Source of the DNA: Panopea generosa
Lineage: Eukaryota; Mollusca; Bivalvia; Adapedonta; Hiatellidae
DNA: 64,000 bases
Assembly: GCA_029582155.1 (NCBI GenBank)
Contig: CM055911.1
Location: 51,521,419 to 51,585,418 of the forward strand
Direction: 5' to 3'
Both the position numbers and the translations under genes were made by a program. Below are positions 1-64,000 of this stretch, piece by piece (within the stretch, counting starts at the first letter, position 1; each line of letters opens with the position of its first letter). The notes below the pieces were generated by a model that made no database searches, was not told the DNA's origin, and worked only from the letters and a program-made list of their open reading frames with translations.

Positions 1-1106
1 TATCTAATTAAATATATTTTCAACAAAAAAAAATAGAATGAAGACGATTGTACTACATAATGTTCTACTGATTAGGTATGAAACATACGCTGTTTTTTTA
101 GTAGGTATTGTATGAATGCGAAAGTAGAAAACCAGAGTATTACCGCGTTTCAGGGTAACGATTTGAAATAAAATATACGGAAAATTTTCCGAAATGGATG
201 AAAACCTAAACAATCTTATACAAAACACGATAGGTTAATTAGCTAGCAGTGCATAGTACGGAATGTATCCTCAACTTCGTCACGTGATACTCCTTCACGT
301 ATTTCAGAGCCTCGTTTTCAAACTGTTGTATGCGATGTTTACACATATAGAATACAGATGATGTATGTAAAGATATAATGACAAGGTAACGAAACGCCGG
401 GTGGATTCAGCAACTATTTTAAGCGATATTTACATTTCTAGCATAAAACATTATATAGGTAAAGGTATTTTATAATGAATTTGTCAATTATAACGACCAT
501 ATTGACCAAAATATTTCTGAATGTAAAGTTATTTCATTATTAAATTGTCAGTTAGCACCTTACAAAGAACTAATCCATTTTAAGTGCCCCTTAATGCTCA
601 TAATCATAAATACATACATCCGTAATATCTTATTTAAGTCACCTTTTAACACCAGTGATGTCTTATTACAGTAGATGCTATGCAAGCATTTGCTTTACTC
701 ATCTACAGCAAGGAACCATTTTGAAAAAAGGTGCAAGAATCGTGTTACCGTGGCAAAAAATGGGCGCAGCCATATAGTGAGACTTTAAATGACGATTTAA
801 CATTAATGAGGAATATATTGAAAAAGAATATGTAAAGTGTACACCTTGTGTGTATCAATTGCATTTTATGCGTACTTGTACAAAGTTTCAAATAAATCGA
901 TTATCATATTTAACAATATTTCATCATAGCAAGTATAGCTGCTGTTTCACTTTATACATATTCAATGTTGAATGTTTCAAACTAATGTTGTTTTTATCCG
1001 TAAAATTGCTCATTTCATGAAGGTGAATCAATTTAATACCTAATTGTAATAAAATTACACGAGCTCAATGAACAACTATTTAAATTAGCTTTTAAAAACT
1101 TAAAAG
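1..1106. other. AT-rich intergenic DNA
   Basis: No open frame with protein-like composition, splice context or recognisable repeat was found on either strand. Short open frames here are composed of F/I/L/Y/S codons expected from AT-rich sequence. Confidence 0.6.
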
Positions 1107-3773
1107 CCCCAACTGCCATAGATGGCTCTAGGGCAGGTTTTATTCCCTTTTTCAAAATTTCACAGTCATCAATGCATTGTTTTTGTTACAATGTTAAACT
1201 ACTAGATTATTATTAATACACTTAATTACCTATTTACACATGAATCATTGTTAATTCGTCATCAGCAGATAGCTTAGTCTAGCGTTGTAATTTGATAGTC
1301 TTCTCTTAAATTAATCAAAATTGATGTCATCGTTATCATGCTTTATCTACTGTCGGTATGCACAATCTGTATGATCTTTTTTGGATTTAAGTTTCAGATA
1401 ACAAGTTATATATGCTTAACATGCCTGTAATACTATTCAAATAGAAAAAAAGAGACAGAAACACAACGTTCAAGTAGTCTTCATTGTAGATGATTAGGGG
1501 GAAAACCATTTCCCCCATTTGACATGTTTTCCTAGAAAGCAAAGTAAAAGTATGGAAATACCCATAGCAAACTTAATGTTCTGTAAAATGGCGGCCTTTA
1601 GGCAACTATGCATTGATAACGAACTATCAAGAACAAATTGATAATTTGCATTTCGAAAAAAAAAAAAGAAAAGATATATGGTAAACACTGTGTTTGTTTT
1701 CGTGACATGAGTGGCTAATGTACAATAGCTGTTTACTTTACCTGTCAGTTAAGTACATTGTTCTAAAATACACCATTTTTTTCGGCTGCTGAAATGAGGA
1801 TAAATACAGATCCATGTGTATTGTTTACAATTAAAGACCAAACATCCGATCAGACTATCGGATATAAATTAGTTGCTCTGCAGGGCGTGTTTTATCAACT
1901 GGGAGTGCATAATATGGTCTAACAATAGAACAGTGATAATAGCAGACAGCAAAATGTTTGTAAAACAATGCTGAAGGTTTACATTGTAACTGATACAGGA
2001 ATGTTGACTCTGGGGTTAATATCACATCCCACTTTAGCATTAGGGACTACAGGGTCTTTAATTAATCATTATCAGGTAATAACTGTTTTATCAACACTAT
2101 TAAGTGATGTGATAATGTTGTTGATTGATATCAAAGTAATTATGTATATGAACATATGTGCCTTATAATTTTAAACCACAATTCAAGCATTATAATCAGT
2201 CTAACAGATATGCCCAAAATCCCTATATTCAAGTTGGTATAGCCCATTATGCATCATTAAGTACGATTTGGAGGGAAATTAAAATACATAGATATGTTAC
2301 ATGTTATGTGCTGATATTTTTGTCACTTTTAGTGACGGAAATAAGAACTTACAATTATATTCATACTTGGATATTATATTAATACTGGGATGTTATTGAT
2401 AAAAAAGTAATTATCAACACTTTGTTGAATATATTAGGAATTAGACTTGAACTAATGTTGATTTGATTAAAAATTTTAAAAGGTGTCTTTCTCAACACAA
2501 TACCTCAAATCATACCTTGGATACAAAGTTGAGTGATAGAGACTGTGCTAATAATAAACTTTAATTAATGTTGGTGTTTTATCATGCATGTGTATTAAAT
2601 GTAAATTATAAATGGTGGTGGTTATGAACAATGTCAAGGCCACGCCTATCAAAAACAAAATAAAAAGTGAAAAAAATCATTAACAAAATTGGTTCCTGTT
2701 ATAACAATGTAATACACGGAGGAAGATTAAACACTTCAACTTCATTAAAGCAGAAATCATGATGAATAAGTCAGTTGTAATTAAGAATTTACTGATAATT
2801 AATTAAGAAAAAGACCAGAAATGTTTTTTGATTTGGTAATTTTAAGTCACTTCCAAAAAGCTTTCATTAGACAACAACCGTTTATATATATATTCATGAT
2901 ATTCCTGGTGAAAGCCCTATCTTTAGTTATTATCTAAAACTATCATTTCTGTTTCATGTGATATAATACACAAGTAAAATGATTCATTCATGTGGCACCA
3001 TAATTTTTTTTTAATAAAGAATAGGAACAATTGTATAATTCAATTAAATATGGTGATATACAACTGTTGGTGATTAAAAAAAGGATAATAGAAGGAATCA
3101 TTTAAAAGTTTGGTAAGTCTTGCATGATTTGTAGTTTGTATTTAACTATTATATCTTGAATACAGCCATGTGAGCTACAGCATGCCAGTTTGTTTACAAA
3201 CATTGGTCACATGACAAATATTGACCCGTTTGCTCCTCCCATAAAATTCAAATTTCTCTGTAATTGATTGTCTGTTGAAAGCAATAAGTAATAAATTATA
3301 GCAGATTTTATTCTGAAATTTTCAGGAACTGTGAGTAATATTAAGACTATGTTCTATGACAAATTTCAAATTTTTCAATCCATGAATTTATTTTAAATTT
3401 GAAAATTACTCTCCCAGATCTGAATGTGTTTAGAAAAATAAGGGAAAACACTCCCACCGCCATTACCTCCCTTTTATACCCAGGTTGGGTCTTTAAAAGT
3501 ACATGACTTCATACGCTCCTCCCTAGAATTTCAAATATTTGGCAGATGAAGTTTAACTTTTTGTTTCAAACTGCATATAACCAACACTTTTTGGAAAATA
3601 TCTTTTTGCCAATTTAATGTATTAACAATAATTAAGTATTATGCAAAATAATAACAAAAACAATGCAGTGGTGACTTTTTAAAAAGAACGGTCGTCTGAT
3701 TTGAATCGTGTATTTAATTATATAAAACCTGCCCCCTAGAACCATCTAGCGGTTTTTATATCGCAGTTGGTGA
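1107..3773. mobile_element. Putative 2.7-kb element with inverted termini
   Basis: The left end (about 1107-1142) and the right end (about 3721-3773) carry related sequence in opposite orientation. Read inward, both begin near CCAACTGC and continue to AGATGG, TCTAGGG and CAGGTTTTAT, with about 15 extra bases in the right arm. The interior is very AT-rich and has no transposase-like frame, so this would be a non-autonomous or decayed DNA transposon. No clear target-site duplication was found. It could also be two independent insertions of one dispersed repeat in opposite orientation. Confidence 0.4.
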
Positions 3774-4427
3774 TTTAACGGTAATATGACTACTGAATTA
3801 TATGGTATACAATCAAAATACATAATATATACATTTATCTCTTTGTGTTGATCTACTCAAGTATTTATTTGACAAAGTATTTAAATGTTTAATTTATATT
3901 TGTCCAACCTAAAAAACTAATAAAATATATGTATTTAAATTTTCTAATTTAAAATAATCTAACATAATATTGATTTATAATCTGTGTGTCATGTATTACA
4001 TTTATTATCTGAATTTGTATGTAATGAAAAACATTATATGATTAATTACTGAATAAAGAATTTGAATCTTGAATTGAACAATTATTAACGTATTATTTGT
4101 TACACAGTCAATTTGACTTGACGTGGGCTTCTAATCAAACAAGTCGATAATCCAATCAGCGATCTATATTGGTTGATACATTCCTTAGACAAGCTAACAA
4201 TGTGTTAGCAAATACTACATTGTATTTACTTGGACAAACAATGCCTCGTGACCAGTAGGCGTAGCAATAGATGTTCTCCCGTCAGATTCATAGCATTTAA
4301 CTGTTATAATTTCATTTCAAGCTTTTTTTAAACAACGGGTCTGTGTTTCGTTTACACTTGCTATTTTTTACTTTATGTCAAACTCAATTCAAATATGTTA
4401 CATTGAAAATGTTTTCCCACCCATTCT
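3774..4427. other. AT-rich intergenic DNA
   Basis: No gene or repeat recognised. An AATAAA lies near 4053, but there is no coding frame upstream to go with it. Confidence 0.5.
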
Positions 4428-4473
4428 TAATAAAAATAATGATAATGATAATAATTATGATGTTGATAATAAT

Positions 4474-4517
<44 letters not shown>

Positions 4518-4555
4518 TAATAATAATAATTATAATAATAATAATAATAATAGTA

Positions 4556-4610
<55 letters not shown>

Positions 4611-4747
4611 CAACAATAATAATAACAACAATAATAATAATAAAGATAACAATAGTTAAACTAATCATAATTATAATAACAACAACAACAATAACAATAA
4701 TGATAATAATGATATCTAAAATATAATAATATTATAATTAAAATAAT
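4428..4747. repeat. (AAT)n trinucleotide microsatellite
   Basis: About 300 bases of AAT/ATA repeats interrupted by GAT, AGT and AAC variants. It produces overlapping poly-Ile and poly-Asn open frames on both strands; these are artefacts of the repeat. Confidence 0.97.
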
Positions 4748-5385
4748 AATACATTTATGTGCAGAGGGTAAAACATTACCATGATATAATACAAATGAAA
4801 GTAAGGTACGCATGATAGTTTCAATGTGGCCTTCTACATTAACATTAGCAACATTACAATAATATATGGTATCAACACATTAAAATGTATAAGTACACAT
4901 AAACTTATGACGGACACCCAATTAGTAATGCATCACCCTATTGTCCGTAAGGGTTTATCTCGCACTCATTAATTTTCGCCAATATGTTCAAGCCATCGCC
5001 GTCTAGCTATCATGATGTCGATTTTATATTGCATTGGATAATAAGTATGCCCGCATCTGTTTATCAACAGAACTATTACTATTTCACCGAAAACTTATTT
5101 ACGTATATACATGGAATATTTATGTGTGCCAGGTAAATCCTAACGCACAATAGCGTTTATACATATGTACATTTATACTATTTTGCACAAACACAATAAT
5201 ATGTTTCCCAAACTGGTATGTCCTTATGCAACTATATTTGTAATGTTTCGTTCAGTAAAGTTAAAGGGGAATAACTCAGGTATATTATATCTAAAAGTAA
5301 GATCTCCGTATATAAGTTACGTTCCTTTGTGCAAACCTTATTTCTGATTCCTTTCTTTGAATTTGGCTTAATACCATTTCCAAAA

Positions 5386-5570
5386 CATGGCATATCCAGT
5401 TTTATTGTTGGAGGAAGATCTCAGAATGAACCGGAGTAGAAGCACCGTCCTTCCGCAAGTAACTTGCAAACTTCCTCATATACAATTCTAGAGCGCGCTT
5501 GACTCGAACCGGTGATCTTTAAACAGCCGCCATAAACCATATTTCACCTGAGTTGGTCGTATTAAAAAAT
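5386..5570 (-). mobile_element. tRNA-derived SINE, family 2 (diverged copy)
   Basis: It shares the body beginning ATGGCATATCCAGTTTTATT and the CCTTCCGCAAGT block with copies near 9.9, 44.0, 54.6 and 60.0 kb. The far end holds a degenerate tRNA-like head (GACTCGAACC, the complement of a B box). Read on the - strand, the head comes first and the body follows, as expected for a Pol III-transcribed SINE. Confidence 0.7.
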
Positions 5571-5944
5571 AATTCCGCTGGAATAAAATGTCTTATATTA
5601 ATACTCTCGTAGCTTCCAAATGTAATGTCAAAGGAACTCAATTTAATTTTAACAATTTCTAAATTGTCACAAAAATTTATTCAAATTTAAAGAAAGGCAA
5701 CTCAAATGGTTATGCTTCTTCATTGCGTTATATATCAATTTAGAGTTATGGGATTTCAAAAGATAAATAAAACTTTCAACATATATTTATAAATAACCTT
5801 CTAGCTGACAATACTACTAACTATATTACCTTTATGTGACGTTTACCTTGTATCAGTGTTTTAATCTTGATATCTGATAAAGCTGCTTAACATTAACAAT
5901 CAAGCTTACTAGAATCTTTACCATCATCCACCTTTAGTATTGCC
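5571..5944. other. Intergenic, no feature seen
   Basis: AT-rich sequence between a SINE and a microsatellite. No coding or repeat signal was recognised. Confidence 0.5.
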
Positions 5945-6338
5945 AGTGGATGAATTAAAAATAAATAATTGAATGAATAAATGGATGAATGAATGAATGA
6001 ATGAATGAATGAACAAACGAATGAATGAATGAATGAATTAATTTATAAATGCATGAATATAATCATGGATGGGTGGGTGGGTGGGTGCATGGATGGATGG
6101 ATGGATGAATGAATGACAGAGCGAATGCATGGATGTGTGAGTGGGTGGGTGCATGGGTGGGTGCATGGATGAATGAACGAATGAATGAATGAATGAATGA
6201 ATGAATGAATGAATGAATGAATGAATGAATGAATGGATGGATGGATGGATGGATGGATGGATGGATGGATGAATGAATGAATGAATGAATGAATGAATGA
6301 ATGAATGAATGAATGAATGAATGAATGAAGGAATGAAC
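5945..6338. repeat. (GAAT)n/(GGAT)n/(GGTG)n tetranucleotide array
   Basis: Nearly 400 bases of tetranucleotide repeats that switch between GAAT, GGAT and GGTG units, the GGTG part containing GTGGGTGGGT blocks. The mosaic suggests repeated slippage and point mutation within one ancestral array. Confidence 0.95.
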
Positions 6339-7246
6339 AGCGTTTTAAGTGATATTTATATGAGTAATAGAAACACCACTTGATGCTTTTCTTGAAAGCG
6401 ATCTTATCTCATCTAAGTTCTGTTTTTTATGGTATAATCTTATCTCAAATGTTATTAGCAGGACATTCCCCGAGTTTGCAGAGTTTGATCAGGAACTGAA
6501 TTCATTATTGTCTTACTTAGTAAAATAGTAGGTTTATGTTTTATAAGAAATAGGTTTTATTGCGGATGATGACGTATGTGTCGTCTCAGATGACACTTTG
6601 GAATTGTATGGTATGGCAGCGGTAAAATATAGGAGTGTATCATTCAGCAATGTTATGATTGTATTTCATTACATCTTACAACATTTTACCCACATCAGCA
6701 TATGGTTTGCTTGATTGAGTAGTTCGCGATTATATGTAAACATTATGTTTACTCTAATATATTCCGTTGGGCCACACGTTCTATTCTTCCAATTTCAAAC
6801 ATTCTTTCGGAAAAGTCCCGTGATTCCTTTTGCAATTAATGTTTCAGACAGTTTTTGCGCATAACTCGTGAGCAAACGTGCGCTTCTTCACCGCACCAGA
6901 ACACAGGTATCGCACCGACATTTATTTCGATGACGCCCAAAAACACCAAAGAAGAAGAAGAAGATTATGTATAAATTGGTCAATTGGTAGATACATTTCC
7001 GATCTTTACCAGTTTAAGTAATTAAAAGTAATGCGTGTATGAAGGCATTTGATGGTGTAATATTGTGTTTTTTCTTAGTACTGATCCTTTTACTTCTCAA
7101 ATTGACTGTGATTTCATGTCCTCAACAGAATATTGGTTTAGTTTCCAAGAACTCATTTGGAGGAATTGAATGCAAGATGCTGACCATTTTGAACCGGTAC
7201 GGATATTTGCAAAAGTTTAACTAAATATGGAACCTCAGTTATCACT
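6339..7246. other. Intergenic, no gene seen
   Basis: An open frame at 7039-7224 has a hydrophobic N-terminus, but no splice context, family motif or repeat copy supports it. There is a short (GAA)n run near 6950-6966. Confidence 0.4.
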
Positions 7247-7389
7247 CTATTATAAACGATATTTACAGTTTTCGAATATGTTTGATAGAGGCATTTTATT
7301 AATGTCAATATGATTATTATTATTAACAAAATATCTAATGTAATATCTTTTCATACATATTCTCAAACTGTAAATGTCGCTTATGATAG
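7247..7389. repeat. Imperfect inverted repeat, possible small MITE
   Basis: Arms at 7247-7284 and 7352-7389 are complementary over 38 bases with several mismatches (core ATTTACAGTTT), separated by about 67 bases. This is consistent with a short foldback element; no target duplication was identified. Confidence 0.45.
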
Positions 7390-8727
7390 TTTGAAAATTG
7401 GTTCTGAAATTCACACAGCGCTTCTTTATCCTGTCAGTATATAACATCGGCATCTGATTCAGTTTCAACCGAATCTTGTCCAACACGTTCCGATCTAGAT
7501 TGTAGATTAGGATCGATATCTCGAAGTACGATTGTTGTTCTGTGCTTTTAATAAAGCCTAACTTGTGTTTTTTTTTTTGTTTTTTATTTGGACGTTTTGG
7601 GAGGGGGTGCGGGTGGGGATTTAGGTGCATAATCCACGGTTTTTACCCTCTTTGAGCCAAGCAAGGAAACACATGATGTGGATATCCGAGACAGACATAA
7701 TGGTAAGAGTACATGGGAAATATACAAAAATAAAGAAAAACATTGTACCCGGCATGGATGTTAATTCAAGTCCCGACTTGAGGGAAAGCGTACAAAAAGT
7801 ATTAGAGTGAAATAGTAATATACTAGCAAGTTAATGATAATTTAAAAAAGATAAATGATTTAAGAAAAATTAAATAGTAATCCAAAAAATATTCTAGACT
7901 GGGTCCATCCCACCTCCCGTCTTGGTTAAAAGTTGTGTTATGACGCAGAGACAACTCCTTCCAAACGTCTCAAATGTGCACAACCTCCGCGACTCTTTCA
8001 TCTAACGTCATGGGTCGTTGTGACTTTTATATCGGAGTTGCGGGGCTTTACTTTGTAAAACACAAACACACGACAGAGAAATGATTACTGTATAATGATA
8101 ACATACCACTCATTCTAATTATCAAGTTAATGATATGGCAATCGTACAAACTTTCCGTCATCCTTCGATATTAGACTCAATTAGGATAATTAAGATAATT
8201 TGCGAGGTGGTCCGAATGAATGATATGGTTGAGCAAAGTGTTTACATTTAATATTATCCAGTTGTGTACTTCATAATATCACGATGTATTTGCGCTTTAT
8301 CAATGTTCAAGTGATCATAAAGTACAGAGAGTGCAGGCACAACATGGTTATAGGGCGGTATTAGGTTGAAATGTTTCATGGGGATTTGGCAAAAACAAAA
8401 TTAATCATACATCATATACACTGACCTGCACTCTATTTCAAAAATATACAAAGTCTTGATTGGTTTGGAAATGACATCGAGGATCTGGTGCAAGGCTAGT
8501 CTAACTTAATCTAGACAAAGACTGGATAGCCTTGTTTGCACTACGTTCTCTTTATGTTGCTTCTAATCTGATGAGGGAGCTGGTTGTCCCGCCGGCTTTT
8601 TTTATCATATCATGTAGGTTAATATTGCTAAAATATATTTTGAACATTAAAATTTCATTCATTCAGTCAACCGATCAAATATTCAAACATTACTTCCTTT
8701 ATTTGTTGGTTTGTTAATTAGCTTTCC
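7390..8727. other. Intergenic, no gene seen
   Basis: An open frame on the - strand (7250-7630) crosses the inverted repeat and an A-rich run, matches no family I know and is not accepted as a gene. Nothing else is recognised. Confidence 0.4.
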
Positions 8728-9132
8728 CATCCGTCCGTCCGTCCGTCCGTCCGTCCGTCCGTCCGTCCGTCCGTCCCTTCCTTCCTTCCTTCCTTCCTTC
8801 CTTCCTTCCTTCCTTCCTTCCTTCCTACTTTCCTTCCTTCCTTCCTACACTCACTCACTCACTCACTCACTCACTCACTCACTCACTCACTCACTCACTC
8901 ACTCACTCACTCACTCACTCACTCACTCACTCACTCACTCATTAATTGATTGATTCATTCATTCAAACATCCATTCATGTATTCATTCATTTATTCATTT
9001 ATTCATTAATCCATTCATTCACTAAATCATTAATTCATTGGTTCGTTTGTTCATTGATTCATTAATTGATGCATTCATTCATTCATTCATTCATTCATTC
9101 ATTCATTCATTCATTTATTCATTCATTTATAA
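8728..9132. repeat. Compound tetranucleotide array
   Basis: Four adjoining arrays: (CCGT)n about 8728-8776, (CTTC)n about 8777-8843, (CACT)n about 8850-8940 and (CATT)n about 8941-9130. Neighbouring units usually differ by one base, so they probably evolved from one another by substitution and slippage. Confidence 0.97.
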
Positions 9133-9232
9133 AAAATCTTCATTTTTTCCTTAAACTTATCATTCCTGTAATATGGTTTGTCTTCAGATTATTTGGAAAG
9201 ACGTATTTATTTAAATGAAGGGAAATCAAGGG

Positions 9233-9412
9233 AGTATTCGTCTCTCACCGCTGATTCACGTAGGGAAGTAATCAGTTACATTAGAAGATGGTTGTGCTCG
9301 AGTTCTGGTTAATCTTCTAGAATCTAAGAAAAGAGTGGTTGGGTGACCTGGACGTCTGTTAGCCCTTGTTGGCATAAAATGACGCTGAATATTCAAAACA
9401 ATAAACAAACTG
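9233..9412 (+). mobile_element. SINE family 1, 5'-truncated copy
   Basis: Shares GTCTCTCACCGCTG, ATCAGTTAC, the GTGCTCGAGT block and the TGGCATAAAATGACGCT 3' end with the full copy at 13474-13778. The tRNA-like head is missing, as is typical of incomplete reverse transcription. Confidence 0.75.
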
Positions 9413-9539
9413 ATCCAGACTAAGAACAATAAGTACTAGCATCTAAACGTTTCGCACATTGATGCACTTAAAGCCATAATAAATTAATTGCTAGATTATC
9501 ATCCCCGCCCCACCCCTAATTTTCATGCCGCCCTGACCC

Positions 9540-9630
9540 TTTTTATTTTCATAAAAAAAATAATAAAAAAATAAAAATAAAAAGTCATCAAAGTTTTAAA
9601 AATAAATATAAAAATAAAATATAAAATCCT
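9540..9630. repeat. A-rich low-complexity run
   Basis: Runs of AAATA/AAAAT about 90 bases long with no periodic unit longer than a few bases. Confidence 0.8.
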
Positions 9631-9892
9631 CCTGCTCTCCCCGTTTTTAAGAAAAATTTGGATGAAAATCTAGCATTTAATTATAATGGCCTTAAGTGAT
9701 AATTTGTTTAATAACAACTGCTGTCCATTTAATTGAATAATATCATATGCAGCGTTTATGTATTTTTATTTATAACTTTAAAAAACACGGACTTCGGTAC
9801 ACTGAAATAACGACTACATGATATGAACTATAATAAAAAGCCAATGTACGTTTTTTTTTAACAGGTTACAATCTGTAAGGTTATGTGTAGGT

Positions 9893-10050
9893 TCTCCATG
9901 GCCGGTGGACTTAAGCGCCGTCTCAAGATCGCTTACCGATCTTAGGTTCGAGCCGAGCTCGGTCCAAATAGAGACTAGGTGACGGTGATTGCACTTCGAT
10001 TCTTTCTGAGATTTCCTTCACCATTTAAACCGGGATATGACATATATAAG
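9893..10050 (+). mobile_element. tRNA-derived SINE, family 2
   Basis: The head at about 9893-9968 resembles a leucine/serine-type tRNA: GGTGGACTTAAGCGCC as D-arm and GGTTCGAGCC as B box. The body that follows aligns with the family 2 block that ends in an AGGATATGCCACATAT-like sequence. This makes it a SINE rather than a functional tRNA gene. Confidence 0.7.
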
Positions 10051-10330
10051 CTGCTATTTTCTAAGAAAAACCTTCTTAAAAATTTAAAGTAAAATTTGCT
10101 ACGTTAAGTTTTCAAAACCTCCCAAAAGACTGTTGAAATCGTTAAACCGCCACTTGTGGTAAAACATGTTAATTAAATATAATGTTTTGTACACTTATTA
10201 ACGTTTGGATACATATCTTAATGTGAACATGGGTCAGTCTGAAGTGTCTTAATCCTTTAAATAAACAGTACTTATCTTAAATATGCAATCACTGTACTAC
10301 AACTGTATCCGAATACAGCATCAACTGGAG

Positions 10331-11395
10331 TGGAGGTCAGCTACCACTATAGAAACAAACGAGGATGCTGATTGGCTGAAAAAAGACGTTCAGGAGAATT
10401 GTTTTGATAGAAAGCTAACTTCTAGTTGGGTTAAAATGTTAAATTGGTTAATGGTTACAACAAAATGTAGATCTAATATGTAATTGTCATTCAATGTATT
10501 TTAATTTAACTTATTTATTTAGGAATTTGTAAGGAAATTTAACTTGGTAAAATTTAGATTTTCACATGTTAAACTTTACTGAGCCAAAATGAGATCAAAC
10601 AAATAAGTTAAACGTTTGATCCTTTTTTGTGAACATAGCCATTTTTATTTTGGTACTTTAATCAGTTTTAAGCTTTTTGTCGAATTAAAGGGATGTTATT
10701 AAGTGATATGAATTATATTTGATAATAAGTTTCTTTTCTAATCTTTTAAATTATAATTAGATATTGTCTTACTTTTTCTCAGCCAATAACATCGCTCAGA
10801 TTTTCCAAAATAGAACATGCCATTTAACATAGAATGTCACGACCGTCAGTGCATGTTCACTTCCTCAGCTGATGCAATCGCTTCAGGAACAAGAATGAAG
10901 ACCAATATTTGAGCCTATTAGAAGTTGTATGGAATTCTCTGTATTGGCGTAGACAATTCCATATGGCTTCTAACCTATACTTAGACGTTGATCTACTTTC
11001 TCAGCCAATAAAATTCTAAAACATTTCAAAATATAACGTTCCATTTAACATAGATAGTCACGACTGTCAATGCATGTTGAATTCTTCATCCAGTGCAATC
11101 TCTCTAGAATCGAGAAAGTAGACACCTGAGTATATAAGAAGTTTATATGTTGGCGTAGACATTTCCATATAACTTCAAACGTATACAGCCATGTTAATTT
11201 GAACACAAAATGTATACAGCCATGTTAATTTGAACACAAAAATGTGTTTTATTTGTTACCATAGAATTAGCTTGCTGACTTGTAACCGTGTCACACATGG
11301 GTTTTAAAAATAATGACATTAAGGTCAAACGTTATACCGTAAATAAATAGTAAACAAATGCTATGGTGGCGTCTAACCTTTAGTTAAGGACACGA
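10331..11395. mobile_element. MITE-like repeat with nested expansion
   Basis: The left end (GGTCAGCTACCACTATAG) and the right end (CTATGGTGGCGTCTAACC) are imperfect inverted copies. They match the ends of the compact 312-bp elements at 23384-23696 and 34997-35308, as do the inner blocks CTGATTGGCTGAAAAAAG and AAGGTCAAACGTTAT. This copy is about three times longer because unrelated and duplicated sequence lies inside it. Confidence 0.55.
10768..11192 (+). repeat. Two-unit tandem duplication inside the MITE
   Basis: Two diverged direct copies (about 10768-10985 and 10990-11192) share TTTCTCAGCCAATAA, CATTTAACATAGA, AGTGCATGTT and TTGGCGTAGACA. Pieces of the same unit recur inverted near 59.93-60.0 and 60.19-60.32 kb. 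Confidence 0.7.
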
Positions 11396-11655
11396 TACTC
11401 CGTAATACCGTTGTATCGCGTATCAAGTGCGTTCCATTTGAGATAATTATTGATAACGTTATAGTAACTGACACACGGAATAGTGCAGGCAATACTAACT
11501 CAATAGCCTTTAAAGATGTTCAAATTTTGAGACAAGCTAATGTACAGAAAAGCATCGACAATTGTATATTTCATAATGTTTTAGATGTTGGAAGACTAAC
11601 TTCGTGTTTTAAAGCTTTCAAGTGCAATAGACAGTATACTCTGTCGCAGTTATAA
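11377..11655 (+). CDS. Possible terminal exon of an unknown gene (92 open codons)
   Basis: The + frame starting at 11377 stays open for 92 codons and ends in TAA at 11653-11655. It has no internal ATG start. The translation is not low-complexity (it includes stretches such as IVTDTRNSAG, FKDVQILRQA and CIFHNVLDVGR). An AATAAA follows at 11684-11689, where a polyadenylation signal would sit. Immediately upstream is CTAACCTTTAG, which could serve as an acceptor but is formed by the end of a MITE and is short. I do not recognise the family. It may be the last exon of a gene whose other exons lie upstream, a relic, or chance; a 92-codon open run is long for such AT-rich sequence. Confidence 0.3.
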   Translation, partial: PLVKDTILRNTVVSRIKCVPFEIIIDNVIVTDTRNSAGNTNSIAFKDVQILRQANVQKSIDNCIFHNVLDVGRLTSCFKAFKCNRQYTLSQL

Positions 11656-11673
11656 ACATTGTTTGTATAGCAA

Positions 11674-11680
11674 TATATAA
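11674..11680 (+). promoter_or_regulatory. TATA-like box upstream of the lipocalin gene
   Basis: TATATAA lies 73 bases before the lipocalin start codon, giving a plausible start site near 11705 and a short leader. In AT-rich DNA such matches are common, so only position supports it. Confidence 0.3.
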
Positions 11681-11683
11681 CAA

Positions 11684-11689
11684 ATAAAC
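11684..11689 (+). terminator. Candidate polyadenylation signal
   Basis: AATAAA 29 bases after the stop of the open frame at 11377-11655 and about 60 bases before the lipocalin start codon. Confidence 0.3.
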
Positions 11690-11752
11690 ACTTGTATAAT
11701 CCCATTAGCGGATATCTATTCGGAATCAATTGGTGAATTGTAAAATACAATT

Positions 11753-11900
11753 ATGGATATGTATATTGTGATGAGTATGTTGTTCGGCATACTTCAAATG
11801 ACATCTGCACGCAGCGTGAAGGGATCAAAAGAATCCAAACGTTCATGCCGTTTGCACGATTTGCCGTTGCAACGAGAGTTTGATATGGCGAAATTCGAAG
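11753..11900 (+). CDS. Lipocalin exon 1
   Basis: Encodes the signal peptide, the basic linker with C32 and the first half of the GxW motif. The donor is GAAG|GTAAGT, an excellent consensus match. Reading through the donor stays open to 12049, but that sequence loses protein character. Confidence 0.85.
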
Positions 11901-14900
11901 GTAAGTTTTTTTCTGTAACATTACTGAACACGAAGAGTTTAGCTAACACCATTACATTTCCGTATACTTACATTATAACGTTTGACAAAAGTGTCACTAT
12001 TTCAAACAATCGCGAACCAGTCCTATATCATGTTAAAGTACTATCCTAGACTTAAATGAAAATGTCCAAAATAGGGGACCAAAAGTATCACTTTTTGCAA
12101 CGGGTACCAAGAGAGTATAATTTCCGATATGGCAAATTTAAACATTTATTACTGATTTTACTGAGTTTATCAGATAATTCAAACGTATCCTTCGACTCTT
12201 TGAAAATACATAATGATGTACACATGCTTTATTGCCACCCCCACCCCTTTTTATAAATGTGTATTTCAATCTTAATTCCAACACTAAAATAAACATGGGA
12301 ATTCATGCACTCTAAATTGTAAACAAATACACACGGATCTGTGTTTATACACTCTTGCAGGCGTGAAACAGCCGATTATAATGGTAATTTTAGCACACTG
12401 TAACACAATGTTCATTGTTTTATGCATTGTCCTTGCTAGAAATTATTGTTGATTGTTTAATAAACAATGTTATAATTTGCTTTTGACATGTGTTGTCTTT
12501 TACTAGAAAATAATGTTAATTGTTTAATAAATTATCTTTGCAAGAAAAAATTATAAAATATTTAATACATTATCATTGCTAGAGAACAAGATCAGTTGTT
12601 CAATGAATTGAAGTAAATGCGAAATTGAGATTTGAGTCCACGTTGAGATTTACAGTTCACAGGTAAATTCAGACCTTGCATTGGGCTAACTCTTCCAGAT
12701 GTATGTCGTCGACTGCACCTGTTTGTTTATCAATCAACACAAAATCATTAGTTTATATTCTGATAACTGACTTCGACCTGCAAGTACGGTGCATTGAATC
12801 ATCATTATCAGTTAAATAATTCATGGTACACATAACTACTGTCTGGCTGTCTGTCTGTCTGTCTGTGCGTGTACACGAATGGGTAGATAAGTGTCTAGGG
12901 TTAGTAATTTTTTATAGACGGTTGAAAAGTAGTTTAATTAATTATGTTGCTGTTTCTAGACTCTTAAAAATAGCTTTTATGTGGGTTTTATCTTTTGGGT
13001 GGCTAAAATTTAGCCACACAAGAAATAAGCTTGGAGCAAAGAAGCAACTTAAATACCAATTTGCATGAACGTCCCTCAGTCCGTCCACCCGTCCGTTTCT
13101 GTCAGTCTTAACTCCATCTGTAAATCTGATTCCGTATTATATACTGTCATTATTATGTTGCTACATGAAAATATAGTGAAATATTTTCAAAACCAAATGC
13201 TGCTTCGGCGCGTTTACATGCTCATTTCATGAACATGTTAATTTCTTTTACAGGTAAATGGTATGGTACATTGAAGACCGGTATGGGGGACTCAGTGCTG
13301 TCCTACTTCACTGAGATTTATGACACTAGGATTTTCTTCGAACGAAACTCCGAGGGAGCTTTTGATCTTAGGGCAGGTAGTTTATCCATGTCTCTAAATT
13401 TTTCGGATTTTGGTCCGTTATAACCTGTGAAAAGCTTGTCCAACAATTCATGGCGTGCAATATCGTTAACTATGCCGGGCTGGATAAGCTCAGTCGGTTA
13501 CGCGTCTGACTTTCAATCCAGGGGTCGTGAGTTCAAATCCCCACTCGGCAACAGTCTCCGTGATAATTGATATACGACGTTGTGCCTTATTGTCATTCGT
13601 CTCTCACCGCTGGTTCAAGTTGGAAAGTTATCAGTTACTTGCGGATATGGGGTGTGCTCGAGTACTTGTTAACCTTTCAGGATGCTAGGAAACAGTAGTT
13701 TGGTTAATTGATCGTCTGTTAGCCATCGATGGCATAAAATGACGCTAAATAATCAATCAATCATCAATCAATCAATAGTTTACTATAATACCAAGAGACT
13801 AAGGTCCATTTCTACAGTCGAAAAGGCAGTTTATGCCATCGAGGGCTTCTTTTTACGTTCCTCGCGTTAACATAGAAGCATCGTCATTTTGATGGTCGGC
13901 TTAATATTATACGAAAATAAAAGACTCTTCGGTGTATTGTTTTATTTATTTCTTCGGTTCAGGATTTTAACCCAGCGTCACAATCAGAACATAGCTTGTT
14001 TTGAAGTAGGTCACAAAATGTTTATTTTTAAGATGTAACGAAACAACATCATTGTTACCATTGATCAATCCTGTTTTATCGAGTGTGAAGCTATGTATAT
14101 ACATAAAAAGTAAAGAAACAGACGATCGTGAAACAGTATAAATACACAAACCTTGCACGTTTGAAACGTTCCAAATTCAGACCCTTTATCAATCCATCAA
14201 TTCATGAGCATAGCTTTATATGACCTTCGTAAATGTTGACACAGTTAAACATTCGTGTAGACCTTAACAATGACCCCAGCTTCTTTGACCATACATACAA
14301 TTAAACAACACTAATAATATCTTTATTTCATCTCCAATAAGAAAATTACATCATGATAGCATACAGTTTATACAAGTGTGCAAGAAAGAAATCACATTTA
14401 CGTAATATTTACATATACACAAAAACATAACATTTATACAATTGTTAGTTACAATGACTATATGAACTTGCAATTCGCTACAGATAACTCTTACCGAAAC
14501 GAAACATAAGAATCAAGCAACGAAAAAAAAGAACAACTATTAATGCAAGACTTGGTAAACTACTAGAGTAACTAATGTTTATTGAGACACATATTTTGCC
14601 CGCGCCCAGTGTGTATTGGATAATAAAAAATCAACCTTTGTTGCAGAGTTCAGGTGATAATGGAAACAATGGTATTAGACCTAGTGAGTTTAATATCAAC
14701 CAAGACAACAGTGATGTATTTTTCAGCGGATAATTTAAATTTGCATTCACTTCAGGGGTCTTACATTAAATATACATATCATCAGGGTTAGAAATTAGAT
14801 CAAATGAATCTATTATGTTTTTATACATGTGTAAAGAATGTCGAATCACGCACAAATCGGAATTCATTTGATTTGTGCCTGATTCAACATTTTTTGCACA

Positions 14901-16476
14901 TGCATAAACATCAGAAAAAACGAATTTAATTCTATAACACATGGTTCATCATGTTTTATTTGATCACAGGTTTCAAAGTAAAACAAACTATGCGGCTTAG
15001 ATATGTTTTATTGTTAAAAAGTCTTTCATATTACAATAAAAATATGATAATCATTTTATGTTATTTCAAATGTCAAAACATAAATATTGGTAAGAAAATC
15101 GCTTTCTTCTTTTAATTTTGACATAGAATACACTGTTCAACCTTCATAATCTGTCACCTTGATTTATTCATATGAGAGCAACATGAGTTTGTTATTTTCA
15201 TATTTTAATCTACAATCTCGTGAACAAATTCATTTTGCATATTTTCCAAAAATTTGATTTAAAATTTATAAAACAATACACCAGCTATCTAAAATGCACC
15301 ACCCGCTCAATAGTTTTTACAATTATACCACTCTAATGTATATAAACCATTTGCAGCGTCCCTACCTCATTGGAACATTCCATCTCTGCAAGTATCTTCT
15401 TTTGACAATGGTGTTCCATGATTAATGTTCTGATGCCAGTGCATCAACATATGTTGTTATGAAAGTTTTCTTAATTCGTTAACTCTTTACTCCATATGCA
15501 TCTTAATTTGACTCTTCCAAACTCAAAAGCTACACATAGTCAATTTCCATGAATAGATACATTTTATCTATTTATTCTGATAGAGAATGCAGAATCTGTT
15601 CTATATTAGAGGTGTTCAGAGGTGTCCATATGAAGTAAAGGGTTAAACAAAGGCTATATATATATATACGCAATAGGTTCAATGAAGTCCAGATGGCGGA
15701 CATGCAAGACATTGATACAGATGTGAACTGGACTGTGCGGGTGGTGCATTAAACATGTAACATCTATCTGAATTTAAATGAGATTTTCTGAAAATATGCC
15801 TTATGAGTTTGTTTATTAGATTGTAGATAAGAATATAATATATACATACTTGTGTTGACGAAATATCAATAAATCCAGCTAATCTGTAATGAAAGTTGTA
15901 TGGTGTCTCGTTGGGACCATTGCGGAATGTTTCTTAAATTCAGTAAAGTCGAAACAACGAAACTACGATAATGAAAAGTCGGAATTACAATGTCGAATTC
16001 ATTTCGACTTTTCAACATCGTAGTTTCGACTTTTCACCACCGTAGTTTCGTTGTTTCGTTTTTTCGACTTTTCACCATTATTGTATCGATTTTTCTTAAT
16101 TCAGTAAATATGACGCGTTGGCCCTATCGGGACACCATAACTGTTTTTAACATATCTTCATACAGCTGGCTCCAAGTTTTACGGCGGATGGTGTCCCAAG
16201 GGCAAAGGACATGCGGCTATTCCATTGAGAGGGGAACCAGAAAAAATGACGATGTACTTTGATACGACTATTGGGCGCAAGATTGGCATGAAACCGGCTT
16301 GGATATTGAAAACTGACTACAGCAAGTATGTAGCTACAACATGTAATTTCCCCTACAGACTGCGGGCTACTTCATTTCTATATGCCAATGTTGAAGGCGA
16401 CAGACATTACAAAATAGTCAAAACGCAGACCTATATCCCCGTGTTATATCCAAATCTTGAAGAGTCAGTCAAATAG
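11753..16476 (+). CDS. Secreted lipocalin-like protein (3 exons, 193 aa)
   Basis: Exons 11753-11900, 13254-13376 and 16166-16476 join with consistent phases (both introns phase 1, GT-AG) to 582 coding bases including TAG. Residues 1-19 form a signal peptide (hydrophobic core FGIL, likely cleavage after TSA). C32 precedes the first fold motif: FDMAKFEG is joined at the splice to KWYGT, creating the lipocalin GxW signature at G50-K51-W52. The last exon holds ILKTDYSKY (T140-D141-Y142, Y145), the second structurally conserved lipocalin motif, then C150. Lipocalins bind small hydrophobic ligands in a beta-barrel; the ligand here cannot be told. The chain ends soon after the expected strand H, with no clear third motif Arg or C-terminal helix, so it is short at the C-terminus or has an unseen alternative exon. 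No paralogue lies in the window. Confidence 0.85.
12423..12590 (+). repeat. Imperfect tandem repeat in lipocalin intron 1
   Basis: Three diverged units share TTGCTAGAAA, AATGTTAATTGTTTAATAAA and TTATC. Period is about 65-75 bases with indels. Confidence 0.5.
12840..12866. repeat. Short (CTGT)n microsatellite
   Basis: About six CTGT units. Another short CCGTCC-rich run lies near 13075-13096. Confidence 0.8.
13254..13376 (+). CDS. Lipocalin exon 2
   Basis: Begins after TTTCTTTTACAG and completes the glycine codon of GxW, then encodes KWYGTLKTG and the first beta-strands to residue 90. It ends GCAG|GTAGTT. The length of 123 bases keeps intron phase 1 on both sides. Confidence 0.85.
13474..13778 (+). 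mobile_element. Full-length tRNA-derived SINE, family 1
   Basis: Positions 13474-13549 fold partly like a tRNA: the 5' GCCGGGC and 3' ACTCGGC arms largely pair, AAGCTCAGTCGGTTA resembles an A box region and GAGTTCAAATCC a B box. A tRNA-unrelated body of about 200 bases follows and the element ends in (AATC)n. It lies in lipocalin intron 2. Copies: 9233-9412 (truncated) and 29647-29866. Confidence 0.85.
13779..15898. other. Lipocalin intron 2, unique AT-rich part
   Basis: No exon with good borders and no recognised repeat. An additional lipocalin exon here is not excluded but is not needed, because exons 2 and 3 join in frame. Confidence 0.5.
15899..16139. mobile_element. MITE with GGTGTC termini in lipocalin intron 2
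   Basis: The left end TATGGTGTCTCGTTGGG and the right end CCCTATCGGGACACCATA are inverted copies. The interior is a series of GTCGAAACAACGAAACTACG-like subunits in both orientations, so the whole element can fold back. A second copy is at 44611-44895. It ends 26 bases before lipocalin exon 3. Confidence 0.75.
16166..16476 (+). CDS. Lipocalin exon 3 (terminal)
   Basis: Starts after CTTCATACAG; two bases complete the split codon for A91, followed by GSKFYGGWCPKGKG and the TDYSKY motif, and ends at TAG 16474-16476. Only 26 bases separate it from a MITE end, so most of the 3' splice region sits between the transposon and the exon. Confidence 0.85.
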
Positions 16477-16611
16477 AATCATTTTAAACATACGATTGAG
16501 CGTTAACACGCTTGGAATGTTATCGGTTGTTTTTCCACTTGTTGAAAACATACTATAAAGTTGCTGTGTGATGTTTTGCTTCTGTTTCACTCAATTTTCA
16601 GTTATATTGCG

Positions 16612-16867
16612 ACGTTGTCTACTTAAGTTAGTATTCTAAACGCTGCCATACTGGAAAAGTATACCCATCAAGTCACTTTATACTGACACCGGGGCGAACA
16701 AACCTAGATCTATCCTCTAAATGGTGAGCGCCAAGCGAGGAAGATACTTGTATATTTTCTTATATTTTTCAAATCTTTGGTATGACCCGGACGGGGATTG
16801 AGCCCACAGCAACCCGCCGGCGATGCGGACACTCTACCCTTCCCCCAGCACCGCTGTGGTTAAACAT
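16612..16867 (-). mobile_element. tRNA-derived SINE, family 3
   Basis: The - strand reads tRNA-like head (B box as complement of GGGATTGAGCC), then a body with ACTTTATACTGACACC and CGCTGCCATACTGG. It is shared with 24702-24983, 36235-36522 and the + copy at 57148-57440. The left edge of segmental copy A falls inside this head. Confidence 0.75.
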
Positions 16868-17057
16868 GCTATAAACGCTGGTAAAAAATACCGAAATCTC
16901 ACTGAAGTAGAGTAAAGCAAACGTATCAAGAAGTTTTGTATATAACTGATATATCTAAAAGATAATAGTATATGTATCGTATATGGGTTGGCGGTACGGA
17001 TAGAAAAGAGTTTAGAGGGAACGACGCTCTGCCAAGAACAGGTATCCCAATGTATAA

Positions 17058-17325
17058 TTTAGCTATATCTGTATTCCCAACGATCAAGATACTTGCACAT
17101 ATTTATTATTTTCATCTCAAGCGCTGCTTATAATCCGTTTGTCTAGTAATTAATTTGTTTTCATTGCATTTGTAACACCATTGTATAGTTCTTGCAAGAT
17201 ATTCAGAAGAGAGACTTTATATAAGCTAGAAATAGCTTTCTTCTCAACTCTATTCTTATGTATCGCTGTATATTTGAATATATTTATATGTAATATGTTG
17301 AAAACGAATAAATATTGTTTAAACT
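17058..17325. other. Segment present only in copy A
   Basis: About 270 bases between CCCAATGTATAAT and TATATATACTGTATG have no counterpart in copy B, where those flanks almost join. The segment ends AATAAATATTGTTTAAACTA, similar to a tail at 20380-20440, so it may be a retroposon insertion in A; a deletion in B is the alternative. Confidence 0.6.
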
Positions 17326-18113
17326 AATATACATAATTTTATGTATATATACTGTATGGCATCTTTGTTAAATAAAACTATCTATTTATCTAAAATTGCT
17401 CCACTGGCACACTATTCCTGCCATTTTCTGAATTTGTTGACCAGTGCTTTAGAATGTAACTTTATCCCATGCTTGGTGACGTGAGGGGCGATGTATGTTT
17501 CATTGTCCCCACCCAATGAACAAACTTTACTTAATATAACCAGGCCTTCTACTGCATCTTTTGGTTGCGTTTTATGCTTTCAATGGGATCTTTTATGAAA
17601 TGTTATTGAATTTGGAAGTTAGCGTAGACAGAATCGTATTGTAGGGTATACAATCGGAAGAGTGTGTAACGAAATATCACAAAAAATACAATTTTGGTGT
17701 CAGATTTAAAAATAAATGTTGTATTTTCTGTCACAAAATTACATGAAAACTGTTTTCAATCTATTGCAAAGTGCTTTTGCTGTTTTTGGTTACATAAAAA
17801 TTGACTGCTGTTGTTTTTCTTGCTGAAATGTATGTATTATTTACATGTATTTTTATCTAACACCGTCGGCAAACGGATATCATAGTATGCTACTAATATA
17901 TTGATATGGCTATCAGTTCATGTATGTGTATTGTACTAACCGCGCAGATATGTTGCATGTAAAACCCTTGCATACATGTATAAGTCATAGTTGACACAAA
18001 TTCTATTAGGTTGGTTATTTCTATGGTATTTTGGTCTAGGTTTGCAATCTGAATATTTGATCGATGTATCTTATCAATTATTTACGAAGCTAATAATATC
18101 ACCATCTTGGTAA

Positions 18114-18353
18114 ATGCATTCATTTTGCTTACATTCCAGTTTCGCCATTATTTACTCGTGTTGGAAAGAGTCCGCAGACGGAACATGTGACAAAGCGAGC
18201 GCGTATGTCGGAGTTCTGCAACGGAGCCCGAAAGTTTTAACGTCAAATAAACGAGCGGAGGTGGACAAAGCTTTGAAAAGCGCATGCGTCGATCCTCGGA
18301 AATTGTCTCCTATTTCCCATTATGGATATTGTCCGGGGCATAATGGATTGTAA
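18114..18353 (+). CDS. Small hypothetical ORF, copy A (79 aa)
   Basis: An open frame from ATG to TAA is kept at identical length, without indels, in copy B (29931-30170). By my alignment the pair differ at about 15 of 240 bases: about 7 silent and 8 replacing, which is fewer replacements than neutral drift predicts. The protein has four shared Cys and no signal peptide or known motif. The DNA is locally GC-rich and contains AGCGCATGCG, which resembles an NRF1-type promoter element, so a conserved promoter or first-exon relic read on the other strand is an alternative. Function unknown. Confidence 0.3.
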   Translation: MHSFCLHSSFAIIYSCWKESADGTCDKASAYVGVLQRSPKVLTSNKRAEVDKALKSACVDPRKLSPISHYGYCPGHNGL

Positions 18354-19374
18354 ATATTAGGAAAACTCTGCATTTGCATTTTTTTGCGTTTTGTTGGGTC
18401 TATGCATTTGATATGAGGTGGTCCATGGTGTTACGCGAGATGCGTTTATCATTTAATAACTAGGCAAAACGTGCCCTGCATGACATTGTGTTTACCTTTA
18501 TCCTGAAATCATATTATAAACATTTATATAAATAAAATATGTTTTACTTATGCTGTAATGAAGATATCTGGCACACGTAAGGCGTATCACTTCATGAGTA
18601 CTACAGCCATGTCCTCTTGCAGATACCGACTGCACGAATGTTGTTAAAGATAATTGCTAGATATAATATTTTATTCACAATATTTTATTATTGAAAAAAT
18701 ATAATATAAGTACTTTTCTTTTTCAAGTGTGTATTTTTGTATGTGTTCTTTCGCTGTGTTCTTTCCACAATATAACCATTTGATATTTAGACATTTATAT
18801 TCCAGCAACGTTGACAGTACCTAACTGGCGTTTCATGTAAACGATAATTAATATTTTATTTACCCCTGTTTTCACCTCTAACTGTTACAGGGAGTCTTTC
18901 AGGAAAGGAACGCTTGAAATGGCTCTAAAAATCTCATCATCATTAATAGATAAAAATCCGAATGGTTAGGTATGTCACATTCATCCAAATGAGACCAAAC
19001 CAATATCTTAATTAGAGTGGTAAACTTGAGACGAAATCCCAATTCTAAAAACCCATTAAATACAAATGAAACACGTTACCTATCTAATAAGACACAAAAT
19101 ATGTGGCAATATAAAGCGGGGAATCTATTTTAAGCTCACCTAGGCGCGTAGTCCAAGTTAGGAAATCCCATTTCAATATATTGTTTTCGTCTGTTTAAAT
19201 AGATAACCTTCGGGCAATACGGGATCAATGAGTATAAATAGTCATGATATACTAAAAAAGTGTTGATACACGTAGTTAATTTTAAATTTTTGAAAAATCC
19301 TGATAAAGTCCTTTTAAACTCTATTGTTATTGAATTAGGTTAAAGGTGAATCGATGTGTATCGATTGGTCATAC

Positions 19375-19898
19375 CACTTTATGATTGACAGTCGTATATG
19401 ACCGTTGTAGGTATGAATTATACATTGATAAACTTTATATAAACATTCACATGCAAACTAATAATTACAGGTAAGAATAACGATAACATCAATCATATTG
19501 TTATTTTTATAATAATTTAGTTTCAATAACTGTTACATTATATTGTTTTATAATTATGTATTTTATAGATAATTTTATAAACATATTTCATTTGAGTACC
19601 TTCGAAAATGTTTTTTTATATTTGGTTATGTGATTACACTTTATGATTGACCATCGTCTATGACCATTGTAGTTATGAATTGTACATTCATTAACTTATT
19701 AATAAACATTCTCATGTAAACTTATCATTACAGGGTTCCTTGTCTTTAATAGAACATTAAAAGGGAACCCATAGTAAACAACCGGCAACATTGGTCGCGC
19801 ACTTCTTTTGACATGGGAATTAGGCTATGTGAATGTTTATTGATTAGTCTATGAATGTATAACTACAATGATCATATACGGCGGTCAATTATCAAGTG
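19375..19898. mobile_element. Foldback element with long inverted ends, copy A
   Basis: The left arm (CACTTTATGATTGACAG, TATATGACCGTTGTAG, AAACATTCACATG) is matched inverted by the right arm (ATGTGAATGTTTATTGATTAG, ACTACAATGATCATATA, TCAAGTG). A second, direct copy of the left arm sits inside at about 19635-19735. The paralogous copy is 31222-31827. Confidence 0.7.
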
Positions 19899-19925
19899 TT
19901 ATGTTTCTCTATATCTTTCTTTTCA

Positions 19926-19944
19926 TCCTCTCTCTGTCTCTTTG

Positions 19945-19988
<44 letters not shown>
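19926..19988. repeat. (CT)n microsatellite, copy A
   Basis: About 60 bases of CT repeat with a few interruptions, just outside the foldback element, at the equivalent place to 31857-31928. Confidence 0.95.
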
Positions 19989-20113
19989 GCGCGCACCGAA
20001 GAGTAAAAAAACACCTTGCTTATACAATGTAACTTATATCGGAATGTCAAAACATGTCACCAGAATAACCATCACTTAGTATTATAATAGCACCTCACTA
20101 TAACTAGGAAACA

Positions 20114-20324
20114 GGGGCACATTTAACACTTCTTAGTGTAAAATTTGGAATTACGAAAAAAGTCGGGAAATTCATTAAGTGTGTCTTAAGTCTTGTATGT
20201 AAGACTTATCAAAAGTATTCTTTCTTAAATTTGCAAAAATACTCCGCAAATGGAACGTACCTAGATGTCACAATTTGTTCGTACAAAATTCTTAAGACTT
20301 AAGAAAGTTAGTGAAACGGGCTCC
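20114..20324. mobile_element. MITE with GGGGCCC-type inverted ends, copy A
   Basis: The left end GGGGCACATTTAACACTTCT and right end AGAAAGTTAGTGAAACGGGC are inverted copies of one another, better seen in copy B (32014-32215) where the left end reads GGGGCCCATTTCACTAACTTC. Confidence 0.65.
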
Positions 20325-20726
20325 AGCTACATATAAGCTATGATAGCTTTCTTCTGGATCCTTTTAACTTGTTATTTAATGTGTATATTGAATGTATGAC
20401 TACCATGTATATTGTGAATAAAATATTGTTTAAACTCAACTAAAACTTTAACGTTTCCCTGCATATAAAATATATAGACATATAGGCCTTAATCTTTCAA
20501 AGAAAAGAGTATTCTTATTTTTTTTTAAATGCACTTTAAACCTTGTGGCGGAGTCATTTGTGATGGAAACTTATCTTGTTAAAAACTTGTCCGAGATATT
20601 GTGGTTATATAACTGCTGTTTAAGTTCAGTTTAACTTCAGTTAAAAATGGGTCACATATCGCAAGTACAAGAAAACAATAACGAACTACGACTACGACAG
20701 CCAAGGTACGATGCCATAAGCTCTAC

Positions 20727-20966
20727 TGGGCTACGTTTCACGAAATAACTTACGATAAAAATCGGCGTAAGTAAATTTTACAATTACTACGTGGTTTGTT
20801 TAAATTCTGATCGACATTTAAATTGATTGTATTTCCAGAAAATTTTCTGCATGGGTTTAGCAATTTTGGATTCATTTCGATGAATATTAAAAATGATATG
20901 AATAAGTGTTGGTTTATATATACGGCGATTTTTCTTGTAAGATTGTTTTGTGAAACGCACCCCTGG
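20727..20966. mobile_element. MITE with CGTTTCAC inverted ends, copy A
   Basis: The left end (GGGCTACGTTTCACGAAATAA ... GATAAAAATCG) and right end (CGATTTTTCTTGTAAG ... GTGAAACGCACCCC) are inverted matches over about 38 bases. It lies within the dispersed repeat cluster; paralogue at 32618-32870. Confidence 0.65.
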
Positions 20967-21768
20967 TCTTTGACCAGTAGGGTCTGCTCATCAAAATAGT
21001 ATTTTCAAAGTTGCGAGGGTAAATAAACATTATCCGACGACGGCAAGTAGATCTAAAACCTGCGATGTTCCCATATTTGACCCCGGCAACTCTACACTAC
21101 TACATATAAAATTCGTACTGTTTAGGTCTTGAAGTAATACTTAAGTTATCCTTCAAATGGACTTATATGCCCTGTGTCATTGTGGGGGAGCATTTTTTGT
21201 CGAATCTTGCTCGATAAAGAACTTGTTGGTGTATAACTTCTTTGAAAGTTTCGTCAAGTTTGGTTAATATTCAATCAAGACTGGTGCTATCGTTTATTCT
21301 AGAAAATTTGAATGTTTTTCTTATATAATTCTTTGTAAAACAGTGACCCCTGAGGAGGTCGGTCACACATTTGACCCCAGGGACCTGACTTTAACAAATA
21401 TTTAAAGGTACTTCATGTGATGCTATATGTAAAATATATAAGTTTTATGCCTTGTACGTTTATTTAATTTTCGTTTAAAAGTGTCTATAAGCTCTGTAGC
21501 GGGGAATATTTGAAGACGAATCATAATTGTTCAATAACCTGTCCGAGATATTGTTGTTATGTAACTGCTGTAAAAGTTTGGTTAAGATTCAATGGGAAAC
21601 GAGGTTGCTATATTCATCGTCTTGACAGGAAATATTTATCAGGTTCCTTTAATTGACTTTATATGGATATCAATTCAATGTTATATGTAAACAATCTAAA
21701 GTTTAGGCCTTGTACTTTTAGAAAAAAATGTTTTAAAAGATTCGCTTCAAATGTGCTAATACGCCCTG

Positions 21769-21771
<3 letters not shown>

Positions 21772-21819
<48 letters not shown>

Positions 21820-21862
21820 TGTGTATGTGTATGTGTGTGTCTGTGTGTGTGTCTGTGGGCGG
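21772..21862. repeat. (GT)n microsatellite, copy A
   Basis: A GT array with CT and AT interruptions. The copy B equivalent (33560-33676) has diverged to include GC-dinucleotide alternation and a G13 run. Confidence 0.95.
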
Positions 21863-22864
21863 TGGATGGTTTGGGGTATTTGTAGTTGTTTAAATAACTT
21901 GTAGTTATATAACTGCTGTGCAAGTTTGGTTAAGATTCAATTAAAATTCGGGATACTATCGTGTCTACAAGAAAATGTTAACCAACGGACGACAGACAAT
22001 TTACCATGACCTACGACAAAAGTCCTGCCCCCTACCCCCCTGCGTAAAGCAAATGCTGGCATAGCATACATATACTGCAATAAGACATCACAGGTTTTAA
22101 AAAGTGACCTTTTTTCACGAGTTTTTCAGGACTTATCTGAGGATGTAATTGCACCATCTTTAAAAAAAACTTTTTAAAAAAAATTTAAGGTGGATTTTGT
22201 TTACCGTGGAAATCCTAGACATTATTTTACAAAGAACAAAGAACAAAATTCAACAGTGTAGTGAAACCTTTAGGTTAATCTGAAATGCTTCAAATACTTT
22301 ATAACGATTAACTGTATGATGAGAGATATAGCCACAGTCAGTACATTTTCTATTCATTTCACATACAACATGAAAACCTTAAGAAACAATGCAGGTGAAA
22401 GACATCAGATTAGGGTAATGTGCGGGGATGTTTGTCAACAGGCCAACGTGAAGACAGGTGCAAGAGTTCAAATGCTAAGAGAAGAATGTATTTTGATAAA
22501 ATTCTTGAAATGAAAATAATTCAATGAGAGGAGTGGGAAAACGTTTTTACCATTATGTCATCTGCGTAGGATACTAGGAGAGTTCAGGCGACGACATGCT
22601 ATTAAAGAGGTTGCCGCACTATAGATTGCGATGTAAAAGTCCACTTCAATGAAAATAACAGACGACTTTCTTATCCAACTACATTAACAGAATCCTTTAA
22701 TAATATTTAGAAGCCACGTGACATTACTTATCACTACATTGGCGTTTAACTGAAATAAAACACATATACACATATAGTTTTAAAAGTGTTTTATTTGCTT
22801 TTATTCAAATATGAAACAAATGTAGAAAGTAACATTTTCACGAATTTATTATTAAGATTTCTTA

Positions 22865-22870
22865 TTTATT
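22865..22870 (-). terminator. Polyadenylation signal, peptide gene A
   Basis: AATAAA on the - strand about 100 bases after the stop codon, conserved at the same place in copy B (34469-34474). A second AATAAA occurs in A only, at 22904-22909. Confidence 0.6.
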
Positions 22871-22971
22871 TGCAGATTATAGGCACATTAAATAAAAAAA
22901 ATGTTTATTAGCTACAGTACGTAGTTGGTAATAAAGGATCTTCGTTTTTGGCGAAAGTATGTCAGCACTGT

Positions 22972-23107
22972 TTACTTTTTCTTTCCATATGGCCATCGTG
23001 GATATCGTGGCCATCGTGGGATTCGTGGCCATCGTGGGATTCGTGGGATTCGTGGGATTCGTGGCCATCGCCAACGTCTAATCCATGCTTTCTTTCCTAA
23101 AGCGTTG
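22972..23107 (-). CDS. Peptide precursor A, exon 4 (mature cationic peptide)
   Basis: Acceptor ATCGTTTTAG. After ALGKK come eight x-P-R triplets built from repeated 9-base units (CCACGAATC / CCACGATGG), ending WPYGKKK and TAA. The DNA repeat makes open frames on both strands here; only this frame fits the splice phases and the paralogue. Confidence 0.85.
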
Positions 23108-24213
23108 CTAAAACGATATATATAACATGGATTTAATGAATATATATATTTATGACATTCAGTCTCACTTGTAAAAGAAGATGGCAAAAATGTATTTCAT
23201 GAAAAGGCCATAAAGTGAGAACATGGACGAAGTTTAAAATCATATCTATGAGTGGTGAATGTACTAATTAACATACACATACTAACTACTAAAACAGGCA
23301 TATAATAACTTAATACATATACTTACTAACATACAAAGATTAACTATATACTAACTAACTAACCTATCATTTTATATACAGCATATGGTCAGCTGCCACC
23401 ACTGAGACGAGCTCTCTGATTGGCCGAAAAAAGTATAGTGATACTCAGGGCATGTTTTATGATAGTAAGCTTATTTCTGGTTGGATGAAAATGTCACACT
23501 GGAAAAGGACCATAATAAAATGAAGTTTATTATGTCATAATTTTATCCCATTTTTTTTTACATTTTTAATTGAGTTTAGGATAGTATTTTAATATGATAT
23601 AGGACTTTTTGGTCCGCACGTGTTAAAAATAATGAAAATAAGGTCAAACGTTATGTTACAAGTCTATGAAAAACGCAATGGCGGTAGCTGATCATAACAG
23701 AAGACACCTGATATCAACAATAATGTCAACAATTTCCTTGACTAAAGATAAATGGCTGTTTTGACATGGCAACATTTCTTTTATAAATCGAAAGATTATA
23801 GCAACTGAAAGAAGAAATAAATATGTCACTTATTTCTTTTTAAATGACACAATATGTAAATTCTTAAATTCTTATATCGTATAATCGTATAAATTAGTAA
23901 AATCTTTTTATCTTCTGTTATATCCATATTATAAAATATAATTTAAGCAGTATTTGAGCAGTATTTAACAAACAAAAAATGAAAATAACCAGTATTTAAC
24001 ATAATTTCTACAAAATTGAGTTTTTAAAAGCATTTATAAAATTGTGTCTGGTTTTAGAAAGAATTGTTGGGTTCCTTAACAAATTTTTATTTGGTCTGTT
24101 TTAGCTAGCATTAACTAGATATAACGACCTTATTTTATACTTACGCTTGCGATGCATCTTCGTCTTCGTTTTCGTTTTCGAGTTCGGATAACACCCTTTT
24201 CATTATTTCTTCA

Positions 24214-24244
<31 letters not shown>

Positions 24245-27200
24245 ACAATCCACGTTTCTGAAGAAAAAAATAATGTTGTGAGATTATCAGTATATATAGA
24301 TTTAAAGATCTCAACAAATATTCTTTCTCATACTCAAATAAATTCTGATTCTTAGAACACCGACATCTTCGTGATCGTTTGGTTTCTTGATAGTCTCTCT
24401 AAAGCCAACTTAAAAGGCGTCGTATTTTAAGCACAGTTCGGTACAAAATACTTTATCAATCGTATATACGCGGCCAATTCTGTCACCATTTTGTTAAAGG
24501 CTATTATGAAATCGACAAGTAGTTGCTAATGACGCTTCATGTACGACAAGAACCTCTTCCACTAGTTAAAGTAGATAACATGTGTATGTCGTGGGGCGTT
24601 GAATAGAGAAATAAAATCCATTCTTCAAGGTACACATGGCAATGTTAAAATTGTTGTTGTATGGTGTCACTTTCAACAATTGCGTTTAAGTCATAACGCG
24701 ACGGTGTGAATTTGAGACAGTATTTTAAGCGCTGCCACACTGGAGTATCATGCCGCTGTCACATGGTATGATACCCTACCCAGTAACATTATACTGACAC
24801 CACCCGGGGCCGATCAGAACTATAACATATGCTTAGCGCCAAAGCAAGGACGCTTCTAGTTCCATTTTTTTTCAAGTCTTTGGTATGACCCTGACGGGGA
24901 TCGAACAAAATACCTTCCGTTCTCACTTTGTGATCTTGCCATGTGAGAAAGACGCTCTATCATTAAAGCACAGCTGCGATATCTATATTTTTAGTAAAGG
25001 TGACCTTGACCAATATATTTAAAAACCAGTCTCAATCCTCAACTTCGTGTTAGAAACCTATATTATCATCTTTCAATAAAATATATCAAAGGAAACTAAA
25101 TTTATACTAAACAAATAAGGGAAACAACTCCTGTAGCATTACATGATGGCAGAGTCTGAAATGCAACCCCATGTACACTGCAACTATAAGCAAGCTTTGT
25201 ACAATTTTGAAATGGATCGTGCAATATGCGTTCGGGTTATTGAGTGTTTTTTTAACTAACATCAATTTACATTTTAAAATATAAATCGTGTTGATTATCA
25301 CAGGCAGAGTTGAAATTCACTATTTTGCAATATCTAATGATAAACAAACTTGTAGTCGGATCCAGCTCTCCCTATTGGGTCCGTTAAAAGCAATGTTGCA
25401 AAGGTCACATTTTAGCACATTTATTGGTCAGTTGCTCAAGGGAACGTTTGAATGACGTCACAGTTTAATAAACGATCAATTGCTATGACAGGCATAGAAT
25501 TCCCTGCTTTTTTCATTTGAGGTTATTAGATCCGATTTGTGAGATATCAACACTACTTAGTTGGACATACACCGTCAAGGGACGAGACGACGGGGCTAAA
25601 GTCGTTCTTGCGATAGGCCAGTCATTTAAAAGATTGCAATAATTTCCTTTTTTTTATTGTATTTTAACTGTTGGTTGTATCTTGTTAACGTTTACGTCAC
25701 TACCACGAATATTCTGGGATGGTATTCACAAACCATTCTTAACAATATTCTTAGACTTGAATTCAAGACTGAATTTTTAAACATACACTTAGAGACCACA
25801 TTTTGAGACCAAGATGTGCAAGCATGCAGGGACACCTAATATATAGTCATATAAACACTCACAATCATTCTATCTATCATGGTAAACTTAATATCTATAG
25901 TTGAAATCTGGATTTTTAAGCTTGAGTCTAAACACAATTCTGACAATGGTTGGTGAATACGACCCCTAGATTTATTCACGTATCGTACTTTATACCTACC
26001 ATGTTTGCTTCATTATCAGCAGCTTCCAGTTGCTGAAGAAGAGCTTTGATATCGACATCTTCATCATCTGACCCGGTATCTGAAACAATATTTAAAGAAA
26101 TCAATGTATAATCATGATCATGGACTCATTATTTCGATATACAACCAGACCTGTGTAGGCGGCCACCTCTATTAGGCAGTCACTTGTCTTAAGCAGCCAC
26201 ATTTACTATTTCCCATCTCTATGATTTCAGAGCATATTAACCTGTATTAAGCAGTAACCTGTCTTAAAACGCCATTTTTCTCCTTCTCTTGACTGACTGC
26301 TTAAGACAGGTTGAACTGTAAACTCAACTCCAATGGAAACATTACACTTTTTTCATTCCACTTCAATGTCAGAGATTAATTAATGCATACATAACAATAT
26401 TTTTCATAGCGTTTTGGCTTATTTGATCTGAAAGTGACAACCCAATTACTCCCATTTTCACAATTGATGTCACATATGACCACCTGCTAGGCATTGTACG
26501 CATCGTCGGCGCATGGACTGGGTTACAGCATCATTTTATGTTGTGGGAAAGCATTCCGCTCCTACGTTAAGGCTTGCGCATGTGTTACTTGTTGCTAGTT
26601 AGTTAGTTTTTGTGATGTAACCATGAGTGCAACATTTTTTTCACGCGCAAATTATGATAGGCCGAGATCGGGTTAATCGTATACATAAACATTAAATAAT
26701 AAATGGTGAAAAGTCATCTTTCATTCGAGTTTGTTTCATTATTTCATTATTAAACAGCAATAATAACATAATTCTCAAAATGTTACAGTACCAGTAAAGA
26801 ATAATGTGTTAAATACATAGAGGGGTAATATACTCTAAATGTGAAATGTATTAACATGAAACTCTTTTTTTACAATAATCTAAAATAATAAAAATAAGGT
26901 ATTAGTATGATGATTTTTGTATAAAAGTTAAATTATCAAATAATAATGAAATAAGATACCAAACAAGTTTGAATTAATTATTTTATTTTATTTTGTCATT
27001 TTGTTTAAAATACATTTTTGGATAAAAAAAAAAGAGATATAATTTGTATAAAAATATATCAGTCTTTTATTCAGATAATATTCTATTAATTAGCGTTAAT
27101 GTTATTAGAAAAATTGTCTTAGCTAGACGTCTAATTGCAGAGCAAAACATAATAAGTCTTTAAGTAAAGACCAAAAATAGACATCACAACATCGCCTCAA

Positions 27201-28311
27201 ACATTATATATATTTTTGGAGGATATTGCAGAGATACATAATACCTTTTTGTAGTGTCCCTGGTTCTTTTACATGCCCGGTGCTAAGCACCGATATATGG
27301 GACTTCGATTTTCTCATCCGAAAGACGGATAAGTATTTTTAGTTGGAGAAGCGAGGGTCGAACCTGCGACCCCTGGGTTCGCAGTCCAAGGCGTTAACCA
27401 CTGGACCACTTATCCACTCCTACTTATTTATTTAAAAAAAAAAGGAAAATGATTCGGTTTGTACATTTTATCGATTTTGAGATCATATCGGACCTTATTA
27501 TTTAGGGTCCGTATTATTTTCTTTGCCTTAAACGTATTCTCTTTACCTCGATTGTGAAACAAGATTTTAAAGCTTAGATACATTACGCTCGATAACTTCC
27601 TGGGTAGAACCAGTACTAAGCATAACGTCCGTATTGTTAATACACCACTAACTGGTATACCAATACGAATTTAATTGTTTTGTTAGCATTGTTTATAGCT
27701 AAATAAAAACATTAAATACATTAACTTCCATTCATCTCAGAAATACAAATCAATTATTTGTTTTTAACAATGACTTTTTCTATAAAACGAGACCATTCCC
27801 AGTAAATTGTGTTTCATATAGTTGAAGTGCGTATGGTTACAATGTACACTGCAACTAAAAAATCAAGGAAAGTACTTGATATTTTGCTTAAAACTGCAAT
27901 ATTTTAAATGAAAGATCATTTTGTGTGTTTAGAACATTATACATCCTGTAAGGTTACATACGCCTTAAATTGTATGTAACAAAAATCAGTTTCCTGTAAA
28001 ATTTAAATGATTAATTTGCCAAATTATTAATTCTTCGTATGCTATTTTATCAACATTTAGTAGAGATATGCAAGTTTCCTTTCCTTCTATAAAAGTCGTT
28101 GTTGTATATGTCAAACCCAAAACGCATAACACAAACACAAGCACATTACAAATTAAATGTTAATAAATTAGCAGAAAGTGCAGTTTTTATTACATTCAAC
28201 TAAGTCTAAATCTAAATGCTATATTCAACACATAAAGTTCAACTTACATTTTGCAGACACGAAGGCCGCCAATATAACACCAACGAGACCAAGTAGCAGA
28301 AGCGTTCTCAT
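22972..28311 (-). CDS. Pro/Arg-rich antimicrobial-type peptide precursor A (4 exons, 130 aa)
   Basis: Exons 28311-28248, 26079-26000, 24257-24145 and 23107-22972 join in frame (intron phases 1, 0, 2; all GT-AG) to 393 bases with TAA. Residues 1-20 are a classic signal peptide (MRTLLLLGLVGVILA). Residues 21-92 are an acidic pro-region with ten consecutive Asp (54-63) and dibasic sites at KR49-50, KR68-69 and GKK90-92. Residues 93-126 are the cationic peptide: it starts AWIRRWRW, then runs as x-P-R triplets (x = W, I or Y); it has 11 Arg, 9 Pro and 6 Trp and ends PY, followed by Gly127 and three Lys, a standard amidation and cleavage signal. Pro/Arg-rich peptides of this kind typically enter bacteria and block ribosomes or chaperones; mussel myticalins are a known linear cationic molluscan example. 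That this one is antimicrobial is inference; a neuropeptide-type precursor is the alternative. The pro-region charge likely neutralises the peptide before release. Confidence 0.8.
23384..23696. mobile_element. MITE in intron 3 of peptide gene A
   Basis: The 313-bp element has ends TATGGTCAGCTGCCACC and GGCGGTAGCTGATCATA, imperfect inverted copies. In copy B the same element keeps a perfect 21-base inverted terminus, so the family predates the duplication. Confidence 0.75.
24145..24257 (-). CDS. Peptide precursor A, exon 3 (poly-Asp pro-region)
   Basis: Acceptor TTTTTTCTTCAG, donor CAAGC|GTAAGT. Opens with the dibasic KR, then GLS and ten Asp encoded by alternating GAT/GAC, then EEIMKR and the acidic SELENENEDEDASQ stretch. 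Confidence 0.82.
24702..24983 (-). mobile_element. tRNA-derived SINE, family 3, in intron 2 of gene A
   Basis: Head at the right (B box complement GGGGATCGAACA, near GGTATGACCCTGACGG), body with TATACTGACACCACCCGGGG and AGCGCTGCCACACTGGAGTA. Inherited in both segmental copies (B: 36235-36522). Confidence 0.8.
25365..25560. repeat. CRE-bearing dispersed repeat, copy A
   Basis: Contains a TTGGGTCCGTTAA block, an intact TGACGTCA at 25453-25460, then CAATTGCTATGACAGG and AATTCCCTGCTTTTT. The family has at least six more members in the window (36890, 41340, 43395, 46012, 56240 and 60345). Confidence 0.7.
25714..25969. mobile_element. MITE with GGTATTCACCAACCATT ends, copy A
   Basis: The left end GGTATTCACAAACCATTCTT and right end ACAATGGTTGGTGAATAC are inverted copies extending imperfectly for about 45 bases (TTAGACTTGA / TTGAGTCTAA). 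Further copies at 37252-37509 and 54110-54308. In intron 2 of the peptide gene. Confidence 0.75.
26000..26079 (-). CDS. Peptide precursor A, exon 2
   Basis: Acceptor TTGTTTCAG, donor ATG|GTAGGT. Encodes residues 22-48, acidic (SDDEDVD) with a helical-looking LLQQLEAAD segment shared with copy B. Two codons longer than its counterpart in B. Confidence 0.8.
26142..26318. mobile_element. Tc1/mariner-type MITE, copy A
   Basis: A palindromic element built around TTAAGCAG and CTGCTTAAGACAGG, bordered by TA. The best-kept member is at 57670-57847, which has exact inverted ends starting CAGTCAAACCT. In intron 1 of peptide gene A. Confidence 0.7.
27252..27417 (-). mobile_element. tRNA-derived SINE, family 5, in intron 1 of gene A
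   Basis: The - strand begins with a tRNA-like head (GTGGATAAGTGGTCCAGTGG as D-arm region, GGTTCGACCC as B box) and continues into a short body ending CCGGGCATG near the left. The acceptor stem does not close, so this is not a functional tRNA gene. Paralogue 38822-38999. Confidence 0.65.
28248..28311 (-). CDS. Peptide precursor A, exon 1 (signal peptide)
   Basis: Codes 21 residues plus one base: start ATG at 28311-28309, hydrophobic core LLLLGLVGVILAAF, likely cleavage after VSA. The donor AAAT|GTAAGTT is a strong consensus. A TATA box lies 54 bases upstream. Confidence 0.85.
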
Positions 28312-28364
28312 CTTGCCAAGTCAAAACAAGAGCGTCGAATAATGTGACAGCCTAAATAATCCCC

Positions 28365-28370
28365 CTTATA
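28365..28370 (-). promoter_or_regulatory. TATA box, peptide gene A
   Basis: TATAAG followed by GGGGG on the - strand, 54 bases before the start codon; the start of transcription would fall near 28338. The equivalent box in copy B is at 40181-40186. Confidence 0.6.
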
Positions 28371-28390
28371 CATAAATATAGATTTTGCTT

Positions 28391-28441
28391 AGTGATGCTT
28401 GCAAAACTTCTAGTGACGCTTGCAAAACTTTAAGTGACGCT
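28391..28441 (-). promoter_or_regulatory. 21-bp upstream repeats, peptide gene A
   Basis: Just upstream of the TATA box are direct units of 21 bases: on the - strand AGCGTCACTNNAAGTTTTGC with CGTCA half-CRE and TTTTGCAA, the latter resembling a C/EBP half-site. A has two full units and a third partial one; copy B has one full and one partial. Role inferred from position. Confidence 0.5.
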
Positions 28442-29646
28442 ACCCTATCTTTATGTAATGTACCCTCGAAGCACATCTGTACCAGTATCTTTTAAAAGTT
28501 TATCCCTGATTTGAAATCATCGGCGATATAATAAATGAACACGTAATGAATGATACACGAAATGAATTCAAATCCGGTTTCAGTCTTACCGGATACTTCT
28601 GATGCTGCTGATTCGCTGAAATCAGTTAACCATGTACCGAATCGCTCAAGAATCTCGGTTAACGTATGATATAGATGTTAGAAACACATTAATCCGCGTG
28701 CGATGCGGACACTTTACCCTTCCCCCAGCACCGCTATAGTTAAACATACTATAAACGCAGGGGGAAAATACCGAAATCTCACTGAGGTAAAATAATGCAA
28801 TTTAAAAGAAGGTTTGTATATAATTGATGTGTCTAAAAGATAATAGTACAAGTATCTTAGGTTGGCGGTACGGATAGAAAGTTCCGCCCAAAAGGATAAC
28901 GGTTTTTAAAGGGAAAGACGCTCTGCCGAGAACAGTTATCCCAATGTATAATATATGTATATAATATGTATATATACTGTATGACATCTATGTTAAATAA
29001 AACTATCTATTTATCTAAAATTGCTCCACTAGTACACTATTCCTGTCATTCTCTGAGTTTATTGACCCATGCTTTAGAATGTAACTTTATCCCTTGCTTG
29101 GGGACGTGAGGGGCGATGCATGTTTCATTGTCACCACCCAATTAACAAACTTTACATAGTACAACCTGGCCTTCTAATTGCATCTTTTTGTTGCGTTTTA
29201 TGCTTTCAATGGGCTCTTTTATGAAATGTTATTGATTTTGGAAGTTAGTTTGGACAGAATAGTATTGTAGGGTACACAATCGGAAAAGTGTGTAACGAAA
29301 TATCACAAAAAAATATAATTTTGGTGTCAGATTTAAAAATAAATGTTGTATTTTCTGTCACAAAATTTTATAAAAACTGTTTTTAATCTATTGCAAAGTG
29401 CTTTTGTTGTTTTGGTAATATAAAATTTGACTGTTGTTGTTTTTCTTGTTGAAATGTATGTGCTATTTTACATGTAGTTTTATTTAACACCGTCGGCAAA
29501 TGGATATCATGGTATGTTACTAATTTATTGATATGGCTATCAGTTCATGTTATGTGTATTGTACTAACCGCACGGATGTGTTGCATGTAAAACCCGTGTA
29601 TACAAGTATTAGTCATAGTTGTGGTATTTTGGCCTTGGTTTGCATT

Positions 29647-29866
29647 GTAGCTAGGTCCGAAAGTGTGTCTGACTATCAATCCAAGGGTGTTAAGTTCGAC
29701 TACCCGTCAGGCCACTTTCCGTGATAGTTGCTATACGGCAATGCTGATACAAATGGGAAAGTAATCATTCACTTGCGCATATGAGTGGTTACCTACCATG
29801 ATCCCAGGAAACAATGGTATCGTCCTTCATGTTATGAAATGACACTTATCAACCAATCAATCAATC
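29647..29866 (+). mobile_element. SINE family 1 inserted in copy B only
   Basis: Copy A reads continuously GGTTTGCAATCTGAATATTT (18040-18059); in B the same flanks are separated by a diverged family 1 SINE with head GTCTGACTATCAATCC, B-box-like AAGTTCGACTACC and an (AATC)n tail that runs into the flank. The insertion therefore postdates the duplication, or A lost it exactly. Confidence 0.85.
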
Positions 29867-29930
29867 TGAATATTTGATCGCTGTATCTTACCAATTATTT
29901 ACCAAGCTAGTAATATCACCATTTTGTTAA

Positions 29931-30170
29931 ATGCATTCGTTCTGCTTCCATTCACGTTTCGCCATTATTTACTCGTGTTGGAAAGAGTCCGCAGACGGAA
30001 CATGTGACAAAGCGAGCGCTGATGCCGGAGTTCTGCAACGGAGCCCGAAAGTTTTAACGTCAAATAAACGAGCGGAGGTGGACAAAGCTCTGAAAAGCGC
30101 ATGCGCCGGTCCACGGAAATTGTCTCCTATTACCGATTATGGATATTGTCCAGGGCATAATGGATTGTAA
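29931..30170 (+). CDS. Small hypothetical ORF, copy B (79 aa)
   Basis: Paralogue of the frame at 18114-18353 with the same start, stop and length; it differs by L6F, S9R, YV31-32DA, VD59-60AG, S68T and H69D. Shared segments include CWKESADGTCDKASA and NKRAEVDKALKSAC. No signal peptide or known motif. The same alternative explanation applies: conserved promoter-like DNA with an incidental frame. Confidence 0.3.
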   Translation: MHSFCFHSRFAIIYSCWKESADGTCDKASADAGVLQRSPKVLTSNKRAEVDKALKSACAGPRKLSPITDYGYCPGHNGL

Positions 30171-31221
30171 ATATTAGGAAAACACTCTGCATTTGCATTT
30201 TTACCGAATTTGCGTTTTGTTAGGTCTATGCATTTGATACGAGGTGACCCATGATGTTACGCAAGATATGTTTATTATTTAATAACAAGGCAAAAAGTGC
30301 TCTTCATGACTTTTTGTTGACCTTTATCCTGAAATCATATAATAAACATTTATATAGATATTAAAATATGTTATACTTATACTGTGGTGAAGATATATGG
30401 CACATGTGAGGCGTGTCACTTCGTGAGTACTACAGCCATGTCCTCTTGCAGATACCGACTGCACGAGTGTTGTTAAGATACTAGATATAATAGTTTATTC
30501 ACCATATTTTATTATTGAAAAAATATAATTTAAGTACTTTTCTTTTTCAAGTGTGTATTTTTGTCTGCGTTCCTTTGCTGTGTTCTTTCCACAATATAAT
30601 CATTTAGTATTTAGACATTTAGATTCAAGCATATCGTTTATCATTGACAGTACATAACTGACGTTTCATGTAAACGATAATTAATATTTCATTAATCCCT
30701 GTTTTCACCTCTACCTGTTAAAGGGAGTCTATCAGGAAAAGAACGCATTAAATGCCTCTAAAATGGATTAAAAGCATTTCATCATCATTAATAAATAAAA
30801 ATCCGAATGGTTAGGTATGTCAAATTCACCCAAACTAGACAAAATCTAAATTAGAGACGAAATCCCAATTTCAAAAATAAACTTGTTAACCTGTGAAACC
30901 CATTAAATCAAAATGAAACACGTTACCCATCTAATTAGACACAAAATATGTGGCAATTTAAAGTGGGAAATCTATTTTAGCCTCACCTGGGCGCGTAGTC
31001 CAAGGTAGGAAATCCCATTTCAATATATTGTTTTCGTCTGTTTAAATAGATAACCTTCGGGCAATACGGGATCAATGAGTATTTATAGGCATGATATATT
31101 AAAAAAGTGTTCATACACGTAGTTAATTTTAAAATTTTAAAAAATCCTGATAAAGTCCTTTTAAACTCTATTGTTATTGAATAAGGTTACGTGTGAATCG
31201 ATGTGTATCGATTGGTCATAC

Positions 31222-31827
31222 CACTTTATGATTGACAGTCGTATATGACCGTTGTAGTTATGAATTATACATTGATAAACTTGTAAATAAACATTCACAT
31301 GCAAACTAATAATTACAGGTAAGAATAACGATAACATCAATCATATAGTTATTTTTGTAATAATTTAGTTTCAATAACTGTTACATTATATTGTTTTATA
31401 AATAGTTTTTTTATGGATAATTTTATAAACATATTTTATTTGAGTACCTTTGAAAATGTTATTTTATATTTGGTTATGTGATTACACTTTATGATTGACC
31501 ATCGTCTATGACCATTGTAGTTATGAATTGAACATTCATTAACTTATTAATGAACATTCACATGTAAACTTATCATTACAGGGTTCCTCGTCTTGAATAG
31601 AACATTCAAAGGGAACCCATAGTAAACAACCGGCAACATTGGTCGCGCACTACCTTTGACATGTGAATGTTTATTAATTAGTCTATGTGAATATTTATTA
31701 ATTAATCTATGCGAATGTTGATTAATTAGTCTATGTGAATGTTTATTTATTAGTCTATGTGAATGTTTATTGATTAGCCTTGAATGTATAACTACAATGG
31801 TCATACACGACGGTCAATTATGAAGTG
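31222..31827. mobile_element. Foldback element with long inverted ends, copy B
   Basis: Same architecture as 19375-19898, but the right arm is longer because of the local tandem expansion listed next. Confidence 0.7.
31660..31783 (+). repeat. 24-bp minisatellite specific to copy B
   Basis: Five tandem units of about TATGTGAATGTTTATTAATT plus AGTC where copy A has a single unit. It therefore expanded after the duplication. Confidence 0.85.
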
Positions 31828-31852
31828 TTATGTTTCTCTATGTCTTTCTTTT

Positions 31853-31856
<4 letters not shown>

Positions 31857-31928
<72 letters not shown>
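31857..31928. repeat. (CT)n microsatellite, copy B
   Basis: CT repeat with one GATT interruption; counterpart of 19926-19988. About 50 bases present after the array in A (including GCGCGCACCGAAG) are missing in B. Confidence 0.95.
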
Positions 31929-31933
<5 letters not shown>

Positions 31934-32013
31934 TTATATCGGAATGTCAAAACATGTCACCAGAATAACCATTATTTAGTATTAAAATAGCACCTTACTG
32001 TAACTAGGAAACA

Positions 32014-32215
32014 GGGGCCCATTTCACTAACTTCTGGAATTATGAAAAAAGTCGGAAAATTCATTAAGTGTGTCTTAAGTCTTGTGTGTAAGATTTATCA
32101 AAAGTATTATTTCTTAAATTTGCAAAAAAATACTGTGCAAATGGAACGTACCTAGATGTCACAATTTGTTCGTACGAAATTCTTAAGACTTAAGAAAGTT
32201 AGAAAAACGGGCTCC
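32014..32215. mobile_element. MITE with GGGGCCC inverted ends, copy B
   Basis: GGGGCCCATTTCACTAACTTC on the left, AAGAAAGTTAG ... CGGGCTCC on the right; counterpart of 20114-20324. Confidence 0.7.
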
Positions 32216-32617
32216 AGCTACATATAAGCTATTATAGCTTTCTTCTGGATCCTTTTAACTTGTTATTTAATGTGTATATTAAATGTATGACTACCGTGTA
32301 TATTGTGAATAAAATATTGTTTAAACTCAACTAAAACTTTAACGTTTCCCTGCATATAAAATATATAGATATATAAGCCTTAATCTTTCAATGAAAAGAG
32401 TATTCTTATTTTTGTTGAAATGCACTTTAAACCTTGTGGCGGAGTCATTTGCGATTGAAACTTGTCTTGTTCAAAACTTGACCGAGATATTGTGGTTATA
32501 TAACTGCTGTTTAATTTCAGTTTAACTTCAGTTAAAAATGGGTCACATATCGCAAGTACAAGAAAAAAATAACGGACTACGACTACGACAGCCAAGGTAC
32601 GATGCCATAAGCTCTAC

Positions 32618-32870
32618 TGGGCTACGTTTCACGGAATAACTTACGATAAAATCGCCGTAAGTCAATTTGACAATTACTACGTGGTTTGTTTAAATTTTGA
32701 TTGACATTTAAATTGATTGTATTTCCAGAAAGTATATCATTTTCTTCATGGGTTTAACAATTTTGGATTTATTTCGAGGAATATTAAAAATAATATGAAT
32801 AAGTGTTGGTTTACATAATTTTTTTATACGGCTATTTTTCTTGTAACTCTTTTGTGAAACGCACCCCTGG
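32618..32870. mobile_element. MITE with CGTTTCAC inverted ends, copy B
   Basis: Counterpart of 20727-20966 with the same termini, enlarged by small insertions near TACATAATTTTTTTATACGG. Confidence 0.65.
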
Positions 32871-33559
32871 TCTTTAACCAGCAGGGTCTGCTCATCAAAA
32901 TGGTATTTTCAGAGTTTCGTGGGTAAATTAACACTATCCGACGACGGCAAGTAGAGCTAAAACCTGCGATGTTCCCATAATTGACCCCGGCAACTCTACA
33001 CTACTACATATAAAATTTGTATTGTTTAGGTCTTGAACTTAATACTTAAGTTATTCTTAAAATGGGCTTATATGCCGTGCGTCAGTGTGTGGGAGCATTT
33101 TTTATTGAATCTTGGTCGATAAAAAACTTGTTGGTGTATAACTCCTGTGAAAGTTTTGTCAAGTTTGGTTAATATTCAATCAATACTGGTTATATCGTTT
33201 ATTCTAGAAAATATGACTGTTTTCTTATATAACTCTATGTAAAACAGTCACCCCTGAGGAGGTCGGTCACAAATTTGACCCCAGGGACCTGACTTCAACA
33301 AATATTTAAAGGTACTTCATGTGATGCTATATGTAAAATATATTTTATACCTTGTACGTTTATTTTATTTTCGTTTAAAAAGTGTTTATACGCTCTGTAT
33401 CGGGAATATTTGATGACGAATCACAATGGTTCAATAACCTGTCCGAGATATTGTAGTTATGTAACTGCTGCAAAAGTTTGGTAAAGATTCAATGGGAAAC
33501 GAGGGTGCTATATTCATCGTTTTTGCAGGAAATCAGGAAAGATTCGCTTCAAATGCCCT

Positions 33560-33560
33560 G

Positions 33561-33596
<36 letters not shown>

Positions 33597-33628
33597 CTAT
33601 GTGTTTGCGTGCGTGCGTGTATGCGTGC

Positions 33629-33659
<31 letters not shown>

Positions 33660-33676
33660 TGTGGGGGGGGGGGGGG
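33560..33676. repeat. (GT)n/(GC)n microsatellite with G13 run, copy B
   Basis: GT array interrupted by GCGTGC units, a run of alternating GC (GCGCGCGCGCGCGCG) and ending in thirteen G. Alternating purine-pyrimidine of this type is Z-DNA prone. Confidence 0.95.
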
Positions 33677-34468
33677 TATTTGTAGTGGTTTAAAGAACTT
33701 GTAGTTATATAACTACTGTGCAAGCTGGTTAAGATTCAATCAAAAGTCGGGATACTATCGCGTCTATAAAGAAAATGTTAACCAACGGACGACAGACAAT
33801 TTACCATGACCCGTGGAAATCCTAGACATTATTTTACATAGAACAAAGAACAAAATTCAACAGTGTTGTGAAACCTTTAGGTTAATCTCAAATGCTTCAA
33901 ATACTTTATAACTATTAACTGTATGATGAGAGATATATCCACAGTCAGTACACTTTCTATTCATTTCACATACAACATGAAAACCTTTAGAAACAATGCA
34001 GGTGAAAGACATCAGATTAGGGTAAGGTGCAGGGATGTTTGTCAACAGGTCCACGTGAAGACAGGTGCAAGAGTTCATAGGTTAAGAGAAGAATGTATTT
34101 TGATAAAATTCTTAAAATCATTCAATGAGAGGAGTGGGAAAATGTTTTTACCATTATGTCGTCTGCGTAGGATACTCGGAGAGTTCAGGCGGAGACATGT
34201 TAGTTAAGAGGTTGCCGCACTATAGATTGCGATGTTAACGCCCTTACAATGTAAATAACAAACGACTTATCCAACCACATTAACAGAATCCTCTCATAAC
34301 ATCTAGAAGCCATGTGACCTTACTTATCACTACACTGGCGTTTTACTGAAATCAAACACATATACAGCTTTAGTTTTTAAAGTGTTATATTTGCTTTTAT
34401 TCAAACTTGAAAGAAATATAGAAATTAACATTTTGAGGAATTGATTATTAACATTTCTTATTATATAT

Positions 34469-34474
34469 TTTATT
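34469..34474 (-). terminator. Polyadenylation signal, peptide gene B
   Basis: AATAAA on the - strand about 100 bases after the stop codon, at the position conserved in copy A. Confidence 0.6.
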
Positions 34475-34573
34475 TGCAGATAACAGGCACATTAAATAAA
34501 AAACAATAATTAGCTACAGAACGTTGTTGGTAATTAAGGATCTTCATTTTTGTCGAAATTCTGTCAGCACTGT

Positions 34574-34706
34574 TTACTTTTTCTTGCCATATGGGTATCT
34601 CCACCATGGATATCGTGGGACTCGGACTCGTGGTAGTCGGATTCGTGGGAGTCGGAATCGTGGAAATCGTGGACGTCGAAACCATCCTCTCTTTCCAACA
34701 GCGTCG
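34574..34706 (-). CDS. Peptide precursor B, exon 4 (mature cationic peptide)
   Basis: Acceptor ATCGTTTTAG as in A. After AVGKR the DNA repeats in 15-base units (CCACGA-NTC-CGA-CTN), unlike the 9-base units of A. Ends YPYGKKK and TAA. Confidence 0.85.
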
Positions 34707-37700
34707 CTAAAACGATATACATTCAATGGATTAAATGAATATATGTATATGACATCCAGTCTCACTTGTAAAATAAGATGTCAAAAATGTATTTAATGAA
34801 AAGTCCACAAAGTGAGAACATGGAAGTTTAAAATCATATCTATGAGTGGTGAATGTACTAATTCATATACACATACTCAACTCAATATTCGAACTCAAAT
34901 ACTAACACAAGACACATAATAACTTAATACATGTACTAACTAACATACAAACATTAGCTATATACTAACTAACCAACCAATCGTTTTATTACAGCATATG
35001 GTCAGCTACCACCATTGAGACAAGTTCTCTGATTGGCCGAAAAAAATTATAGTGATACTCAGGGCATATATTATGATAGTAAGCTTATTTCTGGTTGGAT
35101 GAAAATGTCACACCGGCAAATGACTACAATAAAAGTTTATAATGACATAATTTTATCCCATTCTTTTTTTACATTTTCATTTAAGTCTAGGAAAGTATTT
35201 AAATATGATATAGGACATTTTGGTCCGCAAATGTTAAAAATAGTGAAAATAAGGTCAAAACGTTATATTAAAAGTCTACGGAAAACGCAATGGTGGTAGC
35301 TGACCATAAGAGAAGACACCTGCTATCAACAAGAAAGTCAACAATTTCCTTGACTTTAGATAAATGGCTGTTTTGGCATTGCATCATTTTTTTTGAAATT
35401 GAAAGATTATAGCAACTTAAAGAAGAAATAAATATATCATTTATTTCTTTTTAAATGACACAATATGTAAATTTTTAAACACCTTTATCGTATAAAATCT
35501 ATCTTAAGTAGTATTTAACCAGTATTTAACACACAAAAAATGGAAATTACCAGAATTTAACAGAATTTCTACAAAAATTGAGTTTTTAAAAGTATTATTA
35601 AAATTATGTCCGGTTTTATAAATAATGGTTGAGTTCGTTAATAATATTTTTTTTGGTCGGTTTAGCATTTACTAGATATTTAATACTAACGCTTGCGATG
35701 CATCTTCGTCTACGCCTTCGTTTTCGAGTTCGAATAACATCCTTTTCATTATTTCATCATCATCATCATCATCGTCATCGGCATCATCGCTATCGTCATC
35801 GTCTAATCCACGTTTCTGAAGAAAAAATAATGTTGTGAGATTATCAGAATAATTAGATTTAAAGATCATATCAAATTTTCTTTCTCATTCTCAAATATAT
35901 TCTGATTCTTGGAACACCGACATCTTCGTGACCATTTTGTTTCATGATGGTCTCTCTAAAGCCAACTTAACTGGCGTCGTATTTTAAGCACAGTTCGGTA
36001 CAGGATACTTTATCAATCGTATTTATGCGGCCAATTCTGTCACCATTTTGTTTAAGGCTATTATGAAATCGACGAGTAGTTACTAATGACGCTTTATGTG
36101 CGACAAGACCCTCTTCCACTAGTTAAAGTACAAAGTAGATAACATGTATATTTTGTGGGTAGTTTAACAGAGAATTAAATCCCAAAGTACACATGGCAAT
36201 GTTTAGCATCACTTTCAACAATATTTTTTCCAGTCATAACGCGACGGTGCGTATTTGAGACAGTATTCTTAGCGCTGCCACACTGGAGTATCATGCCGCA
36301 GTCACATTATTTGATACCCTACCCAGTAACATTATACTGACACCACCCGGGGCCGACCAGAACTAGAGCGTATGCTTAGCGCCGAAGTAATGACGCTTTT
36401 AGTTCCATTTATTCAAGTCTTTGGTATGACCCCTACGGGGATCGAACCAAATACCTTCCGTTCTCACTTTGTGGCCTTGCCATGTGATGCAGACGCTCTA
36501 TCATTAAATCACAGCTGTGATATCAAGATTTTAAGTAAAAGTGACATTGACCAATATCTTAAAAAATAGTCTCAATCCTCCACTTCGTGTGAGGAACCTA
36601 TATATGATCTTTCAATAACATATATCAAAGGAAACTAATTTTATTGAGCAAATCATACTGAAAAAATAAAGGTGCAAAATTCATGATGTGAGAATCTGAA
36701 AAGCTATCCCATGTTCACTGCAATTATAAGCGAGCTTTGTACAATTTTGAAATGAATCGTGCAATATGCGTTCGGGTTATTGGGTGTTTTTTTAATTAAC
36801 ATCACTTTACATTTTAAAATTTAAATCGTGTTGATAATCACAGGCAGAGTTGAAATTCAATATTTTTGCAATATCTAATAAGTCTGTAAAACGGGTTCAG
36901 TTATCCGATTGGGTCCGTTAAATAGCAATGTTGCAAAAGTCACATTTGAGCACGTTGATTGGTCAGTTGCTTAAGGGAAAGTTTGAATGACGTCACAGTT
37001 GAATAAACGATCAATTGCTATGACATGCATGGAATTCCCTGCTTTTTCATTTGGGGTTATTAGACCCGATTCGGGAGACATCAACACTACTTAGTTGGAT
37101 ATACAACGTCAAGTGAAGAGACGGCAGGGCTAAAGTTGTATTCGCGATAGGCCAATTATTTAAAAGATTGCGATAATTTAAGGGTTTTGGTATTTTAACA
37201 GTGGATGTATTTTGTTAACGTTTACGTCACTACCACAAAAGCTCAAATATTCTGGGGTGGTATTCACCAACCATTCTTAACAATATTCTTAGACCCGAAT
37301 TCAAGACTGAATTTTCAAACATACACTTAGAGACCACATTTTGAGACCAATATGTGCAAGCATGCAGGGACACCAAATATATAATCATATAAACACTCAC
37401 AATAATTCTATATATCATGATATAAACTTAATATCTAAGGTTAAAATCTGGATTGTCTAGCTTGAGTCTAAAAACAATTCTAATAATGGTTGGTGAATAC
37501 TACCACTGGATTTAGTCACATATCGTACTTTATACCTACCATGCTATTATCAGCAGCTTCCAATTGCTGGAGAAGAGCTTCGACATCTGCATCTTCATCA
37601 ACTTTCCCGGTATCTGAAACATTATGTAAAGAAATCAATGTATACCCATGATCAGGGACTCATTATTTAGATATACAGCCAGACCTGTGTACGCGGCCAC

Positions 37701-40125
37701 CTCTATTAAGCAGTCACTTGTCTTAAGCAGCAACATTTACTATTTCCCATTTCTATACTTTCGGAGCATATTAACCTGTATTAAGCAACAACCTGTCTTA
37801 AAATGCCATTTTTGCTCCTTCCCTTAACTGGCTGCTTAAGACAATTTGAATTGTAACCTCAACTCCAAAGGAAAACCTTACACTTTTTTTTATTCCACTT
37901 GAATGTCAGAGATTAATAAATGCAACTACCGGTAAATTATTTTTTATACATAACAAGATCTTTTGTAGCGTTTTGGCTTATTTGATCTTAAAGTGACAAC
38001 TTAATTACTCCCATTTTCACAGTTGATATCGCGCATGAGAGACCACCTGCTAGGCATTGCACGCATCGTCGGCGCATGTACTGGGTCACATCATCACTTT
38101 ATGTTGCGGGAAAGCATTCCGCTCTTATGTTAAAGCTTACCCATCTGTTTGTTGCTGGTTGGATTGTGTTTGTGATTTTTATAGTGAACATGTGTTGTAA
38201 CCATAAGCGCAAAATTTAGAACCTTGAGAACTGCAGAGTTTCAGCAAATTCTATCGTATTACTCAATTTGTCGCTTCTTACGACATGCATAAGCCACAGT
38301 GATCCTGTTCTTGTCATCACGCATGGCTCCCTGGAACCACACAGGGGTTGGTTGATAATTTAACCACAATAGTGAACATGACAAAAATGATAAAATGAAC
38401 ATGACACCCATTCGGAGGCTTCCTACTCCTCTGCAGAGATCGACAATGATTCTATTCTTAGCCGGAACCACGCGGGCTAATAAATAATAAAACTAAGGTG
38501 TTAGTATGATGCTTTTTGTATAAAAAGTTAAAGTACCAAATAAAAATGAAATTAAATATCAAACAAGTTTGTTTAAAATACATTTTTTGGATGAAAAAAG
38601 AGATAGAATTTGTATGAAAATATATCAGTACTTTATTCTGATAAAATTTTATTAATTAGCGTTTATGATAGTAGAACAACTGTCTTAGCTAGACGTCTAA
38701 TTGCAGAGCAAAACTTAATAAGTATTTAAGTAAGACTAAAATTTCCAATACGAGCGACGCCCAAAGAAGAGTATCAGTTATTTTAGATTTTTTGAGGATA
38801 TTGCAGAGATACAGAATACCCTTTTGTAGCGTCCCTGGTTCTTTTACATGCCGGGTGTTAAGCACCGATATATGGGACCTTGATTTTTGTAAAGTCTCAT
38901 CCGAAAGTCTGAGTAGTATTTTTTGTTGGAGAAGCGGGGGTCGAATCTGCGACCCCTGGGTTCGCAGTCCAAGGCGTTAACAACTGGACCACATATCCAC
39001 TCCTACTTATATTTTTTCATAAAAGTCTCACATTTAATTCTTACGTACGATATCAGCCGTTTGATCATTTAAAACTTAGTAAATGCAGGAGAGTTAAACA
39101 TTCTTTTCAAGCGTTTTCTGGTCATACTTTATTCGAAAAGGATGAAAATAAAAAAAAAAGGAAAAAGATTCGGTTTGTACATTATATCGATTTTGAGATC
39201 ATATCGGACCATATTATTTAGGGTCCGTATAATTTTCTTTGCTTTTACCTCGATTGGAAACAAGTTTTTTAAGTTAATACACATTCCGCTCTATAACGTC
39301 CTTGGTAGAACCAGTACTAAGCGTAACGTCCGTATTGTTAATACACCACTAACTAGTATACCAGTAATTTGATAGTTTTGTTACTATTGTTTATAGTGAA
39401 ATAAAAACAATAGATACACATTGAGAATATGTAAAAATATAAAGGAAGAGGGAAAACGTTAATGATGTTGACGCTGTACGTATATAGGCCTACAAGGATA
39501 TATATAGAGAAGGTAAAGCAAATGATTGAGATGTTATGAACGTAAAATGTTGCGAAATATCCTATATGAACTTCCATTCATCTCAAAAATCAATTTCTTT
39601 TCATTGCACAATAAAGTTTTCTACAAATCAAGACCATTCCCTACAAATTTGTTTCAAATTGTTGAAGTACTTATAATTACAATCCGCACTGTTAACTCAA
39701 AAATCAAGGAAAATACTTGAAATACTACTTAAAACTGCACTATTTTAAATTAAAGATCATTCTGCGTGATTAAAACATTATATATACCTACAACGTATGT
39801 AACTAAAATCAGTTTCTTGTTAAATTTGAATGATTAATTTGCCAAGTTATTAATTCTTCGTTTGCTATTTTATCAACATTTAGTAGAGATATGCAAGTTT
39901 CCTATCCTTCTATGAAAGTCGTTGTTGTATATGTCAAACCCAAACGCATAACACAAATAAGCATATTACAAATTAAATATTAATAAATTAGCAGAAAGTA
40001 CAGTTTTTGTTACATTCAACTCAATCTAAATGCTCTATTCAACACAAAAAGCTCAACTTACATTTTGCAGACACGAAGGCCGCCAATATAACACCAACGA
40101 AAGCAAGTAGCAGAAGCGTTTTCAT
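34574..40125 (-). CDS. Pro/Arg-rich antimicrobial-type peptide precursor B (4 exons, 131 aa)
   Basis: Exons 40125-40062, 37613-37540, 35815-35691 and 34706-34574 join in frame with the same phases as gene A (1, 0, 2) to 396 bases with TAA; the third donor is GTTAGT. Signal peptide MKTLLLLAFVGVILA; acidic pro-region with an interrupted Asp tract (51-66, broken by S55 and A58); dibasic sites KR47-48, KR70-71 and GKR92-94. The mature peptide (residues 95-127) starts GWFRRPRF, continues as LPRIR, LPRVR and VPRYP blocks, and ends RYPY before Gly128 and three Lys. It keeps 11 Arg as in A but has 7 Pro and 3 Trp and is one residue shorter. Only the xWxRR start, the spaced P-R pairs and the PYGKKK end are shared. 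Both copies have intact frames, splice sites and promoters, so both look functional. Confidence 0.8.
34997..35308. mobile_element. MITE with perfect 21-bp inverted ends, intron 3 of gene B
   Basis: The first and last 21 bases are exact reverse complements (TATGGTCAGCTACCACC...). Internal blocks CTGATTGGCCGAAAAAA and AAAATAAGGTCAAAACGTTA are shared with 23384-23696 and 10331-11395. No coding capacity. Confidence 0.85.
35691..35815 (-). CDS. Peptide precursor B, exon 3 (poly-Asp pro-region)
   Basis: Acceptor TTTTTCTTCAG, donor CAAGC|GTTAGT. Four codons longer than in A through extra GAT codons; ends ELENEGVDEDASQ. Its reverse frame reads poly-His/Arg, an artefact. Confidence 0.82.
36235..36522 (-). 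mobile_element. tRNA-derived SINE, family 3, in intron 2 of gene B
   Basis: Counterpart of 24702-24983; B box complement GGGGATCGAACC and body ACACCACCCGGGGCCGACC retained. Confidence 0.8.
36890..37085. repeat. CRE-bearing dispersed repeat, copy B
   Basis: Counterpart of 25365-25560, with TGACGTCA intact at 36988-36995. Confidence 0.7.
37252..37509. mobile_element. MITE with GGTATTCACCAACCATT ends, copy B
   Basis: Left end GGTATTCACCAACCATTCTT, right end ATAATGGTTGGTGAATAC; the inverted pairing is cleaner here than in copy A. Confidence 0.75.
37540..37613 (-). CDS. Peptide precursor B, exon 2
   Basis: Acceptor ATGTTTCAG, donor ATG|GTAGGT. Keeps LLQQLEAADN; the end is shortened to SM instead of EANM, and KVDEDADVE replaces SDDEDVDIK. 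Confidence 0.8.
37676..37853. mobile_element. Tc1/mariner-type MITE, copy B
   Basis: Flanked by TA on both sides, beginning CAGCCAGACCTGTG; counterpart of 26142-26318. Confidence 0.7.
38215..38480. other. Segment found only in copy B, intron 1
   Basis: Between ACCATAAGCGCAAAATTT and the AATAAT stretch, about 260 bases replace a shorter unrelated stretch of copy A. On the - strand it carries an open frame (38471-38259); from the internal Met at MGVMFILSFLS it would resemble a signal peptide followed by about 30 residues. No relative is recognised and no splice sites were fixed, so it is recorded as an insertion only. Confidence 0.45.
38822..38999 (-). mobile_element. tRNA-derived SINE, family 5, in intron 1 of gene B
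   Basis: Counterpart of 27252-27417 with the same tRNA-like head; the B box (GATTCGACCC on the - strand) differs by one base from copy A. Confidence 0.65.
40062..40125 (-). CDS. Peptide precursor B, exon 1 (signal peptide)
   Basis: Same length as exon 1 of A; three base differences, all replacing (R2K, G8A, L9F), with the cleavage region AAFVSAK unchanged. Donor AAAT|GTAAGTT. Confidence 0.85.
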
Positions 40126-40180
40126 CTTGACAAGTCAAAATAAGAACGTCGAATAATGTGACAGCCAAAACATTCCCCCT

Positions 40181-40186
40181 CTTATA
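40181..40186 (-). promoter_or_regulatory. TATA box, peptide gene B
   Basis: TATAAGAGGGGG on the - strand, 56 bases before the start codon, matching the position in gene A. Confidence 0.6.
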
Positions 40187-40200
40187 AGACAATTTTGCTC

Positions 40201-40230
40201 AGTGATGCTTGCAAAGCTTTTAGTGACGCT
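40201..40230 (-). promoter_or_regulatory. 21-bp upstream repeat, peptide gene B
   Basis: One full and one partial unit of the CGTCA / TTTGCAA repeat, one unit fewer than gene A. It is the clearest promoter difference between the paralogues. Confidence 0.5.
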
Positions 40231-40483
40231 ACCCTATCTTTATGTTATGTACCCTCGAAACCCATCTGTATCGATATCGTTCAAAAGATTACCTTTGAGA
40301 TGAAATAATCGGCGATATAAAAAATGAACACGTAATGAATGGTACACGCCATTGCATTCAAATCCGGTTTCAGTCTAGCCGGATACTTCTGATGCTGCTG
40401 ATTCGCTGAAATCGGTTAACCATGAACCGAATCGCTCAAGGATCTCGGTTAACGTATGATAGAGATGTTAAAAACGCATTAAT

Positions 40484-41274
40484 TGTATTCTTGCATGACA
40501 GTGAACACAAAAAATGACGTACCATGAGTTTGCTGATTTTGTACATACTGAGTCAAACTTCAAACATTACATTTGTCATTGTCATTTCACCTGTTCGCTA
40601 CAATGTATTTAAAAAAACGCATATATGTGATTGTACTGTTTGGTGTTTATGGTCGCTTTCAATTATTCAGTGACAATCCTCATAACCTAATGATTTGCAG
40701 TGGTGTAACAATTCGGAGATAAATGTGCCCACTGCATGTAACATTTTTTGCAGATAACTTTCTTGATATTGCATGGTTGATATTGCATATTGTATGGACG
40801 AACGCCGTCTCTGTATGGAGACGAACAATCGGTGCTATCAAGTGGCCTTGCAAAATTCGTATCACTTTATAACCTAGTTTCGTCGGTAAAAGGTTTTCGA
40901 TACAGCAGCGACACCCTCCAACCGACTAAAATACTCCAACAACCATTCCACGAACACTGACAACATATTTTAGACTGCCAACAACCTCTCTACGACCTCT
41001 GACAATCAACTACTGGTTGTCGGAATTCGGCAATCGGTCGTTTCTCTGGTGTGACTTGGGCTTTACGGTAATTTTAATAAAAATATGATTAGTGTTAGAA
41101 TTATGCAAAATTTAAAGTAGCATTAAAACTCATCTGAGGTGAGCGAAAACTACTAAAACTATTTTAGATGTTGTCCTACTTTCTCTTCACAAGAAAAGAG
41201 AAAGTAGATCAACTTATAAGCTGGTGTAGAAAATCCCATTTAATGTGTTGAAAACTATTAAGAAAACAATATTA
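40484..41274. other. Intergenic DNA after the duplication
   Basis: No gene seen. It contains a small perfect hairpin at about 41173-41204 (CTACTTTCTCTT and its complement), whose arm resembles the TTTCTCAGCC block of the 10.8-11.2 kb repeat. Confidence 0.5.
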
Positions 41275-41339
41275 ACCAGTTTAGTTCAATTTGGTTCAGT
41301 CGGATAAGCAGATATTTGAAACAGAGTCTGTCCCTAGTC

Positions 41340-41530
41340 TGTAGAACGGACCCAGTTTTCCCGAACAGCAATGTTGGGAAAGCCACATTTAAGCACGTTG
41401 ATTGGCCAGTTACTTCATCTGAAAGTTTGAATGACGTCACAGTTTAGTAAGCGTTCAGTTGCTAGACTAGTCTATCCCAGTCCCTGGTTTCTCCCATATA
41501 AGGTATGTTCAACCCCAATGACAAAAAAAA
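41340..41530. repeat. CRE-bearing dispersed repeat
   Basis: AACGGACCCAGTTTTCCC at one end, TGACGTCA at 41432-41439, then GCGTTCAGTTGCTAGAC and TCCCTGGTTT. Open frames across it are incidental. Confidence 0.65.
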
Positions 41531-42515
41531 ACAACAGGGAATTCCATGCTTGTCCCATTATTCAATTGGCCAATCAACGTGCTGAATCCAAACGGTTAAA
41601 TTGCGTTCACGAGCATACAGAGAAACTGATATCGATCAAAACAACGATGTATATATATATTCAATATATTATATTCAATTTTTATTGTTCCATTTTTTTA
41701 CTAGCTTAACCAATTAAGTCCGAAATCCAAATCTTCCCCATTCGACACTAGGCTTTTTCCATCTGATGCTTGTCGATCTTCTCTTCAACGAAATAAATAA
41801 AACAATTCTTTCGAAATGCATTGAATCAGGTTTCTTCTGAATATGTGAGGCAAATTCTGAGTTTTGTAAAATGCGCAAAACTCCTATCAGAAAGTTAGGT
41901 GAATGGTTTAAGGTATCAATTATCTCCCCTTGCTTGGTGACGGTAGCAACAATCATGTGCTAAAAATATATGTAAATCTGTTGGGCATTGTTTTTGTTAA
42001 AAATGCTCAAAATGGTCAATTTTTTTTGTGCATATCAGAACATTGAAACATTTTCATGAATAATGTTAAGTTTGGATGACATTGGGTACTGTTGGATGAA
42101 GATATAACAATTAAACACATGAGCAGACTTGTCAGAAATAAAGGAGTCATCAAGCCATCGAAATTGTGAAAAAGCAATCCGGTCAACCCCATGTTTTTCC
42201 TGCTTATTTGGACCAACAGAGGGCTATCCATGGATACAATACACCTTTAAAAACCCGTGTCAATATGTTCAGTGTTCTAGAAGTGTTTGTTTCGATATGT
42301 AGAACAGTACATACAAAATTAATTGATGTGAGAGACGTATGTACTAGAGCCTAACTTTAGATTCGTGTATTTGAACATAATCTACATATGTAATTTGAGC
42401 ACTATTTTTATTAATGTATTAGAGTCCTTGTTCATATTACAGCACTTGAGTCACACTTCAGAATTTGAGTCCTATTTCTTATCCTATATATTTGCATTCA
42501 ACTTTGATTAGATTC
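41531..42515. other. Intergenic, unassigned open frames
   Basis: Frames on the - strand at 41714-41956 and 42016-42231 are of protein-like composition but short, unspliced and unrecognised. They may be relics of a transposon; no motif supports this. Confidence 0.35.
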
Positions 42516-42813
42516 TAGCAAAACATCAGATTCATCTATTTGAACTATACTCTAGATTAGAGACATGTAGTTTAGCAAAACATCAGATTTATCTATTTGC
42601 ACTATACTCTGTATTAGAGACATGTATTTTAGCAAAACATCAGATTCATCTATTTGCACTATACTCTGTATTAGAGACATGTATTTCAGCAAAACATTAG
42701 ATTTGTCTATATGTATTTGCACTATACTCTAGAATAGAGACATGTATTTTAGCAAAACATCAGATTCATCTATTTGCACTTTTCTCTGAATTAAATGCAT
42801 GTATGTATTTTAG
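42516..42813 (+). repeat. 58-bp minisatellite, about five units
   Basis: Units read TTTAGCAAAACATCAGATTC, ATCTATTTGCACTATACTCT, ATTAGAGACATGTA. Units are well conserved, with a short ATGTATTTGC insertion in one. Confidence 0.95.
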
Positions 42814-43394
42814 CCATATTTCTTAGTCATAATTATGAACCCAATCTCAGAGTCAAGATGTATTTGAGATCAATCTTAAATGCACGTTTTTAAACGCGAC
42901 ACTGAAAAACACGTATATGCTCAACGTGAATGTATTTCAGGTATGTGTTTTTCAAGAGCTATCAATTCTCATATTATTTCTTTACAATAAGGCATGTATA
43001 TAGGACACCAATTTCATAACCAAATTCTAAAATCTTGGTAAACGTTCTATCACATTTACACAGAGTTGGCTATACAGAAAAACTGAATGATAAAGTGTTT
43101 TGCAATTGTGCCAGTGTGGTTTACTCTGTGGTGTAATGCCTCTATGGTACACATATGTGGAACTATTTGGTATCTTTGTAGTACCTGTATTGTAGAGCTT
43201 TATACAGAATTATGGTGATTAGTGATTATTATTCAAAGGAGAATAAAGCAATAGGCGTAAAACGCTAAAAGATACAGAAGAGATATAGTAACCTCATGGA
43301 TGAAAAAAACGTTATATGCAATACTTTATATTATCATTGTATTTGTGATAAGGCAAACATCAGGGATAAAAAGTATAGTGTATCTATAGATTTA

Positions 43395-43862
43395 TATCTC
43401 CCGATATCTCCCGAATAACGTTTTATAACCCCCAATGCAAAACGCAGAGACGTCCATGCCTGTCAGACAATTCATAGCAATTGAACGCTTAATAAACAAT
43501 GACGTCATTCAAAATGTTACTGAAGCAACTGACCAAACAACGTGCTCAAATGTGCTGCTTTTTAACGGACCCAATTGGGAGATCTACTATTTAACGGACC
43601 CAATTGGGAGATCTGCTGTTTAATGGACCCAATTGGGAGATCTGCTATTTAACGGACCCAATTGGGAAATCTGCTATTTAACGGACCCAATTGGGAGATC
43701 TGCTATTTAACGGACCCAATTGGGAGATCTACTATTTAACGGACCCAATTGGGAGATCTGCTGTTTAATGGACCCAATTGGGAGATCTGCTATTTAACGG
43801 ACCCAATTGGGAGATCTGCTATTTAACGGACCCAATTGGGAGAGCTGGTCCGTTCTATAGGG
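43395..43862. repeat. CRE-bearing dispersed repeat with internal satellite
   Basis: Inverted relative to the 41.4 kb copy: CCATGCCTGTCAGACAATTC, TGACGTCA at 43500-43507, AGCAACTGACCAA, then the tandem array, then GAGAGCTGGTCCGTTCTA. The copy at 56240-56480 has the same order without an array. Confidence 0.7.
43556..43850 (+). repeat. 29-bp satellite, about ten units
   Basis: Near-identical units of TTTAACGGACCCAATTGGGA plus GATCTGCTA. Each contains the perfect palindrome CCCAATTGGG and a GATC site. It arose from a single unit still seen in other repeat copies (56430-56455). Confidence 0.97.
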
Positions 43863-43987
43863 AAAAGGTAATGGTTATTGAATGTTGATCAAAGAGCCAG
43901 TACAGTTAATATGGCCATTTGACACGTACGAATATTTTTTAGGCTACTTTTGAATGGGATGTTACGCCATTTTCAACACGTTTTCAG

Positions 43988-44176
43988 GTTATATATGGCA
44001 TATTCAGTTTTATTGATGGAGAAAGACCTCAGAATGAATCTGAGTAGAACCAATGTCCATTCGCAAGTGCCCGGCACACTTTCTCACATTACGTTTTTGA
44101 GCAAGCGGTACTCGAACCTACGACCTAGGTAAGTGCTCTTAAGACGGCGCCTTAGACCACTCAGCCACGTGGGACC
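43988..44176 (-). mobile_element. tRNA-derived SINE, family 2
   Basis: The - strand starts GGGTCCCACGTGGCTGAGTG, a serine/leucine-type tRNA head with GGCGCC D-arm side and GTAGGTTCGAGTACC B box, followed by the family body to ATGCCATATATAACC. The 3' acceptor half is absent, so it is a SINE and not a tRNA gene. Confidence 0.85.
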
Positions 44177-44610
44177 CTTTTTATTTAATAACAAATCAAA
44201 ATTGTTTGATTTTAATGACACAACGTTGTGTTCTATAAGGACTGCATATAGGTGAACATAACGGCATGTGGTTATGTTACTGAGATTCGAGATTCAATGT
44301 AAAGTACATGTTTATTTTGCGTAGCTAGATATTAAGAGACAGCACAATATTAGCGTTTAGGTATTTTAACTAAGTATAATTTGTAAAAGTTCGATCTAAT
44401 GTTGAAACCGCGCGAAATTGATTTATACTGTAACCATGAACTCCAGTGCAGTAATTACTATTACTTTTGGTTATTTTAAAGTACATCAACGGATATCGTA
44501 AACAATGTACTGTTGAAAAACTTATCTGTTTGGTAAGTAGACTTTTCAGTTTAAGCATAAGTATATATAAAGAAATATCTTTTCAAATAATCAGTAAATA
44601 CTCCTTCATA

Positions 44611-44895
44611 TACGGTGTCCCGTTTGGGCCATCGCGGCATATCTATTAAATTAGATAAAGTCGAAACAACGAAGCTACGTTGATAAAAAATCGAAATAAT
44701 GAAACTACAGTAGTTTCGCGTTTTCATCATTGTAGATTCAACTTTTCAACTACAATGAATCGACTTTTCACCATGGTAGTCTCAACTTTTCACCATCGTC
44801 GTTTCGTTGTTTTGACTTTTCATTATCGTAGTTTCGTTGTTTCGACTTTACTTAATTTAATAAACATGCCGCGATAACCCCAACTGGACACCGTA
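44611..44895. mobile_element. MITE with GGTGTCC termini, second copy
   Basis: TACGGTGTCCCGTTTGGGCC on the left and CCCCAACTGGACACCGTA on the right, plus inner CATCGCGGCAT / ATGCCGCGAT, are inverted. The interior holds repeated TTTCGACTTTTCACCAT-like subunits as in 15899-16139. Confidence 0.8.
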
Positions 44896-45399
44896 CTAAT
44901 ATTACGCATGTGCATCTTATATATCAACCAAGATGTGTCAGACGTGGTAATGAAAAAAATTACGCCGAACAGTACTTTATTTAATGGCTTATGTGCATGT
45001 ATACTGATGAACGACTTTGTCTATTTCGTTTTTCCCTTTAAGTACATGTGCACTTTTATTTGACAAGAATACAAACAGGTTTCTTTTTTTATTAGAAGGA
45101 AATGATAAAATCATGTCCCAAAACCTGTTTTAAAATATTACGAAATGGTTATTATATCTTATATAAATGTTTAATGTCACACAACAGTTTTACCTGTTAT
45201 GTTCGTATTGAAAGCAAACAATATTAATACCAAAACATCTTCTAATTCATTCTTTTTGAGATATCCTCAGATAATTTTATTAAAGATTAACGAGCAGTTA
45301 TATAGAAATATATAAGTCCTTGATCTTAGCAACTAATTAATGACATCCTCATTAGAAAAATCCGTATCAACAATTTTCAGTCATTTACAATACCTGGCA

Positions 45400-45791
45400 T
45401 AAAGAGTTTAAAAGCAAACTTAAAGATCTTTTTAAACCTCCAATAGTACCAAAGTTATTTTGATTCGGTGACCGATACTTATCAATTCAACACACTCGAT
45501 TAAGAAATAATTGCAGTAATTCAAACGCCGACCTATATGTTAACCACTTAAGAGATACTCCAATTTGTGCCTGTGGTTATGAATTCGAAGATGCAGAACA
45601 TTTTATTTTTTATTGACCTTTTCAGAATTGAAAGACGGCAACTATTTACAAATACTCGTGAATTTCAACCATTAAGTACCAATAAATTATTATACGGCAA
45701 TGCAGATCTAACATTAGAGAATAATCAACTTGTTTTTCAACATTTCCAGAAATATATTAAACAGACAAAACGTTTTCAACCCGAATACTAA
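45400..45791 (+). pseudogene. Non-LTR retrotransposon ORF2 C-terminal relic
   Basis: In the frame from 45421, KDLFKPPIVPKLF, FGDRYLSIQHTRLRNNC, then PICACGYEFEDAEHFIFY read like the C-terminal Cys-His region found after the reverse transcriptase domain of many invertebrate LINEs. A stop interrupts before FGDRY, a second (TGA) sits where the last Cys of the C-x-C...H...C motif is expected, and the rest (RRQLFTN, LLYGNADLTLENNQ, FQKYIKQTKRF) continues in another frame. Dead fragment; the upstream reverse transcriptase is absent. Family assignment is inferred from composition and motif order only. Confidence 0.6.
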
Positions 45792-46011
45792 CTTAAATTA
45801 ACTGAGTGCTGTCACTGTTGTAGCGCGAACAGTGTATGTGGTGAGAAGTAAGGATTCTATGGGGACTAGGCGGCATGGTATTATTTTTGTTGTTTGTTTT
45901 CTCTATTATTGTTTTTTCTTTCTTTCAATGTGGTTTTTCTTTTTGTACTTAGTTCCCCTTTCATTTTTTTTCCAACCCGGTAAACATATACATTCATACA
46001 GCCGCACTGGT

Positions 46012-46095
46012 GAGACAGTCATAAATTCCCTGCTTTTTCATTAGTGGTTAACAGACCTGATTCGAGAGATATCAGGTTCTGGGATAGACTAGATA
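46012..46095. repeat. Fragment of the CRE-bearing repeat
   Basis: AATTCCCTGCTTTTTCATTA and GATTCGAGAGATATCAGGTT match the outer part of the family; the part with TGACGTCA is absent. Confidence 0.6.
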
Positions 46096-47298
46096 GTATA
46101 TATATTTTGTTGGCGTCCGCTAACAGCGGCTTGACCTTGACCTGCAACTGTGCCTGAAACAGTTTCAAAATATATTGATGAAACTAAATCAAATGATGTT
46201 GTTTGTGTAAACTGTTCGATTCAGTTATAATTTTTAGTTTTTATCTATAAACGTATTGGCAAAATAAACAGTTTTTTTAACCGGGAAAAAAATGTTATAA
46301 CGCGAGTTGAGCACAACACAAAAAAAAATGACGTCATCAATTTGTGTGTATACAGCAAGATAAACAGTCCTTGCCGATATTAAAAGCAAACATTTATCTT
46401 ATCACCGTTTTATAAGAGAGAATAATAAACATTGTTATTATTTAGTTAACATCACGGTATATGCACTCGACAAATGTGCACTGATCGCAACGTTTAGAGG
46501 GGACTTGCTTGAATATGAAGAAATAAAACGAACCGATGCAGGAAGTACTTAAATATTCAGCAACATCTCAAATAAACAAGCAAGAACGTCAACAAGTCAA
46601 CAAGTCAACAAGTCAATAATTTATGTAGGACATGGATATAAATATACACTCGTGCTAAATAGGTTATGTTTTATATCTCCCCTGCGTAAAAAGATATGAC
46701 AATAACAATTTTCTTGTTTTTGGTTTAAAACATTTCTTAGGTTGGGTTTATATTTCATGTAGTAAACATTCCACAACAAAGATAACGAAACAAAATAACT
46801 CTGATATAGTTTCTCTCCTCAGCAGTTTAAAATGTTGGATTGTCATCGTCTCATACAAAAGAAGGCTAAGATCCACTTCATTGCAAACCTAAGCTTTAGG
46901 GATTGGATAGGTGAATTGCTCTTCAAAAGAATGTTCAGTGCAACACTATAAAATCAGCTTCCAGGTTTCTGTTTACCAACACTCTAATTAAATACTTAAC
47001 TAACTTTTGATCCTATAATAGCTATCAGAAACCATGTGCGGTTTTACATGATCACCTGGTTGCTTTTCTTAGGTTTCTGTTTTTTATAATATGTTAAGCA
47101 TATGTTAATGAAACAAGGGCCAGAGCATTTAGGAACCGATGAATCGGCGTTTTCTCTATGTTTATGCATACTCATTTGAGTTTTTGTTAGAAATTTGGTC
47201 CCGTACAGTCAAGTCACTCACCATTGCCTTAACACACTTACGAATATTTCTTCTTCGACTGAGGTGTGATGATTGGATGAATGCAGATGACATGGTAT
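46096..47298. other. Intergenic, no gene seen
   Basis: AT-rich sequence. A short GTCAACAA repeat lies at 46590-46614 and an isolated TGACGTCA at 46329-46336. Confidence 0.5.
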
Positions 47299-47594
47299 CA
47301 GGCCCTCCCAGGGGGGATCCCTGTTCCCTGGATCTCTTAAAGCAATGCCTATTGTTCCCCAGATCTCCAAAAGTATTTGCCAAAATTCCCAAAAAGTATT
47401 TTATCCATGTTTTCAAGATATTTAAAAGTTTTTCTACTGTTCCCTAGATCTCCAAAAGTTTTAAACATAGTTCCCTGAAAGTACCAAATAGTGTTCGCTT
47501 AAGTAAAACATTTACTATAGTCTTCTCTATTATTATTTACTCATCATCATAAGTAAAATCCTTGCACTGCTTCTTTTCCTTGTCCTTTCTGCAG

Positions 47595-47740
47595 GCAGAT
47601 CAGGCTCACCCTCCATATCTCTTGTCTCTGTATGTGAAACGTCTTGACAAGGGCGTTTTGAATATGTATGTAATCCTCGTCATCAAGTTCAATAAAGTCG
47701 TGTTTGACTTCACTAGAGAGGACACATGGGATATCTTCAG
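47595..47740. CDS. Possible exon, strand uncertain
   Basis: On + it is bounded by TTTCTGCAG and CAG|GTGAAA, with 146 open bases (PYLLSLYVKRLDKGVLNMYV). On - the overlapping frame (EDIPCVLSSEVKHDFIELDD, then EDYIHIQNALVKTFHI) has a good donor AGG|GTGAGC near 47611 and also reads protein-like. I recognise neither. It may belong to the surrounding transposon-like element or be a captured exon. Confidence 0.25.
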
Positions 47741-48402
47741 GTGAAATGTCCAAATTTGACCCCGGGAACCCGACTTCTACAACCTTTTCAGAAGATCCCC
47801 ATAATAACAATGCTTCATGTCAAATATTTAAGGTCTATGGCTTGAATTTTCAGAGAAATAGCAGGCTAATAGCAATATAATTTACACAGCTCTTTTAGTA
47901 TTTCTTTAATAACTCTTCGAATCTTGTCTGAATTAAATAACTTTGTTACCAAAATAAAACTGCTAAATATGATGACTAATGCCAATTATCAATTATTTAA
48001 TATTTTTCTTCTGAATTTAAATTATTACGGATTGAAAACGAAATATGTTGAAATTTTCACGAATTTTTTTTTTAATAAAAAACGGTACAGTAGTAACAAA
48101 TACCTTTCAACACACAATACAAATAGAAATATTATGTAGAAAGATGATGAAGTAAGTTTTCCATCGCTGGCGAAAGTTTTATATCGATATTTAAAGTCGT
48201 TTTTCTTATTTCTTACTTTAAAAATAGGCTAAAAAGAGAAAATGATCCACAAAAAAATAACATTAAGCGTAAACATTCTTCATTTCTTTAAATTTAAAAA
48301 AGAAAAAATAATCTCCCAAATTTACAATCAGTCCCTTTCCTTTGATACCATAATCACAAAAATATGTTGTTTGATTCTGGAGAAGTTGTGTTTCCATGAT
48401 TT

Positions 48403-48618
48403 AGAAAACGCTACGTTGTCTAGTGGCAGAGCACCAAACCCATGCTCGGAGGGTCGTAGGTTCGATCATCCGCCGTAACTATGGGTGGTGTCCTTGACTA
48501 AGACATTTTTTCCACATATGCTCAGTACTGGTTATTCCAAGGAAGACTTCAAGCGTGATTTGTCTAAGTTGTAAGCACTTATTTCACAATCGAAGCAATG
48601 TAAATAAGTTTAAACTAA
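48403..48618 (+). mobile_element. tRNA-derived SINE, family 4
   Basis: The head at about 48411-48475 has GTCTAGTGGCAGAGCACCAA and a B box GGTTCGATCA; the body ends GACTTCAAGCGTGATTTGTC, then TTTCACAATCGAAGCAATGT. 3' fragments of the same family are at 59672-59755, 61190-61360 and 61555-61640. Confidence 0.8.
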
Positions 48619-49203
48619 ACTAGAAAACGCCAAAATGTGCCACCTGAAATTTAGATAAGTGCCTCCAGTTGCCTATCTCTGTTTAAATATCTCTGATAAA
48701 ATTGGTAAAATAAGGTACTTTTTTTCTTTTTCTTTCTTTAAGGACAATATCGTTAGATCTCTAAAATTAGGCTTTTGATCCCCGGATCTCTGAAAGTAAT
48801 GTCCAATGTTCCCCAGATCTCTGAAAATAAATGGTAATGTTCTCCAGGTCTCCAAAATCCCTGGGAGGGCCTCTGGTATAAATTGGGGGAGATAAAAATA
48901 AAAAAGTACCGCCATATACTTGTAAACCCGGATCCACATCTATGTCTCTGGTGTGTGCAATGGTGTATGCATAAGAGCTTTTATTTTGATGTGAAAATTG
49001 TTTTAACTTGTCATTGATCTAAGTTATTAACTACAATTCAAATGCAATAATTGTACATCCCATTACCTGAGTCATCTCATCCGGTTCTCCTTCTTCTGGA
49101 TGTTAGTCATGGAATTTTATAGATGAGCGTTCTCCTAAGGTGCATGTAACAGAAATGGGTCAAAGTTTGTTATGTACATTTAAGTCTGTTATTAATATGA
49201 AGA

Positions 49204-49251
<48 letters not shown>

Positions 49252-49253
49252 CG
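49204..49253. repeat. (ACGC)n microsatellite
   Basis: Twelve or so exact ACGC units, locally GC-rich. A related (ACGC/ACAC) array is at 60548-60596. Confidence 0.97.
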
Positions 49254-49593
49254 AATGGATGTTATTTCTATAAAGTGTACAATCAGGTAAAAACTAGGGA
49301 ATTACTCATAGGTCATATATTTTACAAAAGTGAATACATGTCCTATATGGGGAATTCCCGGGTAGAACATTTGATCATACGCAAATATTGTATTATATAG
49401 CTCATATGTTTTTATTTGAAGGTAGCGGAATATACTGAATAAATGTTAACAGCTGAGATAAAAGCACCAAGTTTTGGTGGAATCCTGAACATTTCTCAGT
49501 TTTTGTCCAAACAAATATAGAAAACCACTACACCGATATTTGGCACAAATGCTATTTGGCCTTAATGGCCTTATGCTGTATCAGTTAAGTTAA

Positions 49594-50400
49594 GACATAT
49601 CAGTTAAAGTGTACACAGATATACAAAACAATGTGGACAAAGAGATTCCAGTCATGGTGTATACAGATATATCAGTTAAAGTGTACACAGGGATACAAAA
49701 CAATGTGGACAAAGAGATTCCAGTCATGGTGTATACAGGTATATCAGTTAAAGTGTACACACATATACAAAACAATGTGGACATAGAGATTCCAGTCATG
49801 GTGTAAACAGATATATCAGTTAAAGTGTACACACATATACAAAACAATGTGGACAAAGAGATTCCTGTCATGGTATAAACAGATATATCAGTTAAAGTGT
49901 ACACGCAGATACAAAACAATGTGGACAAAGAGATTCCAGTCATGGTGTATACAGATATATCAGTTAAAGTGTACACAGAGATACAAAACAATGTGGACAA
50001 AGAGATTCCTGTCATGGTGTATACAGATATATCAGTTAAAGTGTACACAGAGATACAAAACAATGTGGACAAAGAGATACCAGTCATGGTATATACAGAT
50101 ATATCAGTAAAAGTGTACACGCAGATACAAAACAATGTGGACAAAGAGATTCCAGTCATGGTGTATACAGATATATCAGTTAAAGTGTACACAGAGATAA
50201 AACAATGTGGACAAAGAGATTCCAGTCATGGTGTATACAGATATATCAGTTAAAGTGTACACAGAGATACAAAACAATGTGGACAAAGAGATTCCAGTCA
50301 TGGTATATACAGATATATCAGTTAAAATGTACACAGAGATACAAAACAATAAAGACAAAGATATTCCAGTCATGGTGTATACAGAGATATCAGTTAAGTA
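49594..50400 (+). repeat. 72-bp higher-order block of the satellite
   Basis: Eleven or so copies of a trimer: ATATCAGTTAAAGTGTACAC, GAGATACAAAACAATGTGGA, AAAGAGATTCCAGTCATGGT. Trimers are more alike than the 24-mers within them, showing recent amplification of the 72-bp unit. One unit near 50195 has a 2-base deletion. Confidence 0.93.
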
Positions 50401-50639
50401 TACACAAAGATACAAAACATTGTGGACAAAGAAATGGCAGCCATTGTGTACATAGAGCTATCAGTTAAGGTGTACATAAATAGATAAAACAATGAGGACA
50501 AACAAAAGCCAGTCATGGTGTACATGTAGTTACCGGTTAAGGTATACATAGAGGTACAAAACAAGAGAGGTTAAGAGATACTAGTCATGGTGTACACACG
50601 ATGTCAATTAAGCTGTACAAAGAGACACAAAACCATGAA

Positions 50640-51660
50640 GAAAAGGGATGCTACTTAAGGTGAACACAGAGACACAATACAATGTGGACAAAGAGATGAT
50701 AGTCACGGTGTACACAGAGATACAAAACCATCTGGACAAAGAATTGCCAGTCATGGTGTACACAGAGACACAATACCATGTGGACAAAGAGATGCCAGTC
50801 GTGGTGTACACAGAGCTACAAAACGAGGTGGACAAAGAGATGCCAGTCATGGTGTACACAGAGACACAAAACAAAATGGACAAAGAGATGCCAGTCATGG
50901 TGTACACAGAGACACAACACATTGAGATGCTAGTCATGGTGTATACAGAGCTGAAAAACTAGATTGACAAAGAGATGCCAGTCGTGGTGTGCACAGATAT
51001 ACAAAACGAGGAGGACAAAGAGATGCCAGTCATGGTGTACGCAGAGACACAAAACCACGTGGACAAAGAGGTGCCAGTCATGGTGTACACAGAGACACAG
51101 AACGAGATGGACAAAGAGATGCCAGTCACGGTGAATACAGAGCTACAAAACGAGGTGGACAAAGAGATGCCAGTCATGGTGTACACAAAGACACAAAACG
51201 AGAAGGACAAAGAGATGCCAGTCATGGTGAACACAGATACACAACACCATGTGGACTATTAGATGCTAGTCATGGTGTACACAAAACTGAAAAACGAGAT
51301 GGGCAAAGAGATGCCAGTCGTGGTGTGCACAGATATACAAAACGAAGAGGACAAAAAGATGCCAGTCATGGTGTTCGCAGAGACACAAAACCATTTGGAC
51401 AAAGAGATGCCAGTCAAGGTGTACACAGAGACACAAAACGAGATGGACAAAGAGATGCCAGTCACGGTGTACACAGAGCTACAAAACGAGGTGGGCAAAG
51501 AGATGTCAATCATGGTGTACACAGAGACACAAAACGTGATGGACAAAGAGATGCCAGTCAATGTGTACGCAGAGACACAACACCATGTGGAGAAAGAGAT
51601 TCCATTCATGCTGTGTACAGAGATACAAACCAGGCGGACAAAGAGATACCTTTAAGGTGT
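50640..51660 (+). repeat. 48-bp higher-order block of the satellite
   Basis: Dimers of GACACAAAACGAGATGGACA and AAGAGATGCCAGTCATGGTG. A still longer period of about 290 bases is suggested, because the 50950-51240 and 51265-51560 segments match unit for unit, including the GTGCACAGATATAC variant. Confidence 0.85.
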
Positions 51661-52189
51661 AAGAAGAGATACAAAACAAGGAGGATAAAGAGATGCCAGT
51701 AATGGTGTACACATAGAATTAGATAAAGTGTACACGGAGACACAAAACCAGGTGGACAAAGATATGCCAGTTAAGGTGTACACAGAGATATTACACAAGG
51801 AGGATGGCGAAATACCAATCATAGTGTACACATTTTATCAGTTAAGGTGTACACAGAGACACAAAAACAAGGAGGAAAAAGAGATCCCAGCCATGGTGTA
51901 CATAGAAATACAAAACGCGGTGAACAAAGATATGCCAGTCATGGTGTACACAGAGATATTAAACAAGGAGGATAAAGAGACCCCAATCATAGTGTACACA
52001 TATTAGCAATTAAAGTGTACACAGAAACACAAAACGAAGTAAACAAAGAATAGCCAGTCATGGTGTACACATATTATCAGTTAAGGTGTACGCAGAGACA
52101 CAAAAAGATGCCAGTCATGGTGTACACAGAGACACAAGACAAGGTATACACAAAACTACAAGTCAATGTGTACACAGATATATAAAATA

Positions 52190-53285
52190 AGGTGTACACA
52201 GATATATTAGTCAATGTTCACACAGAGATACCAGTTAAGGTGAACATAGTGATACCAGTCGAGGTGTTGATACCAGAAAAGGTGTACACAGCGATACAAA
52301 CCAAGGTCTACATAATGATACCAGTCGAGGTGCACAAAGCGATGCCAGTTGATGTGTACACAGAGATACCAGAAAAGTTGTTTATAAAGCTACCTGTCGA
52401 GGTGTACACAGAGATAACAGTCAAGGTGTACATGATGATACCAGTCGAGGTGTTCATAAAGGCAACAGTCAAGGTGCACATAAAGATAACAGTCGAAGTG
52501 TACACAGATATATCAGTAAAGATGTACATAGCGATACCAGTCGCGTTGTACACAGAGGTACCAGTCTAGGTATACATAAAAATACTAGTCGATGTGTACA
52601 CAGAGATACCGGTCAAGGTATACATAACGATACCAGTCGAGGTGTACACAGACACACCAGCCAAGATGTACATACAGATACCAGTCGAGGTGTACAAAGA
52701 AATACCAGTCATAGTGAGCCTAAAGATACCAATCGAGGTGTACACAGAGATACCAGTCAAGGATAACACAGAGACACCAGCCATTGTGTACATAGAGATA
52801 CCAGTCAATCGTTACACAGAGACACCAGTCAAGGTGTACAAAGAGATACAAGACAAGGTGTGCATAGAGACACCAGTCAAGGTGTACACATATATACCAG
52901 TCAACTGATACACAGAGACACCAGTCAAAGTGTACACAGAGATACCAGTCAATGGATACACAGAGATACCAGTCAAGGTGTACACAGAGATACCAGCCAA
53001 TGGATACACAGAGATACCAGTCAAAGTATACACAAAGATACCAGTCAGTGCGTACATAGAGACACCAGTCAAGGTGTACACATATATACCAGTCAATGGA
53101 TGCACAGAGATACCAGTCAAGGTGTACACAGAGACACCAGTCAAGTTGTACATCGAGATACCAGTCTAAGTGTACACAGAGATATCAGTCAATGTGTACA
53201 CAGAGACAGTGGGCAAGTTGTACACATAGATACCAGTCAATGTGTACACAGAGACACCTGTCAAGTTGTATACAGATGTACAGAT
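52190..53285 (+). repeat. 24-bp monomer block of the satellite
   Basis: Monomers AGATACCAGTCAAGGTGTAC with I/T (ATA/ACA) and GTGTAC/GGATAC variants but no clear higher-order unit on the left; from about 52900 an alternation of GTGTACAC and GGATACAC units begins. Confidence 0.9.
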
Positions 53286-53290
53286 TTACT

Positions 53291-54109
53291 GAAATAAAAA
53301 TAACGCGCATTACATGATAATAATTATGTAGTATGCACAAATTTGTCTAATGAAAAAGAAATAATCTCGATTGCAAATTTCTCCATTAGAGAGGGTAATT
53401 CGTGCGAATCATTTTCACATAAAAAAAAGTATCGTCAATGCAAATTTGGAAAAACATAACTTATCTTTATACATATAAACGTATGCAATTTCACAAATCG
53501 TTGAACATTTAACATTAAAATAGAAATATTTGCCATCGTATGCATATGAAATCGTGCCACCTGTATCAACTTTCATCTTGTTAAGTGTATATTATGCCGT
53601 TGGCTTAGTAAATACAAGCAGTGTTGCATTTTAATTTTATTAAAGTATCCTTTGATAATATTATCTTTACAATATCCAACAAAGCGAGACACTTTAAATA
53701 CCCGGACAATCAAACAAGGTAAAGTGTATATACATATTGGTAACAATTTAAGTTGTTATTTTGGGATTTTATTATGTTTTGTGGTTTCTTATACGCGTCT
53801 TTGCGTCTCCAGTATCATGGTGTTGTTTTTGTTTTCCTTGTTTACTAACTTTCGATAAATAGTCCTACATTCAGACCAATAGCAAGACACACTTGTTTGT
53901 ATACTTATTGAGCAATTAAACGTGCTTCCAAAACAATCGGTACCGTTTCGTACCATTGTTGCGATTTCAATTATCTGTCTCTTTATATATATGAGGACGA
54001 GAGCGTCTTGTTCCAATGCAAATCAAGGACACAAAACTGTGGAATCAACAAACGTAATAAAACTGGTGTCAACCAGCACGCACATACAACTGTTTTACAT
54101 GAAACACAC
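53291..54109. other. Intergenic, no gene seen
   Basis: AT-rich flank of the satellite; open frames are short and unsupported. Confidence 0.5.
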
Positions 54110-54308
54110 CTGGGCTGGTATTCACCTACCATTCTCAAGATTATTCTTTGACTTGAACTCAAAACATATTTAGAGACCAATTTTTGAGACCAAAATTTGC
54201 AAGTGTGCAGAGACACCTAATATATAGTCAGATAAACTCTTATAATTCGGATTATTAAGCTCAAGTCTAAGAATATTCTCAAGAATGGTTGGTGAATTAA
54301 ACCCCTGG
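54110..54308. mobile_element. MITE with GGTATTCACC ends, third copy
   Basis: Left end CTGGGCTGGTATTCACCTAC, right end AAGAATGGTTGGTGAATTAA. Shorter than the two in the duplication but with the same TTGAGACCAAAAT and ACACCTAATATATAGTCA core. Confidence 0.8.
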
Positions 54309-54553
54309 ACTGTAAGTACAATTTACATACATGAACTGACGATAGCTTTATATAATTTAATATAAGTATGATCCATTACCACTCACACGCTATATAAAGT
54401 ACAGACGGACAGACTCGTTGGATCACGAATATACAGTGATATATGTATATACACATAAATTTCAATGGTGTATGTGTTTCAAATAATTTTTTAAATAACT
54501 ATTGGACAGTACTAACTTGTCATATCCACGATCAACAGCTTGACACATTTTAG

Positions 54554-54556
<3 letters not shown>

Positions 54557-54614
<58 letters not shown>
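54557..54614. repeat. (AT)n microsatellite
   Basis: Uninterrupted AT alternation of about 58 bases, abutting the body end of a SINE. Confidence 0.97.
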
Positions 54615-54619
<5 letters not shown>

Positions 54620-54790
54620 ATCCAGTTTTATTGGAAGAGGAAGACCTCAGAATGAATATGAGTAGAACCATCGTCCTTCCGCAAGTGACTGGCAAACTTT
54701 TTCACATAAAGCGTTTAGAGCGAGCGGGACTCGAACTTACGACCTTAGCGGTGAGAGGTAGGTGATCTTGAAGTGCCCTAGATATCACAT
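54613..54790 (-). mobile_element. tRNA-derived SINE, family 2
   Basis: ATGGCATATCCAGTTTTATT, TCCTTCCGCAAGTGACTGGC, then a degenerate head with GGGACTCGAACTTACGACC. The (AT)n array begins exactly where the SINE 3' end stops, so it may have grown from the SINE tail. Confidence 0.8.
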
Positions 54791-56239
54791 TATAAACGAA
54801 TTCCGAGTGATTATCAACAAAGTGCGAAGACGTTCACGCTCTGTCCCATTCTGACATTCAGGGACGCAGCTTCCTATGCAGGCACATGCATACTTCTTTT
54901 TGAGAAATTGAAAAAATAAAAAATGCAATAAAGATTGGACCCCTAGGGGGTAAACTAAACACATTGTAACACCTGTTTGTTGTTTAAAAATAGTAGCCAC
55001 TTGAAACCATGAGACACAAGGTTACTTCAGTTTCTTCATTATTAAAGTGAACAAATATTGCATTTACTATCAACAATTTTGGTTATAAAATGGTGAATAT
55101 TAAGAATAACCAGGCCAACCAACGCAACTACGACAGTTAAGCTGACATTTTGAGCGGAAGCATGCCTCCAGGCCCTTTACAAAATGTGCCTACACATCGT
55201 TTTCAGTCAATTGACGCCTATGACAGGTATTTCCTGCATCAGAATTTAACGTTGTTTACATACCTGTATGGTGCCACAATGCTTGTTCAGACTTCAATAT
55301 TTATTTATGGGTGGAAAGTGTGTTCGCGAGGCTGTTCTAGCCTCTATCTTTAACGCCGATTGTTACCAATGAAAATCATACGGGCTGAATTACCGACCCA
55401 AACATTGACATCTTTTCAAGACAAAAAAACAAAACAAAAAAAACTATATTATTTTTTTTATAGAAGCTTTTTTAAAAAAAATAAAGATAAACATTAGAAA
55501 TTTTTACCAAAAACGCGCTAAAACATTAATACATGCATGAAATAGTATTTTATGCTCCACTTAAATGGACATCATTTGCAGCAGTAGTCTTGATCATATG
55601 CGACGCTTGCGTTTCTTAAACACAAACGTCTTGACCAGTTGTGCAAAAGAAACGTTTGGATTTGGAAGTAAGATCTGATTGGCTGAAACAAACTCACCTC
55701 TGCAATGGTAATGCTATAATAAAATTTAAAAATATTTATTCGGATGGATGTCATGATAGTTACCTTGTACAGGATCTTTGTCATAGAAAATATTTAATAA
55801 TATAAAAAATAATGAATATAGAAAAAAACACCCAAACGATACTCTTTTGAAATACTATGGAAATCTCCGAGGTAATCCGATTATTTGAATCAACCAATCA
55901 AAAACGTTATTCGATTTTCGTTATATAAAAATGATTTTTATTCGCGGCCGAGCTTGTCAAGACATTTGTCTTTTAGAAAAGCAAGCGTTGCATATGATCA
56001 AGACTATTGCAGCAGGAGTCACAGTCAAAATACGTAGACTGGCTACTGTATACATGTTAATCGTTCTGCAGAGATTGACAGTAATACTGGTCATACCCGG
56101 AACCACACACGGCATAGAAAACTCCGAATGTATTTTCTATTTAAAATGTTAAAACCATAAAGTTCATGTATATCAACGTAACAGCAGACATTTATGTTAA
56201 CACAGTTAAGCAATGCTAATATTTATCTAAATTGAATTA
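54791..56239. other. Intergenic, no gene seen
   Basis: Short frames (for example 55150-55353) have no motif or splice support. The segments 55566-55620 and 55965-56010 contain a short inverted match (GCAAGCGTTGCATATGATCA and its near complement). Confidence 0.45.
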
Positions 56240-56480
56240 TTAGCTTAGTCTATCCAGGAATATGATACCCGAATCAGGTCTATTAACACCCAATGAAAAA
56301 GCAGAAAAATGTATGCCTGTCCCACAATTCTTAGCAATTTTAAAACGCTTACTAAACTATGACGTCATTCAAACTTTCAGTCGAAGCAACTGACCAATCA
56401 ACGAGCTCAAATGGGGCTATCTCATCATTGCTGTTTAACGGACCCAATCGGGAGAGCTGGGTCCGTTCTACAGACTATAT
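56240..56480. repeat. CRE-bearing dispersed repeat, simple form
   Basis: Same orientation as 43395-43862 but with a single AACGGACCCAATCGGGAGAG unit. TGACGTCA at 56360-56367. Confidence 0.7.
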
Positions 56481-57147
56481 ATCGCCCCATTGGTGCAAAA
56501 AGGTACCAAGTGCCTTCTTATTCCATATACACTTTGTACCTTGTTGTTCTAATAGGACGATATTAGCTTGATTGTTTATTCTAGTTTAAATTTCTGTGGA
56601 TAATTTGTCAATATAGGGACGGCTGTTCTGTTATCAAATCTAAATATTTTAGAAGTCAATGAAAATGAAACACTTAGACATAAACTGTGGATATCAATTT
56701 TGCATCGTAATATCAAAAATGCCACGCATCTATGCTCAATATCTGATAACATTATAATTTTACATGAGTGGGATGCGTTAAGTGGGTTTTGACATTAATT
56801 TAATGTATTCGTTTTGGTCGGTTTAGATTTAGATTTATTTATGTATGGGAATGTTTTGGGAAGTTCCCATGTTTTGATTTGGAAAAACAAATATGTAAGA
56901 CATTTTTGTTTTAAAGAGACCTCGCCTTGTCTATATCGGCGATGGTTATTCGATCTTAGCAGTAAAACTGCATATTTATAGTATGGGTATTCTGTTCAAT
57001 AACTTATATTGTTTTTTGCCTATGTAGTGTAAAATTCTATAATTTTTTTAACAAAATATTAACTCGCATCCCGAAATAAAGTCACTCATTGGTCAGTATC
57101 GGGTTATGCTAAAACATCGACGAATAAAACGGAGAAATTTTCATAAA
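56481..57147. other. Intergenic, no gene seen
   Basis: AT-rich, no repeat family or coding signal recognised. Confidence 0.5.
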
Positions 57148-57440
57148 TAAGAAAACCGCAGCGTGGTCTGTTCGTAGAGAGTCCGCCTCGCATGCGGAAG
57201 GTCGTGGGTTCAATCCCGGTTGGGTCATACCAAGGACCTGAAAAATGGTACTAGAAGCTTCCTCTCGATAGGCGCTCAGCATTTAAAGGATAGTTCTAGA
57301 TCTGGTCGGCCAGGTGTCAGTATAATGTGACTGGGTGGGGGAGGGGTATCATACCATTTGTCTGTGGTATGATACTCCAGTGTGACAGCGCTTAGGAATA
57401 CTATAACATGTAGACACCGTCGCGATATGACTGACACATT
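57148..57440 (+). mobile_element. tRNA-derived SINE, family 3, most complete copy
   Basis: Head 57160-57233: GTGGTCTGTTCGTAGAGAGT, an anticodon stem CCGC/GCGG with loop CTCGCAT, and B box GGGTTCAATCCC. The body carries AGGTGTCAGTATAATGTGAC and GGTATGATACTCCAGTGTGA. The acceptor stem does not pair, so it is not an active tRNA gene. It runs into a (CAA)n tail. Confidence 0.85.
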
Positions 57441-57459
57441 GTTGAAAACGACGCTTAAC

Positions 57460-57603
57460 AACAACAACAGCAACAACAACAGCAACAAAACAACAACAAC
57501 AACAACAGCAGCAGCAGCAGCAGCAAAAACAACAACAACACAACAACAACAACAACAGCAACAACAACAACAACAACAGCAACAACAACAGCAACAACAA
57601 CAA
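57460..57603. repeat. (CAA)n/(CAG)n array at SINE tail
   Basis: CAA repeats with CAG blocks (five consecutive near 57507), probably grown from the SINE's short AAC tail. It creates poly-Gln, poly-Asn, poly-Leu and poly-Cys frames that are not genes. Confidence 0.97.
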
Positions 57604-57669
57604 GAGAGACATATACATTAAATGAAAGAACATATACATTTGACAAACCATAGAATAATATTATAAATA

Positions 57670-57847
57670 CAGTCAAACCTTTCTTAAGCAGCCAGTCAAG
57701 GAAAGGAGCAAAAGAGACCTTTTAAGACAGGTTGTTGCTTAATACAGGTTAATTTGTACTGAATATATAAAAATGGGACATAGCAAATGTGACTGCTTAA
57801 GACAAGTGGCTGCTTAATAGAGGTGGCCGCTTACACAGGTTTGACTG
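57670..57847. mobile_element. Tc1/mariner-type MITE, best-preserved copy
   Basis: Starts CAGTCAAACCT and ends AGGTTTGACTG, exact inverted ends, flanked by TA at 57668-57669 and 57848-57849. The CAGT start and TA duplication are hallmarks of Tc1/mariner elements. 178 bases, no coding capacity. Confidence 0.9.
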
Positions 57848-58394
57848 TACATTATGTACATGACGATATAATAAAAAAACAAAAACAACAACAATTATAA
57901 TCACAATTAACATAACAATAAGTAAGGATAGGAAACTTGCATCTCCTGGCTAAATTTTGATAAAATAGCACACAAACGATTAATTATTTTGCAAAATTAA
58001 TCGTTCATAATTGACAGGTAACTGATTTCTTTTACATAAACTGTAAGTTGTATCTAATCTTAGGTGTTTAAACCTGTTTCGACCACGCAAAATGATCTTA
58101 AATTAAAGGTAAAGGTTTGAAAGAAAATTTCTCGTAATGTGTCAATATTTTAGCTGCAGTATACAAATTTTGTAATAAAAAGTACTTCAACAGTTTTAAA
58201 CATAAATTGCTTGGAATGGTATTCATTCTGCAATGTAAGAATTTCGATTTGTGTTCCTGAGATGAATGGAAGTTAAGATATCTGAAAACGAGATATTGCG
58301 TGAATACGCGAGCGTTCACAAAATTTTAACTATTTGCCTTTCCTTCTCTATATCATTACTTGCAATGAATAAGCATTTATTTAACGCCTAATAC

Positions 58395-58735
58395 TTTATA
58401 GGTCTCACTACACAGTTGAATTGTGTTCTTTGTTCTTTGTTCTATATATTACTTTGTACTATATAAAAAAAGGTTTCACTACACATTTGAATTTTTCTCT
58501 TTGTTCTTTGTTCTTTGTTCTATATATTACTTTGTACTATATATAAAAGGTCTCACTACACAGTTGAATTTTGTTCTTTGTTCTATATATTACTTTGTTC
58601 TATATAAAAAAGGTCTCACTACACAGTTGAATTTTGTTCTTTGTTCAATATATTACTTTGTTTTATATAAAAAAAGGGTCTCACTTCACAGTTTAATTTT
58701 GTTCTTTGTGCTATACAAAATAAAGTGTAGGATTT
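58395..58735 (+). repeat. Minisatellite of about 60-70 bp, five units
   Basis: Units: GGTCTCACTACACAGTTGAA, TTTTGTTCTTTGTTCTATAT, ATTACTTTGTACTATATAAA. A single inverted unit exists at 22230-22275 and 33840-33885, so a dispersed element seeded the array. Confidence 0.93.
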
Positions 58736-58958
58736 CCAAGGTAAGAAAATATCTGCACATAAAAATGCACAATAACCGGTAGGTTGACCAGCTTTTTTAA
58801 AAGAGGGTGTAGTGACACCCTAAGATTGTTTTACAAAAGAAGTCTTCAAATGCAGCAAGAAATCACAACCATTATGAACTATTCTGAAAATACTTCAAAC
58901 CAAATTACACTTTAATGGCTCTATTTTAAGTGTAAGAATCTAGCTACCATGACAACAA

Positions 58959-59003
<45 letters not shown>
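58959..59003 (+). repeat. Poly-G run of 45 bases
   Basis: Forty-five consecutive G between ACAACAA and CAACTGTG. It could form G-quadruplex structures and is also a typical place for assembly length errors. Confidence 0.9.
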
Positions 59004-59005
<2 letters not shown>

Positions 59006-59463
59006 ACTGTGTAGTCATTCCAAACAAACCAAAATCTAAATACCTTGTGTGTTGTTTGAAATTACCAGAGACTTTAATTTTATTTTAACAATTTGTTAAA
59101 AAATAATATTTCAAAGTGAAAAAACTACAAACAAATCCACACCAATAACCATTAGGACAAAAAAACGTATCCGCCAATCAATGCATTCGTTTCTTGATTT
59201 CCTTTTTTTGATTGCAAAGCTAAGTTGAAAATTGATACGAATCAACAACATGAGAAAAAATCAGAAATATATTGCGAGAGGAGGCCAATGGCCTGGATAG
59301 GTAGATTGCAGTGAAGATATGGACAACTAAACGTTCCGTTCTGGTATCTCAACACTCTGTTCAACTATTTGGGAGGGTAATTTTGACCATATTTAGTAAT
59401 AAAAGGTCATTGTACTTCACCGACACCCAATTAAACGGACCGTAGCGACGTTACTACACTTCA

Positions 59464-59665
59464 GGGCTGGTTTCACGACAAGTCGTGACTGATCGCGCTA
59501 CCAATCGTGAGGTCGTACGACAGGTGGCGCCACCAATCGTCAGGTGGCAGGACCAGTATCACGACCAACCATGCGAATACTGGACCCGCGATCATGTACG
59601 ACTGGTGGTGCGTCCATGTGCGACTGGTGATGCGATCATGTAAGACATGTCGGCGACCTCTTCTA
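59464..59665. repeat. GC-rich patch with short repeats
   Basis: Unusually GC-rich for this window. It holds two direct 22-base units (CGACTGGTGGTGCGTCCATG and variant), two CCACCAATCGTCAGGTGG-like units and a palindrome CACGACAAGTCGTG. No gene recognised. Confidence 0.7.
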
Positions 59666-59671
59666 CTGGTC

Positions 59672-59755
59672 CTACGAAGAAAGACTTCAAGCTATATTGT
59701 ATAAGTTATTACTTGTTTCACAATCAAAGTAAAAAAATAGATAAGTTTGAACTAA
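59672..59755 (+). mobile_element. SINE family 4, 3' fragment
   Basis: GAAAGACTTCAAGCTATATT to GATAAGTTTGAACTAAC aligns with the 3' end at 48550-48618. Confidence 0.65.
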
Positions 59756-59997
59756 CATCACCACACTATGCGCAATCCTGCATTATGACATTCTCTGCCA
59801 AAGCTAGTAGCGTTACATACTGTTGAGAAGTCCTGAGAACAATAATTAGACAATCTGACAATCTGACGGGCGTACGTATGAGATAAGACTTCTGAAACTA
59901 TGTTTAGAAATCACAAAAACAAGACTTTCTGTATATGTTAGAAGTTATATATGGAATGGTCTACGCCAGAAGAAAAGTCTATGTAACTTCTACCCGG

Positions 59998-60165
59998 CTT
60001 AGAGCGATTCCACTCGCTCCAAAAACTTTATGTGAGAAAGTTTGCCAGTTACTTGCGGAAGGACGGTGGTTCTACTCAGTCTGACTCAGCCTTTCTCCAC
60101 CAGTAAAACAGGATATGCCACATATAACCTGAAATGTGTTGAAAATGACGTTAAACCCCATTTAA
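59998..60165 (+). mobile_element. SINE family 2, 5'-truncated
   Basis: GTGAGAAAGTTTGCCAGTTA, CTTGCGGAAGGACGGTGGTT and AGGATATGCCACATATAACC, the family body in + orientation, followed by an A-rich tail. The tRNA head is nearly gone. Confidence 0.8.
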
Positions 60166-60344
60166 AAAAAACAAACAAAAAAAGCATTCCTTGAGCGATT
60201 ATACTGGCTGAGAAAGTATATGTAGATCATCATATGCTGACGTTCATGATCTTAGAACTATGTAAAATGTTCTATTTTGAAACATCTTAACGATTTTATT
60301 CGCTGAGAAAGTATGCAATATCTAAATGGCCATTATTCACTATC

Positions 60345-60545
60345 TCAATAGTCTGTATAACGGACCCAGTCGGGAGAAGCAGCACGTTTGAGCACGTTAA
60401 TTGGTCAGTTGCTTCAGGGGAAGTTTGTATGACGTCATAGTTTAGCAAGCGTTCAATTGCTATGGAATATGGGACAGACATAGAATTCCCTGGTTTTTAA
60501 ATTGAGGTAAAATATACCCGATTCAGGAGATATCAGGTTCTACAC
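60345..60545. repeat. CRE-bearing dispersed repeat
   Basis: ATAACGGACCCAGTCGGGAG, TGACGTCA at 60430-60437, CAAGCGTTCAATTGCTATGG and GATATCAGGTTCTA. A CGCA microsatellite starts exactly at its end. Confidence 0.7.
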
Positions 60546-60547
60546 GC

Positions 60548-60596
60548 AAGCACGCACGCACGCACGAACGCACGCACGCACGCACACACACACACT
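60548..60596. repeat. (CGCA)n/(CA)n microsatellite
   Basis: About eight CGCA units turning into CA repeats at the right edge of the CRE-bearing repeat. Confidence 0.93.
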
Positions 60597-61189
60597 TATG
60601 TATTTATTTATTTATTTATTAAAGTGACATGTGCAATACATTTTAGATGTACAGCATTTATTTATCTAAAACGTTAATAAATCAAAAATGTTAATATATA
60701 CATAGACTACTATCTCAGTATCTTTCCTTATTTATACGGTCGTTTGAATACACTGGACTGGTTATGCAAATAGCTCAAGTAGGTAGTGAAATTGAGAAAT
60801 ATATGACTGTTACGTAAACATGTAAATGTATGGGTATTACCCATAAAATAAGACATACGGAGTTGAAATATGATATTCGTAGTGCATATTACAATAAACA
60901 AAATATTTACATAAAAAAATGTTCATAATATATGATGCAATAAACTTGTCAGTGCATGTTTGTAAATAAATCGCATTACCACATTCTTTCAGATATTAAA
61001 AAAAATAAGTATGCAAACTATTAATTTTCTGAATAAAAACAAAATAAATAATTGAGTTTAATGCTTTAAAAAAAATAGACCACACTCCCCAAAAAAAAAA
61101 CGCAAAAAGAAATCCAAAACCTTCTGATTACGAGATTTCCCCATTTCTGATTGCACCAGATTTTAAACTTGCTAGAATGAACCCCGGAT
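60597..61189. other. Intergenic, no gene seen
   Basis: Begins with a TTTA run; AT-rich, no signal. Confidence 0.5.
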
Positions 61190-61360
61190 CGGAAGGTCGT
61201 TTGTTCGGTCCCCCACCATGGCTATGTGTTGTGTCCTTGAGCAATACACCTTTTTCCGTGTATGTTTAGTACTGATTCTACCCAGGAAGACTTCGCGTGT
61301 GATTTGTCTAAGTTGTAAAACTTATTTTACTATCGAAGTACACTGGAAATAACAAAAAAT
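61190..61360 (+). mobile_element. SINE family 4, partial copy
   Basis: GGAAGGTCGTTTGTTCGGTC (degenerate B box), GGCTATGTGTTGTGTCCTTG, GGAAGACTTCGCGTGTGATT and TGTCTAAGTTGTAA match 48455-48600. Confidence 0.7.
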
Positions 61361-61554
61361 ATAAATCAACCCAACACAACTACACATATTATATCGTTCA
61401 CGCCAATTAACTCCGTTTTCCGACTTGGGATTATACACTTTATATGGGCAGTAAGTTTATGGGAATTATGAAAGATATTAGATTAACGCCACTCCCGCAA
61501 GGAGCCCCAAGAGCGAAAGATTTATAATTGGTGTGAAGCGCATGGCCCAGTGCT

Positions 61555-61640
61555 AGAGGATCTGACCCAGGAATACATCAAGCATGATTTATCTAAGATG
61601 TAATAACTTGTTTCACAATCGATGTAAACATAAATTAAAG
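61555..61640 (+). mobile_element. SINE family 4, 3' fragment
   Basis: GACCCAGGAATACATCAAGC, ATGATTTATCTAAGATGTAA and TTGTTTCACAATCGATGTAA; only the 3' quarter is present. Confidence 0.65.
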
Positions 61641-62098
61641 TATTAAATAGAAGAAATATAAGTGTTTAGTGTTTCAGGAACAAAGTTATAAATACACACT
61701 TATGGGTGTCATTGTAAAATGCCCGTTTGTGTTCATAGTCTTATTTCATATCAAACATTTAAATGTTAACACTGGTACCACGTCCAAAACAATTGGAAAT
61801 ACTGGATTAGTCAGTCTTGTTTAAATGAAAATTATAAATATTTTAACTTATTCGAACTTTACAACTAAAACGTCCCCTTTTTCATATCACTGAAATATCA
61901 TGTTTGTTTTCATACCGCGTCTTCAATATCATTTTGTTGCGTTTGACTGCACATGATATAACATTTGTACCGTTTTGTTAAACTATCAAACTATGAATTC
62001 ATAAGGGTATATCGCAGTAGCTGCACACAACTATATTATAGTTTCGTTAAACTTTGTTACACCTGGATGAGAAAATTGACAAGGCGTGACAAAATGGC
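61641..62098. other. Intergenic, no gene seen
   Basis: AT-rich sequence without recognised signal. Confidence 0.5.
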
Positions 62099-62147
62099 TC
62101 TGTGTGTCTGTGTCTGTGTGTGTGTCTCTCTCTCTCTCTCTCTCTCT
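62099..62147. repeat. (TG)n(TC)n microsatellite
   Basis: TGTG/TCTG run followed by a clean TC run. Confidence 0.93.
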
Positions 62148-62167
62148 GTATATAATATATATAACTA

Positions 62168-62222
62168 TTTATAGCAGTAAAATCGCATGAGGTCGAAAAA
62201 TACGCGATTTTGCTGCTATAAA
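62168..62222. repeat. Near-perfect 19-bp-arm hairpin
   Basis: Arms 62168-62186 (TTTATAGCAGTAAAATCGC) and 62204-62222 pair at 18 of 19 positions around a 17-base loop. It could be the remnant of a palindromic element or a small hairpin RNA. Confidence 0.7.
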
Positions 62223-62399
62223 TTGGAACGTCAAAAAGACTGAACATGGCCATGTTTACGACGTCACATATAAATATATATTATATTTACCGCTGAAAAA
62301 AATACATATTCATATTGGAAATTACTTCTGCTTTCATAATTTACTAATTATGCCACTGATTAAGAAAATAATTTAAAAGGTATATTCCTCCTTAAACAC

Positions 62400-62460
62400 T
62401 TTTCATTGTAGATTTTTTTACCGTGGAAATCCTAGACATTTTTACAACATAGGGCAAATT
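62400..62460. repeat. Fragment of a dispersed repeat
   Basis: TTTACCGTGGAAATCCTAGACATT is shared, in blocks of up to 20 bases, with 22198-22222 and 33811-33832. Confidence 0.5.
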
Positions 62461-63479
62461 TTAACTGTTTATAAAAGCCCCAATAACCTTTGCAAGATGT
62501 GAAGGTTGTAGCCGGGTTATTGCTTAATGTATTGCAAATTAGCAAAGCGGTCGGCCCACAATTAATTACACAATATAAAGGCCCTTCCGGACTATATATT
62601 CATATACAAATATTGATCAAGATGAAATACAATATATTTGAAGTAATTACATATGTAAGAATATTTTCATAAAAGTAACGATGACATATATATTAAAGGG
62701 AGGGGTACGAATGGCGGAAGGGTCCAATGTTTGACAATACCGTCTGCATGCCTAACAAATTACGCATTAGTTATCAAATCGTTTGGTATTGTTAATAAAA
62801 TTCTAAACATTTTTTAATAAAGTGATATCAGCTTGTTCTGTGAAATGCCATCTTAACCCGTCCATGTTTGAACTTGATGGAAATCTCTGAGGTTATGATG
62901 AATGGCTTATGCAGACGTTGGTGGTATAGGCTTAGGTGTCACAAATGTAATACATGAGCCAACTTTCTGGAAGGACTAATTAACTATTAGAGTATCAATG
63001 GTTTGTCCCGGATTTTTCATTGTAAACAAGTTACTTATGCTTCCAGACCTGATAGGGCAACTGTTTCTTTTGTAGAAGTTTTGTCTGAAACTTTCGAATT
63101 CCCGTACCAAACAGACAAGAGGTTGCAATAGCGGACCTACTCTTTAAAAACCTGGCGCATGCCCCATCCCCTCCCAAACTCTCATATTTTATTAAGATTC
63201 ACTACATTTATACTGAAAAACATGTGTGCCTGTTTAGATTGTGTGTTGCGTCCCCTAAGTTTGCTCCCTCTAAACTGAATCCTGGATCCGCTCCTGGGTT
63301 GTATTCCCAGAACATTTATGATTTCTCTAGCTTACCCTTTGCGAGCTTTACGCTCTAAATATTGAATTTGGCTTTCATATGGAGCAACATCGTTATTACA
63401 AGTATCACCGGCAAAAACCACTGACGGATTTACTGCATCCTCAACCACTGTATTCACAATTTAGGACATTTTAAAGTTT
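62461..63479. other. Intergenic, no gene seen
   Basis: No motif-bearing frame and no recognised repeat. Confidence 0.45.
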
Positions 63480-64000
63480 CACTTAAAATGTGCTTATAAG
63501 CCCTGTGGTGGGGGCATTTGTGTTCGAACCACGGTGGTTCAAGAACTTGTTCCGAGATCTTGTGATTATATATCTGCTGTGCAAGTTTAAATGAAAAATT
63601 GGGGTTGATATTGCGTCTACAACATTTTCCCTATATAACTCTATGTAAAACCATGACTCCTGTGGCGGCCCCAAATTTGACACCAGCGACCCGACTTTTA
63701 GGGGACCTCCATGCCATGCTACATGTAAAATATCTAAAGTCTAAGCATTGAAGGAGAAAATGTGTTTTTTTTTTAAAGTTTTGCTTAAAATGTGCTTATA
63801 AGCCGTAGCAGTGCATTTGTTGTTAAATCACACCGATTCAAGAACTCGTCAAAGATCTTTGGGTTATATAACTGATGTGCGAGTTTGGTTAAGATTCATT
63901 GAAAAATAATGGTGCTATCGCGTCTACAAGAAAAAGTTTAACAGGTAGATGACGGGCAATTTACCATGGCATAAGCCCTCTGGCCTTGGAATGAATAAAT
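63480..64000. repeat. Dispersed repeat family, two tandem units at window edge
   Basis: Two head-to-tail units (from about 63490 and 63790) share AAAATGTGCTTATAAGCC, GTTCAAGAACT, GATCTT and TATAACTG; they match the 20.6-22.0 and 32.4-33.8 kb clusters. The second runs out of the window. Confidence 0.7.

Follow-up and report, generated by a model that had tools for sequence, protein, structure and literature searches.

We infer with good confidence that a pair of tandem genes in the window analysed here (a 64-kb stretch of Panopea generosa DNA, to which all positions refer) encodes a secreted antimicrobial peptide that is expressed, processed and active against bacteria. The first gene (copy A) is confirmed as a real four-exon gene on the minus strand, at 28311-22972. 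Its four coding exons run from an ATG at 28311 to a stop codon ending at 22972 and are separated by introns of 2168, 1742 and 1037 nt in phases 1, 0 and 2, with the donors GTAAGT, GTAGGT and GTAAGT and the acceptors TTTCAG, CTTCAG and TTTTAG in that order. The joined coding sequence of 393 nt specifies a 130-aa precursor. The first-pass annotation had placed four small exons with GT-AG introns and in-frame joining at 22972..28311, and both its coordinates and its model proved correct, on checking of the splice sites and phases, on the 393-nt coding sequence and on the paralogue described below. The features of copy A are:

28365..28370, minus strand: possible TATA box TATAAG, 59 nt upstream of the ATG (consensus match only)
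28248..28311, minus strand: coding part of exon 1, signal peptide MRTLLLLGLVGVILAAFVSA (by eye) followed by K; phase-1 donor GTAAGT
26000..26079, minus strand: exon 2, YTGSDDEDVDIKALLQQLEAADNEANM, with the Y codon split; acidic pro-region; donor GTAGGT
24145..24257, minus strand: exon 3, KRGLS, ten consecutive Asp and EEIMKRVLSELENENEDEDASQ; acidic pro-region with KR sites; phase-2 donor GTAAGT
22972..23107, minus strand: exon 4, NALGKK cleavage site, mature AWIRRWRWPRIPRIPRIPRWPRIPRWPRYPRWPY and GKKK amidation signal, stop included
22990..23070, minus strand: 9/18-nt minisatellite coding the PRX triplets (Tandem Repeats Finder)
22865..22870, minus strand: possible polyadenylation signal AATAAA (consensus match only; three further AATAAA lie within 22800-22972)

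The copy A precursor begins with a 20-residue signal peptide, which we recognised by eye and read as cleaved after VSA, and continues with an acidic pro-region containing MKR sites and the ten Asp, after which come GKK, a 34-residue peptide rich in Arg, Pro and Trp, and the closing GKKK. Exon 4 encodes AWIRRWRW, then eight PR dipeptides, with PYGKKK at the end. The elements from which the gene had been proposed are thus all present, namely a signal peptide exon (by eye), an acidic exon, a poly-Asp exon with KR sites, and AWIRRWRW with a PR array and PYGKKK.

A tblastn search of the window with the precursor revealed a second complete copy of the gene (copy B) on the minus strand at 40125-34574, 11.5-11.8 kb upstream of copy A, with all of the exons, GT-AG sites, phases, start and stop as in copy A. 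Its precursor of 131 residues has the same layout, with a mature peptide of 33 residues before GKKK. This paralogue, absent from the first-pass annotation, is the strongest evidence for the gene, since a second full copy in which every exon, splice site and phase is kept makes a chance origin of the gene model very unlikely. The two copies lie in a direct tandem duplication of ~11.8 kb, in which parts of 16805-28693 match parts of 28685-40483 in order by self-blastn. The features of copy B and of the duplication are:

40181..40186, minus strand: possible TATA box TATAAG of copy B, 61 nt upstream of the ATG (consensus match only)
40062..40125, minus strand: copy B exon 1, signal peptide MKTLLLLAFVGVILAAFVSA followed by K
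37540..37613, minus strand: copy B exon 2, YTGKVDEDADVEALLQQLEAADNSM
35691..35815, minus strand: copy B exon 3, poly-Asp pro-region, in frame and 12 nt longer than in copy A; donor GTTAGT
34574..34706, minus strand: copy B exon 4, DAVGKR site, mature GWFRRPRFPRFRLPRIRLPRVRVPRYPWWRYPY, GKKK and stop
34612..34663, minus strand: 15-nt repeat register coding RLPRI/RLPRV/RVPRY (Tandem Repeats Finder)
34469..34474, minus strand: possible polyadenylation signal AATAAA of copy B (consensus match only; the sole AATAAA within 34400-34574)
16805..28693, no strand assigned: tandem duplication unit 1, with copy A (self-blastn)
28685..40483, no strand assigned: tandem duplication unit 2, with copy B (self-blastn)

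No third copy was found by tblastn of the precursor on the 64-kb window, where matches with E<1e-5 occur only at the two copies and the next has an E of 0.23. A candidate at 56-58 kb was rejected; its fragments match introns of the gene and, as they are not collinear, were taken as dispersed repeats.

The K2P distance between the copies is 0.12-0.14 for introns 2 and 3 and the 5' flank, 0.20 for intron 1, and 0.14 and 0.08 for the near and far 3' flanks, respectively; exons 1 to 4 give 0.05, 0.15, 0.13 and 0.30. Codon analysis by the Nei-Gojobori method (our own script) gave no synonymous and three non-synonymous changes in the signal peptide, dS 0.26 and dN 0.117 in the pro-region, and dS 0.22 and dN 0.25 in the mature peptide. 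The pro-region values suggest that it is constrained. Slower change in exons 1-3 than in the introns is not significant (p=0.09). Among the codon-aligned sites of the mature part, 19 of 93 carry a difference, compared with 171 of 1715 in intron 3 and the 3' flank (p=0.003); faster change is not significant when all introns and flanks are pooled (p=0.065), a contrast that is weak because intron 1 is itself diverged. Alignment within the exon 4 repeats is uncertain, and accelerated evolution of the mature part is likely, though short of proof.

The C-terminal peptide is heavily rewritten between the copies, and both hold a charge of +11, 11 Arg and the GKKK. When copy A was mutated at random with 19 changes, an open peptide with a charge of at least 11 and at least 18 P+R was obtained in 1.6% of 20,000 trials, although the outcomes are not rare singly (no stop in 17%, charge of at least 11 in 15%, at least 18 P+R in 11%); absence of a stop combined with a charge of at least 11 occurred in 3.6%. 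The PRI/PRW triplets of copy A correspond to RLPRI/RLPRV/RVPRY pentads in copy B. Since short in-frame repeats build the peptide exon, slippage could remodel the peptide quickly, and slippage of these coding repeats would be the simplest explanation of its rewriting.

We propose that the two tandem paralogous genes give rise to secreted prepropeptides, from which the signal peptide would be cut off after VSA. The acidic pro-region, with a net charge of -19 (A) or -21 (B) when the terminal dibasic pair is included in the count, would neutralise the cationic C-terminal peptide and keep it harmless in the secretory pathway. Proprotein convertase cleavage after GKK (A) or GKR (B), removal of the terminal KKK by a carboxypeptidase and conversion of the exposed Gly by an amidating monooxygenase would then yield AWIRRWRWPRIPRIPRIPRWPRIPRWPRYPRWPY-NH2 (34 residues, A) and GWFRRPRFPRFRLPRIRLPRVRVPRYPWWRYPY-NH2 (33 residues, B), with calculated monoisotopic masses of 4686.67 and 4496.55, respectively. 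Dibasic release, carboxypeptidase trimming and amidation are the same last steps proposed for myticalin A (PMC12294457).

These linear Arg/Pro/aromatic peptides would most likely kill bacteria, mainly by membrane binding and permeabilisation as reported for myticalins, and we hold the membrane step, taken alone, with somewhat better than even confidence. A membrane-active antimicrobial peptide is the reading we favour because in vitro translation was significantly inhibited by myticalin A5 only at 100 μM (PMC5577615), and a review describes permeabilisation of E. coli membranes by myticalins (PMC11678341). Neither mature A nor mature B contains a PRP motif, and ribosome targeting by these peptides appears less likely. 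Myticalin A5 at 10 μM nearly abolished T7 RNA polymerase activity (PMC5577615), and nucleic-acid synthesis or another process inside the cell may be a target of the A and B peptides. In the same report, A5 has an MIC of 2 μM on E. coli and 4 μM on B. subtilis, A5 and A8 both have low-micromolar MICs on E. coli, all seven myticalins tested on Vibrio anguillarum, A5 among them, have MICs >32 μM, and D5 has MICs >32 μM on all six strains (PMC5577615).

Cys-free antimicrobial peptides are few in molluscs (PMC12294457), and one of them, myticalin A5 of Mytilus (myticalin A subfamily), is YSWPRMPRIPRLPRYPRYPRYPRWPRWPRQPTIYA-NH2 (PMC5577615, PMC12294457). The peptides encoded here have in common with myticalin A the PRX triplets in which X is aromatic or aliphatic, a length within 26-37 residues, the absence of Cys, an amidation Gly with three basic residues after it, an acidic pro-part, and membership of a multigene family that is arranged in tandem and whose mature region is hypervariable. 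PRX repeats with an amidation signal, the feature of myticalin subfamily A, are present in both copies, with eight PR dipeptides in A, five in B, and GKKK in each; unlike in myticalin A, X is Tyr in just one of the eight copy A triplets. The precursors are ordered differently: myticalins have a signal peptide, cationic mature peptide, dibasic site and anionic C-terminal extension, whereas here the order is signal peptide, acidic pro-region, dibasic site, mature peptide and GKKK. Myticalin genes have three exons, the first of which is 5'UTR only, with the coding sequence in two exons interrupted by a phase-1 intron; here there are four coding exons with phases 1, 0 and 2, and the mature peptide is encoded by the last of these rather than by exon 2 of three. 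By eye, MRTLLLLGLVGVILAAFVSA does not conform to the printed myticalin signal consensus MKGXXLLLLTIXXALCMIXECEG (for order, gene structure and consensus, PMC5577615). The gene looks as if it works like a myticalin, but it fails as a member of that family in the order of its precursor, the structure of the gene and the signal peptide. Compared with myticalin A, the precursor layout is inverted; the amidated PRX-peptide design of the mature part is a known one.

Release of a C-terminal Pro/Arg- or Trp-rich peptide from a pro-region is also a property of mammalian Bac5, Bac7 and PR-39 and of the Trp-rich indolicidin, in which the pro-region is a cathelin domain. The pro-region here, unlike the cathelin domain, has no Pfam match above the cut-off; the best E values were 0.22 for precursor A and 0.026 for precursor B, both sub-cut-off and across the acidic part. 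The arminin precursor of Hydra has an anionic N-terminal and a cationic C-terminal region. Hydra periculin-1 likewise has an anionic N-terminal followed by a cationic C-terminal region, but arminins are alpha-helical, periculin-1 has eight Cys, and neither is described as a PRX-repeat peptide in the available text of that source (PMC11767717). Among molluscs, the modiocalins of Modiolus are Pro/Arg-rich cationic peptides with an anionic precursor part, but they have the myticalin layout and hence the reverse of that seen here (PMC5577615). Cg-Prp of Crassostrea gigas has a proline-rich region at its C-terminus, but its precursor has 61 aa and two PRP motifs, and the available text of the review describes neither a PRX array nor a poly-Asp pro-region (PMC11678341). 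The criteria for proline-rich antimicrobial peptides (PrAMPs; Welch et al., cited in PMC11678341) are at least 25% proline, a net charge of at least +1, antimicrobial activity and an intracellular target (70S ribosome or DnaK), with no requirement for a PRP motif. The charge of +11 is above the threshold in both peptides, and proline content is above it in A (26.5%) and below it in B (21.2%). The first-pass reading of a proline/arginine-rich antimicrobial peptide is strengthened by the paralogue, short of proof.

A protein collection searched with precursor A gave 219 word-sharing candidates, none with E<=0.1. A control search of the same collection with a retroelement-like peptide from the same window also gave no match; the collection thus probably lacks this animal group, and the result for precursor A says little about novelty. 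The 38-residue tail of A, the only part compared with the PDB, matched eight sequences at E<=10, the best at 0.1, with collagen-like peptides first. Long peptide strings of the gene had no match in the open-access literature, and a precursor of this description was not recognised there among the matches listed (by title and start of abstract). For the strings PRYPR, PRIPR and PRWPR, only two antimicrobial-peptide papers were recognised by title among the open-access matches listed, both on myticalins. The earlier description of the gene as undescribed holds within the open-access literature searched, but the mature peptide follows a known design with a pattern close to that of myticalin A.

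Several other explanations bear on these data, and one concerns the reading frame of exon 4. All three frames are largely open in both copies, which proves nothing alone, being a by-product of the repeat composition. Frame 0 is favoured, by a small lead over frame +1: the first AG at the acceptor (TTTTAG, followed by CAACGC) gives frame 0, only in this frame do GKK/GKR precede and GKKK follow the peptide, and its A-B score is the highest (120, compared with 106 for frame +1 and 75 for the third; identities of 29/47, 28/46 and 20/46). The next acceptor (TTTAG, followed by GAAAG) would lead to a stop after KESMD. Were exon 4 read in frame +1 through a downstream acceptor, it would encode an acidic His-rich tail (HESHESHD...), and the basic peptide would never be made or would be one of two products. 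In both copies most of the exon is open in frame +1, with an acidic His/Asp/Glu/Ser composition kept; the score of this frame is near that of frame 0, and by eye an AAAG 16 nt past the acceptor would reach it and bypass an early stop in copy A. However, that site looks poor by eye as an acceptor and, given the first AG, the flanking signals and the scores, we regard this reading as very unlikely. It is yet more improbable that both copies are decaying pseudogenes or that the peptide is a chance open frame in a minisatellite. Exon 4 does change fast and has no third-position excess of substitutions (12/43, 10/43 and 10/44 by codon position), but neither copy has a frameshift or stop, and the exon indels are all in frame, with gap lengths divisible by three in 5 of 5 exon gaps and 10 of 61 intron gaps (Fisher p=3e-4; counts from one MAFFT alignment). 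All of the splice sites are kept, against a divergence of about 12% in the neighbouring introns 2 and 3.

The genes could also encode a secreted peptide that serves some other purpose, for example in signalling or as an acidic/basic component of shell matrix or mucus, as poly-Asp acidic pro-regions and amidation are also known from other secreted precursors. There is however a single peptide per precursor, and the divergence of the mature sequence between paralogues with charge kept fits defence better than a receptor ligand; we consider other functions rather unlikely. A further explanation, compatible with antimicrobial function, is that the gene is a rearranged true relative of the myticalins, in which a PRX-peptide exon derived from a myticalin A gene, by descent or by shuffling, was combined with another signal peptide and pro-region. 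Mature A and the published myticalin A5 can be aligned gap-free along a 28-residue stretch of PRX triplets, and in a comparison covering the three published myticalins A3, A4 and A5 the score of mature A is above all 2000 residue shuffles for each, with that of mature B reached by only 6, 9 and 23 of 2000, respectively. Both designs also have the amidation Gly and three basic residues. When P and R are held fixed and the other residues shuffled, no significant similarity to A3, A4 and A5 beyond the PRX pattern remains in five of the six comparisons: shuffles reach the score of mature A in 543 (A3) and 198 (A5) of 2000, which is ordinary, and in 24 of 2000 for A4, which is marginal, and reach that of mature B in 701, 1257 and 1627 of 2000. 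Signal peptide, exon number, intron phases and domain order all differ, and myticalins and modiocalins are reported only in Mytilus and Modiolus (PMC5577615). Such a relationship is thus unlikely, and independent arrival at the PRX repeat design is better supported than a shuffled myticalin exon. We put at about even the chance of the full proposal, in which these genes form a separate antimicrobial peptide family that took an independent route to the amidated PRX-triplet design of myticalin A with the precursor layout inverted, and in which wholesale rewriting of the peptide by slippage of short coding repeats (9-nt versus 15-nt register) takes place within one tandem duplication, with charge and processing signals fixed.

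If active, the peptides would be a second source of amidated PRX peptides, made from an inverted precursor and offering two ready candidate sequences. The paralogue pair would also provide a compact natural case of the remodelling of a defence peptide, perhaps through repeat slippage, while its pro-region stays similar.

Alignment of the window against itself with blastn revealed a direct tandem duplication (16805-40483) with a unit of about 11.8 kb, the two units meeting near 28.69 kb. Besides the peptide genes, the units hold ORF-like stretches at 22274-22510 and 33881-34207. Within intron 1 of copy A, the peptide gene of the first unit, positions 27240-27420 have by eye the look of a tRNA-like internal promoter, and this stretch is possibly a SINE; a tRNA finder run over the 64-kb window reported no tRNA.

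The fragment at 45464-45788 on the + strand looks like part of a retroelement and carries the motif CxCGxEFEDAEHF; it is presumably of the kind found in molluscan LINEs and hints weakly at a molluscan source. At 43555-43847 a 29-nt unit (CTGCTATTTAACGGACCCAATTGGGAGAT) is present in ten tandem copies, which adjoin a stretch matching dispersed repeats in other parts of the window. The region 49593-53282 is occupied by large arrays of tandem repeats that share a 24-nt register, with periods of 72, 48 and 24, and there both strands carry long open frames (for example 50968-51702, 244 aa), which probably reflect openness driven by the repeats.

A secreted lipocalin-like gene of about three exons is possible at 11744-16476 on the + strand. 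Its middle piece contains FTGKWYGTLKTG, its last piece gives a Pfam Lipocalin match with an E-value of 0.04 that falls short of the cut-off, and a Pfam search with the other two pieces returned no lipocalin match.

Frame +1 of the peptide exon (22975-23107, minus strand, in copy A) is largely open, in copy A and its paralogue copy B alike, and its product would be acidic and His-rich (HESHESHD). Dual coding of this exon, with the basic peptide in frame 0, is a possible curiosity.
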